Positions 1-64,000 of a stretch of DNA of 64,000 nucleotides are shown in pieces; within the stretch, counting starts at the first letter, position 1, and each line of letters begins with the position of its first letter. Made by a program: the position numbers and the translations under genes. The stretch is taken from NCBI GenBank assembly GCA_021780815.1, contig JAJXYC010000001.1:1-64000 (forward strand). The letters are read 5' to 3'. The DNA comes from Bacteroidota bacterium (GTDB taxonomy: Bacteria > Bacteroidota > Ignavibacteria > Kapaibacteriales > UBA2268). The notes under the pieces are model-generated. The model saw only the letters and a list, made by a program, of their open reading frames with translations. It was not told the origin of the DNA and did no database searches.

Positions 1-20
1 ATAAGTGTAAGTTTTTTCAT
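1..20 (-). CDS. 5' end of a gene leaving the window on the left
   Basis: On the minus strand an ATG at 20-18 begins a frame reading M-K-K-L-T-L before the window ends. An AGAGGT ribosome binding site lies about 8 bases upstream of it, at 27-32. The lysines followed by hydrophobic residues would fit a signal peptide, but six codons cannot identify the product. Confidence 0.5.
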
Positions 21-234
21 AATATTACCTCTAATATTTTTTAAAAATATTCACAACTTTTGCAATTTTATCAAAGTAAATTTAAGAATTTTTTTTGGAA
101 AAATAAACATTATTTAACAAAAATAATAAAATATTTGGATTAAAATCTCTTTTTTTTCAAAATATTAAGATAAAAAACATAGAAATATTACAAAAGAGGT
201 AAAAAATAAAAGATTATTAAGATGATTAAAATTG

Positions 235-1362
235 TTAAAAAAAATCTTTATAAACTCGATGTCCGGAGGATGCGAAGTTCTCGAAATAGCCAGTAAACCA
301 TTGATTTAGAGCGGCACCGGCAGATTTAGATTTTAGAATATCTTCTTGCGATTCGATTCCGCCGGTTCTAATTATAATAAATTCATCTTTTGGATTAAGA
401 TTTTTTAAAGTTTGATTAGCAATCGCAACTTTCTCCAAAGATGTTTCTTTGAGAGGTTTACCGCTAAATCCACCACCAAATTTATTAATAAAAAATTCAA
501 AATTTGGAATTTCTTTAGGATTTAAAAAGCCCTTGTAATATTGATAATTTGTAGAAGTATTTCCAATATTAATTCCATTGAAATGCAAATTAACTAATAG
601 CGGAATAAGTTCATAAATTTGTTCGGGCAGTATATCAACAGAAAATTTTACCAAAACGGGCAAACATTTTTGTCTTTTAATTAAAAATTGTTCAGAAACA
701 TAATGCAGTCTTTTGATTAAAAGAGGATCTAAATTAGAATTTGCTGATTTGTTATGTTCGTGAACAACATTAGGGCAACTTTCATTTAATTCAATAAAAT
801 CCACTTGAGTTTTAGCAAAAATATTAAATCCAGCCAGTAAGTTAGAAAGAGCGGTATCGCCAGTATCGTCGGGGTTAGCGGCAATACTAATTCCAATAGG
901 ACAATTTGGTTTTTTTTCAATATATTGAATTCGTTTAGCAATTTCATTGAAGCCAGCATTAGGCAATCCTAACCAATTCAAAGCAGATTTGGAACGAGGC
1001 AACGGCAAAAAAGGCAAATAAAAATCATCTTTTAAATTCCCTTTTCGTGGCTGTGGAGTTGCTGTCCCAATTAAAAAAGCACCAGCACCTTGTCTCCGAA
1101 CAACTTCATATCCGAAGCTTTCTTTAAATATTCCGGCAGCATTAAATAATGGAGATTGAAAAGTTAATCCAAAGAATTTTTGTTGCAAACTTTCAGGCAA
1201 AGAATAACTTATTTTAGGTAAATCGCTAAAGTAATTCTTTAAGAACCACCGTCTTGACGATGAATACAAATGGATTGGGATGCTTGCAGGCAATGTCGCA
1301 ATTGACTTTCTTAAATGTTTATCAAGTTTTGCAGATATTTCAATTATGCTCATTTTGGACAT
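235..1362 (-). CDS. pyrD: dihydroorotate dehydrogenase family protein
   Basis: FMN-dependent oxidation of dihydroorotate to orotate in pyrimidine synthesis is the likely role. The 375-residue protein has an N-terminal extension of about 60 residues followed by a TIM-barrel with recognisable stretches: FNAAGIFKESFG (about 74-84), GTATPQPRKGN (99-109), the active-site segment ELNESCPN (191-198), NIGNTST and GGGFSGKPL (296-304). The length, extension and GG-SG-PL motif look like class 2 (membrane, quinone-linked) enzymes. The active-site base, however, is Cys196, which is normal for class 1, where class 2 has Ser. The class is therefore uncertain. Two candidate starts exist (M1 and M4) without a strong ribosome binding site for either. 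The gene stands alone. Confidence 0.8.
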   Translation of the reverse strand: MSKMSIIEISAKLDKHLRKSIATLPASIPIHLYSSSRRWFLKNYFSDLPKISYSLPESLQQKFFGLTFQSPLFNAAGIFKESFGYEVVRRQGAGAFLIGTATPQPRKGNLKDDFYLPFLPLPRSKSALNWLGLPNAGFNEIAKRIQYIEKKPNCPIGISIAANPDDTGDTALSNLLAGFNIFAKTQVDFIELNESCPNVVHEHNKSANSNLDPLLIKRLHYVSEQFLIKRQKCLPVLVKFSVDILPEQIYELIPLLVNLHFNGINIGNTSTNYQYYKGFLNPKEIPNFEFFINKFGGGFSGKPLKETSLEKVAIANQTLKNLNPKDEFIIIRTGGIESQEDILKSKSAGAALNQWFTGYFENFASSGHRVYKDFF

Positions 1363-1578
1363 TTTTTTTGATAAAACGTTTTATAATCAAAAAACTTGCT
1401 TATAATTCAATAAACAATATTTTTTTTTATAGTTAATAAAAAAATAAAAAAATAAAAAAGAATACTTATCTTATAATTTTATTTAATTTTGTATTTGAAT
1501 AAGTAATATTTATATTTTGAATAAATATTAATAATTTAATTTCGTTTAAAATGTTCAAATTTAATTATTGGAGTAGAA

Positions 1579-1788
1579 ATGCCAAATTTAGGAATGCCAG
1601 AAATATTAGTAATTGCGTTCCTTATTTTATTGCTTTTTGGAGCAAATAAAATTCCGCAATTTATGAAAAATTTAGGTTCAGGGATGAAAGAATTCAAAAA
1701 AGCAGTAAATCCTGACGAACCAAAAGAAAACAAAGTAGAACAAATTGCTAATAAAGAAAACAAAGAATTAGCAGATAAACAAAATTAA
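1579..1788 (+). CDS. tatA: Sec-independent translocase TatA-type protein
   Basis: A 69-residue protein with the TatA/E layout: a short periplasmic N-terminus, one membrane helix (about 8-22), the FGANKIPQF hinge (the TatA FG motif), an amphipathic helix ([10 protein letters not shown]) and a charged acidic/basic tail. TatA oligomers form the pore that exports folded twin-arginine substrates. A second small Tat protein starts 15 bp downstream and is probably co-transcribed. No tatC is present in the window. A TAATTTTG box lies at 1484-1491, 88 bases before the start. Confidence 0.88.
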
Positions 1789-1803
1789 ACAAGGAGAACA
1801 GAA

Positions 1804-1998
1804 ATGTTCGACATTGGTGGCGGCGAATTAATGGTAATTTTGTTGGGAATTTTGATTTTATTTGGTCCCGAAAAACTTCCTGATATTTTAAAAACAATTA
1901 GGTCAGGTGCTTCTAAATTAGATGAAGCTAAAAAAGAAATTCAAAAAGAACTAAACTCTTTTACCACTGAAATTAAAAAGAATATTGATATTAAATAA
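1804..1998 (+). CDS. second TatA/TatB-type translocase subunit
   Basis: A 64-residue protein starting with MFDIGGGELMVILLG, a membrane helix and the FGPEKLPD hinge, followed by an amphipathic helix with lysine-rich residues. The FGPEKLP hinge and the Glu in the membrane entry (GGGEL) resemble TatB as well as TatA. The tail is much shorter than in typical TatB, so I call it only TatA/B-type. An AAGGAG ribosome binding site precedes the ATG. Pairing with the upstream tatA suggests one acts as TatA and the other as TatB. Confidence 0.82.
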   Translation: MFDIGGGELMVILLGILILFGPEKLPDILKTIRSGASKLDEAKKEIQKELNSFTTEIKKNIDIK

Positions 1999-2087
1999 AT
2001 ATATTTCTTAATTTATTATTGTATCTTTATCTTTTTTTGTTAATTCATTTGGCTTAAGCATTTATTTTTTATTTCGAGAGAAACAAA

Positions 2088-3497
2088 ATGGATTATACTA
2101 CTTTTAGAAAACAAGTATTAGACAAAGAAAATTCAGTTGTTGAACAAACAAAAGAGTTCATCAAATCGATTGAAGACAAAACACATTTAAATTCCTTTAT
2201 AACGACTAATTTTGAAAAAGCATTAGAGAAAGCCTCAGAAAGCGACAAACGTTTTTTGGAGGGTGAGCCACGTAAACTTGAAGGAATGATTATTGCAATA
2301 AAAGATAATATATCAACAAAAGGTTTACGGACAACGTGTGGTTCGAAGATATTAGAAAATTATGTGCCGATTTATGATGCAACAGTAGTAGAAAGATTAA
2401 ATAAAGCAGGCGCTATAATAATTGGTAAAACTAATATGGACGAATTCGCAATGGGTTCATCAAATGAAACGTCTTATTTTGGGGCAGTCCATCATCCATT
2501 AAATAGCGATTATGTACCTGGTGGTTCGTCAGGCGGTAGTGCAGTATCAGTAGCGGCAGATATGGCATTTACAGCACTTGGTTCAGATACAGGTGGCTCA
2601 ATTAGACAGCCGGCGGCATTCTGTGGGAATATCGGTTTTAAGCCAACTTATGGACGAATTTCTCGTTATGGTCTTGTTGCTTTTGCTTCTTCTTTAGACC
2701 AAATTGGAACTTTTGCTAATTCTATTGAAGATACTGCTGCCTTGTATGAAGTTATTGCTGGTGTTGATGCAAAAGATTCTACTTCGGCTAATATCCCCGT
2801 AGAAGATACAATGCTTAATATTGATAATCTAAATCCAAAAGAATTAAAAGTTGCTATCCTTTCCGATGTTGAATTAAAAAATTGTAGCGATGAAGTTCTT
2901 TCTGTTTATTATTCAATATTGCGAAAAATAGAGCAGCAAGGAATTTCAATAGAGGAAGTTTCTTTTGATAATTTTGATGCGTTTATACCAACATATTATA
3001 TTGTAGCAACAGCCGAAGCTTCATCGAATTTAGCACGTTTTGATGGAATAAGATATGGCTATCGGGCAGAATTACAAAATGGAGATGATGTAATTGTTAA
3101 AACTCGTTCAGAAGGATTTGGTGCTGAAGTTAAACGTAGAATTATGCTTGGCACTTATGTGCTTTCATCTGGTTATTACGATGCTTATTATGGCAAAGCA
3201 TTAAAAGCGAGAAGACTGATTTATGATAATTATAAAAAGATTTTCAATCAATTTGATTTCTTGTTTTTACCAACAACCCCGACTCCGCCTTTTAAAATTG
3301 GTGAAAAGTTAAATGACCCAGTTTCTATGTATTTGTCTGATTTATTTACGTCATCAGCTAATTTGGGAAGTGTTCCTGCAATTAGTATACCATTAGGTGC
3401 TTCTTCACAAGGGTTTTCTGTTGGTATGCAAATTCAATCAAATCATTATGAAGAAAATAAATTGCTTAATTTTTCTAAATATATGTTGTCATTATAA
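2088..3497 (+). CDS. gatA: Asp-tRNA(Asn)/Glu-tRNA(Gln) amidotransferase subunit A
   Basis: GatA is the glutaminase subunit of the GatCAB amidotransferase, which converts Glu-tRNA(Gln) (and in some bacteria Asp-tRNA(Asn)) to the amide form. The 469-residue length is typical. The amidase-signature triad is visible: Lys72 in AIKDNIS, the cis-Ser147 in PGGSSGGS and the nucleophile Ser171 in DTGGSIRQP. The spacing of 75 and 99 residues is as in characterised GatA. GatB and GatC are not in the window. A thioredoxin-like gene follows 15 bp downstream and may share the transcript. Confidence 0.95.
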   Translation: MDYTTFRKQVLDKENSVVEQTKEFIKSIEDKTHLNSFITTNFEKALEKASESDKRFLEGEPRKLEGMIIAIKDNISTKGLRTTCGSKILENYVPIYDATVVERLNKAGAIIIGKTNMDEFAMGSSNETSYFGAVHHPLNSDYVPGGSSGGSAVSVAADMAFTALGSDTGGSIRQPAAFCGNIGFKPTYGRISRYGLVAFASSLDQIGTFANSIEDTAALYEVIAGVDAKDSTSANIPVEDTMLNIDNLNPKELKVAILSDVELKNCSDEVLSVYYSILRKIEQQGISIEEVSFDNFDAFIPTYYIVATAEASSNLARFDGIRYGYRAELQNGDDVIVKTRSEGFGAEVKRRIMLGTYVLSSGYYDAYYGKALKARRLIYDNYKKIFNQFDFLFLPTTPTPPFKIGEKLNDPVSMYLSDLFTSSANLGSVPAISIPLGASSQGFSVGMQIQSNHYEENKLLNFSKYMLSL

Positions 3498-3512
3498 ATT
3501 CTAATTTCAATT

Positions 3513-3839
3513 ATGCTCCAAGTTTCAAATATTGATGAATTAAACGAAGTTATTTCAAGTAATCCAATTGTTCTTTTGTATTTTTCAACGCAAAAGTGCA
3601 ATGTATGTAAAACATTGAAGCCCAAAGTACAATCAATGCTTGCTAATTATCCTAATGCAGCTTCGCGTTATATTGACTTAGAAAAATTTACCGAAGTATC
3701 AGGAAAATATACTGTATTTTCTATTCCCACAATTATCGTTTTAATTGATGGGAAAGAATATATTCGGGAAAGTCGACATTTTAGTTTGTTTGAATTAGAG
3801 CAAAAAATTCAAAGATACTATGTTATGTTATATTCTTAA
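3513..3839 (+). CDS. thioredoxin-like protein
   Basis: A 108-residue single-domain thioredoxin fold. The redox motif is CNVC (residues about 29-32) in place of the canonical CGPC, after the strand IVLLYFSTQ. The cis-proline segment SIPTIIVLIDGKE is present about 40 residues later. There is no signal peptide, so it is likely cytoplasmic. The unusual CxxC makes this a thioredoxin-family protein of uncertain substrate rather than the main thioredoxin. It lies between gatA (15 bp upstream) and rluB (about 30 bp downstream). Confidence 0.8.
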   Translation: MLQVSNIDELNEVISSNPIVLLYFSTQKCNVCKTLKPKVQSMLANYPNAASRYIDLEKFTEVSGKYTVFSIPTIIVLIDGKEYIRESRHFSLFELEQKIQRYYVMLYS

Positions 3840-3868
3840 AACATTTTTTTATTTTGTAAAGTATTAAT

Positions 3869-4855
3869 ATGTTCAAAAAACCAAATAATAGTAGAGATAC
3901 TAGCTGGGGAAAATCAAAATCAGATTCCCAAAACCCAAAGAAAGAGTTTGGAGCAAAACCGAGAATAAAAAAAGAATTTGATAAAAAACAAGAACCAAAT
4001 TCATATTCAGAGCGTGGAATGCAAAGCAGACCTAATCCAAATTTCACACATAATAATTCGTTTAAGCCTAAGCCTAAGCCTAAATTTATTAGAGAAGGGA
4101 AACCGCCAGACAGAAAAGAAACAAATATTTTAGACAATGGACCTGTTAGGTTAAATAAAGTTATTGCCGAATCAGGGGTAACTTCGCGGCGAAAAGCCGA
4201 TGAATTAATTACAGCAGGCTCTGTGAAAGTAAATGGGACTATAGTAAATCAATTAGGTTATAAAGTAAATCCAGGCGATAAAATTACCGTTAATGGTAAT
4301 CCAATTCCAGAAGTTTTACGTAAAGTATATATATTATTTAATAAACCAAAAGATTTGATTATTTCCACAAAAGACGAAAAAGATAGAACAACTGTAATGG
4401 ACGTAGTAAAAAGCAGTGTTAGAATATTTCCTGTTGGTCGATTAGATAGAAATACAACGGGTGCTTTGTTACTTACAAATGATGGTGAAATAGCTCATAG
4501 ATTATTACACCCAAGTTACCAAATAGAAAGGACTTATTCTGTTTTATTAGATAAAGAATTATTACCAAAAGATGCGGAACAAATCTCCAAAGGTGTGGAA
4601 TTAGAAGATGGAATGACTTCGCCTTGCAATGTTTTCTTTGACCCAAGAAGCAGAAAAAAAATCATATTAACTTTAAAAGAAGGTAGAAATCACGAAGTAA
4701 AGCGCATATTTATGTATTTAGGCTACAACGTCAAACAATTGGATAGAAAAGTGTTTGCAGATTTATCTGTCCAAAGAATGGAACGTGGTGAATACCGCCA
4801 TTTAAATAGAGCAGAAATTATTCATCTTAAAAAATTAGTTAATTTAGAATATTAG
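3869..4855 (+). CDS. rluB: 23S rRNA pseudouridine synthase, RsuA/RluB type
   Basis: A 328-residue protein in three parts. Residues 1-90 are a low-complexity Lys/Asn/Pro-rich tail, including a KPKPKPK run. Residues about 92-140 are an S4 RNA-binding domain (RLNKVIAESGVTSRRKAD). Residues about 150-320 are the RsuA/RluB/RluF catalytic domain, with the motif VGRLDRNTTGALLLTNDG and catalytic Asp193. It should isomerise a uridine in helix 80/89 of 23S rRNA, as RluB does, although RluE/F-like specificity cannot be excluded. The disordered basic extension resembles extensions seen in FCB-group homologues and probably adds RNA affinity (inference). Confidence 0.88.
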   Translation: MFKKPNNSRDTSWGKSKSDSQNPKKEFGAKPRIKKEFDKKQEPNSYSERGMQSRPNPNFTHNNSFKPKPKPKFIREGKPPDRKETNILDNGPVRLNKVIAESGVTSRRKADELITAGSVKVNGTIVNQLGYKVNPGDKITVNGNPIPEVLRKVYILFNKPKDLIISTKDEKDRTTVMDVVKSSVRIFPVGRLDRNTTGALLLTNDGEIAHRLLHPSYQIERTYSVLLDKELLPKDAEQISKGVELEDGMTSPCNVFFDPRSRKKIILTLKEGRNHEVKRIFMYLGYNVKQLDRKVFADLSVQRMERGEYRHLNRAEIIHLKKLVNLEY

Positions 4856-4895
4856 ATTAATTTTTTTAATTTTGTATTAAAAAAATGAGTACAAA

Positions 4896-5378
4896 ATGAA
4901 AGGAATTTACAAATTATTTGTTTTGGTTCCTATTTTAATGATGGTTGTGTTGTCTGTCTCTTTTTCGCAAGATAATACAAAACTTTCGAAATCAACAGCA
5001 GATGCAATAGATGAGATTAATATTCCTGCCGAAGTTAAAGCAATGTTGAATAATTTTTTTGATGGCTTAAAGCAAGATAACGTTGAAATGGCTTTTGAAG
5101 ATTTTTTAAAAAACAGTCCATTGAAAGATAGGAAAGAAGATATACAGAATTTGAAAGAACAAACTACCCGAGCAATTAAAATATATGGGAAATACTACGG
5201 CGCAAAATATGTTAATGGTAATCAAGCATCAGATTCTTACCTTCGTTTACGTTATTTAGGACTTTATGAAAAGTACCCTATGCGATGGATTTTTACTTAT
5301 TATAAATCTCCAGTTTTGGGTTGGGTTGTTACAAATATTAAATTAGATGATTTATCCGAATTTTATTTGAACGATTAA
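4896..5378 (+). CDS. secreted protein of unknown function
   Basis: A 160-residue protein with a clear signal peptide (MKGIYKLFVLVPILMMVV, cleavage near SFSQ). The mature domain of about 135 residues begins with helices (residues 30-105) and ends in strands with a WIFTYYKSPVLGWVV segment, which resembles an NTF2-like or DUF-type periplasmic fold. I do not recognise a family. A TAATTTTG promoter-like box at 4867-4874 lies just upstream, so it may have its own promoter. Confidence 0.65.
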   Translation: MKGIYKLFVLVPILMMVVLSVSFSQDNTKLSKSTADAIDEINIPAEVKAMLNNFFDGLKQDNVEMAFEDFLKNSPLKDRKEDIQNLKEQTTRAIKIYGKYYGAKYVNGNQASDSYLRLRYLGLYEKYPMRWIFTYYKSPVLGWVVTNIKLDDLSEFYLND

Positions 5379-5488
5379 AACAAAATAATTTACTCAAAAT
5401 TACCACAAATAAAAACAAACCAACTTAATATTTATTAGATATTAAATTTAGATATTAAATTGATTTACTTAAATTTCAAACAGACATA

Positions 5489-5866
5489 TTAGTTTAATTC
5501 TTCCATTATTACAACAGCAATTGCATTCTGGTCAGTATGTGAGATTGTAACGTGGAATTTGAAATTGCTATATTTTTCCAAAAAATAATCAGATAATAAG
5601 ATGATAGGCTCGCCATTTTCTTTATTATGTGTTGCAATATTATGAAATTTGAATCCTTGTGTAATGCCAGTTCCAATTGCTTTACTGAAAGCTTCTTTGA
5701 CAGCAAAACGAGCGGCATAATGCACATATTTTTTATCTTTAAACTCGTTGCAGTAATCTTGCTCTTTTTGTGTATATATTCGATTTAAAAATTTGTCAGT
5801 ATATTTTTCAATTGCTTCTTGTATCCTACTAACTTCAATAATATCAACACCGATACCTTTAATCAT
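5489..5866 (-). CDS. acpS: holo-[acyl-carrier-protein] synthase
   Basis: AcpS transfers the 4'-phosphopantetheine arm of CoA to acyl carrier protein. The 125-residue size is standard. The metal-binding residues are visible: Asp8 in IGVDIIEVSRI and Glu58 in RFAVKEAFSKAIGTG. Its start codon lies inside the end of the sirtuin gene (8 bp overlap), so the two are translationally coupled on the minus strand. Confidence 0.95.
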   Translation of the reverse strand: MIKGIGVDIIEVSRIQEAIEKYTDKFLNRIYTQKEQDYCNEFKDKKYVHYAARFAVKEAFSKAIGTGITQGFKFHNIATHNKENGEPIILLSDYFLEKYSNFKFHVTISHTDQNAIAVVIMEELN

Positions 5867-6605
5867 ATTTTTTTAGATCTTTAATTAGTTTGACAATTTC
5901 AGGTAAAATTATATTAGAACTTTCACGAAAAGAAATATTTGCAAATTTTGTAAATGAAGTTTCATTAGGATTAATTTCGACAACATAAGCGCCATGATTA
6001 CGAGCATTATATGGCAATTGGGCTGCTGGATAAACTTCGGCAGAAGTTCCAATTGCAAGGAACAAATCACAATTTTGTGCTTTTGTAAATGATAGCGATA
6101 AAATGTCAGCAGGCAATTCTTCTCCAAACCAAACTACCGAAGGACGTATTAATCCACCGCAAGAATTGCAATGAGGAATTGCAATTTCTATATCAATATC
6201 TTCAAAATAAGGTAAACCGCAAGTTAAACAATGATTTTCAAAGATATTTCCGTGCAATTCATATATATTTTTATTTCCTGCTCGATGATGCAATCTATCT
6301 ACATTTTGAGTGAATAAATCGAATAAAGGAAATAAATTTTCTAATTCAGCAAGAGCCAAATGTCCAGCGTTTGGGGAAGCGGCATTTGCTTTTGCACGCC
6401 GTTCTAAATACCATAGCCAAACTAAATGTGGATTATCAAAAAAACCTTCAAGACTTGCAAGTTCCATTGGGTTGTATTTAGCCCAATAACCATCAACGTC
6501 ACGGAAAGTATCTAATCCACTTTCTTTTGATATACCTGCTCCTGTTAAAACAAATACATTTTTTGCTTGTTTTAATATTTGTTTGAATTCTTCCGTAAAA
6601 AACAT
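5859..6605 (-). CDS. cobB: NAD-dependent protein deacylase (sirtuin, CobB/SIRT5 type)
   Basis: A 248-residue class III sirtuin. Visible elements are the NAD motif GAGISKESG (22-30), the DTFRD loop, TQNVDRLH (99-106), the catalytic His118 in YELHGN, and a zinc site Cys126-x2-Cys129 with Cys146-x2-Cys149. Residues Tyr66 and Arg69 in WYLERR match the Tyr-x-x-Arg pair that lets SIRT5 and CobB bind succinyl- and malonyl-lysine, so desuccinylase/demalonylase activity is predicted as well as deacetylation. It overlaps acpS by 8 bp and lies 23 bp from aspS, suggesting the order aspS-cobB-acpS in one minus-strand transcript. Confidence 0.93.
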   Translation of the reverse strand: MFFTEEFKQILKQAKNVFVLTGAGISKESGLDTFRDVDGYWAKYNPMELASLEGFFDNPHLVWLWYLERRAKANAASPNAGHLALAELENLFPLFDLFTQNVDRLHHRAGNKNIYELHGNIFENHCLTCGLPYFEDIDIEIAIPHCNSCGGLIRPSVVWFGEELPADILSLSFTKAQNCDLFLAIGTSAEVYPAAQLPYNARNHGAYVVEINPNETSFTKFANISFRESSNIILPEIVKLIKDLKKYD

Positions 6606-6628
6606 TCTAATTCCTATATTAGTATTTT

Positions 6629-8410
6629 TTACATTGTTTTTGAATTAGGACTAATTGCAATTCCTAATTCGTTTAATTGCTTTTCATCAACAAATGAAGG
6701 CGCATTATCCATAAGTGAAAGACCAGATGTTGTTTTTGGGAAAGCTATAACGTCCCGAATATTATCGGTCCCTATTAAAAGCATTGTGAGTCTATCTAAT
6801 CCTAAAGCAATTCCGCCGTGAGGTGGAGCGCCGTATTTTAAAGATGTAAGTAAAAAGCCAAATTTATCTTCGGCTTCTTTTTCAGAAATATTCATTAAGT
6901 TAAACATTTTCTTTTGCAAATCTGCATCATGGATTCTAATGCTGCCACCTCCAATTTCTACACCATTTAAAACAATATCGTGAGCAATTGCACGAACTTC
7001 GCCAGGATTTGTGTCAAGCAAAGGAATGTCTTCAATTTTTGGCGATGTGAATGGATGGTGCATTGCAACATAGCGTTCTTCGGTTTCATCATATTCAAAT
7101 AATGGAAAATCAACTACCCACAAAAAATTAAATTTATTCTTTACTTGCTCAATAATCCCTGTTTGCCTTGCTATTTCAAGTCGTAATGCACCTAATACTG
7201 TATAAGTTCTTGTCCATTTATCAGAGATAAATAAAATTAAATCATTGTCTTCAACTTGGAAAGTTGTTTTCAAATCTTGAATCTCTTGTTCTGAAAGAAA
7301 TTTAGCAATTGAACCTGTTACAGTACCTTCGCTAAATTTAATATAGGCAAGACCACGAGCACCGTATTTCTTTGCAAATTCAGTAAGTGTATCAATTTGT
7401 TTACGAGAATAATTACCGCAACCTTTCGCATTTATTCCTGCAATTATTCCATTATTTTCCAAAGTTTGTTTGAAAACTTGGAAATCTGTATTTTGAAATA
7501 AAGTATTTAAAGTTTTAATTTTAATATCAAAACGAGTGTCAGGTTTGTCAGAGCCATAATTTTCCATTGCTTCTTTATAAGATAATCTTGCAAAAGGTAA
7601 TTGTAAATCAACATTTAGAACTTTCTTCCAAGTAACTTTTATAAAGTTTTCGAATATAGATATAATGTCATCTTGTTCAACAAAGGACATTTCGCAATCA
7701 ATTTGAGTAAATTCAGGTTGTCTATCGCTACGTAAATCTTCATCACGAAAGCATTTAGCAATTTGTATGTAACGGTCAAAACCGGAGACCATCAAAATTT
7801 GTTTGTAAATTTGTGGAGATTGAGGTAAAGCGTAAAATCTTCCTTTGTAAATTCTACTTGGCACTAAAAAATCACGAGCGCCTTCGGGAGTAGATTTCAT
7901 TAACAACGGAGTTTCAATTTCCATAAAATCATTTTCATAAAAATATTTATGAACAATTTGATATACCTTGTTTCTAACAACGAGATTGTTCTGCAACTCA
8001 TTTCTTCTTAAATCTAGATAACGATATTTTAAACGTAACTCTTCGTTTGCATCAGTTAAATCCGAAATTTCAAAAGGAGGAAGCAGAGATTGATTAATAA
8101 TACCGAAGTCAGTAAGCAAAATTTCTACTTCGCCTGTGGGGATTTTAGTGTTTACACTTTCTCTTTTCCGAACTACTCCTTTTGCCCAAATTACAAATTC
8201 TGAACGTAAAGTACGACCAAGTTCAGCTAATTGTGGGAAGTTCTCTGGTTCTATTACAAGTTGTGCAATGCCCCATCTGTCCCTTAAATCAATGAAAAGC
8301 AGACCGCCCAAATTCCTATTCGAAGCAACCCAACCATTTAAAATAACTTCGTCGCCTATTTTTGAACTATTTAATAAACCACATTTTTCAGTTCTTTTAA
8401 CAAATTTCAT
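6629..8410 (-). CDS. aspS: aspartyl-tRNA synthetase, bacterial type
   Basis: The 593-residue length and the order OB-fold anticodon domain, class II catalytic core with GAD insertion, and C-terminal motif 3 (IALGLDRLTMLLIG) are those of bacterial AspRS. Motif 2 is seen at FRDEDLRSDRQPEFTQ. In the OB-fold the sequence NRNLGGLLFIDLRDR carries Leu where known non-discriminating AspRS enzymes have His. That leans towards a discriminating enzyme, in which case GatCAB would serve Gln rather than Asn (inference). A TAATTTTG box in the correct orientation lies at 8471-8478. Confidence 0.96.
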   Translation of the reverse strand: MKFVKRTEKCGLLNSSKIGDEVILNGWVASNRNLGGLLFIDLRDRWGIAQLVIEPENFPQLAELGRTLRSEFVIWAKGVVRKRESVNTKIPTGEVEILLTDFGIINQSLLPPFEISDLTDANEELRLKYRYLDLRRNELQNNLVVRNKVYQIVHKYFYENDFMEIETPLLMKSTPEGARDFLVPSRIYKGRFYALPQSPQIYKQILMVSGFDRYIQIAKCFRDEDLRSDRQPEFTQIDCEMSFVEQDDIISIFENFIKVTWKKVLNVDLQLPFARLSYKEAMENYGSDKPDTRFDIKIKTLNTLFQNTDFQVFKQTLENNGIIAGINAKGCGNYSRKQIDTLTEFAKKYGARGLAYIKFSEGTVTGSIAKFLSEQEIQDLKTTFQVEDNDLILFISDKWTRTYTVLGALRLEIARQTGIIEQVKNKFNFLWVVDFPLFEYDETEERYVAMHHPFTSPKIEDIPLLDTNPGEVRAIAHDIVLNGVEIGGGSIRIHDADLQKKMFNLMNISEKEAEDKFGFLLTSLKYGAPPHGGIALGLDRLTMLLIGTDNIRDVIAFPKTTSGLSLMDNAPSFVDEKQLNELGIAISPNSKTM

Positions 8411-8686
8411 ATTTTTATCTAATTAAGATTATAAGAATTTTTATTAATAAATTTGTAAATCATAAAAAGTCAAAATTAATTCATTTAAGTTAAATAATGA
8501 TAAAATGTTATATATAATTGTATAAAAAAAATGTTTGGCATATATTTTGCCAAAGAATTATACAATAGAATTTCAACAAATACGATTTTAATTTAAAATT
8601 TTTCTTAATTTTGCTTTTTAAGTTAAATGAATTTAATAAAAGTGGGGCAGTATTGGTTCTATTTACACTATTAAATAGATAATAAT
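8411..8686. promoter_or_regulatory. divergent promoter region of aspS and sprA
   Basis: This 276 bp AT-rich gap separates two divergent genes. A TAATTTTG box lies on the plus strand at 8606-8613, about 80 bases ahead of the sprA start, and another on the minus strand at 8471-8478, about 60 bases ahead of aspS. Neither has a clear TTTG element 19-20 bases upstream, so these are tentative -7 boxes. No open frame with coding character was seen. Confidence 0.35.
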
Positions 8687-11600
8687 GTGAGATTGAAGTT
8701 TTGTAATATAACGAAGCGGGGAGCCAAATTATGCTCTGTAAATTTAACAGTGTTAATTTTAAGTATTGTAATTTCTTACACAGCAAATTCTCAATTTCTA
8801 AAACAAAAGCATACAGAAACAAAATCAGACTATTACTACAATCCTTTTCTAATTTATGAGTTTTTTTCTCTTTGGCTACTGCAAAATCCACTTGATTTAA
8901 ATTTAAGTCCTGATTTAAATTCACAAGACACAACACAAACAAAATTTACATTATATAAGCCTGAAAGTTTTTATCGGGATAATTACCAATTTGGTAGTCA
9001 ATGGTTGAAGCCAAAGGGATATGAACAGAAGATTAAAATTGATTCCATAGTAAATAAGATAAAAACAGTTGAAGAATTTGATTCAAATCAAGTTTCATTT
9101 ACTTATCCGTTAAATCTTGATGAATACTTGCAAGTTCGCAAACAAGAAATAGAAGGGCAAATATGGGATTCCGTAATTACCCGATACGACTTAAAACAAG
9201 GACTTTCGCAAGGAGATTTAGCTGCCACAATAAGTCAAGCCACTGGAATTAATATTCCTGTCCCTGCAAATCCTTTGATGAGTATTTTTGGGAAACCACA
9301 AATTAGCATTGGAGTGAATGGGGAAGTAAATTTACGTATTGGCTGGCGATTTGATTCTCAGAAATTAGGGACTGTTTCGGCTTTTGGTCAAACCCAATCC
9401 ACCCCAATTTTTAATCAAGATATTAGAGTAAATGTTAATGCTAAAATTGGAGATAAACTCTCGTTTGGGACAGATTGGAATACACGGAATAATTATGATT
9501 TTAACAATAAGTTTAAAATCGGCTATGATGGCTACGATGATGATATTATTAAGAAAGTAGAATTAGGTAATATTGATTTTCCAATTCCATCAACTTTAAT
9601 TGGAGGTGGACAAGCACTTTTTGGTATAAGAACTGATTTGCAATTTGGACCTTTATTTTTAAAGACAGTTTTTTCGCAAAGAAGAGGTCAAAGAAAATTT
9701 GTAAATGTAACTGGTGGAATTAATAAACAACCATTTTCTTTACGAGCTTATGATTATGCAAAAAATCACTTTTTTTTAGATTCTGTTTACAAACAAATTT
9801 ACGATGATTATTTTAAAAACTCTACACCTGTAATTCCAAATACACAAGTTGCACAATACAATAGAGTAAAGCGAATACAAGTATTTGAATCAACCAATGA
9901 TATTAGAGAAGGAGTAATTAAAGCAGGGAATTCTGTGGCAATTGCAGATTTACCAGGTAAAAGGTTTGGTATGGGCGAATCTTATTCGCAAGTTGACAAA
10001 GAAAGACCAATTCAAGCGGGTGTTGTTGAACGGGGTAACTTTGTATTATTGGATTCAATGCAATATACGGTAGATATGAATCTTGGAACTTTAACAATTA
10101 AAAATTTACGTCAAGATAGATATTATGCAGTTGCTTATGCTATTGAAGGTCCAACTTTATCCGAGAACGATAATATTTATTATGGAACATTTACAAATCA
10201 AGCGTCTCCAACGGATACATTGATTTTAAAATTAATTTATAGACCAAATCTTTTGCCTGCATATAAATTGCTTTGGGACAGGCAAATGAAAAATATATAT
10301 CAAATTAATGCTACAAATGTTAATGTTCAAGACACAAAAATAAATCTTTGGTATATAAGGCAGAACAATGATTCGTCAGATGTATTGCCCGGAGCCGCTG
10401 ATAAATTGGTAACAATTTTTGGAGTTGATAGAGTAAATAATGCTACGGGAACAACACCGCCTGACGGTCTTTTTGACTTACGACCACCTTTCTTTGATGC
10501 TATTTCAGGCGAAATTACTTTCCCGAGTTCTCAACCTTTTGCAAAAGGTTTGAGGGATTATTTTACAAAAATTGGTAATCCAGAAATTGCTGAACAATAT
10601 ACTTTTGATCAAGTTTATGATACAACTTATGATATTGCAGCGAGAAACACTGCCCGAGATAGATTTATTATCTCTGGGGAAGTTTCAGGTAAAGCCACTA
10701 ATAGAATTGCTCTGGGAGCATTTAATTTAGCACCAGGCAGCGTGAAAGTTACTCTCGATGGCGTACCTTTGCAAGAATATCAAGACTATATAGTGGATTA
10801 TTATGCTGGAATTTTAACTATTAATAATCCAAGAGCGACTTTGCCTAATGCTAATTTAAAAGTTGAATATGAACAACAAGATATTTTAAATATTTCTACT
10901 AAAACATTGACAGGCTTACGAGCGGATTATCAGCTTTTCAAGACAAGATATAGTACGGGAACGTTAGGTGGGACTTTTATGTACTATAATCAATCTGCGG
11001 TGATTGATAGAGTGAGGTTAGGTGACGAACCTGTTTCAAATTCAATGTTTGGGTTTGATGCTAAATTTAATTTAGATGCTCCTTGGTTAACAAAAATAAT
11101 GGATTTATTGCCTTTTTATGACACTAAGGCTCCATCTTCTTTTACTTTGCAAGGAGAATGGGCAAAAATTTTACCTAATCCAAATACAAGAACATCTGAA
11201 ATTGCTTCTGATAATGGTTCTTCGGTAGTTTATATAGATGACTTTGAAGCCTCTCAACGAACAATTTCATTAGGACTTAGTCCATCGCAATGGAAGTATA
11301 GTGCTCCTCCTGTTGATAGTTTAATTGATTCAACTGCTCAACTTATTGCCCTTTATCGGGGTAATTTGTTCTGGTATCAAAGGTTTATTCCTTATATTCC
11401 TATTGTAGATGTTTATCCAAATAATCAAAATAATATACAAGGAAAACAATATATTAATCCATTGGAAATATATTTTGATCCTGATACTCGTGGTATTTAT
11501 AATATGAACCCTAATTTCTTGGATACAACTGATAAAGGACACTTTGACCCAAATAACGCATTTTCTCAACAGCCTGATAATAGAAAAAGAATATGGGGTG

Positions 11601-14600
11601 GTTTTACCCGACTGTTATCTTCGTTTAATACTAACTTTGACACTGAAAATATCGAATATATCCAGATAATGATGAATATATTAGATAATGAAAATGGTAA
11701 TGGGAAAATGTATATAGACGTAGGTCAAATTAGCGAAGATATTATCCCAAATGGAATATTAAATACAGAAGACGGATTTACGAAAGGAAGTCCATTCCCA
11801 AACGGAATAATTGACCCAGGTGAAGATGTTGGAATTGACCAAATTGATGATAGTCAAGAAAAAGCTACCTACCCATTCCCTTTAAATGAAGAGGCTGATC
11901 CTGCAAGAGATGATTATTATTTTGATTTTGGAAAACAAGATGCAAACAGGACTCCCGCCGATTTCGTTAGATATAATAATTTTGAAGGTAATTCAAAGTA
12001 TTCTGAAGTCGGACAATTCCCTGATAAGGAAATCTTGAATGACAATAACGGACAAACATTACAACTTAATAATGATTATTTTTCTTATGAAGTAAACTTA
12101 ACTCCTGACCCAAACAATAATCCTCAAATTGTTGGTGGTAATCCTGCAAAAGGTTGGTACTTATTTAGAATTCCAATAAGGAAACCTACAAGTACTGTTG
12201 GTAATCCTACATTTTCTAATGTGCAATATATTAGAATGCGGTTTAAAGGGGGAAGAGTCAAATTACTTGTTGAAAGTTGGGAATTAGTTGGTTCAGAATG
12301 GCAAAGGATAAATGATTTTCAGAATATACCACCAAGTGATAGTGTGATGCAAGTATCATTTGTTAATTTATGGGATAATGCCAAAGAACCTGATTTTTAT
12401 ACAATGCCGCCGGGAGTTACTGCCCCGAGATTGTTAAATAACCCTGACCCTTATTCTGATGTAAGAATGAATGAACAATCTTTGAAAATATCTGTGAAAG
12501 ATTTGAATTTCGGAGAAGAACGAATGGCAACCAGAATATTCCAATCATTAGATATTTTCAATTATAAAACATTAAAGTTCTTCATCCACGGCGATAATTT
12601 AATGCCTGATAATATTGTGCAAGGAGCAATTCCAAAAGCTTATGCCTTTTTACGGTTTGGGATTGATTCTATGAATTATTATGAATATAGAAGACCTCTT
12701 ATACGTGGGTGGCAAGATATTCAAATTAATTTATCTGAGCTTACAGCAATAAAACAAATAAGAGATACGTCAAAAACATCATCTATTCAGACATTTCCAG
12801 CAAAAAATGATCCATTAGCATATTTTGTTATTAAAGGAAATCCAATATTAACCAGAGTGCAATTTTTTGGTTTTGGTGTATCAAATCCACCTGAACAATT
12901 CCCTAATCAATTAACTACAACTATGTGGGTTGATGAATTCAGATTAATAGACCCAGAAAGAAGTGCAGATTGGGCAGGAGTAGCTAATTTAGATGTGAAA
13001 CTTGCTGATTTGGCACAAATTAATGTCAATTTCCAAAATTCATTACCTAATTTCCATAAAATTGAAGATAGGTTTGGTAATAGAGTTACTTCAACTTCTT
13101 GGTCAATTAATGCAACGGGTAATTTAGAAAAATTTGCGCCGAAGAGTTTTACTCAAATGAGAATACCAATAACATATACACATAGCGAGCAAGCCGACAA
13201 CCCTGAATACGTTGCTAATAGCGATATAAATTTGAATGAGGCGGCATTGCAAGCAAGAAATCAAGCTTATAGTGATGCTATTTCTCGTGGATTAAGTGTT
13301 CAAGATGCTAATACATTAGCACAAACTGCGCAAAATTCTATATTAGCGGGTTCTCAGAATCTGCATATTTCTGATAACTGGGCTTTGACACAAGTAAAAC
13401 TTGGTATTCCAATTAAACATTGGCTTATAGATAAAACTTTAAATGCTTTAACACTTGGTTATTCGTATTCGCAAGATTTTCTTCGTTCTCCTATTTATGT
13501 GCAACAATTCAACTGGATTTGGAAATTAAATATGCAGTATGGATTGAAATTATCAGATTTTCTTTCGTTTTCGCCTGCAAAATGGCTAGCTAATGTGCCT
13601 GTTCTTGGTATTTACAGCAACTTTAAGGTTAATTTATTACCAACAACAATTAACACTTCTTTTGATATGATGAGGCGCCGTCAAACTGAGCAATCTCGTT
13701 ACTTAGATTTTCCAAGTCCTGTAATTAGAGAATTTAATGCACAACGTCAAGCCCAGATGTCTTGGAAGATTACCGAAGGTGGATTTTTAAATCCTTTGAT
13801 TGATTATTCATTTAGCACAATTTCTACTTTGGTGCCTTATGAACTTGACGAATTTGGTCAGCAAAGAACAGGAAGTGAACTTTCTAAAATGATATTTTTT
13901 AATAATGGGAGGTTTGTAGATCTAGGAGCCAATACATTGCATAATCAAGTATTTACTTTGAATACCAAGCCACAAATTCCTGATTTCTTCGGAATGTCTC
14001 GTTTCCTTGATATAACATCAACTTATTCAGCAACTTATAGTTGGCAAAATCCTTTACAACCTGATACAACGATTAGAGATATAGCAAAGAATGCAAGTGT
14101 AAATAGTAATTTGCGTATCAATAATTCTTTAAAATTGAAAGCATTGGGAGATAAATGGTTCGCTTTTTCTGAACCTCTTAAAGGCACAAGAGCAACAGTA
14201 AACCAAACTGACGGAGGTTTCCTCACGTCAGTTGCAAAGGTTATTAAAACAATTTTCTTTGATTGGGATAAAGTAGATTTTAATTTTAATCAAACAAATT
14301 CAAGTATTAATCCGGGTGTATTTGGTGGCAATGGATTTGATAATTTCTGGGCAAGAGGTGTTTTAGGTCGTAGTGATTTTAGTATGTTTGGTCCTTCTTT
14401 TCCATATCAATTAGGACTTTTGACCGATCCACATGGTTATTTCCGTATGACTGGTTCCAACACATTCCCATTTTTTGGATTTCAATCCTATCCAGGATTA
14501 CGACCGCCGAATGCAGTTTTGCAAGATAATTTTAGACAGCAATCTACATTTGAAATTAAAACTTCTCGTCGTTTATGGGAGGGTGCAACATTAGATTTGG

Positions 14601-15592
14601 TTTGGAAAACGGATTTAGGATATAATCGTAATCAAAACGTAATTACAGATTCTACGGGTATTCCCACGTTTACAAATGTAGTTGCAATGAAGAATTTAAA
14701 TCGCTCATTTTTGACATTCCCATCAATCTTCGGATTAAATTTATTTGGGAACACAATTGAAGATGTGGTAAATGCTTATAATTCAAGTAAAGCCCAAATT
14801 GATGCAATGCCTGTTGATACAATTAAAAAGAATGAACTAATGCAAGAAGCATTGTCTAATGCTTTCTTTAACAAGTTAAGTGCATTCCATTATATTTCAG
14901 GAGAAGCAGGAAGATTTTTACCGAGTGTTAATTGGTCTTTCAGATGGGAAGGACTTGAAAAATGGGGAATTTGGGATGATTATCTTAAACGGCTTTCTCT
15001 TGAACATACATATCAATCAAATTACCAAGAAACAACACAAATTACGGATTTAGGCTCGTTTATCCAAAATCAAATGGTTCAATACGGCTTCCAGCCATTG
15101 ATTGGTCTAACTGCTACATTTGATGAAAAGAAACTTAAAGGTTCATTAACAGCTACTTTGCGATGGTCCACACAAAAGTCGTTTATGGTAAATACTGCTT
15201 CTCGCTCAGTAATTTCGGCACAATCAAGTAATGATATTACAACGCAAGTAAGTTATGTTATGCGTGGTTTTGATTTTCCTTTTTTAGGCATTAAACTTAA
15301 AAATGATTTTGAATTAAGTTTTCTTGCAACATATAAGACAAATAATAGTTCTACTTATGATATTTTAAATCAAGCAAGCTATCAAGGGGGGAATTCCAAT
15401 AACGGCTGGACTTTAAATGGTAATACACAACTTATAATAGAGCCACGTGCGAGGTATTCTGTAAGTAATATAGTTACAGCATCGCTTTTTGTAAGATATG
15501 AAGGTACTTTTACTGCTGGTGCAGCTAATCCAGGTTATAGCACAACAGAATTTGGTTTAGATATCAGAATTGCAATTTCTGGCGGAAGATAG
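8687..15592 (+). CDS. sprA: type IX secretion outer-membrane translocon SprA (Sov)
   Basis: SprA is the giant beta-barrel that forms the type IX secretion pore in the outer membrane. It is needed for secretion of T9SS cargo and, in gliding species, for motility. This protein has 2301 residues, close to the usual 2300-2500. A signal peptide (LTVLILSIVISYTANSQ) follows an N-terminus starting at GTG. The hallmark SprA segment VVYIDDFEASQ is present near residue 850, as are repeated amphipathic beta stretches and a C-terminus ending in alternating residues (FGLDIRIAISG) typical of barrel closure. The next gene, itself a T9SS cargo protein, follows within 35 bp. Confidence 0.95.
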   Translation: MRLKFCNITKRGAKLCSVNLTVLILSIVISYTANSQFLKQKHTETKSDYYYNPFLIYEFFSLWLLQNPLDLNLSPDLNSQDTTQTKFTLYKPESFYRDNYQFGSQWLKPKGYEQKIKIDSIVNKIKTVEEFDSNQVSFTYPLNLDEYLQVRKQEIEGQIWDSVITRYDLKQGLSQGDLAATISQATGINIPVPANPLMSIFGKPQISIGVNGEVNLRIGWRFDSQKLGTVSAFGQTQSTPIFNQDIRVNVNAKIGDKLSFGTDWNTRNNYDFNNKFKIGYDGYDDDIIKKVELGNIDFPIPSTLIGGGQALFGIRTDLQFGPLFLKTVFSQRRGQRKFVNVTGGINKQPFSLRAYDYAKNHFFLDSVYKQIYDDYFKNSTPVIPNTQVAQYNRVKRIQVFESTNDIREGVIKAGNSVAIADLPGKRFGMGESYSQVDKERPIQAGVVERGNFVLLDSMQYTVDMNLGTLTIKNLRQDRYYAVAYAIEGPTLSENDNIYYGTFTNQASPTDTLILKLIYRPNLLPAYKLLWDRQMKNIYQINATNVNVQDTKINLWYIRQNNDSSDVLPGAADKLVTIFGVDRVNNATGTTPPDGLFDLRPPFFDAISGEITFPSSQPFAKGLRDYFTKIGNPEIAEQYTFDQVYDTTYDIAARNTARDRFIISGEVSGKATNRIALGAFNLAPGSVKVTLDGVPLQEYQDYIVDYYAGILTINNPRATLPNANLKVEYEQQDILNISTKTLTGLRADYQLFKTRYSTGTLGGTFMYYNQSAVIDRVRLGDEPVSNSMFGFDAKFNLDAPWLTKIMDLLPFYDTKAPSSFTLQGEWAKILPNPNTRTSEIASDNGSSVVYIDDFEASQRTISLGLSPSQWKYSAPPVDSLIDSTAQLIALYRGNLFWYQRFIPYIPIVDVYPNNQNNIQGKQYINPLEIYFDPDTRGIYNMNPNFLDTTDKGHFDPNNAFSQQPDNRKRIWGGFTRLLSSFNTNFDTENIEYIQIMMNILDNENGNGKMYIDVGQISEDIIPNGILNTEDGFTKGSPFPNGIIDPGEDVGIDQIDDSQEKATYPFPLNEEADPARDDYYFDFGKQDANRTPADFVRYNNFEGNSKYSEVGQFPDKEILNDNNGQTLQLNNDYFSYEVNLTPDPNNNPQIVGGNPAKGWYLFRIPIRKPTSTVGNPTFSNVQYIRMRFKGGRVKLLVESWELVGSEWQRINDFQNIPPSDSVMQVSFVNLWDNAKEPDFYTMPPGVTAPRLLNNPDPYSDVRMNEQSLKISVKDLNFGEERMATRIFQSLDIFNYKTLKFFIHGDNLMPDNIVQGAIPKAYAFLRFGIDSMNYYEYRRPLIRGWQDIQINLSELTAIKQIRDTSKTSSIQTFPAKNDPLAYFVIKGNPILTRVQFFGFGVSNPPEQFPNQLTTTMWVDEFRLIDPERSADWAGVANLDVKLADLAQINVNFQNSLPNFHKIEDRFGNRVTSTSWSINATGNLEKFAPKSFTQMRIPITYTHSEQADNPEYVANSDINLNEAALQARNQAYSDAISRGLSVQDANTLAQTAQNSILAGSQNLHISDNWALTQVKLGIPIKHWLIDKTLNALTLGYSYSQDFLRSPIYVQQFNWIWKLNMQYGLKLSDFLSFSPAKWLANVPVLGIYSNFKVNLLPTTINTSFDMMRRRQTEQSRYLDFPSPVIREFNAQRQAQMSWKITEGGFLNPLIDYSFSTISTLVPYELDEFGQQRTGSELSKMIFFNNGRFVDLGANTLHNQVFTLNTKPQIPDFFGMSRFLDITSTYSATYSWQNPLQPDTTIRDIAKNASVNSNLRINNSLKLKALGDKWFAFSEPLKGTRATVNQTDGGFLTSVAKVIKTIFFDWDKVDFNFNQTNSSINPGVFGGNGFDNFWARGVLGRSDFSMFGPSFPYQLGLLTDPHGYFRMTGSNTFPFFGFQSYPGLRPPNAVLQDNFRQQSTFEIKTSRRLWEGATLDLVWKTDLGYNRNQNVITDSTGIPTFTNVVAMKNLNRSFLTFPSIFGLNLFGNTIEDVVNAYNSSKAQIDAMPVDTIKKNELMQEALSNAFFNKLSAFHYISGEAGRFLPSVNWSFRWEGLEKWGIWDDYLKRLSLEHTYQSNYQETTQITDLGSFIQNQMVQYGFQPLIGLTATFDEKKLKGSLTATLRWSTQKSFMVNTASRSVISAQSSNDITTQVSYVMRGFDFPFLGIKLKNDFELSFLATYKTNNSSTYDILNQASYQGGNSNNGWTLNGNTQLIIEPRARYSVSNIVTASLFVRYEGTFTAGAANPGYSTTEFGLDIRIAISGGR

Positions 15593-15626
15593 TCGTTTCT
15601 TTTTTGGCATAATAGTTGCTATTGTT

Positions 15627-17126
15627 ATGTCAATGATTTTAAAGCGATACATATTGAAATTTACAATTATTGTACTAATGCTATTTGTAGGCAAAGGGTA
15701 TCTATTTGCTCAAAGCATAACTATCGTAAGAACTGATGTTGATACAGTGAGAGCATCATTCATTACTGCGGGTTATGTCTTCGGTATTGATATAAAAGTT
15801 GTAGATGGTGGTAATTTCAATGGTGTTAGTTTCGAATTAGATTGGGATGCTCCTAATGATGTAAAATTTTCACAATGGAAAGTTGGTCCAATTGGTATAA
15901 AAAGCCAAGCTTTTGTTGTGGATAAAATTAGCCAAGATGGTAATATTGGCGAAATTGTTGCAGGTATTGGGACAGGGTTTAATTTAGATACTAACGTTAC
16001 CACTGATACTACGATAATTCATCTTGATTTTGTAACACTCCAAAGTGCCGCTCATGCGAAAGATATAACATTTTCCTTTGTTAATCCTGCTATTTCTTAC
16101 GAAGTAAATAATACTAAGAAAATCGTTATTTTGAAATCTACTCCTGTTGTTTTTAAAACTCATAGTTATGTAAATGTTTATCCAGGTGATGCTGATGATA
16201 ATGGCATTGTTGACCATCTTGATTTTGTAAATGTAACTTTGTATATGGGAATGGGACCGATGACGAAAAATCTACGTACCTTTAAGAGAACTTATCCAAG
16301 TTCTTATTGGGTGGCTCAACAATCTCTTGCTTGGGATGTAGAAAATGCAACTTATGCCGATTGTGATGGTAATGGTGAAATTACAGTGAAAGATATGTTG
16401 ATTGTTAGTTATAATATCGGTGATATGTGGACAACACCAAGTGGAATTATTAAACCAAAAGATAATTTCCCTGAAATATTTGCGGCTAAATCTTACCCAA
16501 AAGATGCTATTTACATTCCTATAAATGTTTCTGCTTTGCAACATTTTTTGTCTGCAACCTGTAGTATTAAATTTAAAAATCCAAATCTTGCTGATAAAAT
16601 TATTGGCATTAAAACAGGTGAATTTTTTGATTCACCAAATGCTTTTACATACTATGTGGAAAATAACGATGAATTACAATTCTTTGTAGGAAATACAAGT
16701 AAAGAAATAAATAAAAAACAAGAAGGTATTTTGGCGTATCTTGTATTTCCGAGTGATGTTCCTATTAATTCTTCTGATTTCGATATTGAAGAGGTATCGG
16801 CAATTTCTGAAAATGGTCTTATCTTTAATATTAATCCACTTACAAGTGTTAATTTTGTGTCTTCTGATAATAATAATTTAAAAAATACGAATATGCAATT
16901 AAATTATAATGATAATTTAGTTAATATAAAACTTCCGAGTGATGATTATATAAAAACTTTGCAGTTAATCGATTTAAATGGTAGGTTAATTCGTTCACTA
17001 ACTTCAAATAATCATTTGAATCAGATTGGATTGGACCTTGCAGGTCTTTCACCATCAGTATATATACTTTCAGTTCAATCAGAATCTGGCAGATATTATA
17101 CAGAGCCTATTCTGTTTTTCCATTAA
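15627..17126 (+). CDS. secreted protein with cohesin-like domain, dockerin repeats and T9SS sorting domain
   Basis: The longest frame begins inside sprA at 15570. The ATG at 15627, or 15633 six bases on, gives a clean signal peptide (ILKRYILKFTIIVLMLF, cleaved near LFAQ), so I start there, giving 499 residues. Domains in order are a cohesin-like beta-sandwich (about 25-180; GVSFELDWD), a type I dockerin pair (PGDADDNGIVDHLDF and ADCDGNGEITVKDML, two EF-hand-like Ca loops, about 190-285), a second sandwich (about 290-410), and a C-terminal type IX sorting domain (about 420-499; LQLIDLNGRLIRSL, GLSPSVYILSVQS). It is presumably exported by the neighbouring SprA and attached to the surface. Function beyond adhesion or scaffolding is unknown. 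Confidence 0.8.
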   Translation: MSMILKRYILKFTIIVLMLFVGKGYLFAQSITIVRTDVDTVRASFITAGYVFGIDIKVVDGGNFNGVSFELDWDAPNDVKFSQWKVGPIGIKSQAFVVDKISQDGNIGEIVAGIGTGFNLDTNVTTDTTIIHLDFVTLQSAAHAKDITFSFVNPAISYEVNNTKKIVILKSTPVVFKTHSYVNVYPGDADDNGIVDHLDFVNVTLYMGMGPMTKNLRTFKRTYPSSYWVAQQSLAWDVENATYADCDGNGEITVKDMLIVSYNIGDMWTTPSGIIKPKDNFPEIFAAKSYPKDAIYIPINVSALQHFLSATCSIKFKNPNLADKIIGIKTGEFFDSPNAFTYYVENNDELQFFVGNTSKEINKKQEGILAYLVFPSDVPINSSDFDIEEVSAISENGLIFNINPLTSVNFVSSDNNNLKNTNMQLNYNDNLVNIKLPSDDYIKTLQLIDLNGRLIRSLTSNNHLNQIGLDLAGLSPSVYILSVQSESGRYYTEPILFFH

Positions 17127-17247
17127 TTATTCAATTTTACTGTAATTTTACTGTAAATATCTGCTGACAATAATTATTATTTTAGTCATTTCAGAATATT
17201 TTTATCTAATTTTGCATATAATTGTTTGTTGATTTAAGGTAAACAAA

Positions 17248-19095
17248 ATGCAAAATAAACATTTCAAATTGTCAATTAAATTATTAGGATTGCTGTTCTT
17301 TGTCTTTATAGTTAAGTCTTATTCGAAAGAAGAGCTTACGCCGACAGCACAAAATGTCCAGGACCATATAAAATATTTAGCAAGTGATGAATTAGAAGGG
17401 CGTTTCCCTGGTACAAAAGGAATTGAAGAAGCCAAGAACTATATTTTAAATATTTTTAAAAAATATGGTCTAAAGCCAATCAATGGTGTATATACACAAA
17501 AATTAGATGTAACCGTCGGATATGAACTTGGGAAAAATAATGATGTATATTTCAATTTAATTATACCAAAACCAGGTGTGCCAATTGATAAAGTGAGACC
17601 TGTAAGAAAATCTTGGGAAATAAGTAAAGATTGGCTTCCTGCTAGTCTTTCAGAAAATGGAGAAATAGAAGCACCTATGGTATTTGCCGGATACGGTATT
17701 ACTTCCAAAGATTTACATTATGATGATTACGAAGGAATTGATGTAAAAAAGAAAATAGTTGTAGTTCTAACAAATCATCCAGATGAAGGAAAAGAAAAAA
17801 GCGACTTTATCCCTTATTCATCGTATCGGTATAAAGCAACAAACGCAAGAGACCACGGTGCTATTGGGATTATATTTGTAAAAGTTCAAGGCGATTCAGC
17901 AAATGTATTTGAACCATTGGATAAAGATAGAGGCGAAAGAAATACAGGAATTATTGCTATACAAGTAAACCGCAATAAAATTGCAGAATATTTCCCTAAA
18001 AATTCACTTTATCCAACAGAATTAGAAATAAATAAAACAAAGAAACCACATAGTTTTAACTTACCAAATGCACAAATACATATCAAAGTTGATTTAGAAG
18101 ATAAAAAAGTAACTACCGAAAATATTTATGGTGTTTTGGAAGGGAGTGACCCAACTTTGAAAAATGAGTATGTAATAGTTGGTGCACATTATGATCATTT
18201 AGGTTGGGGTGGTCCAACTTCTTTATATCGTGGCAAGAAACCAATGATTCATAATGGTGCAGATGATAATGCATCAGGTGTTGCTGTGATGATGGAATTA
18301 TCCAGATTGCTTTCACAAAATCCACCTAAAAGGTCAGTTTTGTTCGTTGCTTTTACGGCAGAAGAACTTGGACTACTTGGGTCTAATTATTTTGTAAATC
18401 ATCCACCAATAGACTTAAAACAAGTTTCTGCTATGGTAAATTTGGATATGGTTGGACGTTTAAGGAATAATGAACTAATTGCTATTGGTGTTGGCTCCTC
18501 TAATGTTTTTGGCACTATTATCGATGAATCTGATTCAACAGGCGAAGCCTTGAATATTTCAAAGTCTGATAATCCAATTGCGGCAAGTGATAATACTTCA
18601 TTTTATTTAAAGAGTATTCCTTCAATTTTCTTCTTCACTGGTGTACATAGTGATTACCATCGTCCAACTGATGATTGGGATAAAATTAATTATCCTGGTT
18701 GTGAAAAAATTGATGATTTTTTAGTAAAATTCGTTAATAAAATTGCAAACTTTCCTGAAAAATTACCATTTATAAAAGTTGCAGGTGCAGATAAAGACGC
18801 TAAAATGTCAAGCGGTGGTGGCTATGGTTCAAAAGTTTGGTTTGGGATTATTCCTAATTTTGAAAATGAACCAAAAGGCTTTAAAATTTCAGGGACAAGT
18901 CCCGGGAGCCCTGCTGAAAAAGCTGGTTTAAAAGAAAATGATATTATTATTAAAATTGACGATAAAGAAATTAAGAACATACACGATTTTATGTATGCTT
19001 TGCAAGAGCATAAAGCAGGCGATGTGCTTGCTGTAAAATTCCTCCGTGGGAATGAAACTAAAACAACTGATGTAAAATTATCGGTTAAACCATAA
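17248..19095 (+). CDS. secreted M28 family zinc aminopeptidase with PA and PDZ domains
   Basis: A 615-residue exported peptidase. It has a signal peptide (1-24), a PA-like domain (about 130-260) inserted before the catalytic part, and an M28 domain (about 290-510). Zinc-ligand motifs are VGAHYDHLG (about 311-319), NGADDNASG, the catalytic pair in TAEELGLLG (about 370), NLDMVGR (about 398) and HSDYHRPTDD (about 467). A C-terminal PDZ domain (about 525-612; GTSPGSPAEKAGLKENDIII) should recruit or regulate substrate. It probably trims peptides in the periplasm or outside the cell. An AAGGT ribosome binding site precedes the ATG, and a TAATTTTG box lies at 17207-17214. Confidence 0.9.
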   Translation: MQNKHFKLSIKLLGLLFFVFIVKSYSKEELTPTAQNVQDHIKYLASDELEGRFPGTKGIEEAKNYILNIFKKYGLKPINGVYTQKLDVTVGYELGKNNDVYFNLIIPKPGVPIDKVRPVRKSWEISKDWLPASLSENGEIEAPMVFAGYGITSKDLHYDDYEGIDVKKKIVVVLTNHPDEGKEKSDFIPYSSYRYKATNARDHGAIGIIFVKVQGDSANVFEPLDKDRGERNTGIIAIQVNRNKIAEYFPKNSLYPTELEINKTKKPHSFNLPNAQIHIKVDLEDKKVTTENIYGVLEGSDPTLKNEYVIVGAHYDHLGWGGPTSLYRGKKPMIHNGADDNASGVAVMMELSRLLSQNPPKRSVLFVAFTAEELGLLGSNYFVNHPPIDLKQVSAMVNLDMVGRLRNNELIAIGVGSSNVFGTIIDESDSTGEALNISKSDNPIAASDNTSFYLKSIPSIFFFTGVHSDYHRPTDDWDKINYPGCEKIDDFLVKFVNKIANFPEKLPFIKVAGADKDAKMSSGGGYGSKVWFGIIPNFENEPKGFKISGTSPGSPAEKAGLKENDIIIKIDDKEIKNIHDFMYALQEHKAGDVLAVKFLRGNETKTTDVKLSVKP

Positions 19096-19156
19096 CTTTA
19101 CAATATCTTGTAACTTCTTTCGCTTTAAAAGTGTAATATAATTAAAGTTATTTATA

Positions 19157-20158
19157 TTGAAAAATTTTGTGCTAAAAATATTAAAATATCAATTCTTCGC
19201 AATATTTTTATTGCTGTTTGTTGTATCAGGAGTGATATCAACAAATGAGCCTATTTTTTCAACTAAAACTTTGCCAGATGAACAAGAAAAATTAGAACTA
19301 TTCCAACCTTTAATAAAAAAATCTATTGATAAAGGCATTGATTATGAGTTTTTAAGGCAAGTTATTTTGGATTCAAGCACTCAATTTAATGAGAAATATG
19401 TTCAAATTAATGTTAGCTTATATAAAGATACAACAGAAAAAACCGAACCATCGACAAGTTCTCAAATTTATGATAAACTTGTAACTGAAGAAGCAGTTAG
19501 TAAGATTACTTATTTTATTCAAAGCAATTTATCTATTTTAACACAAGCAGAACAACGATTTAATGTAAATAAAGATGTTCTTGCCTCATTACTTTGGGTC
19601 GAGACACGATTAGGAGATTATTTAGGTTACCATCATATTCTTTCTGTGTTTGCTTCTCTTTCGTTAGTTGACCAACCAGAATTTATTGAATATAATTTGA
19701 AAAGGCTGAGAGATAAATATCATCCATCAAAAAAAGAATATGTGCAATTAAAACAATTGTTAGTTGAACGTTCAAAAGCTAAAGCAAAGTGGGCAGCTAA
19801 TGAATTTATTTCTTTAATTAAATTAAAAGATAAATTGCCTTATAAAATTACTGAAATTTATGGTTCTTATGCAGGTGCTTTTGGTTTATCACAATTTTTG
19901 CCTTCATCTTTTTCTAAATGGGCAATTGATGCTGATGGAGATGGTAAATTTAATCTTTTTAGTGTAAAAGATGCCATATTTAGCACGGCAAATTATTTAT
20001 CGCAACATGGTTTTAATAATAATGATTTAGAATTTCAACGAAAAGCCATTTTTGCTTATAATCACAGCACAAAGTACGTCAATACTATTCTTCTTTTAGC
20101 AAACAAAGTGCTTGAAAATTCCCATTTAGATAGCACTAACACAGGTAATACAAAATAA
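19157..20158 (+). CDS. MltB-type lytic murein transglycosylase
   Basis: A 333-residue protein starting at TTG, with a membrane or signal segment (about 8-30; FFAIFLLLFVVSGV). The SLT_2/MltB catalytic domain covers about 115-320. The probable catalytic Glu is in LLWVETRLGDYLG (about residue 148), followed by GSYAGAFGLSQFLPSS, DADGDGKFNLF and ANYLSQHGF, all conserved in MltB-type enzymes that cleave peptidoglycan to 1,6-anhydromuropeptides. No lipobox is obvious. It may remodel the wall during envelope assembly. Its position just before the flagellins is suggestive only. Confidence 0.85.
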   Translation: MKNFVLKILKYQFFAIFLLLFVVSGVISTNEPIFSTKTLPDEQEKLELFQPLIKKSIDKGIDYEFLRQVILDSSTQFNEKYVQINVSLYKDTTEKTEPSTSSQIYDKLVTEEAVSKITYFIQSNLSILTQAEQRFNVNKDVLASLLWVETRLGDYLGYHHILSVFASLSLVDQPEFIEYNLKRLRDKYHPSKKEYVQLKQLLVERSKAKAKWAANEFISLIKLKDKLPYKITEIYGSYAGAFGLSQFLPSSFSKWAIDADGDGKFNLFSVKDAIFSTANYLSQHGFNNNDLEFQRKAIFAYNHSTKYVNTILLLANKVLENSHLDSTNTGNTK

Positions 20159-20183
20159 TATTTTTCTAATGTTGCTGTTTATT

Positions 20184-20222
20184 ATGTAATATATCCTGAT
20201 AAATCATCAGGATATATTACAT
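20184..20222. terminator. perfect 17-bp palindrome, probable terminator
   Basis: Arms 20184-20200 and 20206-20222 are perfectly complementary with a 5-base loop. It starts about 25 bp after the lytic transglycosylase stop. The run that follows is T-rich rather than a pure T tract, so it is either a terminator with a weak tail or an RNA-processing hairpin. Confidence 0.6.
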
Positions 20223-20533
20223 GGGTCTTATATATATTTCTAAAACTATTTGTCCCTCGCTAACATCTTTTAGATAACCATTCCCTATAGTTAATCATTC
20301 ACGTTTATATTATTAAGAACCTAAAAATCACCTTGCATAATATTCACCAATAGACTTATTTTTGTAAATAAATAAACAAAAAAACAGTGCTAATTCAAGT
20401 TGGCAAAAAAAAATTAAAAATCTGATAGAACAAATCTATCAATGGTATTCAGGTATTTTGAAATCAAAGGACCAAACAGAAAAAATAATTGGCTTGTTTT
20501 TTTTAGTAAGTTTTCCACAAGAAAAGAATAAAT

Positions 20534-20553
20534 ATTTTCAGCCCCCTGAAAAT
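20534..20553 (+). promoter_or_regulatory. hairpin in the flagellin 5' leader
   Basis: ATTTTCAG (20534-20541) and CTGAAAAT (20546-20553) are perfect inverted arms around a CCCC loop. They end about 20 bases before the GGAGGTG ribosome binding site of the first flagellin. In mRNA this would be an 8-bp stem-loop that could tune stability or translation (inference). Confidence 0.4.
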
Positions 20554-20585
20554 TAAATTAAAAATAAAACACATGGAGGTGAACA

Positions 20586-21521
20586 ATGCCTTTTGCAATA
20601 GGAGGAAACGCAAGAATAAGGACTAATACTCCTGCCGAAAATGCTTATAACGCATTAGATGCGTCTAATAAAGATATTGCACTTCGTCAATTAAGGCTTT
20701 CAACAGGAAAGCGTATAAATAATGCAGGCGATGATGTAGCTGGATATATTACGTCCCGTGCTTTAACAGCAAGGAATGGAGCTTTGCAAGCGGCACTTTT
20801 AGCAGTTGGTGATGCTCAAAATGTTTCCAATATTACAATGGATTCATTAGAAAGCATAAATAACTTGCTTGTTAAAGTCAAAGATGCAGCTGCACAAGCA
20901 GCATCGGGAGCGTCGGGAACAGACGAAAAAGTAGCACTTGCAAAAGCTGCTTACCGATTTGCTCAACAAGTTCAAACCGTTGTAGATTCTACTGTCTTTG
21001 GTGGCAGACAATTGCTCGATGGTACTTTCTCCGCAGCTTTTGTTATCGGGAGCAATGCATCAAATACATTATTAACTTTAAATGTTGATTTGACCAAAAC
21101 AAACTCCGAATTTAATGTAGATAGCAATTTCTTTGATGCAAATGCTATGCAAACTAATTTCTTTGGAGGCATTACAGGACTCGATTTGCGAGATTTAAAT
21201 AATGTGTCTTCGTCAAATTTAGGAGTGTTTGATTTTTCTAATATTCAAACAACTTTGACAAGTTTGGCAAATGCTATCAATAACGTAAATAAAGTTGCCG
21301 CATTTGTTGGTGGTATTTCTAATAGATTAGATTCGCAAGAAAGTATTTTAAATAATCAAATTGTAAATTATAATGCCGCTATATCAAGAATAGAAGATGC
21401 TGATGTTGCAAAAGAACAATTACAATTAGTTAAATCGCAATTTTTACAGCAAGCATCATTATCATCGCTTGCACAAGCAAATGCAAATCCACAGGCATTT
21501 TTGAAGTTAATACAGGGGTAG
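20586..21521 (+). CDS. fliC: flagellin, first of a tandem pair
   Basis: A 311-residue flagellin consisting only of the conserved D0/D1 ends with a short middle. The N-terminal motif RLSTGKRINNAGDDVAGY (about 36-53) corresponds to the classic LSSGLRINSAKDDAAG. The C-terminal RIEDADVAKEQLQLVKSQ and LSSLAQANANPQAFLKL are the usual polymerisation helix and terminus. The protein begins MPFAIGGNARIRTN, several residues longer than usual before the INTN-like start. It forms the external filament, exported by the flagellar type III system. A strong GGAGGTG ribosome binding site precedes the ATG. A second flagellin follows after 29 bp. Confidence 0.93.
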   Translation: MPFAIGGNARIRTNTPAENAYNALDASNKDIALRQLRLSTGKRINNAGDDVAGYITSRALTARNGALQAALLAVGDAQNVSNITMDSLESINNLLVKVKDAAAQAASGASGTDEKVALAKAAYRFAQQVQTVVDSTVFGGRQLLDGTFSAAFVIGSNASNTLLTLNVDLTKTNSEFNVDSNFFDANAMQTNFFGGITGLDLRDLNNVSSSNLGVFDFSNIQTTLTSLANAINNVNKVAAFVGGISNRLDSQESILNNQIVNYNAAISRIEDADVAKEQLQLVKSQFLQQASLSSLAQANANPQAFLKLIQG

Positions 21522-21550
21522 TAAAAAACTAAAATAAAATAGGAGGCTAT

Positions 21551-22486
21551 ATGCCATTTGCAGTTGGGGGTAATTCAAGGATTCGAACAAATATAGCAGC
21601 AGAAAATGCGTATAATTCTTTAGAGGCATCAAGTAAAGATATTGCTTTAAGGCAATTGCGACTATCTACGGGGCTCCGTATTAATAGTGCATCAGATGAT
21701 GTTGCAGGTTATATTACTTCAAAAGCTTTGATAGCTCGTAACGGCTCATTACAATCTGCTATGAATACAGTAGGTGATGCAAAAAATGTTGCTAATATTG
21801 CAATGGATGGTCTTGATAATATTAATGATTTGATTACCAAAATAAAAGATGCAACTGCACAAGCAGCTTCTGGGGCTTTAGGCACTGATGAAAAAGTTGC
21901 TCTTGCCAAAGCTGCTTATAGAATGGCTCAACAGATTCAAACTGTTGTAGATTCTACTGTTTTTGGTGGTGCTCAATTGCTTGATGGTACTTTTAGTGGC
22001 AATTTTGTTGTTGGGTTAGATGCTAAAAATACACTTCTAACATTAAATATTGACTTACAATCTGTTAACGCTGATTATAATGTGCCGTCAAATTCTTTCG
22101 AAATTAGTTCAATGAATACTGCTTCTTTTGCAGGTATTACAGGGCTAGATCTACGAAGTTTGAATAATGTTTCACAAAGCGATTTGGGTATATTTTCTAT
22201 GACCCAAATAGGAACAACTTTAACCAGTTTGGCTGATGCTTTAAATAATGCAAACAAAGTAGCTTCTTTTCTTGGTGGAATTGCAAATAGATTAGATTCG
22301 CAAGAAAGTGTTCTACAAAACCAAATAACAAATTATCAATCGGCTATTTCACGTATTCAAGATGCTGATGTTGCCAAAGAGCAATTGTCTTTAATTAAAT
22401 CGCAATTTTTACAACAATCGTCTTTAACTTCACTGACACAAGCGAATCAAAATCCAAGTGCATTTTTGCAGCTGATTAAAGGTTAA
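21551..22486 (+). CDS. fliC: flagellin, second of a tandem pair
   Basis: This 311-residue flagellin has the same length as the upstream copy and about two-thirds identity by eye, with differences concentrated in the middle (about 160-215). N-terminal RLSTGLRINSASDDVAGY and C-terminal RIQDADVAKEQLSLIKSQ are intact. AGGAGG lies ahead of the ATG. The pair probably arose by tandem duplication and may build different filament segments. The stop codon overlaps that of the convergent nuclease gene by 4 bp. Confidence 0.93.
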   Translation: MPFAVGGNSRIRTNIAAENAYNSLEASSKDIALRQLRLSTGLRINSASDDVAGYITSKALIARNGSLQSAMNTVGDAKNVANIAMDGLDNINDLITKIKDATAQAASGALGTDEKVALAKAAYRMAQQIQTVVDSTVFGGAQLLDGTFSGNFVVGLDAKNTLLTLNIDLQSVNADYNVPSNSFEISSMNTASFAGITGLDLRSLNNVSQSDLGIFSMTQIGTTLTSLADALNNANKVASFLGGIANRLDSQESVLQNQITNYQSAISRIQDADVAKEQLSLIKSQFLQQSSLTSLTQANQNPSAFLQLIKG

Positions 22487-23319
22487 GGACTAAAAATAGT
22501 ATTAAAATCGTTGTTTGGTTTAGATTCTAAAGTTTTTTGAATTTTAGAATCTAATTCCCAGAAAAAGTCAAGGTGGCTACGTCGCTGAATTTCGTCTATA
22601 CTAACTAAATGATTCTTTATATTATCTGTTTTGGGAGTATTTTGGCTGAAAATAAAGCCGAATATTTCTATTTTAGATAAATCCTTTATATCTTGATTAT
22701 ATGGTATCACTATAATTTTCCAATAACCACTGGGAATAATATGAAATTTGGTGGCTTTGGGCAATTTAGGCATCTGCTTTTCATATAATGTTCCTGTCAT
22801 TACGTAAACTAAACCATACTTCTCTGTCAATTTCCTTTCATCTTCTTCTAATTTTTCCCATAATCCTCTGTTTAAATCAGAATTTTGCGGTGTTATATTA
22901 GACAAATAATTTGTTTCAAAAGCATCTTCTGTTCCTTTAAAATCTGATAGTGGTGCTTGATGTCCTCTATCAATATGCAACTGTTTCGAAGCATCTTTAT
23001 AGTCATTCGGCTGCAATGTTTCCCAAGTATCTAACCAAGGATCTGTTGCCCAATCTCTTTCTTTTTGAGATGCCCCTGTTATTGTTTTCGTATCTAATCT
23101 ATATGCTACCCAGTCTGCAAATTTAGTGCTGTCGTTGCTGCTTAAAGCATAAATATCTCTAATAATTAAGTCATTAGTTTGGGGACTTCCCTTTGGATAA
23201 CCATAAATAAAATGTTTGCAATGAATTTCTGTATATTGCGAATGCAATATATTATTGCTGAATATTATTAATAAAACTACACCAATTGTAGATATTATAT
23301 TTTGTTTATACCTTTTCAT
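22483..23319 (-). CDS. secreted DNA/RNA non-specific endonuclease (NUC1 type)
   Basis: The frame opens at 23340. The Met at 23319 is preceded by a purine-rich GAAGAAA and begins a good signal peptide (MKRYKQNIISTIGVVLLIIF), so I prefer it, giving about 278 residues. The beta-beta-alpha-metal nuclease motif HIDRGHQAPLSDF contains the catalytic His of DRGH. Asn in YLSNITPQNSDLNRGLW is the metal ligand typical of Serratia-type nucleases, and the following Trp-x-x-Leu-Glu is also conserved. It would degrade extracellular nucleic acid. It overlaps pgsA by 14 bp from this start. Its 3' end meets the flagellin stop. Confidence 0.9.
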   Translation of the reverse strand: MKRYKQNIISTIGVVLLIIFSNNILHSQYTEIHCKHFIYGYPKGSPQTNDLIIRDIYALSSNDSTKFADWVAYRLDTKTITGASQKERDWATDPWLDTWETLQPNDYKDASKQLHIDRGHQAPLSDFKGTEDAFETNYLSNITPQNSDLNRGLWEKLEEDERKLTEKYGLVYVMTGTLYEKQMPKLPKATKFHIIPSGYWKIIVIPYNQDIKDLSKIEIFGFIFSQNTPKTDNIKNHLVSIDEIQRRSHLDFFWELDSKIQKTLESKPNNDFNTIFSP

Positions 23320-23905
23320 TTTCTTCTTTTCCCAATACATTTTTTTTTATAAAAATACTTCTAATATATTCAATTAATGTTAAAAGGGTAATAAAAGTCA
23401 AAATAAACATCAAATAATATATAAAATGTGAGGTTAAAATGTTGTTAAGTGTTTGTTTTGTTTGTATATTAGTAACAATATTTTTGATAAATATTGCTAA
23501 TAAAATAAAAGCAATAAAAATCATCTGTAAAGAAGTTTTTATTTTAGCAAAGTAAGATGTTTGGAACTCTTCCTCTTTGTAAATCCGTAAGAAAGTTGCA
23601 ACTAAATCTCTTAAAATAATAATGATTACCATCCAGAGCGGCACTAAATTCATAACTGCAAAAGCAATAAAAGCTGCAATAGTTAAGAACTTGTCAGCTA
23701 ATGGGTCTAAAAATTTACCTGCCGATGTTACTATCCCATATTTCCTTGCAAAATAGCCATCATAGTAATCTGTTCCAGAAGCTATTAAAAATAATACAAT
23801 GGAAATTTGTTGAAGATAAATATCTTCTGAAAGGAGCAAATAGTAAAAAACTGGTGCAAGGACCAATCTAATAATCGTTAATATATTTGGTAAATTGATT
23901 TTCAA
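23306..23905 (-). CDS. pgsA: CDP-diacylglycerol-glycerol-3-phosphate phosphatidyltransferase
   Basis: A 199-residue membrane enzyme that makes phosphatidylglycerophosphate. The CDP-alcohol phosphotransferase signature is complete: D-Y-Y-D-G-Y-F-A-R, eight residues, G, then FLDPLADK, supplying the Asp metal ligands. About five hydrophobic helices are visible. Related CDP-alcohol transferases such as phosphatidylserine synthase share this motif, but the size and N-terminus (NLPNILTIIRLVLAP) are those of PgsA. It lies between tpiA (45 bp gap) and the nuclease on the minus strand. Confidence 0.9.
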   Translation of the reverse strand: MKINLPNILTIIRLVLAPVFYYLLLSEDIYLQQISIVLFLIASGTDYYDGYFARKYGIVTSAGKFLDPLADKFLTIAAFIAFAVMNLVPLWMVIIIILRDLVATFLRIYKEEEFQTSYFAKIKTSLQMIFIAFILLAIFIKNIVTNIQTKQTLNNILTSHFIYYLMFILTFITLLTLIEYIRSIFIKKNVLGKEENEKV

Positions 23906-23950
23906 TAAATTTTATACTTGTTTTTTATAATAATTCTAAATTAATAAATT

Positions 23951-24709
23951 TTATTGACTTAAACTTATTGCTGTTTGAATTATAGATAGAAACTGTTCTG
24001 ATTTAAGTGAAGCACCTCCGATTAAACCTCCACTAACATTTTCGGTAGATAAAATTTCTTCGGCATTTGTTGCATTCATACTGCCACCGTAAAGTATTTT
24101 GATGTTTAATCCAAAATGAGAATAAACAAAATTGTTTATCCAAAGATGTACTTCTTCAATTTGTTCCTTTGTAGCATTTATCCCTGTTCCTATTGCCCAT
24201 ATAGGTTCATAAGCAATAGTTAATTTTTCAAGATTTTCTTTTTCAAATAAATTTAGAATAGAAATTTGATTAAATAAAACATTAGTTGTTTCTTTTAGTT
24301 CTCTTTCTTTCAATGTCTCGCCAATACACAAAATTGGATTAATATTAGCGTCAAAAGCAGATTTTAATTTTTTAATTAAAATCTCATTATCTTCTTTAAA
24401 ATATTGTCTTCGCTCGCTATGCCCTAAAATTACATATTTACAGCCGGCATCAATTACCATTGCAGGTGATATTTCGCCAGTGTATGCTCCTTTGGTCATA
24501 AAGTGCATATTCTGTGCTCCAAGTTGGATTGGAGAATTTATTAGTTTTTCATTGGCGATATGCAAATCTGTATATGGAGGACAGACAAGGACTTCTACCG
24601 AAGACAAATTTAGACTGGATATTCCAAAGTTAATATCCTCGATTAATTTTATTGCTTCATTTTGCAATAAATTCATTTTCCAATTGCCTGCAATTAAATA
24701 TTTGCTCAT
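23951..24709 (-). CDS. tpiA: triosephosphate isomerase
   Basis: A 252-residue glycolytic enzyme interconverting dihydroxyacetone phosphate and glyceraldehyde 3-phosphate. Catalytic residues are visible: Lys11 in GNWKMN, His97 in ILGHSERR and Glu168 in AYEPIWAIGTG. The phosphate-binding LYGGSMNATNA and GGLIGGASL segments are also present. The start overlaps the lptC stop by 4 bp (ATGA type), so the two are translationally coupled. Confidence 0.97.
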   Translation of the reverse strand: MSKYLIAGNWKMNLLQNEAIKLIEDINFGISSLNLSSVEVLVCPPYTDLHIANEKLINSPIQLGAQNMHFMTKGAYTGEISPAMVIDAGCKYVILGHSERRQYFKEDNEILIKKLKSAFDANINPILCIGETLKERELKETTNVLFNQISILNLFEKENLEKLTIAYEPIWAIGTGINATKEQIEEVHLWINNFVYSHFGLNIKILYGGSMNATNAEEILSTENVSGGLIGGASLKSEQFLSIIQTAISLSQ

Positions 24710-25248
24710 TGTTTTATTCCTGTTACTTTATAAATTTTATAATTACTTAAATTTAAATTTGATTCAAAGCCACTACCATTAATTGTTTCAGTAGCAGTTT
24801 TTAAAGTAATAAAATCGTTTGAATAAATTATCTGTTTTGTATTATTCCAAGCAAGTGTATGAGTTCTTAAAGTAACGCCTGTACTATCAGAAAGAACATA
24901 CACATTCCCATAAGCAAACATATCTTTACTTTTGTCATCAATAGTAGCACTATCGGAAGTTAATAAAGATAATCTTTTGCCTGTTGTCTTAGAAAAATAT
25001 TCAACTTTTACACCACCTTTTAGCTGTGTGATTGATGTATTATTAAAAACTTCGGCTCGTGCCGCTGTTAAAACTGCTTTTGTGCTTGCCGAATCGAAAA
25101 ATATTACTTGTATATTATTCGCAATTTGGTCAGGAATTATTTTTGTTTCTTCTTGAACTGCTTTTTGATATTCAGTATCATCATGGAAGCAACCTGTTAA
25201 AAATATTAAACCAAACCCAAAAAGTAATATGTATCTTATCGCTTTCAA
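24706..25248 (-). CDS. lptC: LPS export protein LptC, lipoprotein form
   Basis: A 180-residue envelope protein with a lipobox (LIFLTGC, Cys20) followed by a beta-jellyroll of repeating strands (ARAEVFNNT, LKGGVKVEYF, SDSATIDDKSKDMFAYGNVYV) typical of LptC/OstA folds. LptC receives LPS from LptBFG and passes it across the periplasm. It sits between kdsA, which makes the LPS sugar Kdo, and tpiA. That neighbour supports the assignment. Confidence 0.87.
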   Translation of the reverse strand: MKAIRYILLFGFGLIFLTGCFHDDTEYQKAVQEETKIIPDQIANNIQVIFFDSASTKAVLTAARAEVFNNTSITQLKGGVKVEYFSKTTGKRLSLLTSDSATIDDKSKDMFAYGNVYVLSDSTGVTLRTHTLAWNNTKQIIYSNDFITLKTATETINGSGFESNLNLSNYKIYKVTGIKQ

Positions 25249-25278
25249 TTTATAATCTTATCCAAATTAAATATAAAA

Positions 25279-26064
25279 TTAAACAATCAAGTTATTTACA
25301 AGTTTATTTAAAATAAACAATTCATTAATAAATTTATTAGCAAAGGCTAATGGTAGCTGAGTATCTTTATCACTCATTGCAGTTTTGGGATTTGGGTGAG
25401 TTTCAAAAAATATTCCATTGACACCAACAGCCACAGCACCACGAGCTAAATGAGGTATTAGTTCTGGAAAGCCACCAGATTGTTCCCCAATCGCAGGTCT
25501 TTGCAATGAATGAGTTGCATCATAAATTACAGGATAACCGTTTTTTTGCATTACTGGAAGAGAACGAAAATCGACTACTAAATCATTATAACCAAAAAAA
25601 GTACCTCGTTCAGTAAGCATAATCGAACTATTGCCTGTCGAGGCAACTTTATTTGCGGCTCTAATCATAGTTTCAGGTGAGGCAAACTGTCCTTTTTTTA
25701 TATTTACTGTTTTGCCAGTTTCACCAGCGGCAATTAATAAATCTGTTTGTCTGCATAAAAATGCTGGAATTTGTATTAAATCTACATATTTTGCCGCCAA
25801 TGTTGCTTCGTCAGGCGAATGTACATCGGTTAATACTTTTAAATCAAATTTCTCTTTAACTTCCGCCAACCAATTCAATGCTATTTCATTTCCAACTCCT
25901 GAAAACGAATTTATACTTGTGCGATTTGCTTTGCGATAAGAAGCTTTAAAAATAATTTCACAACCGACAGAAAACGAAACTGCTTTTAATTCTTCGGCAA
26001 CTTCAAAAAGCATTTCCTTAGATTCTGCTAAACACGGTCCTGCAATAAAAAATAAATTATTCAT
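25279..26064 (-). CDS. kdsA: 3-deoxy-8-phosphooctulonate synthase
   Basis: A 261-residue aldolase condensing phosphoenolpyruvate with arabinose 5-phosphate to give Kdo 8-phosphate for LPS. Family motifs include [29 protein letters not shown], the [15 protein letters not shown] block and DATHSLQRP. It is the first of an LPS pair with lptC. The nucleoside transporter gene ends 19 bp upstream. Confidence 0.95.
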
Positions 26065-26083
26065 TTTCTTTATATTTTCCCAT

Positions 26084-27334
26084 CTAAATTAAAATTCCAG
26101 CAACTGTTGCTGTTAAAATATTCACTAAAGCACCAATAAACATACCTTTAAACCCCAATTTTGCAATTTCACTTTTTTTGGTAGGTGCCAAAGAACCGAG
26201 ACCACCAATTTGTATAGCAATTGAAGAGAAATTAGCAAAGCCACATAATGCAAAGGAAGCTAAACGTGCTGTTCTTTGACTTATTGCCCCATTGTGAATT
26301 AATTGCGATAAATCTGCATAAGCTATAAATTCATTTAAACTTATTTTTGTTCCTAATAATGAAGCGAAAGTATTTACTTCATTTTGTGGAATTCCTACAA
26401 TATATGCAAAAGGTGAAAAAACCAACCCAAAGAAGCCTTTTAAAGTTTCAGGGAAGCCGCTCCAACCGATGTTCAAAAATCCTTGATGAATTAACAAAAA
26501 TAATTGGTCAACGATGGCAATGACCGATACAAATGCAATAAGCATAGCCATAATATTTAAAGCCAATTTTAATCCGTCGCCAGCTCCATCTGTTAGCGCA
26601 ATTAACGCATTATCTGCTTTATTTGTTTCTACATTTTGAATTTCTGAAAGTTTTAATGTTTTCCCTTCGGGGGGAATTAAAATTTTGGAAAGCATTAATC
26701 CACCAGGGACAGAAATTAAACTTGCTGTAATTAATTGTTCAGCAGGTATGCCCATTTGAATATATGCCGCCATTACACCACCTGCAATTGTTGCAAAACC
26801 ACCTACCATTATTGTATGAATTTCTGAGCGAGTTGCTGTCGGCAAATAATATCTTATCATCAATGGAGCCTCTGTTTGTCCCAAAAATATATTAGAAGTA
26901 GCTGATAATGACTCTGTCCCTGATGTTCCCATCGTTTTTTCCATAACCCAAGCCATTGCATATACTAATTTCTGCATTATCTTATAATGATACAATACTG
27001 AAACAAATGCTGAAAAAAATACAACTGTTGCTGTTATTATTATTGCAAATTGATAACCAAAGACATTTTGATGTGCGGAGTCTGATAAATTTCCGAATAA
27101 GAAACTTGCTCCTTTCAATGAAAAGTTCAAGAAAGCCGATACTTGGTTACCCAGCCATTGAAAGAACCAAATACCTGCTGAGAAATTAAGAATTAATGCT
27201 CCAATAGAAAATTGTAAAATTAATCCCCAGATGACAACTCTAAAAGGAAATTTTTTCCTGTTCTCTGAAAATAGCCACACAGCAAACATTATAACGAATA
27301 TTCCGATGAAACTTATAGCTTTTTGAATAAACAT
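26084..27334 (-). CDS. concentrative nucleoside transporter (NupC/CNT family)
   Basis: A 416-residue inner-membrane protein with about ten hydrophobic helices. CNT signatures include the [14 protein letters not shown] loop (about 155-168), [15 protein letters not shown], and the C-terminal [19 protein letters not shown]. It imports nucleosides with cations. An oppositely oriented TAATTTTG box (minus strand, 27366-27373) with a TTG 18 bases upstream of it lies about 35 bases before the start, a plausible promoter for this gene and possibly kdsA-lptC-tpiA-pgsA behind it. Confidence 0.93.
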
Positions 27335-27474
27335 ATACTTCCTTTTTCTGTAAAAGAATAAATAACAAAATTAACTAATTTTTTTGTAATTCAATAAATC
27401 CTTTGATAATGAATGATTTAATATTTTAACAATTTAAATTATTTTTATAATTAACTTAATCTTTGTAAAATATT

Positions 27475-27506
27475 TTTGTTTTATTTATGTGATTGTATTA
27501 ATTTTG
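27475..27506 (+). promoter_or_regulatory. Bacteroidota-type promoter of the TonB receptor
   Basis: TTTG at 27475-27478 and TAATTTTG at 27499-27506 are 20 bases apart, matching the TTTG-N19/20-TAnnTTTG pattern of Bacteroidota sigma-A promoters. Transcription would start near 27513, about 26 bases before the GTT ATATG start region with its GGGG ribosome binding site. Confidence 0.55.
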
Positions 27507-27538
27507 TTGTGATATTATTTAAAATTATTTGGGGTTAT

Positions 27539-30238
27539 ATGTTCAAAAGACTACTTACTTTATTTATTTTAACTTTTTTCATAACTGGGGCATTGTTTGC
27601 AGAAAGTATAATTAAAGGTACTGTTAAATCTGACGAGAACAATGAAACTTTACCTGGTGCAAGTGTTGCTCTCATCGGGACAAAACAAGGGGCAAAGACA
27701 AATGCCGAAGGCAAATATGAAATTAAGATTTCAAATGTAGGCAGATATACGTTACGAGTAACGTATATTGGTTACACTCCTATGGAAAAGACAATATCTG
27801 TAAAAGCAGATGAAACTATTACGGTGAATTTTTTATTAGGTGCTGCCCCGATTCAAAGCGAGGCGATTTCGGTTGTTGCAAGTCGTGCTCAAACAAGAGA
27901 AACACCTGTTGCATTTTCTAATATTAGTAAGATGGAAATTGAAGACCAATTAGGTTCACGAGATATTCCTATGATTTTAAATACAACACCTGGTGTTTAT
28001 GCTACTGATTTAGGAGGTGGATATGGTGATAGTCGTATTAATATACGTGGATTTGACCAGAGGAATATTTCTGTGATGATTAATGGTGTCCCTGTAAATG
28101 ATATGGAAAATGGTTGGGTTTACTGGTCAAATTGGGATGGACTTGGCGATGTAACTTCGTCAATTCAAGTACAGCGTGGATTAGGGGCGAGTAGAATTGT
28201 CAATCCCTCTGTTGGTGGAACAATGAATATTATTACCGATGCTGCATATTTAAGACCTGGTATTAAATTAAAACAAGAAGTTGCATCGGGCGATTTCCTT
28301 AAAACCACTTTAATTGGCAACACGGGTAAAATTGGAAATTTTGCGGCAACAATTGCGGCTGTCAGAAAAACTGCTGATGGTGTTATTGAAAAAGCTTGGG
28401 ATGATGCTTGGGCTTATTACCTGGGGTTAAGTTATGATATTAATCAGAATCATAAATTAGACTTTTTCCTTATTGGGGCACCACAAATGCACGGTCAAAG
28501 ATATTATCAACCAGGTATTGCTACTTTTGATAAGCAATTAGCAAAAGATTACGGTGTGAGACAAGGATTAATAGATTCTACAATTGAATTAGGATATACT
28601 GCTAATAAAGATTGGGGTGCCATCAAAATTGACCAAGCACATCCTGTAAAAGAATATTATTACGGAAGCGAACACGACCTTTATAGCAATTCATTCATTA
28701 ATACACGAGAAAATTATTTCCATAAACCTCAAATGAATTTAAATTGGTTCTGGAAAATGTCTGATATTACGAGTTTAACAAGTGTATTTTATTATTCAAT
28801 TGGTAGAGGTGGTGGTTCTACTCCAAGTGGTATTGCTTGGGATTCTTTGGGACGTAGTGATATTCAAGGAGCATACAATTTTAATATAGACCCGATATCT
28901 ATAGATCCGAGAAATAGTACAACTTTGCATAAAGCCAAAGGATATCTATTAAATTCAATTAACCAACATAATTGGTATGGTTATTTAGGAACATTGGATA
29001 TTAAATCATCTAAAGAATTGACAATACAAACAGGGATAGACCTACGTTCTTATACTGGTGAGCATTGGCAAGAAGTACGCAACTTACTCGGTGCAGATTA
29101 TGTTTATAATGTTGCTGATAAAACAGTTGATTATACTGCTAATCCTTCACTTGCGTTAAAAAAATTAGGCGATATAGTCAATTATCATTATGATGCTGAT
29201 GTAAATTGGGTAGGTGGTTTCTTTCAAGCGGAATATAAAAAAGATAACTTTACAACTTATTTAAATACATCTTTGTCTAATACTGGTTATAAAAGATTAG
29301 ATTACTTTAGAACAGATACTATGCCTAACGGGCGAGAAACTCCTTGGCAGAATTTTTTAGGTTATACTATAAAACTTGGTTCTAATTACAATATCAATCA
29401 AGCAATGAACGTTTTTGCTAATATTGGTTATTACAATCGGGCGCCACTTTATAGAAACGTTTTTAATGATAATAACTCTCTGTATAATAATATAAATAAC
29501 GAAAAAGTTACTTCTATGGAACTAGGCTACAGCTATTTCCATAGGAAATTTAGAGTAAATGTAAATCTTTATTGGACAATCTGGCAAAACCGTTCTTGGT
29601 ATACAAGTACTAATTACACTGACCCTGTTACTAATGTTGTTACTACATATTACTATAATTTACCCGGATTAGGTGCAAACCATAAAGGCGTAGAAGCCGA
29701 TTTCAGCTATCGTTTAATTAAGCAAGTCAAAATAAACGGTATGTTGTCAGTTGGTGATTGGCGATGGACTAATGATGTTACGGCAACATTTGCTCCTGAA
29801 AATTTAACTGATGCACAAGGTAATCCTGTTATTTTTACAACAAAAGTTTACGCAAAGGATTTAAAAGTAGGAGATGCCGCTCAAACAACTGGCTCAATTT
29901 CTGTTAATTATTACCCTATGAGTAGAACAACATTAACTTTATCTTACACGTATTTTGCTGATTATTATGCGAATTTTAGCCCTGAAAACAGGACTAATTC
30001 TACTGACCGCTCCCAACCTTGGAAATTACCTGCTTATGGTTTGTTAGATGCTCATTTTAATATGACACTGCCATTTGATTTGCCGTTTGATTTAGTATTA
30101 TCTGCACATGCTTATAATTTGTTGAATACTAAATACATATCAGATGCTTATGACCCACCAACGCATGATGCTAATGCTACAAGAGTTTGGGTTGGACTTC
30201 CATTCCGTTGGAATATCGGTTTGCAAATTGTATATTAG
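27539..30238 (+). CDS. TonB-dependent outer-membrane receptor with carboxypeptidase-regulatory domain
   Basis: The frame is open from 27476, but the ATG at 27539 has a GGGG ribosome binding site and starts a proper signal peptide (MFKRLLTLFILTFFITGALF), giving 899 residues. Domains in order are a CarboxypepD_reg-like sandwich (about 22-110; GTVKSDENNETLPGASV), a plug (about 120-250; LNTTPGVYATDLGGGYG, RINIRGFDQRNISVMING) and a 22-strand barrel to the C-terminus (LPFRWNIGLQIVY). The N-terminal domain is that of SusC-like receptors, but no SusD partner is adjacent. The ligand is unknown. Confidence 0.9.
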   Translation: MFKRLLTLFILTFFITGALFAESIIKGTVKSDENNETLPGASVALIGTKQGAKTNAEGKYEIKISNVGRYTLRVTYIGYTPMEKTISVKADETITVNFLLGAAPIQSEAISVVASRAQTRETPVAFSNISKMEIEDQLGSRDIPMILNTTPGVYATDLGGGYGDSRINIRGFDQRNISVMINGVPVNDMENGWVYWSNWDGLGDVTSSIQVQRGLGASRIVNPSVGGTMNIITDAAYLRPGIKLKQEVASGDFLKTTLIGNTGKIGNFAATIAAVRKTADGVIEKAWDDAWAYYLGLSYDINQNHKLDFFLIGAPQMHGQRYYQPGIATFDKQLAKDYGVRQGLIDSTIELGYTANKDWGAIKIDQAHPVKEYYYGSEHDLYSNSFINTRENYFHKPQMNLNWFWKMSDITSLTSVFYYSIGRGGGSTPSGIAWDSLGRSDIQGAYNFNIDPISIDPRNSTTLHKAKGYLLNSINQHNWYGYLGTLDIKSSKELTIQTGIDLRSYTGEHWQEVRNLLGADYVYNVADKTVDYTANPSLALKKLGDIVNYHYDADVNWVGGFFQAEYKKDNFTTYLNTSLSNTGYKRLDYFRTDTMPNGRETPWQNFLGYTIKLGSNYNINQAMNVFANIGYYNRAPLYRNVFNDNNSLYNNINNEKVTSMELGYSYFHRKFRVNVNLYWTIWQNRSWYTSTNYTDPVTNVVTTYYYNLPGLGANHKGVEADFSYRLIKQVKINGMLSVGDWRWTNDVTATFAPENLTDAQGNPVIFTTKVYAKDLKVGDAAQTTGSISVNYYPMSRTTLTLSYTYFADYYANFSPENRTNSTDRSQPWKLPAYGLLDAHFNMTLPFDLPFDLVLSAHAYNLLNTKYISDAYDPPTHDANATRVWVGLPFRWNIGLQIVY

Positions 30239-30260
30239 ATACAAAATAAAAATTTAGTGC

Positions 30261-30285
30261 GAGGCTGTCTTTTTGGGATAGCCTC
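30261..30285 (+). terminator. terminator of the TonB receptor gene
   Basis: Arms 30261-30269 and 30277-30285 (GAGGCTGTC / GATAGCCTC) pair with one G-T pair around a TTTTTGG loop, 22 bp after the stop codon. The same stem and loop recur at 30590-30614. Confidence 0.75.
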
Positions 30286-30583
30286 AATATAGAAAAAATA
30301 TATTAAAATAAGAAATCTACTCCGCTATTAGAATTGATAGTTAGTGTGAAGAGTGGTTTGTTAATGTTTGAAATTTCGTCTCTTGGTCAAAGGTTGCAAC
30401 CTTTTTAATAGTATCGTTCATTTATCTCATCTCACTTTGCATTTCCGCTCTTTTACTTTGAATTCTTTCCCCAAAAACATATTGTTATGTATTCAAAATA
30501 TTTGTTTAATTGTTTTGTTTAATTCAAAATATTTTTAAGAAATCTTCCCTCCTGACAAATATTTATTTTGTGAAAATTGGGAA

Positions 30584-30614
30584 TAAAAAAAGGCTGTCTT
30601 TTTGGGACAGCCTT
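30584..30614 (-). terminator. rho-independent terminator of the large T9SS gene
   Basis: Arms 30590-30598 and 30606-30614 (AAGGCTGTC / GACAGCCTT) are perfect. Read on the minus strand the stem is followed by a run of seven T (30584-30590), a classic terminator 33 bp beyond the stop of the 1888-residue gene. Confidence 0.85.
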
Positions 30615-30647
30615 GATTCCTCATTGCAAATGGAGAGGAGATTTGTG

Positions 30648-33600
30648 TTATTTAACAATATTCACTTTTTTAGTGAAAGTTTGATTACCGATATTAATAA
30701 TTAAATTATAAGCACCAGAATTGAAGTCAGCAGCATTAATAGTTATTTGATTATCACCACTACTCATTTGACCAGTTGCAAATACTTTAACTAATGAGCC
30801 TGCCATATCATATAAAGCAATATTAACATCATTTGCATTTGAAAGATAAATATCAACAACAGAAGATGAATTAACTGGGTTAGGTTGAACTTCGCTAACC
30901 GAAATTACACCATCGTTTCCAAGTAATGTAACAGTTTTTTCATCGCTATATTTAAATTCGCCGTTTTTATCAATCATTTTTAAACGATAAGAATAAGTAT
31001 TGCCATATTGAACTTGATTATCAACAAAAGGACCGTAATGAGTTATAGAAGAAGCATTTCCACGAGATTGTTCTTCACCAATTTTAACAAATCCTTGTTC
31101 TAATCCATTGATAACCAAGGAGCGTTCAATATCAAAGCGAGTAGAATTAATTTCACTTGCAGTAGTCCAATTTAAATCAACACGGTTATTAGATGGAACA
31201 GCTTCGAATGAAAGTAAATCTATAGGAACGACATTACCGTCATTAGCATTAGCATAATCAACAATTGAGCGTAAAGTTTTTTCAATATCACCCCAATGTC
31301 TCCAATCAACACCTAGGATGCAAACATTGTAAGGAACAGCATTTGTAGTAATAGCAGCAATTTTCAAACTATCAGGAACTTTGCTGAAGCTACCCCAAAC
31401 ACGTGTGTTAAAGCTAACAGTATCATATAACATACCAACACGTGGAACACCCATACCTTCTGCTTGCATAGTGAAAAGTCCCGGAATTGGATAATTATTT
31501 GGATATAATTCGCTATTAGTATTTTCCAAATAAGTTTCTTGAACAGGGAATATTTGTAAACGTCCAATATAGATACCATTCAAAGTACGACCTGCAAAAT
31601 TATTATTAGGAACATCTAATGGTGAAACAGGAGATGCCGTACCAGCGTGGAAGTATGAATCAAATGTTGGGAATAAGGATTCATTATTTCTTACAAAATC
31701 TTGGGAACTAATAAATAAATTCTTCTTTTCTACATTTGGAATACCTGAATTCATAAATTTAACTAATTGGTTGTATTCATAAATTGACAAGGTATTTGTT
31801 GTAGGAACACCTGCATTTAAATACGTGTCGTGTCCATCAACCCAGAACATAGTTTTGTATAAATTATAATCTATTGAACGTCTTTCCCATGCTTTTCTAT
31901 CAAATACATCATAATCAATTCTTGGGTCTTCTAAGTCAAGATTACGATACCAACCTAATCTAAATAAACCGGCAGTAAGCGAATCTAAATTCAAATTAGC
32001 CGCAATAATATTTGGGTCAGAAGGTAAGTTCGCAGTATCAAGAGTTTGCCAATGTTCAGTTGATAGAAGCATCTGCAATTTTGAACGTTGCAAGAAGTAA
32101 CGAGTTGTTTCTGAAATTGAATTATTTGAGTTATTTTCATCGTAATTAATGCTAACAACAAATTTATAGCGTGGAGTAACATTTCCATTCATATTAACAA
32201 ATTGAGTTGGAATGTTAGTATAAGCATCAGCAGTTCCATTAAAGCTTGCATAAGCCTGTGGAATAAAATCAGGGCTAACGCCGTCAGCAGTATTAAAGCT
32301 AACTTCACGGATTTCGCCAGGATTCAAATTATTAACAGTAATACTTGTTGTCATTACTAATTTACCATCTTCAAATCTATTATTATTAGATTCACGATAA
32401 ATATTTAATGTAGCAGTAATTCCAGATTGCATTTGTGTTCCATTATTACGAATTTGAGTTTTAACATCAACAGGAGCTTTTGTCATAATATATTGAGCAT
32501 CATCAAATGGGAAACCAGTTGTTGCTTGATAAACAAGAGGTTGAGAGAAATTCAACATTTCAACATCAACCATATAAGGTTTACCAGTAAATTGTTCAGC
32601 ACCAATATTATAACGATGTCCGGCATATCCACGAATACTACCGTCAATATCAATTGTATTGTAATCCAAAGTTAATCCACGACCTTCAAGGACAGAACCA
32701 ACTGGAACAGGATTTGTTCTTGCTCTTAATTTGCTTGGAGAAGTTGCCGAAATTGTTAAATCATTTAAGAAATTATATATTGAAACTGATTTCATATCTT
32801 CGCCTGTCCAAGCTTGCCATTGGTCTAACCTACTAAATTCACGAGGAGCACCCCATTCGTAAACATTCATATCCATTGTTGTTTCAATAAATCTTGCAAA
32901 GTCTGCTGTTGATTGATTAATCCAGTAAACATTATTATTGAAAGTAACATTGGCTTCTTTTGGCATTGGGTTATAATAAAACAATGCAGCTGCTAAATAA
33001 TTATTGCTTTGAATTAAAGCATCTTTAATTGCAACAGCATTGTTTACTACATCTGTATTAAGAACTTGTGCTAATCCAATACCAGCGATTTCACCGCTAT
33101 TTTGGATAAATTCTTCGTTTTGGTCATCTAAAATAATTGTATTGTTAGCTATTTTGTTACCTTTTACATAATAGAAATCTAATTTTGGACGATATGATAA
33201 ATGGTCATCGCCTAAAGTATAATCACGAGAAGGCATCAAAATAATCCCATATTGATTTGTTGTAGTATTAACAACATTGATATCTCTAATAATATTATTT
33301 AATATTGAAATATTGTCATCTGTTGCGGGGAAGAATTGGGTGTTTTGTCCAGAACCAAAATTAAAGCCATATTGATTAACTAAAATTCCGCATGTATTTA
33401 TAGGTGCTTTAATATTACTAATTTCATTACCATCAATTTTAATATCAACATTATGATAACCTAAATTAGTCTTATTTGCTTTTCCACCGAGATAAATACC
33501 AGCGGCAGTTCTTAAAGAATTTTGAATATTGTCGATTCTGTTGTTTGCAATAGTCGTATTGGATTCAAATCCCATATAAACACCAGCAAATCCAATATTA

Positions 33601-36314
33601 GTCATTGTATTTTTCTTGATTGTGTTATTTTTATTGTAGAAAGTAATGATATTATCAGAAAGCGGTTGTTTCAACACACCAATACCTAAATCAACAATAC
33701 CATAACCAAATCCGGAAATTACGTTACCAGAGATTACGTTGTTTTTATTAACAAGCGTATCAACATCATAAGTATTACCACCAGTTTTAACATCATAAGG
33801 AGCGATACTTCTTAAATAAACTGCGGCAGTAATATTATTATCTGCTTGATAGTTAAATTCTCTAAGTGCTCCCGCAGAGAAGCTAATTAATGGAATAGTA
33901 CCTACAAATAATGGATTATTATCTGTAATAAGCAAATTATTTAAAGTAATATTTGAAGCACCATTACCTAAATAGAAAGGAATTCTTACAGATGGATTAG
34001 TGGATTCCATAACAACTTGTATAGTATATAAAAGACCACCATCAAAAGTAATATATCCAGCATTATCAGCATAAAGTTTCTTGGTTGCGCCTGATGTGTT
34101 GTTAATTGGAGCATACAAGTTATTTGGAGTAACAGATTGACCAAATAAAAAGCCAATACCACTTCCAGATTGAACATGTATTTTCACAAAACCACGTTGG
34201 CTGATTTCTTCACTTGCTTTAAAAGTAACTGTGTTTGTAGAACTCATACCTGGTATTTTAGAAGTCATATCAATAGCAGGTTTATCTGTAACTCCGGCAT
34301 AACCAATTGTATAATTTTGGTCAAGGAATTTGAATGTAGTTGGTCCACAAACGCCTTGTTTATATAAAGCATCAACAGCATCTTGGATAGTAGGAAAGTT
34401 TCTTGCTCCTGAGCCATTAGCACTAATTGTATAATCTCCTGATAAACCGCCTATAACTGTAAAAGCATATGCAATATTATTGTTTGATGGAATTTCATCA
34501 TCTGAAATAGGTGCGCTAAACGAAACTGCATAATTTCCAGTTGAAGTTGGAGTAAATGGAATATCGTAATAATAATCAAGCGTGCTGGCTATTCCTGATG
34601 GAATACTTGGAATAATGACAGTTTTAGTATATTGCACAATATTGTTCTTTGTAATCGTAACAGTCATAGGAATATTTGTTGCATCAATAGCACCATTATT
34701 AACTATTCTTACGCCAGGTCTAAATGGAATATATTGGAAAGTAGAAGAACTTGGTGCAAGAACTTGAGTTAAAGCAACTTCCGTTTCAAAATTAACAGAG
34801 AAAACATAGTTTGGACTTCCTGCTCTTGGGATTTGATTATTATCTAAACCAGTGTCAGTGTGGTATTGGTCAGTTGAAACAGTATAAATTACATAATAAT
34901 CGCCAATTGCCGTAGGGTTAAAGTCAGGGAGAAAAACATCTACGTAATTATTTCTTGAAAGAGGAGTATTTAAATTTTGCCAAACTTGAGTTTTTGTTGC
35001 AACTAATGAGTTATTTGCTGCACTATAAATATCAGCTTCAATTGTAAAGTAATTAATGTCGTATTTACCTACGTTAGTTACTCTTAATGATAATGGCACT
35101 TTATGGTCGCCATATTTGTAAGAAGAAGCGTCTTTTGTAACAGGCAAATTAATTTGTGTTGCTTCCAAATCATAATCAAGTGCAATATAAAAAGTAGAAG
35201 TTACTGTTTGATTTAATGATGGGTTTCCCATATCTAAAACAGCAGTAACTTGATACAAACCACCTTTAATCAAATTTTGATTAGTTTTTAAATCTAAAGC
35301 GCCATTTGTACCAGCGGCAATTCCTTTTGCGTTAGCAATATTATAACGATAAGCATTGCCAACTGGTTGAGGAGATAATTGAACTAATTCATTTGTAGTA
35401 TCACTTGGGTCATTAATTGCTGTATAAATTGTTTGTGCATTTGGGTCGCCGATCGGTCCATAAATTTTGTAGCGCAAAGCAACATTTTGTTGGCTGGCTT
35501 CACGTGAAATCAATACGTAAGGTCTGTTTATATCATCGTCATAGATATAATCTTTTGTTAATACATATTTTCCATCAGGATTTACTTTTGTAATTGATGG
35601 TAAAACTTTCAAAGTGTAAGTTTTACCCTTAGGAATTTTGAATGGGGCATCAGCGAGGATATATCTGTTCTGGTCTGGGTTAACGTTGCTGTAATGGAAA
35701 GTAGAAGGATAATTTGGGTCATTTGGCTGTACATTGATATAATTACTTGCAACTGAACCAGTGAAATAGATCCAACCATAAATACTTGACGCACCTAATC
35801 CTGCAGTGTTGCCGTAAATAATTTTAATCTGGTTTGATGATTCATAAAATTTAATTTGAACATCAAAAGTTGAGCCACCACCATTTCCGAAAGTGCGTGC
35901 TTTTCTTTGTTCGATAGTCAAAACTCTGAATGGTGCAATTCCTGTTACTTGATAATAGAAACCATCTTCAGTAACTAAATCGCCAGCATACCAAGAAACG
36001 ATGTTTGGATAAACATATAACTTTGGTATAGCAAGAGCAGAAGGTTCTCTATACGTATTAAATGAGATAAAACCATTGCCGTAAACATACAAAGTTGTTA
36101 CATTTTGGTTATCGTATTTAAACGTAAATGGCATTGTGATGTTGAAAACGGGATCATCGCCATTACCGAGATATGTCCCATTTGTTATAGGGTCGAATAA
36201 TTCAAATCCCTCGCTCATCGTTGAACCTAATAAAGTTTGCGATTGTGCTTTGAAAGACCCTAAAATCAGAAAACTGAGCAATAGTAGCCCAATAATTCGT
36301 TTAGCTGACTTCAC
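30648..36314 (-). CDS. giant T9SS-secreted surface protein with CARDB and beta-helix regions
   Basis: An 1888-residue protein with a signal peptide (RIIGLLLLSFLILGSFKAQSQ). Residues about 30-250 resemble a lectin-like or PEGA sandwich. About 390-650 is a set of CARDB-type Ig-like modules. About 655-1130 is a right-handed beta-helix introduced by NGSGARNFPTIQDAVDAL and rich in NN-I-N-N-T repeats (KNNTIKKNTMTNIG). The C-terminal about 75 residues are a type IX sorting domain (VQPNPVNSSSVVDIYL, LYDMAGSLVKV, SGAYNLIINIG). It is likely exported by SprA and anchored on the cell surface, acting in adhesion or polysaccharide binding. No enzyme motif was identified. Confidence 0.88.
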   Translation of the reverse strand: MKSAKRIIGLLLLSFLILGSFKAQSQTLLGSTMSEGFELFDPITNGTYLGNGDDPVFNITMPFTFKYDNQNVTTLYVYGNGFISFNTYREPSALAIPKLYVYPNIVSWYAGDLVTEDGFYYQVTGIAPFRVLTIEQRKARTFGNGGGSTFDVQIKFYESSNQIKIIYGNTAGLGASSIYGWIYFTGSVASNYINVQPNDPNYPSTFHYSNVNPDQNRYILADAPFKIPKGKTYTLKVLPSITKVNPDGKYVLTKDYIYDDDINRPYVLISREASQQNVALRYKIYGPIGDPNAQTIYTAINDPSDTTNELVQLSPQPVGNAYRYNIANAKGIAAGTNGALDLKTNQNLIKGGLYQVTAVLDMGNPSLNQTVTSTFYIALDYDLEATQINLPVTKDASSYKYGDHKVPLSLRVTNVGKYDINYFTIEADIYSAANNSLVATKTQVWQNLNTPLSRNNYVDVFLPDFNPTAIGDYYVIYTVSTDQYHTDTGLDNNQIPRAGSPNYVFSVNFETEVALTQVLAPSSSTFQYIPFRPGVRIVNNGAIDATNIPMTVTITKNNIVQYTKTVIIPSIPSGIASTLDYYYDIPFTPTSTGNYAVSFSAPISDDEIPSNNNIAYAFTVIGGLSGDYTISANGSGARNFPTIQDAVDALYKQGVCGPTTFKFLDQNYTIGYAGVTDKPAIDMTSKIPGMSSTNTVTFKASEEISQRGFVKIHVQSGSGIGFLFGQSVTPNNLYAPINNTSGATKKLYADNAGYITFDGGLLYTIQVVMESTNPSVRIPFYLGNGASNITLNNLLITDNNPLFVGTIPLISFSAGALREFNYQADNNITAAVYLRSIAPYDVKTGGNTYDVDTLVNKNNVISGNVISGFGYGIVDLGIGVLKQPLSDNIITFYNKNNTIKKNTMTNIGFAGVYMGFESNTTIANNRIDNIQNSLRTAAGIYLGGKANKTNLGYHNVDIKIDGNEISNIKAPINTCGILVNQYGFNFGSGQNTQFFPATDDNISILNNIIRDINVVNTTTNQYGIILMPSRDYTLGDDHLSYRPKLDFYYVKGNKIANNTIILDDQNEEFIQNSGEIAGIGLAQVLNTDVVNNAVAIKDALIQSNNYLAAALFYYNPMPKEANVTFNNNVYWINQSTADFARFIETTMDMNVYEWGAPREFSRLDQWQAWTGEDMKSVSIYNFLNDLTISATSPSKLRARTNPVPVGSVLEGRGLTLDYNTIDIDGSIRGYAGHRYNIGAEQFTGKPYMVDVEMLNFSQPLVYQATTGFPFDDAQYIMTKAPVDVKTQIRNNGTQMQSGITATLNIYRESNNNRFEDGKLVMTTSITVNNLNPGEIREVSFNTADGVSPDFIPQAYASFNGTADAYTNIPTQFVNMNGNVTPRYKFVVSINYDENNSNNSISETTRYFLQRSKLQMLLSTEHWQTLDTANLPSDPNIIAANLNLDSLTAGLFRLGWYRNLDLEDPRIDYDVFDRKAWERRSIDYNLYKTMFWVDGHDTYLNAGVPTTNTLSIYEYNQLVKFMNSGIPNVEKKNLFISSQDFVRNNESLFPTFDSYFHAGTASPVSPLDVPNNNFAGRTLNGIYIGRLQIFPVQETYLENTNSELYPNNYPIPGLFTMQAEGMGVPRVGMLYDTVSFNTRVWGSFSKVPDSLKIAAITTNAVPYNVCILGVDWRHWGDIEKTLRSIVDYANANDGNVVPIDLLSFEAVPSNNRVDLNWTTASEINSTRFDIERSLVINGLEQGFVKIGEEQSRGNASSITHYGPFVDNQVQYGNTYSYRLKMIDKNGEFKYSDEKTVTLLGNDGVISVSEVQPNPVNSSSVVDIYLSNANDVNIALYDMAGSLVKVFATGQMSSGDNQITINAADFNSGAYNLIINIGNQTFTKKVNIVK

Positions 36315-36557
36315 GATATAACTCCTTATTTATTAAAAATTAAATTTAATTTTCAAATACTTCTTTATTCCAAACTACAAATTTAAAAAAAACTTATTCA
36401 TTTGTGATTATTTTTTTAATAATTTCTCACTTTTTATTATAATCTTATTTATTTAGTTAATTTTACATAGCAATAATTATACAAATCTCATTATTTTGTT
36501 ATTTTTATTTTTATTTTTTTTATAAATCTATTGTAAATCTATATATTACAAGATATT

Positions 36558-37085
36558 ATGAATGAACTGTTTTTGTCATCTAAAAAAGACCATCTGCTTT
36601 TCCTTGGATTTGAACTCTTTGCTCTTGGTTTAATTGTATTTTTTTTGTTCAATTTTCAATTTCAAAGTGTGGAAAATATTTCACACTACAATATTATTTC
36701 AACATTTTTATTACTTTTTGGCGCCTATGTTTTTTATATCGGAAATCAAAAGCGATCATTTATTTTTTCAGATTCTACCATAAAATTTATTAACAAAAAA
36801 ACAAAAATGAACATCAATTACCAAGATATTTATTTGGTCCGTTTTTTTCGTGTCGGAAGTTCAAGACAGATTAATATGGGAATTGTAGACAACTATAAAA
36901 ACGATGTATTCCAAATTTCAACCTCTTTTTTTGATGCTAAAGTGCTTAAATTAGTTGCTGAAAAATTAATAGAACTTTCCAAGCAATACGAATTTCTGGT
37001 AGAAGACGAAACGGGCTGGCTCGAATTGGAATCCGGTAATATTTTAGACAAAGATTTTGATGAAAATAATGAAAATAATGAATAA
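36558..37085 (+). CDS. small membrane protein with PH-like domain, function unknown
   Basis: A 175-residue protein with two membrane helices (about 12-33 and 47-63) forming a hairpin. A beta-rich cytoplasmic domain of about 90 residues follows (RSFIFSDSTIKFINKKTKMNI, YQDIYLVRFFRV) with the look of a bacterial PH domain, and the tail is acidic (DEDFDENNENNE-like). It lies 42 bp before cysS and is probably co-transcribed. I do not know its role. Confidence 0.65.
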   Translation: MNELFLSSKKDHLLFLGFELFALGLIVFFLFNFQFQSVENISHYNIISTFLLLFGAYVFYIGNQKRSFIFSDSTIKFINKKTKMNINYQDIYLVRFFRVGSSRQINMGIVDNYKNDVFQISTSFFDAKVLKLVAEKLIELSKQYEFLVEDETGWLELESGNILDKDFDENNENNE

Positions 37086-37127
37086 AATTTATCTTTATTT
37101 TACTGTTTAAATCAATTTTATTAAATT

Positions 37128-38591
37128 ATGCAAATTTATCTTTATAATTCACTTTCTCGTTCGATTGAAGAATTTACACCGATTGAAAACAATACAGTTA
37201 GGATGTATTCTTGCGGTCCGACTGTTTATAACTATGCTCATATCGGGAATTTACGTGCTTTTCTTTTTGCTGATTTGTTGCAACGCTCTTTAAGAACTAT
37301 TGGTAATTTTAATCTTAAATGGGTTATGAATATTACTGATATTGACGATAAAACAATACGAGACAGTCAATTAGGTTCCTCAGTTTGGTTAAAAGAAATG
37401 GGTGAACAAACTCATGACCCTTTAAAAAATTTAAAAGCACTTACAAAATTCTATGAAAATGAATTTTTGCTCGATATTTCAAAATTAGGAATTAATACAA
37501 AGCATTTTTACGAATTACCTCATGCTACCGATTATATAAAACAAATGCAAAACCTAATAGAACAGATTTATAATAAAGGGTTTGCATATATAAGCAATGG
37601 TTCGGTTTATTTTAATGTTGCAAAATGGTCGGAAGTGGATAAATATGGCAAATTAAAAAATATAGATTGGGATAATTTCAAAAAAGGTCATAGAATTGAT
37701 TCTGACACTTATGAACGTGAAGATGTTAGCGACTTCGTGCTGTGGAAACAAAAAAAGGAAAATGAACCATATTGGGATTTTATTCTTGATAATATTTCTC
37801 TACCAGGCAGACCAGGTTGGCATATAGAATGCTCTACTATGGAATATTCAATTTTAGGTCTTCCATTTGATATACATACCGGCGGTATCGATTTGCAATT
37901 TCCCCATCATGAAGATGAAATAGCACAAAGCAAAGCAGGATATGGAATTGAACCTAATCCTTTTTGGTGCCATAATGAATTTTTGGAAGTAGAAGGTAAA
38001 AAAATGAGTAAATCTTTTGGAAACTTTTTTACCTTACGTGATTTAATCACTAAAGGATTTGACCCATTAGATATACGTTTCTCAATTTTATCTGCACATT
38101 ACCGTTCTAAATATAATTTCACTTTCGACGGTGTTATTGCCGCTAAAAAAGCACGATTAAAAGTTCAAGATTATATTTACAAACTTTTCGAATCTACTGC
38201 TTCGCCCGAAATTTTATCCATTCCAAACGAAAGTAATTTAAGAGAACTTGTTTTCAGTGAATTAGCAAATGATTTACATACTCCAAAAGCTATTGCTAAA
38301 CTTTTTGACTTTATCGCTTCTTTCCCTGCTGAAAAACTTGCTGATAGCTTGAAAAACGAATTAATTACTATTTTTACGCTTATTAACGATATTTTTAACG
38401 TATGGGAAATAAACCCTAAAAAAGAAATAGATTTACAAATACCAGACGAAATAACTATATTAGCTAAGCAAAGAATGATTGCTAAACAAAATAAAGACTT
38501 TGCTGCTGCCGATGTTCTTCGTGAAAAAATTAAAAGTCTAGGATTTGTAATTGTAGATAAAAAAGATGGTTTCGATATTAAACCTTTATAA
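37128..38591 (+). CDS. cysS: cysteinyl-tRNA synthetase
   Basis: A 487-residue class I synthetase. It has the HIGH motif as YAHIGNLRAF (about 38-47), Zn ligands including Cys in YSCGPTVYN and in HIECSTMEYS with the HHEDE pair, and the KMSKSFGN loop (about 290). A C-terminal anticodon domain ends in LGFVIVDKKDGFDIKPL. It attaches Cys to tRNA(Cys). The next gene starts 17 bp after the stop. Confidence 0.97.
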   Translation: MQIYLYNSLSRSIEEFTPIENNTVRMYSCGPTVYNYAHIGNLRAFLFADLLQRSLRTIGNFNLKWVMNITDIDDKTIRDSQLGSSVWLKEMGEQTHDPLKNLKALTKFYENEFLLDISKLGINTKHFYELPHATDYIKQMQNLIEQIYNKGFAYISNGSVYFNVAKWSEVDKYGKLKNIDWDNFKKGHRIDSDTYEREDVSDFVLWKQKKENEPYWDFILDNISLPGRPGWHIECSTMEYSILGLPFDIHTGGIDLQFPHHEDEIAQSKAGYGIEPNPFWCHNEFLEVEGKKMSKSFGNFFTLRDLITKGFDPLDIRFSILSAHYRSKYNFTFDGVIAAKKARLKVQDYIYKLFESTASPEILSIPNESNLRELVFSELANDLHTPKAIAKLFDFIASFPAEKLADSLKNELITIFTLINDIFNVWEINPKKEIDLQIPDEITILAKQRMIAKQNKDFAAADVLREKIKSLGFVIVDKKDGFDIKPL

Positions 38592-38608
38592 AAATAAACT
38601 TTTTTATT

Positions 38609-39475
38609 ATGGATTTTGGTGTTATTGGTTGTGGTAATTTAGGCAAAGTTTTATCTTCAAAATTGGCAAATGAATTTCATTTAAATTTTATACTATGCAG
38701 GAATAAAGCTTGCAAAGATGAATTAGAAAAATTTAATATATCAGAAAGCAAGGTCATTGCAAGTTTAAATGAAATTAAATCTTTGCCCGATGTTTTTGTT
38801 GTTGCTGTTTCGGATAATTCTATAATTGAAGTTATTCACCAAATTGCTGGACAATTTCAACGCCAACTAAAAGGAAAATATTTTTTTCATACTTCTGGGA
38901 TAACTTCAACCGACGAATTTAAGCCTTTAATACATTATAATGTAAAATATTTTGCGGCACATCCTTTCCAAACTTTCTATAACGCTGATGCTTCTATCTT
39001 TAATAATTTAATTTGGGGAGTTGAAAAGGGAAATACCTCTGAAAATGAAATCTCCGATATTCTCAATCATGTTAATGGTATTCCTTTATTTTTGGATTTT
39101 AAAGACAAAAAGCAAAAAATACTTTATCACCTTACTGCTGTCGCTACTTCTAATTTTTTTAAAGGAGCAATTGAATTTGCAAAGTATTTATCTAAATTAT
39201 CAAATTTAAACAATACTAAAATAATTGAGCAAATTGTTGTACAAAGTGTCAAAGATTCATTTTCTAAATTTGGTACAAACGAATTTCCTTTAACTGGACC
39301 ACTTGCACGAAAAGATGCATTGACAATCCAAAAGCATTTAAATGCTTTATCGGATGAGAAAGATTTATATAAAATTTATTCCTATTTTTCTTTGGCCACT
39401 CTTGAAATAATGAAGAAAAATGGTAATCTGACTAATGAAGAATTTAAAAATTTAAGCAACCTCTTTAACCTTTAA
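38609..39475 (+). CDS. Rossmann-fold oxidoreductase, DUF2520 family
   Basis: A 288-residue protein with the N-terminal NAD(P)-binding motif GVIGCGNLGKVL and the ProC-like strand VFVVAVSDNSI. HTSGITS and KYFAAHPFQTF follow, then a helical C-terminal half (DUF2520) with LTGPLARKDALTIQKHLNAL. Members resemble ketopantoate or pyrroline-5-carboxylate reductases, but their substrate is not established. It is likely in the cysS transcript. Confidence 0.82.
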   Translation: MDFGVIGCGNLGKVLSSKLANEFHLNFILCRNKACKDELEKFNISESKVIASLNEIKSLPDVFVVAVSDNSIIEVIHQIAGQFQRQLKGKYFFHTSGITSTDEFKPLIHYNVKYFAAHPFQTFYNADASIFNNLIWGVEKGNTSENEISDILNHVNGIPLFLDFKDKKQKILYHLTAVATSNFFKGAIEFAKYLSKLSNLNNTKIIEQIVVQSVKDSFSKFGTNEFPLTGPLARKDALTIQKHLNALSDEKDLYKIYSYFSLATLEIMKKNGNLTNEEFKNLSNLFNL

Positions 39476-39678
39476 TTGTTCATTCCACATTCCTATTAGC
39501 ATGTTGTAACTTTTTTTATTTGATACCGTCATATATCATATTAATTTATTAAATTTGAGAAAGCATTATTAGAAGTAAAAGAAGTTTGATAGAAAACAAT
39601 GACTAATGACAACGAAATGAGTGATTGAAAATATAGAAGAAAGTCCAAAGATAGTGTATCGTTACCAATACTGATCTT

Positions 39679-39771
39679 ATGGGGGAGTTTATGAGTTATG
39701 ACTACCTCAGAGGTAGGAGCAAAGCGGGAATCCCAATTTATTGGGATAGAAGAACGAATATATTTTGGTAA
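39679..39771 (+). pseudogene. RHS-core fragment, left piece
   Basis: The frame reads MGEFMSYDYLRGRSK, a match to the YDYRxR-like strand of RHS core repeats. It then changes to AGIPIYWDRRTNIFW before a stop at 39769-39771. There is no ribosome binding site and no upstream RHS body, so I take it as a relic. Its YDYLRGRSK stretch is repeated in the right piece at 40481-40507. Confidence 0.5.
39697..39723 (+). repeat. 27-bp direct repeat, copy 1
   Basis: This copy differs from the one at 40481-40507 at two C/T positions only and encodes YDYLRGRSK. The pair flanks the DUF3782-type gene. Confidence 0.8.
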
Positions 39772-39829
39772 ATAAAATAAAATCAGTAATTTAGTGTTTT
39801 ATAATAGATAAAATAAAAAATTAGTTGAA

Positions 39830-40429
39830 ATGGGAAAATCAACAGCAAGAAAAACCGAAAAACTTGACTTTGAAAAAGTCTGGTTAATGTTTCAAGAAAC
39901 AGATAAGAAGTTTCAAGAGACGAAAGAATTATTAGTTCAGTCTTCGTTAGAGACAGACAAGAAGTTTCAAGAGACTGATGGGCAAATCAAGAAATTAATA
40001 AAAAAAATGAGTGAGGTAGAAACTCGCTGGGGCAAATTTGTTGAGTCATTAGTTGAAGGGACATTAATAAAGTTATTGAATAGAAAAGGGATTGATGTTC
40101 AGCATACTTTTTTGAGAGCAAAAGGAAGTTTAAAGAATAAACAATACGAAATTGATATAATAGCAAAAAATGGTCATCAGGTAGTTGCAGTAGAAGTGAA
40201 AACGACTTTAAGCGTAGAAGATGTAAAGAAATTTCTTTTTAAATTAAAAGTTTTCAAAGAAGTATTTCCAGAATACTCAACAAATGAAGTTATAGGAGCA
40301 GTAGCATATATTTCAGTAGAACCGGAGGCAGATAGATATGTATCAAGGAACGGATTATTTGTAATCAAGGCAACTAATAAAAGTGCGAGAATTGTAAATA
40401 GAGACACATTTAAGCCAAAAATATGGTAA
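39830..40429 (+). CDS. coiled-coil PD-(D/E)XK protein of the DUF3782 type
   Basis: A 199-residue protein. Residues about 10-60 are a coiled coil with repeats ETDKKFQET, LETDKKFQETD and QIKKLIKKM. The C-terminal half carries a nuclease-like core: EGTLIKLLNRKGID, YEIDIIAKNG with the metal-binding Asp, and AVEVKTTL with the E-x-K pair, then a strand-helix-strand end. That core is the PD-(D/E)XK arrangement seen in DUF3782 proteins, which are frequent and often multicopy in FCB and cyanobacterial genomes. Their role is not established. It lies alone between two fragments of an RHS gene and two copies of a 27-bp repeat, suggesting insertion or recombination there. Confidence 0.75.
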   Translation: MGKSTARKTEKLDFEKVWLMFQETDKKFQETKELLVQSSLETDKKFQETDGQIKKLIKKMSEVETRWGKFVESLVEGTLIKLLNRKGIDVQHTFLRAKGSLKNKQYEIDIIAKNGHQVVAVEVKTTLSVEDVKKFLFKLKVFKEVFPEYSTNEVIGAVAYISVEPEADRYVSRNGLFVIKATNKSARIVNRDTFKPKIW

Positions 40430-40468
40430 CTATACGAGCGGGACTTGGGAAGCTATCTTGCTAATTAA

Positions 40469-40615
40469 GGTGTAAGAAAATATGATTACCTTAGAGGTAG
40501 GAGCAAAAGTATAGACCCACTGTCGGAGAAATATTTGAAATTTACACTGTATCAGTATAGTGCAAATAATCCAGTGAGTTTGTTAGATGGGAGTGGAAGA
40601 GAGGTAATAAAGAAA
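40469..40615 (+). pseudogene. RHS-core C-terminal fragment, right piece
   Basis: The frame after the stop at 40466-40468 reads KYDYLRGRSKSIDPLSEKY, then QYSANNPVSLLDGSGR. This is the RHS repeat-associated core end (usual form IDPLAEKY...YANNPVxxxDPxG). No start codon with ribosome binding site or upstream RHS repeats exist. The frame runs on through the fumC terminator, so the tail is not natural. It is a relic of a larger RHS gene. Confidence 0.75.
40481..40507 (+). repeat. 27-bp direct repeat, copy 2
   Basis: This is the second copy, 25 of 27 bases identical to 39697-39723. It is in the same reading frame as the RHS-core residues that follow. Confidence 0.8.
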
Positions 40616-40646
40616 ACGGGCTTGCCTTATGTAAAGGTTTGCCCGT
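40616..40646 (-). terminator. terminator of fumC
   Basis: ACGGGC (40616-40621) and GCCCGT (40641-40646) pair, with a second CCTT/AAGG step inside after an internal loop. On the minus strand the stem is followed by TTTTCTTT. It lies 37 bp beyond the fumC stop. Confidence 0.75.
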
Positions 40647-40682
40647 ATATAAAAAATATTCGAATTACTCTACCGAAAAGGT

Positions 40683-42074
40683 TTAAATATTAGGATATAC
40701 CATTTCTTCGGGATGAATTAATTTATCAAATTCTTCACCAGTTAATAATTTCAACTCTATCGCCGCCTGCTTTAATGTTAAGTTGTTTTTATGTGCATAT
40801 TTAGCAATTTTTGCCGAATTATCGTAACCGATATGAGGATTTAAAGCAGTAACAAGCATTAAAGTATTTTGCACATAATAGTTAATTTTTTCTTTGTTAG
40901 GTTCTATCCCAATAGCGCAATGTTCATTAAACATACGAGCAGTATCAGCCAGTAATCGCACGCTTTGTAAGAAATTATAAATTAAAACAGGTTTGAATAC
41001 ATTAAGTTCAAAGTTACCCGAAGCACCTGCCATATTAACAGCAACATCATTAGCAATAACTTGTACAGCAACCATAGTCATAGCCTCGCTTTGTGTAGGA
41101 TTAACTTTGCCAGGCATAATTGATGAACCAGGTTCGTTTTCAGGAATAACTAATTCACCAATGCCGCAGCGAGGACCTGATGCTAACCAACGAATATCAT
41201 TAGCGATTTTCATAAAAGAAGCGGCGATTGTTTTCAAAGCACCGTGAGCAAAAACAAGAGCATCGTGAGCAGCTAATGCTTCAAATTTATTCGGTGCGGA
41301 AACAAAAGGCAGTCCTGTAATTTCTGCTATTTTTTTTGCAGCAAGTTCTGCAAATTGTGGATGTGTATTTAATCCCGTTCCTACTGCAGTGCCACCAAGT
41401 GCTAATTCATAAATACCTGGTAAAACCATATTTAACCTTTGAATTGCCATATCTAATTGTTGAACATAACCTGAAAATTCTTGACCTAAGGTAAGAGGAA
41501 CAGCATCTTGCAAATGTGTACGTCCTACTTTGATTATATCTTTGAACTCTTCAGATTTTTGTTCAAAAGTAGATTTCATTGTTTTCAAAGCAGGAATTAA
41601 ATAATTTACAATTTGTTCAGCTGCCGCAATATGCATAGCGGTGGGGAAAGTATCGTTTGAACTTTGGGATTTATTAACATCATCGTTCGGATGAATTGGT
41701 TTTTTACTTCCCATTTCACCGCCAGCAATTTCTATGGCACGGTTAGAAATAACTTCGTTTGAGTTCATATTTGTTTGTGTCCCAGAACCCGTTTGCCATA
41801 TTGACAATGGGAAATGTGCATCAAGTTTTCCCATAATTACCTCATCACATGCTTTCACTATGAGATTAAGTTTTTCGCTGGGAAGAAGCCCTAATTCATT
41901 GTTTGCCATAGCCGCAGATTTCTTCAGAATTCCTAATGCCCTGATAATTTCTCTTGGCATTTTTTCAATTCCAATATCAAAATGGATTAAAGAACGAGCA
42001 GATTGGGCTCCGTAATATTTTTCATTTGGCACTTGGATTTCGCCCATAGTGTCTTTTTCAATTCTAAAACTCAT
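40683..42074 (-). CDS. fumC: class II fumarate hydratase
   Basis: A 463-residue enzyme of the aspartase/fumarase superfamily that hydrates fumarate to malate in the TCA cycle. It has the signature [16 protein letters not shown] (about 315-330), the [14 protein letters not shown] block (about 95-110) and [19 protein letters not shown], all with fumarase rather than aspartase residues. It needs no iron-sulfur cluster. It is flanked by its own terminator. Confidence 0.96.
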
Positions 42075-42262
42075 ATATTACCCTAATTTTTACTTTGAGA
42101 AAATTTTAAAATATAAAATTAATAAAAATTTTTAATTTATTATAAATCATTTTGTTTACTTGTTAATAAAATTTATTGCTGGAATACTTCCAATTACTAA
42201 TCTCATTATCACTTTAAATTAACAATTTACAAAATTAGGTTTTTTTTTGAATTATTTTTTAA

Positions 42263-43552
42263 TTATAATTTTTCTATAATTAATAAAAATTCGGATTTCA
42301 TACCATCTGGATTTTTGTTGTTTCTTGTTTTAAATAATTGTCTTGTTTTTATTTGGTCTTCGTAAATAGCCCTGAAAAGGAAACCTTTTTCTGCGAAATA
42401 TTCATTGAATATTCGCCAAGTTTCTACTTCAAGACCGTCAACTTTTGGATTGCCAATAAAAATACAGGCTAATCCTCCGCGTTTTAAATTAGTCATAGCA
42501 TTTTCTAATGATACAATCGTAAAATAAAAATATGAATTCAACAATTCTATAAGATTTTTAATTTGCAACTTTTCTCGTATTTTGTTTAAGGTTTCAGTTT
42601 CAATTAATTCCTTTGTTTTTCTGTAAGGTATTTCCAATTTTGATATTTCTTTTATTTGTATTTCTGTATAGCCAAGCCAATATAAATCGAGTTTGAAAGT
42701 TCTTATATACTCTTGTGCTTGTAAATATGGGGGGGATGTTATTAAACAATCAATTTGTAAGTTTTTTTCAATTTTATAACTTGCACTATCAACACCACCA
42801 AAATAAAGAATTTCGTTGTTATTATTTTTAGTTATATTTGTATATTGATTGATACTTTTGATTGTATTATTTGAAATTGTGGTCATTGCATTTATTAGTT
42901 CACTCTTCCAATCCTTTTTTAATAAATTATCAATAAATTCTTTTTTATGTTTTGATTTAAAAAGTTTTGGAGTTTTATGTTCAGCATAAGAAAACTGTTT
43001 GCTGACTTTTACTAATGTTGATTGAATAATCATAGAATACAAATCATTATCAAGTTTTTTTTGTCCTGCCCAATATTTCTTTAAAAGTTCTAACATTTCT
43101 GGTGGATACCAATAGTCAATATTTGACCAATTAGGAGTAAATTGTGAATCATTGTTAAATATTTGTTTTAACTTTTTATTTAGGACAAATATATCTAATG
43201 TTGTTTTGTCTTTGGGTATTTTAATTGGAATTATATGATTTAACAAATAATTTAAATCTAATAAAACAGCATTTCTTTTTGCTAAATTAGATTCTAACCC
43301 AACAGTACCACTACCTGCAAACGGGTCAATTATCCAATCATTTTCTCTTGTGTAATTATCAATACAATATTTAACTACATGCGGGATAAACTTTGCAGGG
43401 TAGTAATATATTGGATGAGTTAAGTATGAAGTGCTTGTAATTTCAGGGACTAATTCTCTAAAAGAAACTAAATGAGGAGTAAGGTTCTTTCCTTCATATC
43501 TATTTTGTAATTTTGGTTGTACAATTGTACTACTAAACAAATTTGAATACAT
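42263..43552 (-). CDS. DNA methyltransferase of a restriction-modification pair
   Basis: A 429-residue amino-methyltransferase (N6-adenine or N4-cytosine). Motif I is DPFAGSGT (76-83), with an acidic end of strand 2 in VLLDLN. The catalytic motif IV is TSPPY (272-276). Motif I precedes motif IV by about 190 residues, which probably hold the target-recognition region, an alpha-like order. The C-terminal strand GGLACIFIGNPKVDG resembles motif VI. The start codon is 2 bases from the stop of the upstream nuclease-like gene, so they are one operon. It should protect the site cut by that enzyme. The recognition sequence cannot be read from the protein. Confidence 0.85.
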   Translation of the reverse strand: MYSNLFSSTIVQPKLQNRYEGKNLTPHLVSFRELVPEITSTSYLTHPIYYYPAKFIPHVVKYCIDNYTRENDWIIDPFAGSGTVGLESNLAKRNAVLLDLNYLLNHIIPIKIPKDKTTLDIFVLNKKLKQIFNNDSQFTPNWSNIDYWYPPEMLELLKKYWAGQKKLDNDLYSMIIQSTLVKVSKQFSYAEHKTPKLFKSKHKKEFIDNLLKKDWKSELINAMTTISNNTIKSINQYTNITKNNNNEILYFGGVDSASYKIEKNLQIDCLITSPPYLQAQEYIRTFKLDLYWLGYTEIQIKEISKLEIPYRKTKELIETETLNKIREKLQIKNLIELLNSYFYFTIVSLENAMTNLKRGGLACIFIGNPKVDGLEVETWRIFNEYFAEKGFLFRAIYEDQIKTRQLFKTRNNKNPDGMKSEFLLIIEKL

Positions 43553-43554
43553 TA

Positions 43555-44679
43555 TTAATTGCCTAATTTTAAATAAATAACTTTTAAAAATAATAAATCT
43601 CTTATATAGTGGGCTTTATCGGATATACTATCAAATGGAATTGTATTTTCGTTCCAAATCGGTAAAATTTTATTTACAGTATTTTCAACCGAATTGCAAA
43701 TTGTTTTATAATCGGTAAAATCAACTTCTAATCCAACTTCTTTTAGCTTTTGGTTTAAGATATCTATATTAGAAATACCCCTTAAATTCATTATTTCTAA
43801 TTCAATATTTGCAATTGAATATGCAAGCCACAAGTCATCCCAATTTTCTATTGATTTAATTATATTTTTTATACCATCCATAATTTTGCTGTCATTAGTT
43901 TGTGTCCATTTAACAAGAGCATTACTTATTTCTTCTGTTCCATACGCAAGTTTTAAAATAATTTTTTTATTAACTGCATAACCATCTACTATTTTTTCTT
44001 TAAACTCTTGTTCGTCTTTGATAAAGTCTTTTAAAGAAGAATATATTTTTGCAATCGTAGAATTTTTTTGTTGCGAATTCCGCTCATCCCAAATGCACAC
44101 AAGGTAAAGTAAATTTTTATCAGGGAGTTTGTTTAATCTTAGTAGCATTCTTAATAAATCTACTAAAGAACCTTTGGCAGTAGTTCCCCCAGTATCATCT
44201 CTTGAACGTAATTGTAATAAAATCATGTTATTGCTAAACGAATTTAATCCCATAACATCAATATCTAAGTTCTGAATCGTTGAATTAAAACTTTGAGAGA
44301 GTATTTCTTGCATTCTTACAACTTTATCTGGTACTTCGTCACAATTTGCATAATTTTCTAAAATATTTTTTATCATTTCTTCTAATACTTTCCCTTGTCT
44401 TGCTCGGAAAGAACTTTGAAAAAACTGATGAAAGGCAAACATATGTGGATAATATTGAGGAAGCTTATAAGTTGCTAATTTCTCTGTTCTACTGATGCCT
44501 GCTACAAACATTTTTATTTTGTCTAAATCTTCCTTTAAACTACTCAAATCATTATTAAAAATTTTTGTAATGATATCTTGTGATAATCCTAATGGACTTT
44601 TTAAAATTTTTTTAATAAGTTTAGTATCTTTGTTGTTATCTAATAGTAGTAAAAAGATTCTATCTTGATAATTTCCCAT
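43555..44679 (-). CDS. probable type II restriction endonuclease
   Basis: A 374-residue protein without signal or membrane parts. Features consistent with a PD-(D/E)XK restriction enzyme are a helix FRARQGKVLEEMIKNIL (about 91-107, the E-rich R-x-G-x-x-E type often preceding the core), an acidic pair in NLDIDVMG (137-144) and a following strand ILLQLRSRDDTGG (153-165) that can supply the Q/E-x-R/K catalytic pair. Its place directly ahead of a methyltransferase on the same strand is the main support. I do not recognise the isoschizomer group. It could alternatively be a non-catalytic partner. Confidence 0.65.
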   Translation of the reverse strand: MGNYQDRIFLLLLDNNKDTKLIKKILKSPLGLSQDIITKIFNNDLSSLKEDLDKIKMFVAGISRTEKLATYKLPQYYPHMFAFHQFFQSSFRARQGKVLEEMIKNILENYANCDEVPDKVVRMQEILSQSFNSTIQNLDIDVMGLNSFSNNMILLQLRSRDDTGGTTAKGSLVDLLRMLLRLNKLPDKNLLYLVCIWDERNSQQKNSTIAKIYSSLKDFIKDEQEFKEKIVDGYAVNKKIILKLAYGTEEISNALVKWTQTNDSKIMDGIKNIIKSIENWDDLWLAYSIANIELEIMNLRGISNIDILNQKLKEVGLEVDFTDYKTICNSVENTVNKILPIWNENTIPFDSISDKAHYIRDLLFLKVIYLKLGN

Positions 44680-44863
44680 TAACTTTGCTTTATAATTTAA
44701 TGACTAATAATTTTTTTGTCTTCCAATTATATTTTGATTTTTTTTATTATAAACAATTTTAAGATGTAAATATTTTTAGTTCCTTTTTAATTTAAATGAA
44801 AAAAAACGTTTGAATAACATAATTCATCAATTTTCCTTTTTCCAAAAAATCAATTTAGTTTTT

Positions 44864-45204
44864 TTATCTTCTTTTGCCAACGGTTAATTCCCTTGTCTTT
44901 CTGTAAGGAGTTACTTTTATAACGACCATAATAACAGATATTGCAAATTGGTCTCCTATATTTATATTTATACAAAGAAAGTCGGCAACCTTTATGTAGA
45001 ACTCTATTGCATTCACACTCCAAACAAGATTCAGAGCATTTATATAATTCTCGTAACTATCATTAAAGCCAATTTGATTATCTGCTCCATAGTCTTTCAC
45101 CTGCTAATATGGCGGAGAAGTAATAATTAAATGAACGCTTTCGTCTTCAATTTCACTCATTGTCCGACTATCGTTACTTATTATTCTATTGGTTGCCTCA
45201 ATCA
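44864..45204 (-). pseudogene. decayed N-terminal part of a second DNA methyltransferase
   Basis: From the ATG at 45204 the frame reads MIEATNRIISNDSRTM and continues to LIITSPPY, then a TAG where the family has Trp. It resumes as QVKDYGADNQIGFNDSYENY and ALNLVWS. A 2-base insertion shifts the frame away from ECNRVLHKGCRL, which is still readable in another frame. LCINIGDQFA returns with a 6-base duplication. After that YYGRYK is again in a different frame. One nonsense change and several indels show decay, and the C-terminal DPF-GSGT part is missing. The last 25 bases before the end match part of the intact methyltransferase. Confidence 0.85.
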
Positions 45205-45240
45205 TTTTTAAAATTCTCTTTATAATTTAATTTATATAAA

Positions 45241-47304
45241 TTATTTCTTTATCTTTATTCTTGTATCTATTGCATAAATTTCTTTTTCAGTTGCGATTAA
45301 AGGATTTATATCCATTTCGTATATTTCGGGGACTAATTGAACTAAATCCGATATTTTTTTAATAATTTGCACAAGTAAACCTTCATTGATTCCTTTTGAA
45401 CCCCTAATTCCTTTTATAATTGGATAAGATTTAATCCCATGAATTAAATTAGTAATTTCAAATTCAGAAAGTGGAGCTAATGCAAAACTTACATCTTTTA
45501 AAACTTCGACAAAAATTCCTCCCAAGCCAAAAAATATTAAATGCCCAAAATCTTTTTCCTTCTTTACACCAATAAAAAGTTCTGTCCCTTTTACCATAGG
45601 TTGAATTAATACGGAAGTTGCTCCTTCAATCATCATAATTTTATCAAAAGCGTTTTTAAGTTCTTTTTCTGAATTTATATTTAAAATTACACCACCAACA
45701 TCAGATTTATGAACAGGACCAACAACTTTCATTGCAAAGGGGGAATCTGTCTTTTTGGAAAATTGTAGAATTTCTTCATATCTATCTGAAGAAAATTCAG
45801 GCAGTTGAGGAATTCCGATATAATCAAATAAATGCGATATTGCTTTTGGTCCTATAAACTCATTATTTGGACAAGAGGCAATTAAGTTGCTGATATTTTC
45901 CAAATTGTATTCTGTTGAATGAAGTCCTTTAAAATTAATAGGTTTATTTGTAAAATAAACTTTTGCAAGAGCATTTGCAAGAGGTGTCTCATCAGGGAAA
46001 AAAGTTCTTCCGAGGTTTGCAAAGTATTTAATTTCTTCTTCTGCCTGAATGGGAGAAGGTAAAACGGGAAAGATTGGCTTTTTGCAAGTTAGAATTTTTT
46101 CATTTAAAACATTATAAACTTCCGTTACATTAAAAAGTCCAGGAGTACCAAAAATAACAATACTTCCATCAATTTCATTGAAATAATTATCTACGTAATT
46201 CAAAATAGTACCAAGTTGTTCAGATGTTCCAGTAGCAAGGAAATCAATAGGATTAGAAACAGAAGAGCCATAGAAAAGTTTATCTAATAATTCATCAGCA
46301 TAAGCACCCGAAATTTTAGGAACATTCAAGCCGTTTTTTTGCAAAGCGTCAGTACAAAGCACACCAGGACCACCTGCATGGGTAATAACAGCAAGATTTT
46401 TCCCTTGAAGTTCTTTGTAAGATAAAATACTTCCAACTGTAATAAGATCATCACGACTGACACAACGAATAATGCCCGCTTTTTTAAATAAAGCATCAAC
46501 AGCCGTATCAGAACCAGCAAGTGAACCTGTATGTGAAGAAACAGCACGAGAACCTGCCTCTGTTGTACCCGACTTTATTGCCGCTATACGACAACCTTTT
46601 TGAATTAGCGATGATGTGTGTTGTAAAAATTTTTGTGGATTATGAACTTGTTCAATGTATATTAATTTTACTTTTGAACTCTCCTTAGGATTAAAAGTTT
46701 CGTCCCAATATTCAAGAACTTCCTCAACGCCAACTGAAACGCTATTCCCTACTGAATATATGCTAGAAAATGGCAAACCTCTTTGTATAGCAGTTTCTAA
46801 AATAAAAACTGCTGTTGCCCCTGAACCAGATACAAAATCACAGCCTTGCATAGAAAGTTTTGGTATAGGTCCAGCAAATACTCCCGCATAATTTGTGTTT
46901 AATACTCCAATACAATTTGGTCCTATTAAACTTAAATTGTATTTTGTAATTATTTCTAATAATTGATTTTCTAATATTTTACCTTCTTCGCCAACTTCGG
47001 AAAATCCCGCTGAAAAAATTATAAATGCACTTGTGGAACAATGTGTTGCCATATATTCAACCGTTTGATTTACGTATTTAGCGGCGACTGCAATTATCCC
47101 TAAATCGACATTTGGAAGTTCACTTATACCTTTAAAACAACTTAGCCCTTGAACATTTTCTTCTTTTGGATTAACTGGAAAAATCTTGCCGCTAAAATTA
47201 GTTGAGAGTAAATTTAGCAGCGCCTTTCCACCAGGCTTTGTTATATCATTTGATGCACCAATTAATGCAATACTTTGTGGATTTACAAGAGAATTATTAA
47301 TCAT
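45241..47304 (-). CDS. NDP-forming acyl/acetyl-CoA synthetase, fused alpha-beta form
   Basis: A 687-residue protein of the ACD/Pat superfamily. An N-terminal CoA-binding Rossmann domain (1-130; LIGASNDITKPGGKALLNLL) comes first. A succinyl-CoA-ligase-like domain follows with the phosphorylated His in SSHTGSLAGSD (about 262-272). A third flavodoxin-like domain precedes the C-terminal ATP-grasp domain (about 475-687; GPVHKSDVGGVILNI, LIQPMVKGTELFIG). It converts acyl-CoA, NDP and phosphate to acid, CoA and NTP, in fermentation or amino-acid catabolism. There is no GNAT domain, so it is not a Pat acetyltransferase. Confidence 0.88.
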   Translation of the reverse strand: MINNSLVNPQSIALIGASNDITKPGGKALLNLLSTNFSGKIFPVNPKEENVQGLSCFKGISELPNVDLGIIAVAAKYVNQTVEYMATHCSTSAFIIFSAGFSEVGEEGKILENQLLEIITKYNLSLIGPNCIGVLNTNYAGVFAGPIPKLSMQGCDFVSGSGATAVFILETAIQRGLPFSSIYSVGNSVSVGVEEVLEYWDETFNPKESSKVKLIYIEQVHNPQKFLQHTSSLIQKGCRIAAIKSGTTEAGSRAVSSHTGSLAGSDTAVDALFKKAGIIRCVSRDDLITVGSILSYKELQGKNLAVITHAGGPGVLCTDALQKNGLNVPKISGAYADELLDKLFYGSSVSNPIDFLATGTSEQLGTILNYVDNYFNEIDGSIVIFGTPGLFNVTEVYNVLNEKILTCKKPIFPVLPSPIQAEEEIKYFANLGRTFFPDETPLANALAKVYFTNKPINFKGLHSTEYNLENISNLIASCPNNEFIGPKAISHLFDYIGIPQLPEFSSDRYEEILQFSKKTDSPFAMKVVGPVHKSDVGGVILNINSEKELKNAFDKIMMIEGATSVLIQPMVKGTELFIGVKKEKDFGHLIFFGLGGIFVEVLKDVSFALAPLSEFEITNLIHGIKSYPIIKGIRGSKGINEGLLVQIIKKISDLVQLVPEIYEMDINPLIATEKEIYAIDTRIKIKK

Positions 47305-47375
47305 TTGCTTTTTCTATTTTTTTTAAAATTTAAAATTAACACATTAAAAAAAATAAAAAAACTTTTTTGATTTTT

Positions 47376-47406
47376 TTTGCTTAAAAGTTAATTCTTCTTA
47401 ATTTTG
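47376..47406 (+). promoter_or_regulatory. Bacteroidota-type promoter
   Basis: TTTG at 47376-47379, a 19-base spacer and TAATTTTG at 47399-47406 form an exact match to TTTG-N19-TAnnTTTG. It is 26 bases upstream of the ATG at 47433. Confidence 0.6.
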
Positions 47407-47432
47407 AACTTCATATATTATATTTTCTGCTT

Positions 47433-47828
47433 ATGTATAAATTTTTATTTTTCCTCTTAATTGTTATATATTTATTTTATTTATTAAAAAGTTTTTTGAA
47501 ATCTTTTTTCATCAAAAGACCTGAAATTATTTTTACAGGGAAAAAAATCATTAGTGTTTTTAATGAAAAAAATGAAACTTTTCATCAGATTGTCAGAAAG
47601 ATTGTTGATAAAGATGATTTTAAAATTGATTTAATTGATGAAATTGATAATTATTTTATTTTTTCAGAAAAAAAATCCCCATTATTTGAAAAGCCAATTC
47701 TTTACTTATTGCAATTAGACAAGAACTTTATATCAGTATATTCCAAATCTTATAATATTCCAATTTTGCGGACTATCTCTATACCTCAATCAACTTCTTC
47801 TATAATTATTAAGAAAATAAAGAGTTAA
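47433..47828 (+). CDS. small membrane-anchored protein, unknown function
   Basis: A 131-residue protein with one N-terminal membrane helix (residues 2-22, FLFFLLIVIYLFYLLKSFL) and a basic cytoplasmic side. The remaining 100 residues are mixed strand and helix with no motif I recognise. It has its own strong promoter and lies 109 bp ahead of norZ. That short distance hints at co-transcription with the nitric oxide reductase, but the function is unknown. Confidence 0.55.
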   Translation: MYKFLFFLLIVIYLFYLLKSFLKSFFIKRPEIIFTGKKIISVFNEKNETFHQIVRKIVDKDDFKIDLIDEIDNYFIFSEKKSPLFEKPILYLLQLDKNFISVYSKSYNIPILRTISIPQSTSSIIIKKIKS

Positions 47829-47937
47829 GAAAATTTGAGAATTTAAAAATAAATTTAAAAATAACACGTTATCTTAAATAAGATAAAATATTCTTATTTT
47901 AAAAAACAAAATTATTAATAATTTAAGGAAAATTTTT

Positions 47938-50157
47938 ATGAAGGAAACCTTACTGGATAAGTTTATGAGCAGAAAAGGACTTTATGTGTCTTTTTGGTTT
48001 ATTGCCATAATAATGGTATCTGCTTTGATATACTATACTGCAAATTTGCATAAAGAAGTTCCTCCAATTCCCCAGAAAGTTGTATCTGAAACAGGGGAAG
48101 TGCTTTACACTTATGATGATGTTATTGCGGGAAAAGGTTATTTCCAAGAATTTGATTTAATGGATTGGGGAACACTTTTGGGGATGGGTGCTTATATAGG
48201 ACCTGATTTTTCAACAGATTTTTTACATAATCGTGTAGAATCTTTATATAATTTCTATGCAAAGGAACTTTACAATAAACCCCAAAACGAATTAAGCAAA
48301 ATAGAACTTGGGGCAGTCAAAGAAAGAGTTAAGCAAGATATAAAACAACAGACACACCTTACAGACAACACTGTAACATATACATCGCCTTCGGCAGAAG
48401 CATACAAAAATAATGTAAAGTATATAGTTGAAATGTTAGTAGAAGGCGATAAGCAAAGAGCTTATCCAGGTGGTTATATTAAACCTGCAGAAGCAGTTAA
48501 GATTGCCGCATTTTTTGATTGGTCGCAACTTGTTGCTTCAACACTTAGACCTGGATCTGCTAGAACTTGGTCAAATAATTTTCCGCACGAACCTTTGATT
48601 GACCAAGATACAGGGTGGTATTCGCATAATGTATCTTTATGGGAATTCCTTGTTCTATGGACTTTGACTATTCTTGTTATTTATTTGGCTTATGAATATT
48701 TGTTTAAAAAAGACCCAAAAGAAGAACTACAAGAACCTTTAAAAATTACAAGGTTATTTAAATCGCAGAAAAAATTATTAAAATATATTCCAATTGTCGC
48801 AGTATTTATTGTTATTCAATTAATAATTGGTGGGTATATCGCCCATTTATATACAGAACCAACAGGAAATTTTATATTTTCTCAAAACGTATTACCATTT
48901 AATGTAATACGTTCCTTGCATACACAAATTGCGATTTTGTGGGTAGCGATAGGTTGGTTAGTTGGTGGATTGCTTATTGCTCCTTGGATAGCAAATAAAG
49001 ATCATAAATATCCCTGGCTTATTGATGTGCTTTGGCTTGCTCTTGTTGTAGTTGGGGTGGGGTCAATTATTGGTCTATATATGGGCGCAACCGGACAAAT
49101 GAGAAATATGTGGTTCTGGTTCGGAAATGAAGGGCGAGAATTGCTTAATTTAGGTCGTTTCTGGGATATTGGATTAGTTGTTGGACTTGTTTTTTGGTTC
49201 TTGCTAATTATTTCTCTTATCAAAAAATCAGCAACGAATAACCCATTAGTTGGCACTATAATTTGGTCTTCATTTGCTATTGCAACACTTTACATTGCAG
49301 GAATGATGCCAATAAATAAAATTATGCCAAATTACACAGTCGACGATTATTATCGGTGGTGGGTAATTCATTTATGGGTAGAATTGACTTTTGAATTGTT
49401 TGCTGCGGGAGTTATTGCTTTCTTTACTGTTACTATTGGATTAATCTCTCACAAAACTGCTGTTAGAGTAATGTTCTTCGAAATCTTTTTAATTATGTTA
49501 AGTGGTACGCTTGGAGTGGGACATCATTATTGGTGGCAAGGTCTTGATGAATATTGGATTGCTATCGGTGGTATATTCTCGTCGCTTGAACCTTTACCGC
49601 TTGCTCTTATGATTGTTGAGGCAATGAAAAATTTACGAGAAAAAAATTATTCTGGACAAGGTTTCTCTTATAGAACTCCTTTTATGTGGATTGCTGGCTC
49701 AGCCATACTTAATTGGATTGGTGCAGGGTTCTTTGGTATGGTTATTAATACGCCCACAATTGATTATTATGCACATGGGACTTATTTAATTATGGCTCAC
49801 TCGCATGTTGCTTTACTTGGTGCTTTTGGTTATATTTCTATTGCTTTTCTTTATTTAACTTCAAGAGCAAATGCATTAGCTAACAATTTAGTTTGGAATG
49901 ACAAATTAAGTAAAGTCGGCTTTTGGTTACTTACAATAGGGGTTTTACTTTTTGCTATTCCTGTTTTGATTATTGGGCTCCATCAATCTGCTGTTGCAAG
50001 TAATGTTGGTTACTATGTTGCTCGTTTACGTGAAACTGTTGATACTATGAAAGGTTGGATGTGGTTCCGACTTCTACCTGATGGACTTATGATATTAGGT
50101 GGAATTGTAATTCTTTGGGATTTGCTCCAAAAAACTTATTTTGCTAAAAAAGCATAA
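47938..50157 (+). CDS. norZ: quinol-dependent nitric oxide reductase
   Basis: A 739-residue single-chain qNOR that reduces 2 NO to N2O using menaquinol/quinol in the inner membrane. The N-terminal fused part (1-235) has one anchor helix and a periplasmic domain equivalent to NorC but lacks a CxxCH haem motif, as in qNOR. It is followed by about 13 helices. Haem and iron ligands are seen in RSLHTQIAILW, WWVIHLWVELTFE, LGVGHHYWWQG and MAHSHVALLG. No nitrite reductase is nearby, so detoxification of external NO is as likely as denitrification. An AAGGAAA ribosome binding site precedes the start. Confidence 0.95.
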   Translation: MKETLLDKFMSRKGLYVSFWFIAIIMVSALIYYTANLHKEVPPIPQKVVSETGEVLYTYDDVIAGKGYFQEFDLMDWGTLLGMGAYIGPDFSTDFLHNRVESLYNFYAKELYNKPQNELSKIELGAVKERVKQDIKQQTHLTDNTVTYTSPSAEAYKNNVKYIVEMLVEGDKQRAYPGGYIKPAEAVKIAAFFDWSQLVASTLRPGSARTWSNNFPHEPLIDQDTGWYSHNVSLWEFLVLWTLTILVIYLAYEYLFKKDPKEELQEPLKITRLFKSQKKLLKYIPIVAVFIVIQLIIGGYIAHLYTEPTGNFIFSQNVLPFNVIRSLHTQIAILWVAIGWLVGGLLIAPWIANKDHKYPWLIDVLWLALVVVGVGSIIGLYMGATGQMRNMWFWFGNEGRELLNLGRFWDIGLVVGLVFWFLLIISLIKKSATNNPLVGTIIWSSFAIATLYIAGMMPINKIMPNYTVDDYYRWWVIHLWVELTFELFAAGVIAFFTVTIGLISHKTAVRVMFFEIFLIMLSGTLGVGHHYWWQGLDEYWIAIGGIFSSLEPLPLALMIVEAMKNLREKNYSGQGFSYRTPFMWIAGSAILNWIGAGFFGMVINTPTIDYYAHGTYLIMAHSHVALLGAFGYISIAFLYLTSRANALANNLVWNDKLSKVGFWLLTIGVLLFAIPVLIIGLHQSAVASNVGYYVARLRETVDTMKGWMWFRLLPDGLMILGGIVILWDLLQKTYFAKKA

Positions 50158-50206
50158 ATCAAATTTAATAACAAAACCTTTAATCTTCCGAAGTTTTTTT
50201 CTTTTC

Positions 50207-50246
50207 AGATGGACTTCACCTTGTAAGGCGTCGTCCATCTTTTTTA
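50207..50246 (+). terminator. terminator of norZ
   Basis: AGATGGAC (50207-50214) and GTCCATCT (50233-50240) form an 8-bp stem with a partly paired loop, followed directly by a T run (50240-50245). It is 50 bp after the stop. Confidence 0.9.
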
Positions 50247-50616
50247 TTGCTTTTTCGCTTTGCTCAAAATGGCAAAAAATAAAAAGATATTCTAAACGCA
50301 GCGAAAAATCTAAATGAATTTAAAAGACGTAATACATCCGGAAGAAAAATTTTCACAAAAAATATCGTTTTTGTAACAATGAGTTTTTTTTGTTTATATA
50401 TTAAATAAAGATTAATAAAGCGGGCAAAGATGAAAGAACTATTTTTTTGCTTAATGTTGCTATTAAAAAAACTAAAAAAAAAGCAACAGCTATAAAAAAA
50501 TCAATTATACTTCTTGTATTCTCACAATATTTTTGTTCACCGGTGGACAGCAAGCAAAAGCGGATAGACAAGATATGTATAGCCATTTAATAAATAAATC
50601 ACAATTGTATAGGATA
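50247..50616. other. 370-bp gap without a supported gene
   Basis: Between the norZ terminator and the MFS gene stop there are only short frames. A 61-codon minus-strand frame (50401-50586) and short plus-strand frames lack ribosome binding sites and family resemblance. One plus-strand frame could encode a hydrophobic stretch, so a very small peptide is possible but not supported. Confidence 0.5.
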
Positions 50617-51927
50617 TTAATTGTATTTAATTAAAACCATATCAATTTCGGTCTTGATTTTTGGCAATTTCCTTGCAAATAAAGCTCCTGCAACAATACA
50701 AGTTAAACCACTAATTAACAAAGTGTTAGGAGTGCCGATTTTATGGGCTAAAGAACCAGCGAGTAAACTGCCAAATGGAGCAGTTCCCATAAAAGCCATA
50801 GTATACAAGCTCATAACACGTCCACGCTTTTCATCTTCCACAATGGTTTGCAATATTGTATTACTTGTAGCAATTTGCAACATCATACCCAGTCCTGTAA
50901 TTACCATAAAAGTAAGAGCCACATAAAAATTAGGTACTAATGAAAGCAGAACAATTCCAATGCCAAAAACAAAGGCTGCCATAGTCATAATTTTTTCTAA
51001 TCCTTGAATATTTTTCTTAGAAGCTAGAAATAAAGCACCACTTATAGCACCTATACCAGATGCCCCCATCAAAAAACCAAAAGTATTGGCACCACCTTTT
51101 AAGAATACTTGCGCATATGCAGGCATTAGAACTGAATAAGGCATACCCATTAAACTTATAGTTGTAAGCAAAAGTAATATAGATTTAATAGGTAAAAAAT
51201 TAAAAGCATATTTCCAACCGGCTTTTAATTCTTGGAACATATCTTTTTGTTTATTGATTTTTTCTTTTTTGTCAAATTTCATTAGAAATAAAGAAACAAG
51301 CACAAAAATATAACTTATAGCATTAAGCAGAAAACACATTCCTTCACCCGTAGTAGCGATTAATACCCCCGCAATAGATGGACCGATAATTCTTGCTAAA
51401 TTAACCATTGATGAGTTTAAAGCAATTGCATTGCCTAAATCTTCTTTTTTATCAACCATTTGAATTATAAATGATTGCCTTGCGGGAGTATCAAATGCGT
51501 TTATTATACCAAGTATTATGTTTAAAACAATAATATGCCATATTTGTAGTATTCCTATTAGGAAAAAAATTGAAAGAACAAGTGCTTGGAGCATTGCCGC
51601 AATCTGCGTCCCTATCAAAAGTGTGTACTTATTCCATCTATCAACAAATACTCCCGAAAATGGAGCAATAACAAAAGTAGGGAACTGTCCTAAAAACCCT
51701 ACCAGTCCCAATAAAAACACAGAATGTGTCATATCATATACGAGCCATGGAGTTGCAATTCGTTGTATCCAAGTACCAATTAAAGAAATCGTTTGTCCTG
51801 AAAAATATAATCTGAAATTCCTATATTTTAAAGAGCGAAAGGTGTTTTTTAATTTTACTTTTGAGTTTTCTTTTAAAACTATGTCTGTTTTATCCTCAAT
51901 TTCGTTCATTTTAAAATGATTCTTCAA
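50617..51927 (-). CDS. MFS exporter, EntS/MFS_3 type
   Basis: A 436-residue transporter with 12 predicted membrane helices. The first half shows FRLYFSGQTISLIGTWIQRIATPWLVYDM, typical of the EntS-like MFS_3 group, with the loop motif FSGVFVDRWNKY (motif A) and DTPARQSFI. Related proteins export siderophores, macrolides or other small molecules, but the substrate here is unknown. It is transcribed singly, divergent from the YitT gene. Confidence 0.88.
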   Translation of the reverse strand: MKNHFKMNEIEDKTDIVLKENSKVKLKNTFRSLKYRNFRLYFSGQTISLIGTWIQRIATPWLVYDMTHSVFLLGLVGFLGQFPTFVIAPFSGVFVDRWNKYTLLIGTQIAAMLQALVLSIFFLIGILQIWHIIVLNIILGIINAFDTPARQSFIIQMVDKKEDLGNAIALNSSMVNLARIIGPSIAGVLIATTGEGMCFLLNAISYIFVLVSLFLMKFDKKEKINKQKDMFQELKAGWKYAFNFLPIKSILLLLTTISLMGMPYSVLMPAYAQVFLKGGANTFGFLMGASGIGAISGALFLASKKNIQGLEKIMTMAAFVFGIGIVLLSLVPNFYVALTFMVITGLGMMLQIATSNTILQTIVEDEKRGRVMSLYTMAFMGTAPFGSLLAGSLAHKIGTPNTLLISGLTCIVAGALFARKLPKIKTEIDMVLIKYN

Positions 51928-52088
51928 TTAATTTCTTAATATAAGACGAATAAAAAAATGGAAAGTTCATTAATTACAAACAATTAATAATTTAGGGGCA
52001 ACTTTTTTATTTTAAAAATTTATGTTAATCATTTGGTTTTATTTCATAATTTGAATTTATTTTTTATTGAATCTTTATAATTTTGTTT

Positions 52089-53063
52089 ATGAAATCTTTT
52101 ACACATAAAACAATTGAAAAAATTGCAAAATGGCTTATTAATAATGATTCAAAGATTGCACTTTCGTCATCTAATAACAAAGGGAAAAGCCCTGAACTAA
52201 TAATTTGGGAATCGATAATTAAAGATACTTTTCTTATTGTATTGGGAATTTTATCTGCTACTTTTGGTTTAAAAGGTTTTCTTTTGCCGAACTCATACAT
52301 AGATGGAGGTGTTACAGGAATATCGCTTTTAATTTCCATTACAACTAAATTGCATCTGTCTGCACTAATTTTAATAATAAACATTCCATTTCTTTTTTTA
52401 GCTTTAAAGCAAATCAATAAAGCTTTGGTTATCAGAAGTATTATTTCAATTACAGGGTTATCATTAAGTTTGATATTTATTAAAGTTCCAATAATTACAA
52501 ACGATAAGTTATTGACAGCAGTATTTGGTGGATTTTTTCTTGGTGGTGGTATAGGTTTAGCTATACGTGGCGGGACAGTTATAGATGGCACAGAAATATT
52601 AGCCATATATTTAAGTAAAAAAATAGGAGCAACAATTGGAGATATTATTTGGCTTATCAATATTCTAATATTTACTATTGCCGCATATTTTCTTTCGATT
52701 GAAATATCACTTTATTCAATTTTAATTTATTTATCGGCTTCTAAAACAGCTGATTTTATTATTGACGGGATTGAAGAATATATTGGAGTAACAATCATCA
52801 GTGAACATAGTGATGAAATCCGCTTAATGATTATCAATAAACTTGGAAGAGGTGTTACACTTTATTATGGGAAGCGAGGTTATGCAATGGAAGGAGAGAA
52901 TTTAAAGAAAACCGATGTGATTTTTTCTGTAATTACAAGATTAGAGATAGCAAAATTAAGAAATGAAGTTGATAAAATTGACCCAACTGCTTTTATAGTT
53001 ATGAATAGTATTAAAGAAACGAAAGGCGGTGTAATTAAAAAACGAACAATTAAAGATAATTAG
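52089..53063 (+). CDS. YitT family membrane protein with DUF2179 domain
   Basis: A TTG six bases upstream is in frame, but the ATG at 52089 is the better start, giving 324 residues. After about 45 polar residues come five or six hydrophobic helices with the YitT signatures LPNSYIDGGVTGISLLIS and FGGFFLGGGIGLAIRGGTVIDGTEIL. A C-terminal cytoplasmic DUF2179 domain follows (about 230-315; ISEHSDEIRLMIINKLGRGVTLYYGKRGY). Function is not established for the family. A TAATTTTG box (52078-52085) touches the start, so if used the mRNA would be almost leaderless. Confidence 0.88.
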   Translation: MKSFTHKTIEKIAKWLINNDSKIALSSSNNKGKSPELIIWESIIKDTFLIVLGILSATFGLKGFLLPNSYIDGGVTGISLLISITTKLHLSALILIINIPFLFLALKQINKALVIRSIISITGLSLSLIFIKVPIITNDKLLTAVFGGFFLGGGIGLAIRGGTVIDGTEILAIYLSKKIGATIGDIIWLINILIFTIAAYFLSIEISLYSILIYLSASKTADFIIDGIEEYIGVTIISEHSDEIRLMIINKLGRGVTLYYGKRGYAMEGENLKKTDVIFSVITRLEIAKLRNEVDKIDPTAFIVMNSIKETKGGVIKKRTIKDN

Positions 53064-53093
53064 CATTATTTTTTTATTTATAGCATCTATAAA

Positions 53094-54302
53094 TTAATTT
53101 TTAAAAGGACTTGAAATATATTTTTTTGCAATAGTATGGGAATCGTTCCATTCGGGAAGAGACAGAACTTTATTATAATATGATTTTGCTTGATTACGAT
53201 TAGATTTTAAATCATAAATATTGCCAATTTTTAAAAGAGTAAAGACATAAAATCCAGAAGGCTTTTTATCAATAGCAAGTGAACCTTCTAAACTTTTTTG
53301 AAAATATTTAAGGGCATCATCTAAATCATTGCGATTCATTAAAGCAACACCGATATAATACGTAGCTTCCCGAGCGGTAATACTGTTGTAACCTGTCTTT
53401 TTCTCAATTGCACGATTGAAAACTTCTCGCCATTCTTTTTCATATTCTGTTGACATACCCATTCTTACTAAACAGCGTCCCAAATAACGATGAAAATAAG
53501 CATTTTGTGGGTATTTATTATGAAGTTCTTGTGCTAATTGTAAGGCTTCGTAATTATTATTTTCAAAAGAATAATATATTTGTAAAAGCACCACTTTCGC
53601 TTCTACCGATGCATAACGAGCATATTTTGATGCTGCTCGTAACTGAAATAATCCTAATCTTTTATCTCCATTAGGGAGAAATATCATTAATGGCTTTAAT
53701 AATGGATATTCTTCTGGAAATTTTTGAGAAAAATAATTGTAAATACCTGTACCAAGCATAATATCGTGGTTAAATGGAGCAACTTCCTGACATTTCTGTA
53801 ATATGTCCAAAGCTTCTTTTGCATCGTGTATAGCAGAGATCCAGTCATCTCGCATTGTTCTTAATCTGGCACGATAACCAATTGCTCCGCCTTTAAAGAA
53901 TAATGCGTTTATATCGTATGAATTTGTATCAAGAGTTCTGTCGCATACATCTATTACTTTATTAATTTTATTTAAGAATAGTTCGTCGTTTGAAGTATTA
54001 TCGTTATCCAGAACAATTTTCCACCATTCAATCATTGCATCTAAAAAATAGCCTGCTGGGTGATTAGGATATTTCTCTTCAACTTGCTTGAAACAATCGC
54101 TGGCTTTGTCAAATTCTGAGTTATATATATAGTTTGCTCCTGTTAAAATTAAACTATCCGCATCTCTGTATAAAATTGCCCATTGCGAATTAGCTTTTAA
54201 AAAAGGAACCATAAAAAGCAATACTACAAAAAATATTCGGAATATTGTTTTATTAAAACTATGTGGAGATTTATTTTTTATTATTTGATTTTGCGTTTCC
54301 AT
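53094..54302 (-). CDS. secreted tetratricopeptide-repeat protein
   Basis: A 402-residue protein with an uncleaved or late signal segment (about 20-38; FRIFFVVLLFMVPF) followed by TPR-like helix pairs: NYIYNSEFDKASDCFKQVE with YPNHPAGYFLDA, AYFHRYLGRCLVRMG, YYIGVALMNRNDLDDALKYF and LKIGNIYDLKSNRNQAKSYY. It probably acts as a periplasmic or lipid-attached scaffold. The start is 1 bp from the end of the CPBP gene, so both form a minus-strand operon. Confidence 0.82.
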   Translation of the reverse strand: METQNQIIKNKSPHSFNKTIFRIFFVVLLFMVPFLKANSQWAILYRDADSLILTGANYIYNSEFDKASDCFKQVEEKYPNHPAGYFLDAMIEWWKIVLDNDNTSNDELFLNKINKVIDVCDRTLDTNSYDINALFFKGGAIGYRARLRTMRDDWISAIHDAKEALDILQKCQEVAPFNHDIMLGTGIYNYFSQKFPEEYPLLKPLMIFLPNGDKRLGLFQLRAASKYARYASVEAKVVLLQIYYSFENNNYEALQLAQELHNKYPQNAYFHRYLGRCLVRMGMSTEYEKEWREVFNRAIEKKTGYNSITAREATYYIGVALMNRNDLDDALKYFQKSLEGSLAIDKKPSGFYVFTLLKIGNIYDLKSNRNQAKSYYNKVLSLPEWNDSHTIAKKYISSPFKN

Positions 54303-54303
54303 T

Positions 54304-55215
54304 TTATAATAAACTTTTATCTGATTGATAATTCAATTTATATGTATATGACGAATTATAAGGGTTAAGTGTTTCAAATTTAACGATAAAATAAGAAGTT
54401 GCAATTAATGTAAAAGTACATAAAATTGAATTTTCAAAACCATAATCATTCCCGAAAAGCCACTGTAAAATTGTTCCGTCAATTTTAAGATTAAACAACG
54501 AGTACGAAGTTGCTTGACCGCTTACATTTGAACCAATAATTAATGCTTGAAATAAATTCCAGAAAAAATGATAAAATAAAGGTAACCATAAGCTTCTTGT
54601 TTTAATATACATAAATCCTAATAAAGCACCCGCTAAAAAAGTATTGAATGCCGCATAAAATGAGAAATATGGATTTAAAGAATGAACTAATGCAAACAAA
54701 ATACTTGAAAAAGCTATAGAGGTTATATTAGAAAACCTCATGTTCAAAGATTGCAAAATAAATCCTCTAAAAATAATCTCTTCTTGTGCCGCACCAAAGA
54801 ACATAGTTAAAAGGAATTGAAAAACGAATGTATTTAATTGGAACTCTTTGTTAAAAGAGACTTGACTGATGAAATTTGCTAATATCAAAGTTATCAAAAA
54901 AGGAGAAATTGCATACAATAAACTCCTAATCAAGTAACCTGTAAAAAACTTATTTATAGTCAAATTTAAGGATTTTATAACATTCGTTCTTCTAACTAAT
55001 TCAATAATAAATATTGGTAATGTTAAAAGTAAAAAATTAGATAAATCTGTAATTAAGAAGAACAAAAAATTAGTCGGATTTGCAATTTTAAAAGTAAGGT
55101 AAGATAAATCAGTCCAAAAGAAAATAAAAATAATCAGGATTACTAAATAAGATATAATTCTGCCAAACCAATGATTTGTTATTAAATTTATATGTCTATT
55201 CAAGGTAAATACCAA
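54304..55215 (-). CDS. CPBP family intramembrane glutamic protease
   Basis: A 303-residue membrane protein with about eight helices. The three CPBP motifs are present: AQEEIIFRGF (the E-E-x-x-x-R motif, about 140-149), FALVHSL (F-x-x-x-H) and the third helix FYHFFWN (H-x-x-x-N). The family includes CAAX prenyl proteases and bacteriocin-immunity proteins. In this context, next to a TPR protein, the substrate is unknown. Confidence 0.87.
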   Translation of the reverse strand: MVFTLNRHINLITNHWFGRIISYLVILIIFIFFWTDLSYLTFKIANPTNFLFFLITDLSNFLLLTLPIFIIELVRRTNVIKSLNLTINKFFTGYLIRSLLYAISPFLITLILANFISQVSFNKEFQLNTFVFQFLLTMFFGAAQEEIIFRGFILQSLNMRFSNITSIAFSSILFALVHSLNPYFSFYAAFNTFLAGALLGFMYIKTRSLWLPLFYHFFWNLFQALIIGSNVSGQATSYSLFNLKIDGTILQWLFGNDYGFENSILCTFTLIATSYFIVKFETLNPYNSSYTYKLNYQSDKSLL

Positions 55216-55275
55216 AAATCATTTAAGCAAAATTAAGGATAAAAAGTAAAAGATATTGATTAAATTGCTGAAAAT

Positions 55276-55473
55276 TTAATTTTCGTTATTTAGTAATTTT
55301 AATTTTGATATATGTTCATTAACTTTTGTTGTCATTGCATCATATACTTCTTCGTGAACAGTACCATGTAATATAAAATTAATTTGGGGACAATAAGAAG
55401 CATATTTATTTTCACCTCTTTTACGGATTAAAATCTCGTAATCATCTGGGTTTGTTGATTTGCTAATATTCAT
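55276..55473 (-). CDS. small HicB-like protein
   Basis: A 65-residue protein. YEILIRKRGENKYASYCPQ resembles the HicB antitoxin strand pattern (Y-x-V-x-I-x-x-x-x-G-x-Y-x-A-x-x-P), followed by a helix that begins TVHEEVYDAM as in the HicB EA helix. It lacks a C-terminal DNA-binding part and no HicA toxin lies beside it. An orphan antitoxin or unrelated ferredoxin-like small protein is equally possible. Confidence 0.55.
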   Translation of the reverse strand: MNISKSTNPDDYEILIRKRGENKYASYCPQINFILHGTVHEEVYDAMTTKVNEHISKLKLLNNEN

Positions 55474-55603
55474 AAATACACCAATTTATTTTTAAGAAAA
55501 TAAAGTAAACAATAAAATTTTAATTATAAATAAGAAAGACGCATAAAACAAATTAATCTTGCAAGAAATGTTATTAAAGGCAAATTTGTTATTTTTGAAA
55601 ACT

Positions 55604-56341
55604 ATGAATGACAAAATTGAAATATTTACCGATGGCGCTTGTCTGGGTAACCCAGGGGCAGGTGGCTTTGCTTGGATTCTTTTATTTGATAATAAAAGGG
55701 TAGAACATTCTGAATCCGAGCCTAAAACAACTAATAATAGGATGGAATTGTCCGCTGTTGTTAGTGTGTTATCTTATTTTGATGAAAATAAAAAAAGCGA
55801 CAAAAAATACAAATTAGTAATTAATACTGATTCAAATTTAATTGTACAAGCCGTTACTGCCGGCTGGTTGCAATTTTGGGCTAGAAATAATTGGATAAAA
55901 CAAGACAAAAAACCTGTTAAAAATCAAGATTTATGGGAAAAAGTTTATTTCTTGCTCAATAAATACGATGTTGATTTTGTTTGGATAAAAGGGCATTCGG
56001 GAATAGAAATGAATGAGATATGCGATAAATTAGCTCGGCAAGCGGCAACTTCGCAAACTTCTATTTATCATCAAGTTATTAATTTGAAGAAAAAATCAGA
56101 GCAAGAAAGTAGCAAAATTAATACAAAATCAGACAAAACAAATGATGCCTTTAAGTTCCATCTTATTGATAAAGAGCAATTATTAATTGAGCAAATAATC
56201 CAAAAAGGTTTTATTAAAAATCCTAACTCAATCGTCTTAAATAATTCAAATATTAGTGAATTTCAAAATAAACTAAATCAATTTATCAACAAATATTTTA
56301 AAAATGATAATGGTGAAAATGAAAAATTACAATCGAAATAA
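55604..56341 (+). CDS. rnhA: ribonuclease HI with C-terminal extension
   Basis: The frame opens at a TTG at 55559, but the ATG at 55604 matches the family start (MNDKIEIFTDGACLGNPG), giving 245 residues. Catalytic acidic residues are visible: Asp in FTDGAC, Glu in NRMELSAV, Asp in INTDSN and the late Asp in EICDKLARQAA. It removes RNA from RNA-DNA hybrids. About 95 residues beyond the usual 150 (from TSIYHQVI on) are charged and helical and have no recognised domain. The next gene starts inside the 3' end. Confidence 0.93.
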   Translation: MNDKIEIFTDGACLGNPGAGGFAWILLFDNKRVEHSESEPKTTNNRMELSAVVSVLSYFDENKKSDKKYKLVINTDSNLIVQAVTAGWLQFWARNNWIKQDKKPVKNQDLWEKVYFLLNKYDVDFVWIKGHSGIEMNEICDKLARQAATSQTSIYHQVINLKKKSEQESSKINTKSDKTNDAFKFHLIDKEQLLIEQIIQKGFIKNPNSIVLNNSNISEFQNKLNQFINKYFKNDNGENEKLQSK

Positions 56342-57077
56342 CATCTTCTTTGCAGTATTTTTTTCCCTTCTTTTTTCACAAATAACTTTGTTTTCACAAC
56401 CTAAAGATGTGGTTCTGTACACAGGAACAGTAAAAAATGATTTAGGTGAAGCTGTGGGGACTGAAATGAGATTTTTAACAGAAGGGCAGTCTCCTACTAT
56501 TGTGCGTTCAAATAGCGATGGTTCTTATCAATTAGTTCTCAAGCAAGGTAAAATATATATACCTGTATTTAGAGGTTATATAGAAATCGGGGGAATTGTG
56601 CCTTTGAACGTTGAAAAATACGATGGTTATCAAGAATTAAGCAAAAATTATGTTGTTCGTCAATTGAAAGAAAATTTGGAAATTGCAAATATTAATCTTT
56701 TTGCAGATGAAGATTCTACTTTGAGCGATGATGGGAAATTCTTTCTCAAAACCTTTAAAGAATTTTACTCTCTCAACAAGAACACACAATTTGATATACA
56801 TTTGTCTGCTGTTGGAATAAAATTTAAGCCTAAAATAGTTACACAAAAAATTCAAGTAAAAGGAAGAACAAGAACTAAGAAAGTAAAAATTCCTGCTGCC
56901 GATTTAGCGAAAGCATTTTTACAAAGCAGATCTGATAGTATTCAATTATATCTCAAAAGTTTAGGCTTACCCTTAAAACTTTTTAATTACGTAATGGATA
57001 CAAATATTTCAAATAAAACTCCAACACCAGCAACAGATACAAAAATAATTTTAATAAAATTATTAAAATTTAATTAA
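56319..57077 (+). CDS. secreted protein with carboxypeptidase-regulatory and OmpA-like parts
   Basis: The first ATG is at 56304. The Met at 56319 begins a clean signal peptide (NNIFFAVFFSLLFSQITLFSQ), giving about 252 residues. The N-terminal domain (about 30-110; YTGTVKNDLGEAVGTEMRF) is a CarboxypepD_reg or Cna-B-like sandwich. The C-terminal part has an OmpA-like arrangement (DLAKAFLQSRSDSIQLYLKSLG) without all usual peptidoglycan-binding residues. It may link the outer membrane and the wall. It overlaps the end of rnhA by 23 bp. Confidence 0.65.
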   Translation: MKNYNRNNIFFAVFFSLLFSQITLFSQPKDVVLYTGTVKNDLGEAVGTEMRFLTEGQSPTIVRSNSDGSYQLVLKQGKIYIPVFRGYIEIGGIVPLNVEKYDGYQELSKNYVVRQLKENLEIANINLFADEDSTLSDDGKFFLKTFKEFYSLNKNTQFDIHLSAVGIKFKPKIVTQKIQVKGRTRTKKVKIPAADLAKAFLQSRSDSIQLYLKSLGLPLKLFNYVMDTNISNKTPTPATDTKIILIKLLKFN

Positions 57078-57085
57078 AATAATGA

Positions 57086-57114
57086 TTGTCTTTCGTTGAT
57101 TTTTAGTAATTTTG
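57086..57114 (+). promoter_or_regulatory. promoter of the tRNA-Gln gene
   Basis: TTG at 57086-57088 and TAATTTTG at 57107-57114 are 18 bases apart. The tRNA 5' end is 40 bases downstream, a sensible leader for a tRNA precursor. Confidence 0.5.
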
Positions 57115-57153
57115 AATTATTAAAATTTTGTTATTTGAAAAAGTTCAAAAAAG

Positions 57154-57226
57154 TGCCTCGTAGTGTAATTGGCAACACGTCTGACTCTGGATCAGAAGAG
57201 TTTAGGTTCGAGCCCTAACGAGGCAG
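57154..57226 (+). tRNA. tRNA-Gln (anticodon CUG)
   Basis: A 73-base tRNA with a 7-bp acceptor stem (57154-57160 TGCCTCG with 57219-57225 CGAGGCA), a discriminator G at 57226, and an anticodon stem TCTGA/TCAGA enclosing the loop CTCTGGA, whose anticodon is CTG. The T arm carries GGTTCGAGCCC-type bases, and CCA is not encoded. U1-A72 is typical of tRNA-Gln. The tyrosine recombinase that follows probably uses its 3' end as an attachment site. Confidence 0.95.
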
Positions 57227-57239
57227 CTTGTAATAAAAT

Positions 57240-57271
57240 ATGGCGGTTACTGAGATTTCAATAACCGCCAT
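57240..57271. terminator. hairpin between tRNA and integrase
   Basis: Perfect 10-bp arms ATGGCGGTTA (57240-57249) and TAACCGCCAT (57262-57271) lie between the tRNA and the convergent integrase. Both flanks are T- or A-rich, so it may stop transcription in both directions. Confidence 0.65.
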
Positions 57272-57279
57272 TCATTTTC

Positions 57280-57301
57280 TGGCTACGATTTGGCTACGAT
57301 T
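57280..57301. repeat. tandem 11-bp direct repeat near the attachment site
   Basis: TGGCTACGATT occurs twice without a gap (57280-57290 and 57291-57301), between the tRNA and the integrase stop. Short direct repeats here are typical of arm-type binding sites for integrase or excisionase, but this is inference from position. Confidence 0.5.
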
Positions 57302-57382
57302 TTATATGATTTTTCTTATCATTCATTTTGAATAATTTTCTTATAACTCTAATAATTGCACTGTTTTTTTTGTTATTTTTTA

Positions 57383-58324
57383 CTAATCTGCTAATAGTTG
57401 CAAGTAATTTTGTGTTGTAGATAAATTAGAATGACCCAACAAATTCATAATTTCAAAAATTGGAACACCATTCTTGCTTAATTCACTAGCATATTTGTGC
57501 CTGAGATTATGCCAAGTCCAAACTTTTACTCTCATCTTTTTAAGTTTTTCATCTAAAAAATCTGGAGTGCTTTTCCATCGACCAAATACTTCCAAGGGAT
57601 ATTCTTTACCATACATAAAATCTGGTTTTGGGACTTTTCTCGGTGTTAAATTAGAATTATAACTTTTTCTTGTATATAATACAATTTTATCCTCGAAAAT
57701 ATCTTCCGTGCTTAATTTCAAAGCTTCACCAATTCGAGCTCCTGTATGTCTGACAAAAAGCACTAATTCTTTTTGACCTTCATCGCATTTTGCTAGTAAA
57801 TTATCAATTTCTTCATCTGTTGGTATATACTTGAAATGTATATCAATTGGGAAATTTTTAATTTTTGCGGCTGGATTTTCAATTTTAATTTCTAATTCAT
57901 TGATTGCAAAATTAAATAATGCTTTTATCGCTCTTAACATAGCATTAACCGCATAATTATCATGTCCCCTTGATTTTAATGTTTGTTGATAAATTGTTAA
58001 TGTATCTTGAACATCTTTTTTCTTTATATGGTTGATTGCAATATCTCCAATATGTTCAAAAAATATTGTTAAATATCTATTTGATTCACTAACATATTTT
58101 TTAGATTTGCGAACTCCCAGAAAATTAATTCTTTCTTGTATGATTTCTGATAAATTAACTGTTTCAACCTGCTTCATTCTTAAATTATATCTCTCTTCAT
58201 TTTCTGCTCTTTTTGCCTCGCCCTTTGTCTTATAAATACATCCTGAAAAATATGTAATTCCTGAATAATCAAATTTATAATACCAACGTATTCCATCTTT
58301 TACTTTTCTTGAATATACTGCCAT
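57383..58324 (-). CDS. tyrosine site-specific recombinase (integrase)
   Basis: A 313-residue phage-type integrase. An N-terminal Arm-like region (YYKFDYSGITYFSGCIYKTKGEAKRAE) precedes a SAM-like core-binding domain (about 55-150) and the catalytic domain. Catalytic residues are visible: Arg197 in TGARIGEAL, His272 and Arg275 in HNLRH, His298 in LLGHSN and Tyr307 in TTQNYLQL. It should catalyse insertion at the adjacent tRNA-Gln. Its ribosome binding site is AAAGGT, 6 bases before the ATG, within an ACAAAAGGT leader shared with two nearby genes. Confidence 0.95.
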   Translation of the reverse strand: MAVYSRKVKDGIRWYYKFDYSGITYFSGCIYKTKGEAKRAENEERYNLRMKQVETVNLSEIIQERINFLGVRKSKKYVSESNRYLTIFFEHIGDIAINHIKKKDVQDTLTIYQQTLKSRGHDNYAVNAMLRAIKALFNFAINELEIKIENPAAKIKNFPIDIHFKYIPTDEEIDNLLAKCDEGQKELVLFVRHTGARIGEALKLSTEDIFEDKIVLYTRKSYNSNLTPRKVPKPDFMYGKEYPLEVFGRWKSTPDFLDEKLKKMRVKVWTWHNLRHKYASELSKNGVPIFEIMNLLGHSNLSTTQNYLQLLAD

Positions 58325-58362
58325 TTTATCACCTTTTGTTTTTTAAATGAACTATAACTTAA

Positions 58363-58566
58363 TTATATCACTTCTGCATCTCTAAGAATATCAGTCTTAC
58401 CCGTAGAATAAATAATTGCTTTTTCAAATTGTTTTGCAATTATTCTTGACATACTTTCTGATAGGAAAATATGTTCAGTCCTGTAAACTTTCCTTTTGAT
58501 CCTAATTTCTATTCTAAACAGATTGGTTTCTGGATTTTCTACTATTCTTATGTTTTCCATTGTCAT
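58363..58566 (-). CDS. small element-encoded protein, unknown
   Basis: A 67-residue protein with a strand-rich first half (NIRIVENPETNLFRIEIRIKR) and a helical second half (SMSRIIAKQFEKAIIY). No family recognised. It is preceded by AAAGGT in an AACAAAAGGT leader identical to that of the integrase, and lies 38 bp upstream of it on the same strand. Confidence 0.6.
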   Translation of the reverse strand: MTMENIRIVENPETNLFRIEIRIKRKVYRTEHIFLSESMSRIIAKQFEKAIIYSTGKTDILRDAEVI

Positions 58567-58603
58567 TTTGATACCTTTTGTTAATTTTGTTTTTAAGAAA
58601 GAT

Positions 58604-58623
58604 TAACGAGATTAGGCTCGTTA
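58604..58623. promoter_or_regulatory. inverted repeat in the xis/integrase divergent region
   Basis: TAACGAG (58604-58610) and CTCGTTA (58617-58623) are perfect inverted arms around ATTAGG. A second short dyad ATTGT-CA-ACAAT lies at 58658-58669. Both are between divergently read genes and could be operators or excisionase sites. Confidence 0.4.
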
Positions 58624-58703
58624 GTTGGGTTAATAAGTGGAGGCGGTTTATTTGTCTATTGTCAACAATTCGGGATAGTGAGGAGTGAGTAGTTGAGGTT
58701 CTT

Positions 58704-58892
58704 ATGAAAGACCAAATCTTCTACACTCCTAAAGATGTGGCTTCTATCTTACTCTGTTCTGTTAAAACTGTTTATAGTTTAGGTCAGAGTAAAAAGATAC
58801 CTGGTTATATTAAGTTTAAATCAGGTATGGTTCGCATCAATAAGGAGACTTTTGACAAGTGGATAAACCATTTATCCTCTAACAAATCTTAA
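58704..58892 (+). CDS. excisionase-like helix-turn-helix protein
   Basis: A 62-residue MerR/Xis-type protein: FYTPKDVASILLCSVKTVYSL is the winged-helix DNA-binding motif and VRINKETFDKWINHL is the C-terminal helix, as in helix-turn-helix family 17 excisionases. It would bind attachment-site arms and direct excision or regulate the integrase. It starts at an ATG behind TGAGG, is divergent from the integrase block and is closed by a terminator. Confidence 0.85.
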   Translation: MKDQIFYTPKDVASILLCSVKTVYSLGQSKKIPGYIKFKSGMVRINKETFDKWINHLSSNKS

Positions 58893-58906
58893 TCGATGGT
58901 TAAGTG

Positions 58907-58934
58907 CCCCCAAGTTTTTATATTTGGGGGTTTT
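58907..58934 (+). terminator. terminator of the excisionase-like gene
   Basis: CCCCCAA (58907-58913) and TTGGGGG (58924-58930) form a perfect stem followed by TTTT, 15 bp after the stop codon. Confidence 0.88.
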
Positions 58935-58936
58935 AC

Positions 58937-59137
58937 TTACTTCTTATGTTTTAAATTCAATTCAATAAGTATGTCTTTTACTAAGCGGTTTGTTTCTTTA
59001 TTCAATTTATCACATTTGTTGTGCTGAGAATTAAAATAGTCTTCTACTATTTTACTGCTGTCTTTTTTCTCATCTTTTCCAAAGAGTAATTTTACTAAAC
59101 TACCACAGTCTTCTAAAAAGCCTTCTATTAAATCCAT
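58937..59137 (-). CDS. small element-encoded protein, unknown
   Basis: A 66-residue charged, mostly helical protein (IEGFLEDCGSLVKLLFG, then DKLNKETNRLVKDILIE). No family recognised. AAAGGT within an ACAAAAGGT leader lies 7 bases ahead of the ATG, the same leader as in the integrase and the 67-residue gene. That supports it as a real gene of the same element. Confidence 0.55.
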   Translation of the reverse strand: MDLIEGFLEDCGSLVKLLFGKDEKKDSSKIVEDYFNSQHNKCDKLNKETNRLVKDILIELNLKHKK

Positions 59138-59277
59138 ATTTTTTACCTTTTGTTTAAATTGAAAATAATTTCATTTGCAATTTATAAGATGGATCAAAAT
59201 GAAGTGCTATTCTATTTTTCCAGATAGTTCATAAATTTCTATTCTGTCTATTCAGTGGAAGATTTTCTAAATATTTA

Positions 59278-59670
59278 TCAATACCAATTTAAGAGATTAC
59301 TCCATTTACTTAACTCTTTGTATTGTTTACTGTCTATTAGAATAAGTTTTTCATTAGGATAATACTTGCTAAATCTTTTTAATTTTACTTTGCTTTTTTC
59401 ATCCATATATCCCTTTACTTCGTGCCATTCTATCGTTCCGTCATTATTATAAACTTTAAAATCTGGTCTATAACTTCTTGTTCCTAACTTTATCGCTTCA
59501 AAGATAAATACTTGTGCTTCGTATTCCCATGATTTTATTTGTTTATTTTTAATTAAGAAATCAAGGTATAAAGCGTAGTTTGCCTCCCATTTACTCCTGA
59601 AAAATATCTCTTTTCCATTGATATTATAAACTCCTCGTTTTACATTGCCATATTTTTTTTCATTAGGCAT
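59278..59670 (-). CDS. DUF1064-type PD-(D/E)XK endonuclease, copy A
   Basis: A 130-residue protein of the phage DUF1064/TnsA-like fold. The putative active site is Glu29 in SKWEANYALYLD, Asp70 in YRPDFKVY and the Glu84-x-Lys86 pair in WHEVKG. The strand-turn NNDGTIEWHEVKG is shared with copy B. These are predicted small nucleases of phages and mobile elements, perhaps Holliday-junction or packaging related. It overlaps copy B by 8 bp and is translated after it. Confidence 0.82.
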   Translation of the reverse strand: MPNEKKYGNVKRGVYNINGKEIFFRSKWEANYALYLDFLIKNKQIKSWEYEAQVFIFEAIKLGTRSYRPDFKVYNNDGTIEWHEVKGYMDEKSKVKLKRFSKYYPNEKLILIDSKQYKELSKWSNLLNWY

Positions 59671-60046
59671 ACTTTTGTTTTTTAGACTTCGGTCTGTTAA
59701 ATTTTCCTTGCTCGATTATTGTAATCTTTACATCTGGTTTATCCGAGTATAGTGCCTCAAATAATTTAAATTTGAATATGAACATTTGCGAATACAGTCC
59801 TTTTAATTCGACATATTCAACAGTTCCGTCATTATGATAAACAATAAAGTCAATTCTATACTGGCAAACAAGATATCCGTTAACTATTAGATCAAGATTC
59901 ACTTGTCTGTCATATCCTTTAATATCCTTGGCTTTTAATCTTAAGTCAAGTTCTTGGGCGTATGACGCTTCAAATTTTGAGTCGTAGAGATAACCATTGT
60001 ATTCTTGTTTTTTTGCGTTTGTCCACTTCTTTTGAATGTAATACAT
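59663..60046 (-). CDS. DUF1064-type PD-(D/E)XK endonuclease, copy B
   Basis: A 127-residue paralogue of the next gene with the same order of motifs: Glu26 in SKFEASYAQELD, Asp66 in YRIDFIVY, and Glu80-x-Lys82 in YVELKG after HNDGTVEY. Full-length similarity to copy A is modest but the motif spacing is nearly the same. The first of two overlapping genes, it could form a heterodimer with copy A (inference). Confidence 0.82.
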   Translation of the reverse strand: MYYIQKKWTNAKKQEYNGYLYDSKFEASYAQELDLRLKAKDIKGYDRQVNLDLIVNGYLVCQYRIDFIVYHNDGTVEYVELKGLYSQMFIFKFKLFEALYSDKPDVKITIIEQGKFNRPKSKKQKYA

Positions 60047-60480
60047 AAGTTTGAGGTAATTTATATTACCATTATAGCAAATAAATGAAAGTGAACAACC
60101 TGTGGATAAGTCTGATAATTCTAGTAATTACAATATGAAAATATCAATTATTTCAGCCTTTACATTGGGTTTGCCAATTTGCTATAATAACTTTGTTAGT
60201 ATAATCGTGCCCATAGAGCGGTGAGCGATTTAAAACAATTAGACCGCAACAGCAACTCATCTCAACACCTATCGCAGGTTTTCTGCACTTTTAAAACCAT
60301 TGTTAGACAATTTTAATAAGCAAGTTTTGTTAAATTATCATTTTGGACAAGTGTATCTTTCTGGCTCGTTTACCCATTAAGAATACTATCTAGATCTATA
60401 TGATGTTTAAACTAATCTGCGAAAGGCTGTGAGTTTAGATTGTCTGGTGGGGAGGGCGTGTAATACTATAATATGGTAGT
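60047..60480. other. 434-bp ORF-free region with a strong promoter
   Basis: Between divergent genes there is no ORF. A good promoter lies at 60159-60195, and the roughly 280 bases after it (60201-60480) are less AT-biased than the flanks. They contain short inverted segments such as GCGGT/ACCGC and TAAACT/AGTTTA. They could be a long leader or a small RNA gene. Confidence 0.55.
60159..60195 (+). promoter_or_regulatory. promoter matching two consensus types
   Basis: TTTACA (60159-60164), an 18-base spacer and TATAAT (60183-60188) form a near-consensus sigma-70 promoter. The same stretch reads TTG (60165-60167), 20 bases and TAACTTTG (60188-60195) as a Bacteroidota promoter. Transcription would start near 60201. 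Confidence 0.6.
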
Positions 60481-60482
60481 AT
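60463..60482 (+). promoter_or_regulatory. palindrome over the start codon of the RHH-like gene
   Basis: ATACTA (60463-60468) and TAGTAT (60477-60482) are inverted arms whose second half includes the first bases of the ATG at 60481. A TATAAT lies between them (60467-60472). It looks like an operator, possibly for the encoded ribbon-helix-helix-like protein. Confidence 0.4.
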
Positions 60483-60810
60483 GTTAAAAATACATTACAA
60501 ACCAAAAAGTTTTAGGCTCAATAAAACTACAATTCATCAATTAGATAAAATAAAAATTGATGGAAATTTTGCAAGTTATAACAAATTATTCTTGCATTTA
60601 ATTCAACTACATTATCAATTTATGGATAATCATTTAACAAAAGAAGAAAAAGAATTGTTAAGACAATTAACTAATGTTAAGGAGGGTGATATTTGTCCTC
60701 ACTGTAAAATCGGCACAATAGTCTTGAAAAGGAGTAAATATGGGAAATTCCTTGCTTGTAATGAATTCCCAAGATGTGCTTTTACTCAAAAATATGAAGA
60801 AAGCAGATAA
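60481..60810 (+). CDS. ribbon-helix-helix-like protein with topoisomerase-type zinc ribbon
   Basis: A 109-residue protein. The N-terminus KSFRLNKTTIHQLDKI followed by SYNKLFLHLIQLHY resembles a CopG-type ribbon-helix-helix. Residues 72-99 form a C4 zinc ribbon (Cys72, Cys75, Cys93, Cys99) with GTIVLKRSKYGKFLACNEFPRC, close to the C-terminal zinc domains of topoisomerase I. No topoisomerase is attached. A DNA-binding regulator fits best. There is no ribosome binding site at normal distance, and a TATAAT lies just ahead of the ATG, so translation may be leaderless. Confidence 0.75.
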   Translation: MLKIHYKPKSFRLNKTTIHQLDKIKIDGNFASYNKLFLHLIQLHYQFMDNHLTKEEKELLRQLTNVKEGDICPHCKIGTIVLKRSKYGKFLACNEFPRCAFTQKYEESR

Positions 60811-60958
60811 TGAAAAAGAAAAACAATGTATTATTTGCGGAAAAATTGCTAAAAGATTGCTTTATTCTCAATTAAGTGGTATATTTTCTCCGTATTGTCT
60901 TGAACATTATGATGAAGCTGTAAAGAATTATCGCATTGAACGCTATTTTGCTAAATAA
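60794..60958 (+). CDS. small treble-clef zinc-finger protein
   Basis: The frame opens earlier, but the Met at 60794 is the likeliest start, overlapping the previous gene by 17 bp, giving 54 residues. CIICGK near the start and YCLEHYDE further on make a C-x2-C ... C-x2-H zinc site. The rest is helical and basic. No function recognised. Overlap suggests coupling to the zinc-ribbon protein. Confidence 0.6.
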   Translation: MKKADNEKEKQCIICGKIAKRLLYSQLSGIFSPYCLEHYDEAVKNYRIERYFAK

Positions 60959-61071
60959 GGCTTTTAAATGGTCTGTAATGAACTGAAAACTAAAAGTTGA
61001 TAAATACTATTTCTTTTATCTTAATCGCTCGTATATGTCAATCTGGGGCTAAATATGAGCTATGAATCTAT

Positions 61072-61257
61072 ATGTCTTACAACACATTAGAGATTAACAA
61101 ACTTAAATCTAGGGCTAATGACCTTTTTATGAAAATTAAGTTTGGAAGTCGTCTTTATTATGATGCTCTCAAATTGTTCAATAACAAGTTAAATGCAAAA
61201 TCCGCTTCCGAACAAATCAGGATTCTTAAGCAAATTATTTATATCTTAGAAAAATAA
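61072..61257 (+). CDS. small helical protein, unknown
   Basis: A 61-residue, strongly helical, charged protein (LEINKLKSRANDLFMKI, SEQIRILKQIIYILEK). No motif recognised and no strong ribosome binding site. It is convergent with the T9SS gene, separated by a hairpin. It could be a chance frame, but codon use and its place among element genes argue mildly for reality. Confidence 0.45.
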   Translation: MSYNTLEINKLKSRANDLFMKIKFGSRLYYDALKLFNNKLNAKSASEQIRILKQIIYILEK

Positions 61258-61290
61258 AAAAATCCCCCTTTCAAATTGTTCTGAAAGGGG
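61258..61290 (-). terminator. terminator of the T9SS gene at the right edge
   Basis: CCCCTTTCA (61265-61273) and TGAAAGGGG (61282-61290) are perfect arms. On the minus strand the stem is followed by ATTTTTTTATTT. It lies 24 bp beyond the gene's stop and may also act weakly on the plus strand. Confidence 0.85.
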
Positions 61291-61314
61291 AAAATATAAG
61301 AGGAATTACCTTTG

Positions 61315-64000
61315 TTATTTCTGTATTATAATACTTTTTGTAGCAGTAGGTATTGTTGTATTATTGTTATTGAGTGTAGCTTTTACGAAATATGCTCCAT
61401 TTTCGAGATTTGATGTTTGTATTCTAACTAATTGACCTGCTGTTATTTCTTTGGTATATACTTCTTGACCCATTGAATTATAAAGTTTTATATTCATTTT
61501 CTCTGAATTGTTGCCTTGGATTACTTCGTTTTGTGGTAAGTATGCAACTACATATATTTCTTCCTTTGCTGGATTTGGATATGCCAATATTTGCAATTTG
61601 TTCTCGCTTGTTGCATAACTTTCTCCGTTTAAATCAACTATTTGCTCGTTGACATTGCCCGTCTTTTGCAACATTTCATCACCATCCATATTTAACAACA
61701 TTCGTTCAGGAAGATTTCCTATAAGCAACTGTTCAATCCGTTTTATGCCTACTTGTTTTACCCAAAGTATTCTATATTTTTCATTTTGACCATTTATGAA
61801 TACTTTTTGATGAAATTTATAGCTCTTGCTGTTAATTTTATTTTCTGTTATTTCCCATATCTTTCCATCTCGTTGTCTTTCTATTTCCATTGCATATCCA
61901 CTTATCATATTACCTTGTTCAAGATAGTTTAACCCTTTTATTTGTCCTATTGTGAACCATTCCGTAGATATTGTATCTTTTGGTATATATTGTCCCTTGT
62001 TTTGGTTATACATATTTATTTTAGGCGATTGTATCCCGTTTGTATCTAATAATGCTATCGGTGAAAACCACTTGCCTTCTCCCTCTTTATTACTAAATCC
62101 TATGAAATAGTTATACTTATCATTAAAGTTTATCCCTTTATAAAAATATTGGCTTGATTGCTTGCTCTCCGATGAATCTGATGTATAAAATATTCTCATA
62201 TATTGATACAAACTATCATCTTTAACACTCATTAATTCTGGCAATACTGGATCTTTACCTCTGCCACTTAATTCGTTAATGTTTGGTATGACATCAAGTG
62301 AAAATTCACCGCCCGTTGTTAATGTCCAGAAATTTTGTGGTATTTGATATATTAAACTATCATTTACTCCAAATGCCATTACCATTGCCGAATCGTTATA
62401 ATAGGTCTTTACTATTTCTGTGTCTAATCCATTTATTACCACTTGATCTTTCATTACTCCTTGGGCTAAACTTGGTGATTTTACATTCCCATTTATTGCT
62501 TTTATTACTGTTGGTATTTTTGCAGAATAACAATAAGGTTTCCATTCTATTCCGCTTTGTCCTATGCTTATTGTATCTCTGTAATCATAACCTGAATATT
62601 CTACAATGCTATTCCCTAATTCATCGGTTGCTTCCCATATTACTCTATCCATTTTTATGGCAAGACTGCCTGGCAATGAATCAATCAAATTCGGCATTTG
62701 ATATTTGGCTACATTCCTTATTATTCTTGCATTGCGATGTCTTGTGCCTGTTGTTCCATAACTTATCATTGAAACCCTACCTGTTATATCTTTTTGCATT
62801 AGATAAGCCATATCACAAGACATCACTGGTAAAAACGGCACTATATTACCTAGAGAATCTACTTTTATTCTTGTATAGAATAATTGATTTGTTGAATCAT
62901 CTAATGTCGCCGATTTTCTACCCTCAAAAACTAATGCACATTCGTCTTCCCCTAAATCTACTCTTGAATATCTGTTCATCTCTGGATTTACAAGTGTTGT
63001 AAATAATTCTCCTCCCGGCATTTGCACGTTTGGTATATATGTTGTGCCTCTAATTAACGAATCACCTGGATACATCCACCCAATACCAATGCCAAGTTCA
63101 GCATCGTCCCAAGATACATAATTCCTAAGTGCTGATGCATTGATTGTTGTAACGCCAATATAATTTGGGTCTCTTGTTGGAAAACCTAATGTTGAGTATG
63201 TTTTTACAATTCGATTTACACTATCCATTACTATTTCTGATGAACTTATACTATTGTGAATACTATCACAAGGAACATTTCTTACTAATGTTCCACTACC
63301 AATATATATACCACCAGAATTTGAATAATCACAATAACAAATGCCATTCCACACCATATAATAACGCATCGTTGATGTTCCATTTATGTTTTCCCATCTG
63401 GCAACGATTTTTGGTGGGTTACTTGTCATCATTGTGGCATCATCCGATGTGCAGGGAGGTAAAGAAATTCCACTTGCTTGCTGTGTGTTATCAGGAAGAT
63501 GAGTGTATTTCATATCAATAGGAACATCTAATGAAATTACGATACCTTTTGAAAGTAATGGTCGGGTATTTATTAATGAATCACAAATCGTTCCTTTATA
63601 TTGAACTGCCGGTTTAAGGTATTCAATTTGATTGCAATATGTTGGAAATAGTCCAATATCCCGTGATGGTGATGGAAATGCGTATTCATAATCCACCTTT
63701 AATATCTTACCTTGTCCTGGAAGCAACTTCATTACTAAATTAACTGTATCGGGGTTGAAATATAAAACTTTCATTTTGTCTGATTTTGAAGCATCCCATA
63801 TTTTGTCATTATACGGTCTCTGCATATACCATTCTGCCATATCATATCCAAGTTCTTTAACTTTTACGGCATAGTTCATCATAAAACCACATACCCTTCT
63901 TCCATAATATGGATCGATGTAATATACTACTTCTAACGGTTGTTTATTAAATGGTATCGTTATTTCCCTCGAACCTAATCGCTTCCACCATAACGTATTG
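61315..64000 (-). CDS. large T9SS-sorted protein, start outside the window
   Basis: The frame has Met codons at 63882 and 63879 but stays open to the window edge (NTLWWKRLGSREITI and YYIDPYYGRRVCGF precede those Met). The true start is therefore off the right side, and at least 894 residues are present. The body is beta-rich with many Gly/Asn turns and no enzyme motif that I recognise. The C-terminus is a type IX sorting domain (LAYPNPAKEEIYVVAYL, LYNSMGQEVYTKEI, LENGAYFVKATL). It is likely a surface or secreted protein exported by SprA. If it belongs to the tRNA-Gln element it is cargo. Confidence 0.8.
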   Translation of the reverse strand, partial: NTLWWKRLGSREITIPFNKQPLEVVYYIDPYYGRRVCGFMMNYAVKVKELGYDMAEWYMQRPYNDKIWDASKSDKMKVLYFNPDTVNLVMKLLPGQGKILKVDYEYAFPSPSRDIGLFPTYCNQIEYLKPAVQYKGTICDSLINTRPLLSKGIVISLDVPIDMKYTHLPDNTQQASGISLPPCTSDDATMMTSNPPKIVARWENINGTSTMRYYMVWNGICYCDYSNSGGIYIGSGTLVRNVPCDSIHNSISSSEIVMDSVNRIVKTYSTLGFPTRDPNYIGVTTINASALRNYVSWDDAELGIGIGWMYPGDSLIRGTTYIPNVQMPGGELFTTLVNPEMNRYSRVDLGEDECALVFEGRKSATLDDSTNQLFYTRIKVDSLGNIVPFLPVMSCDMAYLMQKDITGRVSMISYGTTGTRHRNARIIRNVAKYQMPNLIDSLPGSLAIKMDRVIWEATDELGNSIVEYSGYDYRDTISIGQSGIEWKPYCYSAKIPTVIKAINGNVKSPSLAQGVMKDQVVINGLDTEIVKTYYNDSAMVMAFGVNDSLIYQIPQNFWTLTTGGEFSLDVIPNINELSGRGKDPVLPELMSVKDDSLYQYMRIFYTSDSSESKQSSQYFYKGINFNDKYNYFIGFSNKEGEGKWFSPIALLDTNGIQSPKINMYNQNKGQYIPKDTISTEWFTIGQIKGLNYLEQGNMISGYAMEIERQRDGKIWEITENKINSKSYKFHQKVFINGQNEKYRILWVKQVGIKRIEQLLIGNLPERMLLNMDGDEMLQKTGNVNEQIVDLNGESYATSENKLQILAYPNPAKEEIYVVAYLPQNEVIQGNNSEKMNIKLYNSMGQEVYTKEITAGQLVRIQTSNLENGAYFVKATLNNNNTTIPTATKSIIIQK

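Follow-up and report, generated by a model that had tools for sequence, protein, structure and literature searches.

The window, a stretch of 64,000 nucleotides, comes from a Kapabacteria MAG whose assembly totals 2.63 Mb (G000). Near its right edge lies a complete tRNA-Gln(CTG) gene on the forward strand (57154-57227 by ARAGORN; Rfam tRNA at 57154-57226), the candidate attachment gene. The 53-nt gap behind it contains a terminator-like stem-loop (57240-57271, forward strand, -17.5 kcal/mol) and is followed by a tandem repeat, GGCTACGATTTGGCTACGA, with an 11-bp period (57281-57299, forward strand). The next gene, on the reverse strand, encodes a tyrosine integrase of 313 aa (57383-58324; PF00589, E 3e-17). 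It adjoins the 3' end of the tRNA gene and faces it, the arrangement expected of an island. The residues R197, K220, H272, R275, H298 and Y307, which we take to be those expected of a tyrosine recombinase, are present in all six aligned integrases (that of the window and five relatives).

The integrase is followed by a run of small genes. A reverse-strand ORF of 67 aa (58363-58566) matches no family above cut-off. The forward-strand gene at 58704-58892 encodes a 62-aa HTH_17 protein (E 2.4e-10), which scores 27.9 bits against TIGR01764, where the cut-off is 28.8, and is by its sequence a probable Xis. A homologue (42% identity over the first 48 aa) adjoins the integrase in another genome, G013:C37. 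A defence-island reading was considered and rejected: the HTH gene alone matches mad1, and weakly (E 0.0024; 29.5 bits of the 80 needed). A further reverse-strand ORF (66 aa, 58937-59137) has sub-threshold matches only. Then come two reverse-strand DUF1064 nucleases, A (130 aa, 59278-59670; E 1.6e-8, motif PD..EVK by eye) and B (127 aa, 59663-60046; E 8.8e-13, motif ID..ELK by eye), 34% identical to each other. Both match the 'Holliday junction resolvase' family phrog_190 (A, E 1.5e-20; B, E 3.5e-19), and they probably are recombination or replication helpers. On the forward strand there are a topoisomerase-type zinc-ribbon protein of 109 aa (60481-60810; PF01396 Zn_ribbon_Top1, E 2e-13), an overlapping cysteine-containing ORF of 72 aa with no family above cut-off (60740-60958), and an ORF of 61 aa with no family match (61072-61257).

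The rest of the window, 61315-64000, is the 3' part of a giant reverse-strand gene that starts at position 66930 of the contig. The gene is open throughout; its product is 1,871 aa long and hydrophobic at the N-terminus (by eye). Its C-terminal type A sorting domain scores above curated cut-offs, as expected of a T9SS cargo (Por_Secre_tail, E 7.7e-11; PF18962, 41.3 bits against 27; TIGR04183, 29.9 against 23). Beyond this tail, searches of Pfam, NCBIfam, PHROGs and PDB profiles gave nothing above cut-off.

The original prediction of an integrative element at tRNA-Gln, based on a complete tRNA, a convergent recombinase with its catalytic residues, an excisionase-like gene, twin nucleases and a possible T9SS cargo protein, is borne out for each of these genes. 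The zinc-ribbon proteins that it also listed are reduced to one, as the product of 60740-60958 has sub-threshold matches only. Its statement that phage structural, conjugation and replication genes were lacking holds for relaxase, conjugation and replication genes, none of which was recognised among the ten proteins scanned, now over 9.8 kb instead of 6.8; for structural genes it is qualified by one weak match of nuclease A to phrog_218 ('head closure', E 2.1e-7), far behind its phrog_190 match. Our preferred reading (probability about 0.77) is that an integrative element has inserted into the 3' half of tRNA-Gln(CTG), that the contig holds the leftmost 9.8 kb of it, and that the giant T9SS protein is its main cargo.

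Comparison with four congeners is consistent with this reading. Congener G001 shares the genes upstream of the site, namely RNase H (a match at the DNA level) and, after it, a gene whose product shares 40% identity with that of 56304-57077; tRNA-Gln follows. Behind the tRNA it has other DNA, with no integrase up to the contig end 880 bp further on. We take this to be the empty site of the element, on the evidence of this one congener; the alternative considered at the outset, an ancestral chromosomal stretch shared whole by relatives, does not agree with it. No close homologue of the integrase was found in the four congeners (best E 4.3e-10). The gene downstream of tRNA-Gln in G001 has a homologue (54%) inside contig C16 of the window's own assembly. 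It was considered as a marker of the right flank and rejected, as neither a tRNA gene nor any match to tRNA-Gln lies in the 6.5 kb around it. A point against the element is its GC content, which at 0.295-0.320 against 0.310 upstream gives no foreign signature.

The contig stops at 67,065, and thus the right end of the element is absent from it. Contig end G000:C14, like those of G000:C18 and G021:C35, falls in or just before the giant 5' region. A second tRNA-Gln 3' end, proposed earlier as a check, was not found: a 31-bp query with up to three mismatches gave one site in the 2.63-Mb assembly, and neither a blastn search with 57100-58600 against the assembly nor the rest of the contig yielded another. 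The exact repeat motif occurs in this genome in the window copy only. Contig G000:C9 carries the repeat with one mismatch; it was considered as the right end of the element and rejected, since it is another left end, at tRNA-Asn. The lack of a second tRNA-Gln 3' end would also be expected of an island that has decayed and become immobile, keeping its left end but not its right one. Indeed, G000:C9 and three places in G010 are element ends that keep the repeats and at which no close integrase homologue was found. However, the window integrase keeps its catalytic residues, the Xis-like gene and both DUF1064 genes are open, and the giant is open over all its codons, which makes decay unlikely.

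Both ends of an element with a window-type integrase are seen in RIFOXYC2_FULL_35_21 (G075:C60). An integrase 48% identical to that of the window lies at the boundary of an element of 50.6 kb that has a direct repeat of 47 bp on either side (3596-3642 and 54213-54259, 45 of 47 positions identical). The repeat is the 3' half of the tRNA-Arg gene at 3568-3642, and so the displaced tRNA 3' fragment is seen at the far end. By analogy with this 47-bp duplication, the 3' half of tRNA-Gln(CTG) in the window was probably supplied by the element. Right-end repeats lie 115 bp before the displaced tRNA half, and the same is observed in G076. The G075 element contains a giant gene homologous to the window's T9SS gene (24981-30158) and another T9SS gene, whose GH17 domain scores above cut-off. 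Ten proteins were scanned out of some 35 ORFs; they include a sub-threshold Replic_Relax match (24.4 against 25.3 bits) and one HerA-like ATPase, and no phage structural protein. In G013:C54 the order is giant (in two frames), DUF1064-like gene, integrase, repeats and tRNA-Lys half.

Each of the ten integrases of the subfamily that we examined follows either the 3' end or the 3' half of a tRNA, from which tandem repeats such as GGCTACGATTTGGCTACGA separate it. These repeats are probably arm-type binding sites of the integrase. The motif was found at 12 sites in six of 54 genomes, and a reversed-pattern control gave none. At seven of the 12 a complete tRNA 3' end precedes it by 52-54 bp, and at two more it follows a tRNA 3' half (by eye). 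The tRNAs next to the integrases are Gln, Thr, Lys and Arg in the window's family, whereas three further families of the class have Met, Asp and Gln; element ends without an integrase add tRNA-Asn. The spacing between tRNA and repeat is 50-55 bp at ten sites of the window's family and 33, 63 and 74 bp in the three others. A stem-loop of -11.9 kcal/mol or lower lies in this gap at 12 of 13 sites, the exception being G151; the sites were picked by hand, and the motif list was composed to fit them. Three of 11 control tRNAs are also followed by a hairpin of -13 kcal/mol or lower, and by itself a hairpin behind a tRNA is nothing special. In what was searched, a few Kapabacteria have the subfamily, as do three genomes from other families of the class. 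At E 1e-30 it was found in five of 395 genomes of the phylum; G075 is not among the five and was probably outside the 395 drawn.

The giant family was found in 26 of the 54 genomes searched, one bacterial family, and its members usually sit behind a second secreted gene. At least seven of 48 giant places have a PF00589 match no more than 5 kb away, where 1.20 would be expected (P 2.6e-4). Without the window's own giant the count is at least six of 47 against 1.16 (P 0.0013); for all places it is at least three against 0.65 at 2 kb (P 0.029) and at least nine against 2.12 at 10 kb (P 3.6e-4). The places were taken from the coordinates of the family search, with rows of one gene merged by hand and G060, G061 and a stub in G000:C18 dropped; the expected numbers use rounded genome sizes and disregard contig ends. 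Weak integrases, such as an integrase-like ORF of 385 aa beside the G066 giant (by eye), are outside this count.

The other 41 places have no integrase within 5 kb among the matches listed, and therefore many giants may be chromosomal, or the contigs are too short to tell. This bears on the possibility that the element consists of the integrase module only, the T9SS gene being an ordinary chromosomal neighbour or a second insertion. The right end of the window element is unseen, and on G000:C18 another 5' fragment of a giant follows tRNA-Arg(CCT), so the gene may have other ways of moving. However, the G075 element, of which both ends are seen, contains a giant, and the gene order of the window is repeated at the tRNA-Lys half in G013. 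Moreover, a search at E 1e-8 gave no giant match in three of the four congeners, whereas the copy in the fourth, G003, is 34% identical, has two stops within the match and lies on a contig with tRNA-Arg and tRNA-Leu, not at tRNA-Gln. We consider this separation of integrase and cargo quite unlikely. A prophage or phage satellite in place of a non-viral island is highly improbable: the integrase matches phrog_1, and the resolvase and head-closure matches of the nucleases point the same way, but no capsid, terminase or portal match was found in the ten window proteins, which cover the part of the element on the contig, no relative of the integrase was found in 2.9 million viral contigs by a scan sensitive to close relatives only, and the proteins scanned in the G075 element are likewise non-structural.

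Structure predictions of low to moderate confidence suggest that the giant contains a sandwich that would bind sugars, a barrel like that of GH42 and a propeller of seven blades. The propeller match is well above the chance rows (Z 19.9, rmsd 3.5, 308 aligned residues), in a low-confidence model (mean pLDDT 56, pTM 0.49). The barrel model (mean pLDDT 66) matches GH42 with Z 12.2, rmsd 4.6 and 350 aligned residues; the next row has Z 9.4, and GH27 and GH-A rows are near Z 8; the GH42 reading comes from one row. Foldseek gave no match to the barrel model at E < 0.001 (best E 0.0039). A motif TGEExR...GAKG presumably resembles that of GH42. The predicted barrel and propeller liken the giant to GH42/GH-A glycosidases and PLL-type propeller lectins. 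However, the likeness to the glycosidases is in the predicted fold alone, as neither Pfam searches with 21 core sequences nor the PDB profile search matched GH42 or any other glycosidase family. In the list that gave GH42, the N-terminal sandwich has domains of insecticidal Cry proteins as its higher rows (Z 8.9-9.4); carbohydrate-binding modules come after them (Z up to 8.7). Sandwiches of this type are widespread, and neither similarity was adopted as a function. The models taken together suggest that the giant may bind or cut surface glycans.

The arrangement of integrase and tRNA is that of the Islander class, in which a tyrosine integrase lies beside a tRNA gene, the element restores the tRNA 3' half, its far end is marked by the displaced tRNA fragment, integrases change from one tRNA target to another, and tandem islands occur at one tRNA (PMC4383910). 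The displaced fragment is here seen only in relatives, and the narrow distribution of the integrase subfamily sets it apart from that class at large. In the Bacteroidota, the 10K genomic island of Riemerella anatipestifer has an integrase beside tRNA-Arg, and its 53-bp att repeat, by our reading of the printed sequence, contains a hairpin, as at the window site. However, its integrase is IntN1-like, most of its 12 ORFs are hypothetical, and a giant T9SS cargo is not mentioned in the available text (PMC6764341). Cryophage likewise is mobile DNA with T9SS cargo: its variable genes with T9SS tails, glycoside hydrolases among them, encode proteins that would leave the cell through the export system of the host (PMC7468147). 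It is a phage, with enzymes of known families, whereas no capsid gene was recognised in the visible part of the window element, and the giant family has no known domain. No description of these elements or of the giant family was found among the matches listed in the literature searched, which is not proof of absence.

If the stretch behind tRNA-Gln is the left part of an integrative element, the integrase would bind the repeats, as arm sites, at both ends, and the HTH protein would direct excision. Integration would replace the tRNA 3' half and its terminator with the element's own. The giant would be exported by the type IX system of the host and then fixed to the surface or shed; there its sugar-binding, GH-like and beta-propeller parts may bind or cut glycans.

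Five giant N-terminal stubs, ORFs of 69 to 143 codons, were observed: one each in G000:C18, G021:C39 (at the contig start) and G020:C242, and two in a row in G027:C86, each behind a WD40-like gene. One speculative possibility, which we regard as doubtful, is a surface-protein exchange system, in which tRNA-hopping elements import pairs of WD40 and giant genes, and recombination in the conserved 5' parts swaps resident and incoming giants, leaving N-terminal stubs. If so, the cell would acquire new specificities for glycans in the way that polymorphic toxins exchange their tips.

The element would provide a concrete route for the movement of secretion-dependent surface proteins between bacteria known mostly from metagenome assemblies. 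Its cargo belongs to a large secreted-protein family with a core outside the domain libraries used. Both the route and the family are testable, thanks to the element delimited in G075 and to the layout that recurs across sites.

In the source assembly (2.63 Mb in 20 contigs), positions 1-64000 of contig C14 form the window. The tRNA-Gln(CTG) gene is followed by a hairpin, a tandem repeat GGCTACGATTTGGCTACGA (57281-57299, 11-bp period) and a convergent tyrosine integrase gene (57383-58324, minus strand). Beyond the integrase lie an Xis-like HTH gene, small ORFs, two DUF1064 nuclease genes and a zinc-ribbon gene. The tRNA, convergent recombinase, excisionase-like gene, small ORFs and twin nucleases of the original prediction are all present, and of its zinc-ribbon proteins one is listed. 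The suspected type IX secretion (T9SS) cargo gene (61315-66930, minus strand) is complete on C14 and encodes 1,871 amino acids; we call this protein and its homologues the giant. The contig stops at 67,065, and the right end of the element is missing from it. Its final 120 bp, upstream of the giant start, resemble by eye the tail of another T9SS gene. About 430 bp between the nuclease and zinc-ribbon genes (60047-60480) contain no long ORF and no Rfam match.

The proposed insertion at this tRNA agrees with one congener (G001), where two upstream genes and tRNA-Gln are kept and different DNA follows, up to the contig end 880 bp further on. No close integrase homologue was found in any of the four congeners searched.

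The relatives named here are mostly Kapabacteria and Ignavibacteria MAGs. A complete related element was observed in RIFOXYC2_FULL_35_21 (G075, contig C60), with an integrase 48% identical to that of the window. Here tRNA-Arg(TCG) (3568-3642) is duplicated over 47 bp, 45 of them identical, at 54213-54259. An imperfect repeat pair ends 115 bp before the displaced tRNA half (G076 has the same spacing), and a hairpin with a T run, found by eye behind this half, is probably the original terminator. The element encloses a giant and its WD40-like neighbour (24981-31452). Judged from the sequence, the tRNA repeat and the enclosed giant argue that integrases of the window type duplicate tRNA 3' ends and that, here at least, a giant is carried as cargo. 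The same element carries another T9SS gene (stretch L148, 5931-8885; 984 aa) with a GH17 domain (37.5 bits, cut-off 28.2).

Of the 54 genomes of the family, 6 contain the repeat pattern, at 12 sites in all; the control gave none. At seven of these sites a complete tRNA precedes the repeat by 52-54 bp, and at two a tRNA 3' half precedes it. One site, in G076, marks a right end with a tRNA-Arg 3' half behind it, another is an additional copy within the G075 element, and the last, in G028, is unassigned. In G010 nearly identical hairpins follow Asn, Gln and Arg tRNAs, which suggests that the hairpin moves as part of the element rather than of the tRNA. On contig C9 of the source assembly, tRNA-Asn is followed by a hairpin, the repeat with one mismatch and an Rhs-type tail gene (L005, 9671-12218). 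The 82 bp starting inside the window repeat recur there with 95% identity, and no close integrase homologue was found at this site, which is a second, damaged element end. In G013 (contig C115; L044, 5870-12000) an integrase behind a tRNA-Thr 3' half lies beside a row of Rhs-type tails with differing C-termini. The adjacent right end has GGGGAC repeats in place of GGCTAC; different elements thus seem to carry different repeat types. On contig C54 of the same genome the window's gene order recurs: giant (in two open frames), DUF1064-like gene, integrase, repeats and tRNA-Lys 3' half. This looks like tandem islands, since a GGTGAC-type right end adjoins the tRNA-Lys half.

Giants were matched in 26 of the 54 family genomes (E 1e-8). 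They lie within 5 kb of an integrase at 7 of 48 places against 1.2 expected (6 of 47 without the window's giant). Most of the contigs are short, which limits any count of giants on elements. In the complete genome Ch6 (G067) the giant stands between two tRNA-Arg(CCT) copies, one with another tyrosine recombinase beside it. A 2,175-bp direct duplication (99.4%; L084, 1328-19101), starting at the tRNA 3' end, lies on either side of the giant-bearing segment. Contig C18 of the source assembly has a giant 5' fragment of about 58 codons behind tRNA-Arg(CCT) (L082, 9024-9337), 98% identical to the window's giant DNA over 169 bp. Because C14 and C18 both end just upstream of the giant start, the source genome probably has more than one copy of this region.

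Fourteen other giants align to that of the window at 23-30% identity. Long (about 1,700-1,930 aa) and short (about 1,290-1,515 aa) forms share the N-terminal 1,090 or so residues. Of 16 loci where upstream sequence is available, 14 have a preceding gene that matches the WD40-type T9SS gene of G013 C54, Ch6 being matched by its tail alone; the count leaves out the reference and contigs cut there. At the remaining two, G035 and G062, an ORF of comparable size without a match takes its place. Contig C86 of G027 (L101, 2-10004) carries a WD40-like gene with a giant N-terminal stub twice, then a WD40-like gene with a full giant; similar stubs occur in stretches L093 and L097. An apparent type I restriction-modification set, judged from translations by eye, directly follows the giant in G071 (contig C74; L090, 11357-17010).

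The integrase would join attP and attB within the tRNA 3' half, with the tandem repeats as predicted arm sites, and the HTH protein may favour excision. Given its sorting tail, the giant would leave through the host T9SS and then be displayed or shed. None of 21 giant core sequences had a relevant Pfam match. The core model (pTM 0.69) shows a beta-sandwich and a GH42-like barrel (Z 12.2), and the C-terminal model of the window's giant a seven-bladed propeller at residues 1100-1598 or so (Z 19.9), then sandwich domains. From these folds, of low to moderate confidence, we would give roughly even odds (about 0.5) that the giant binds or cleaves glycans.
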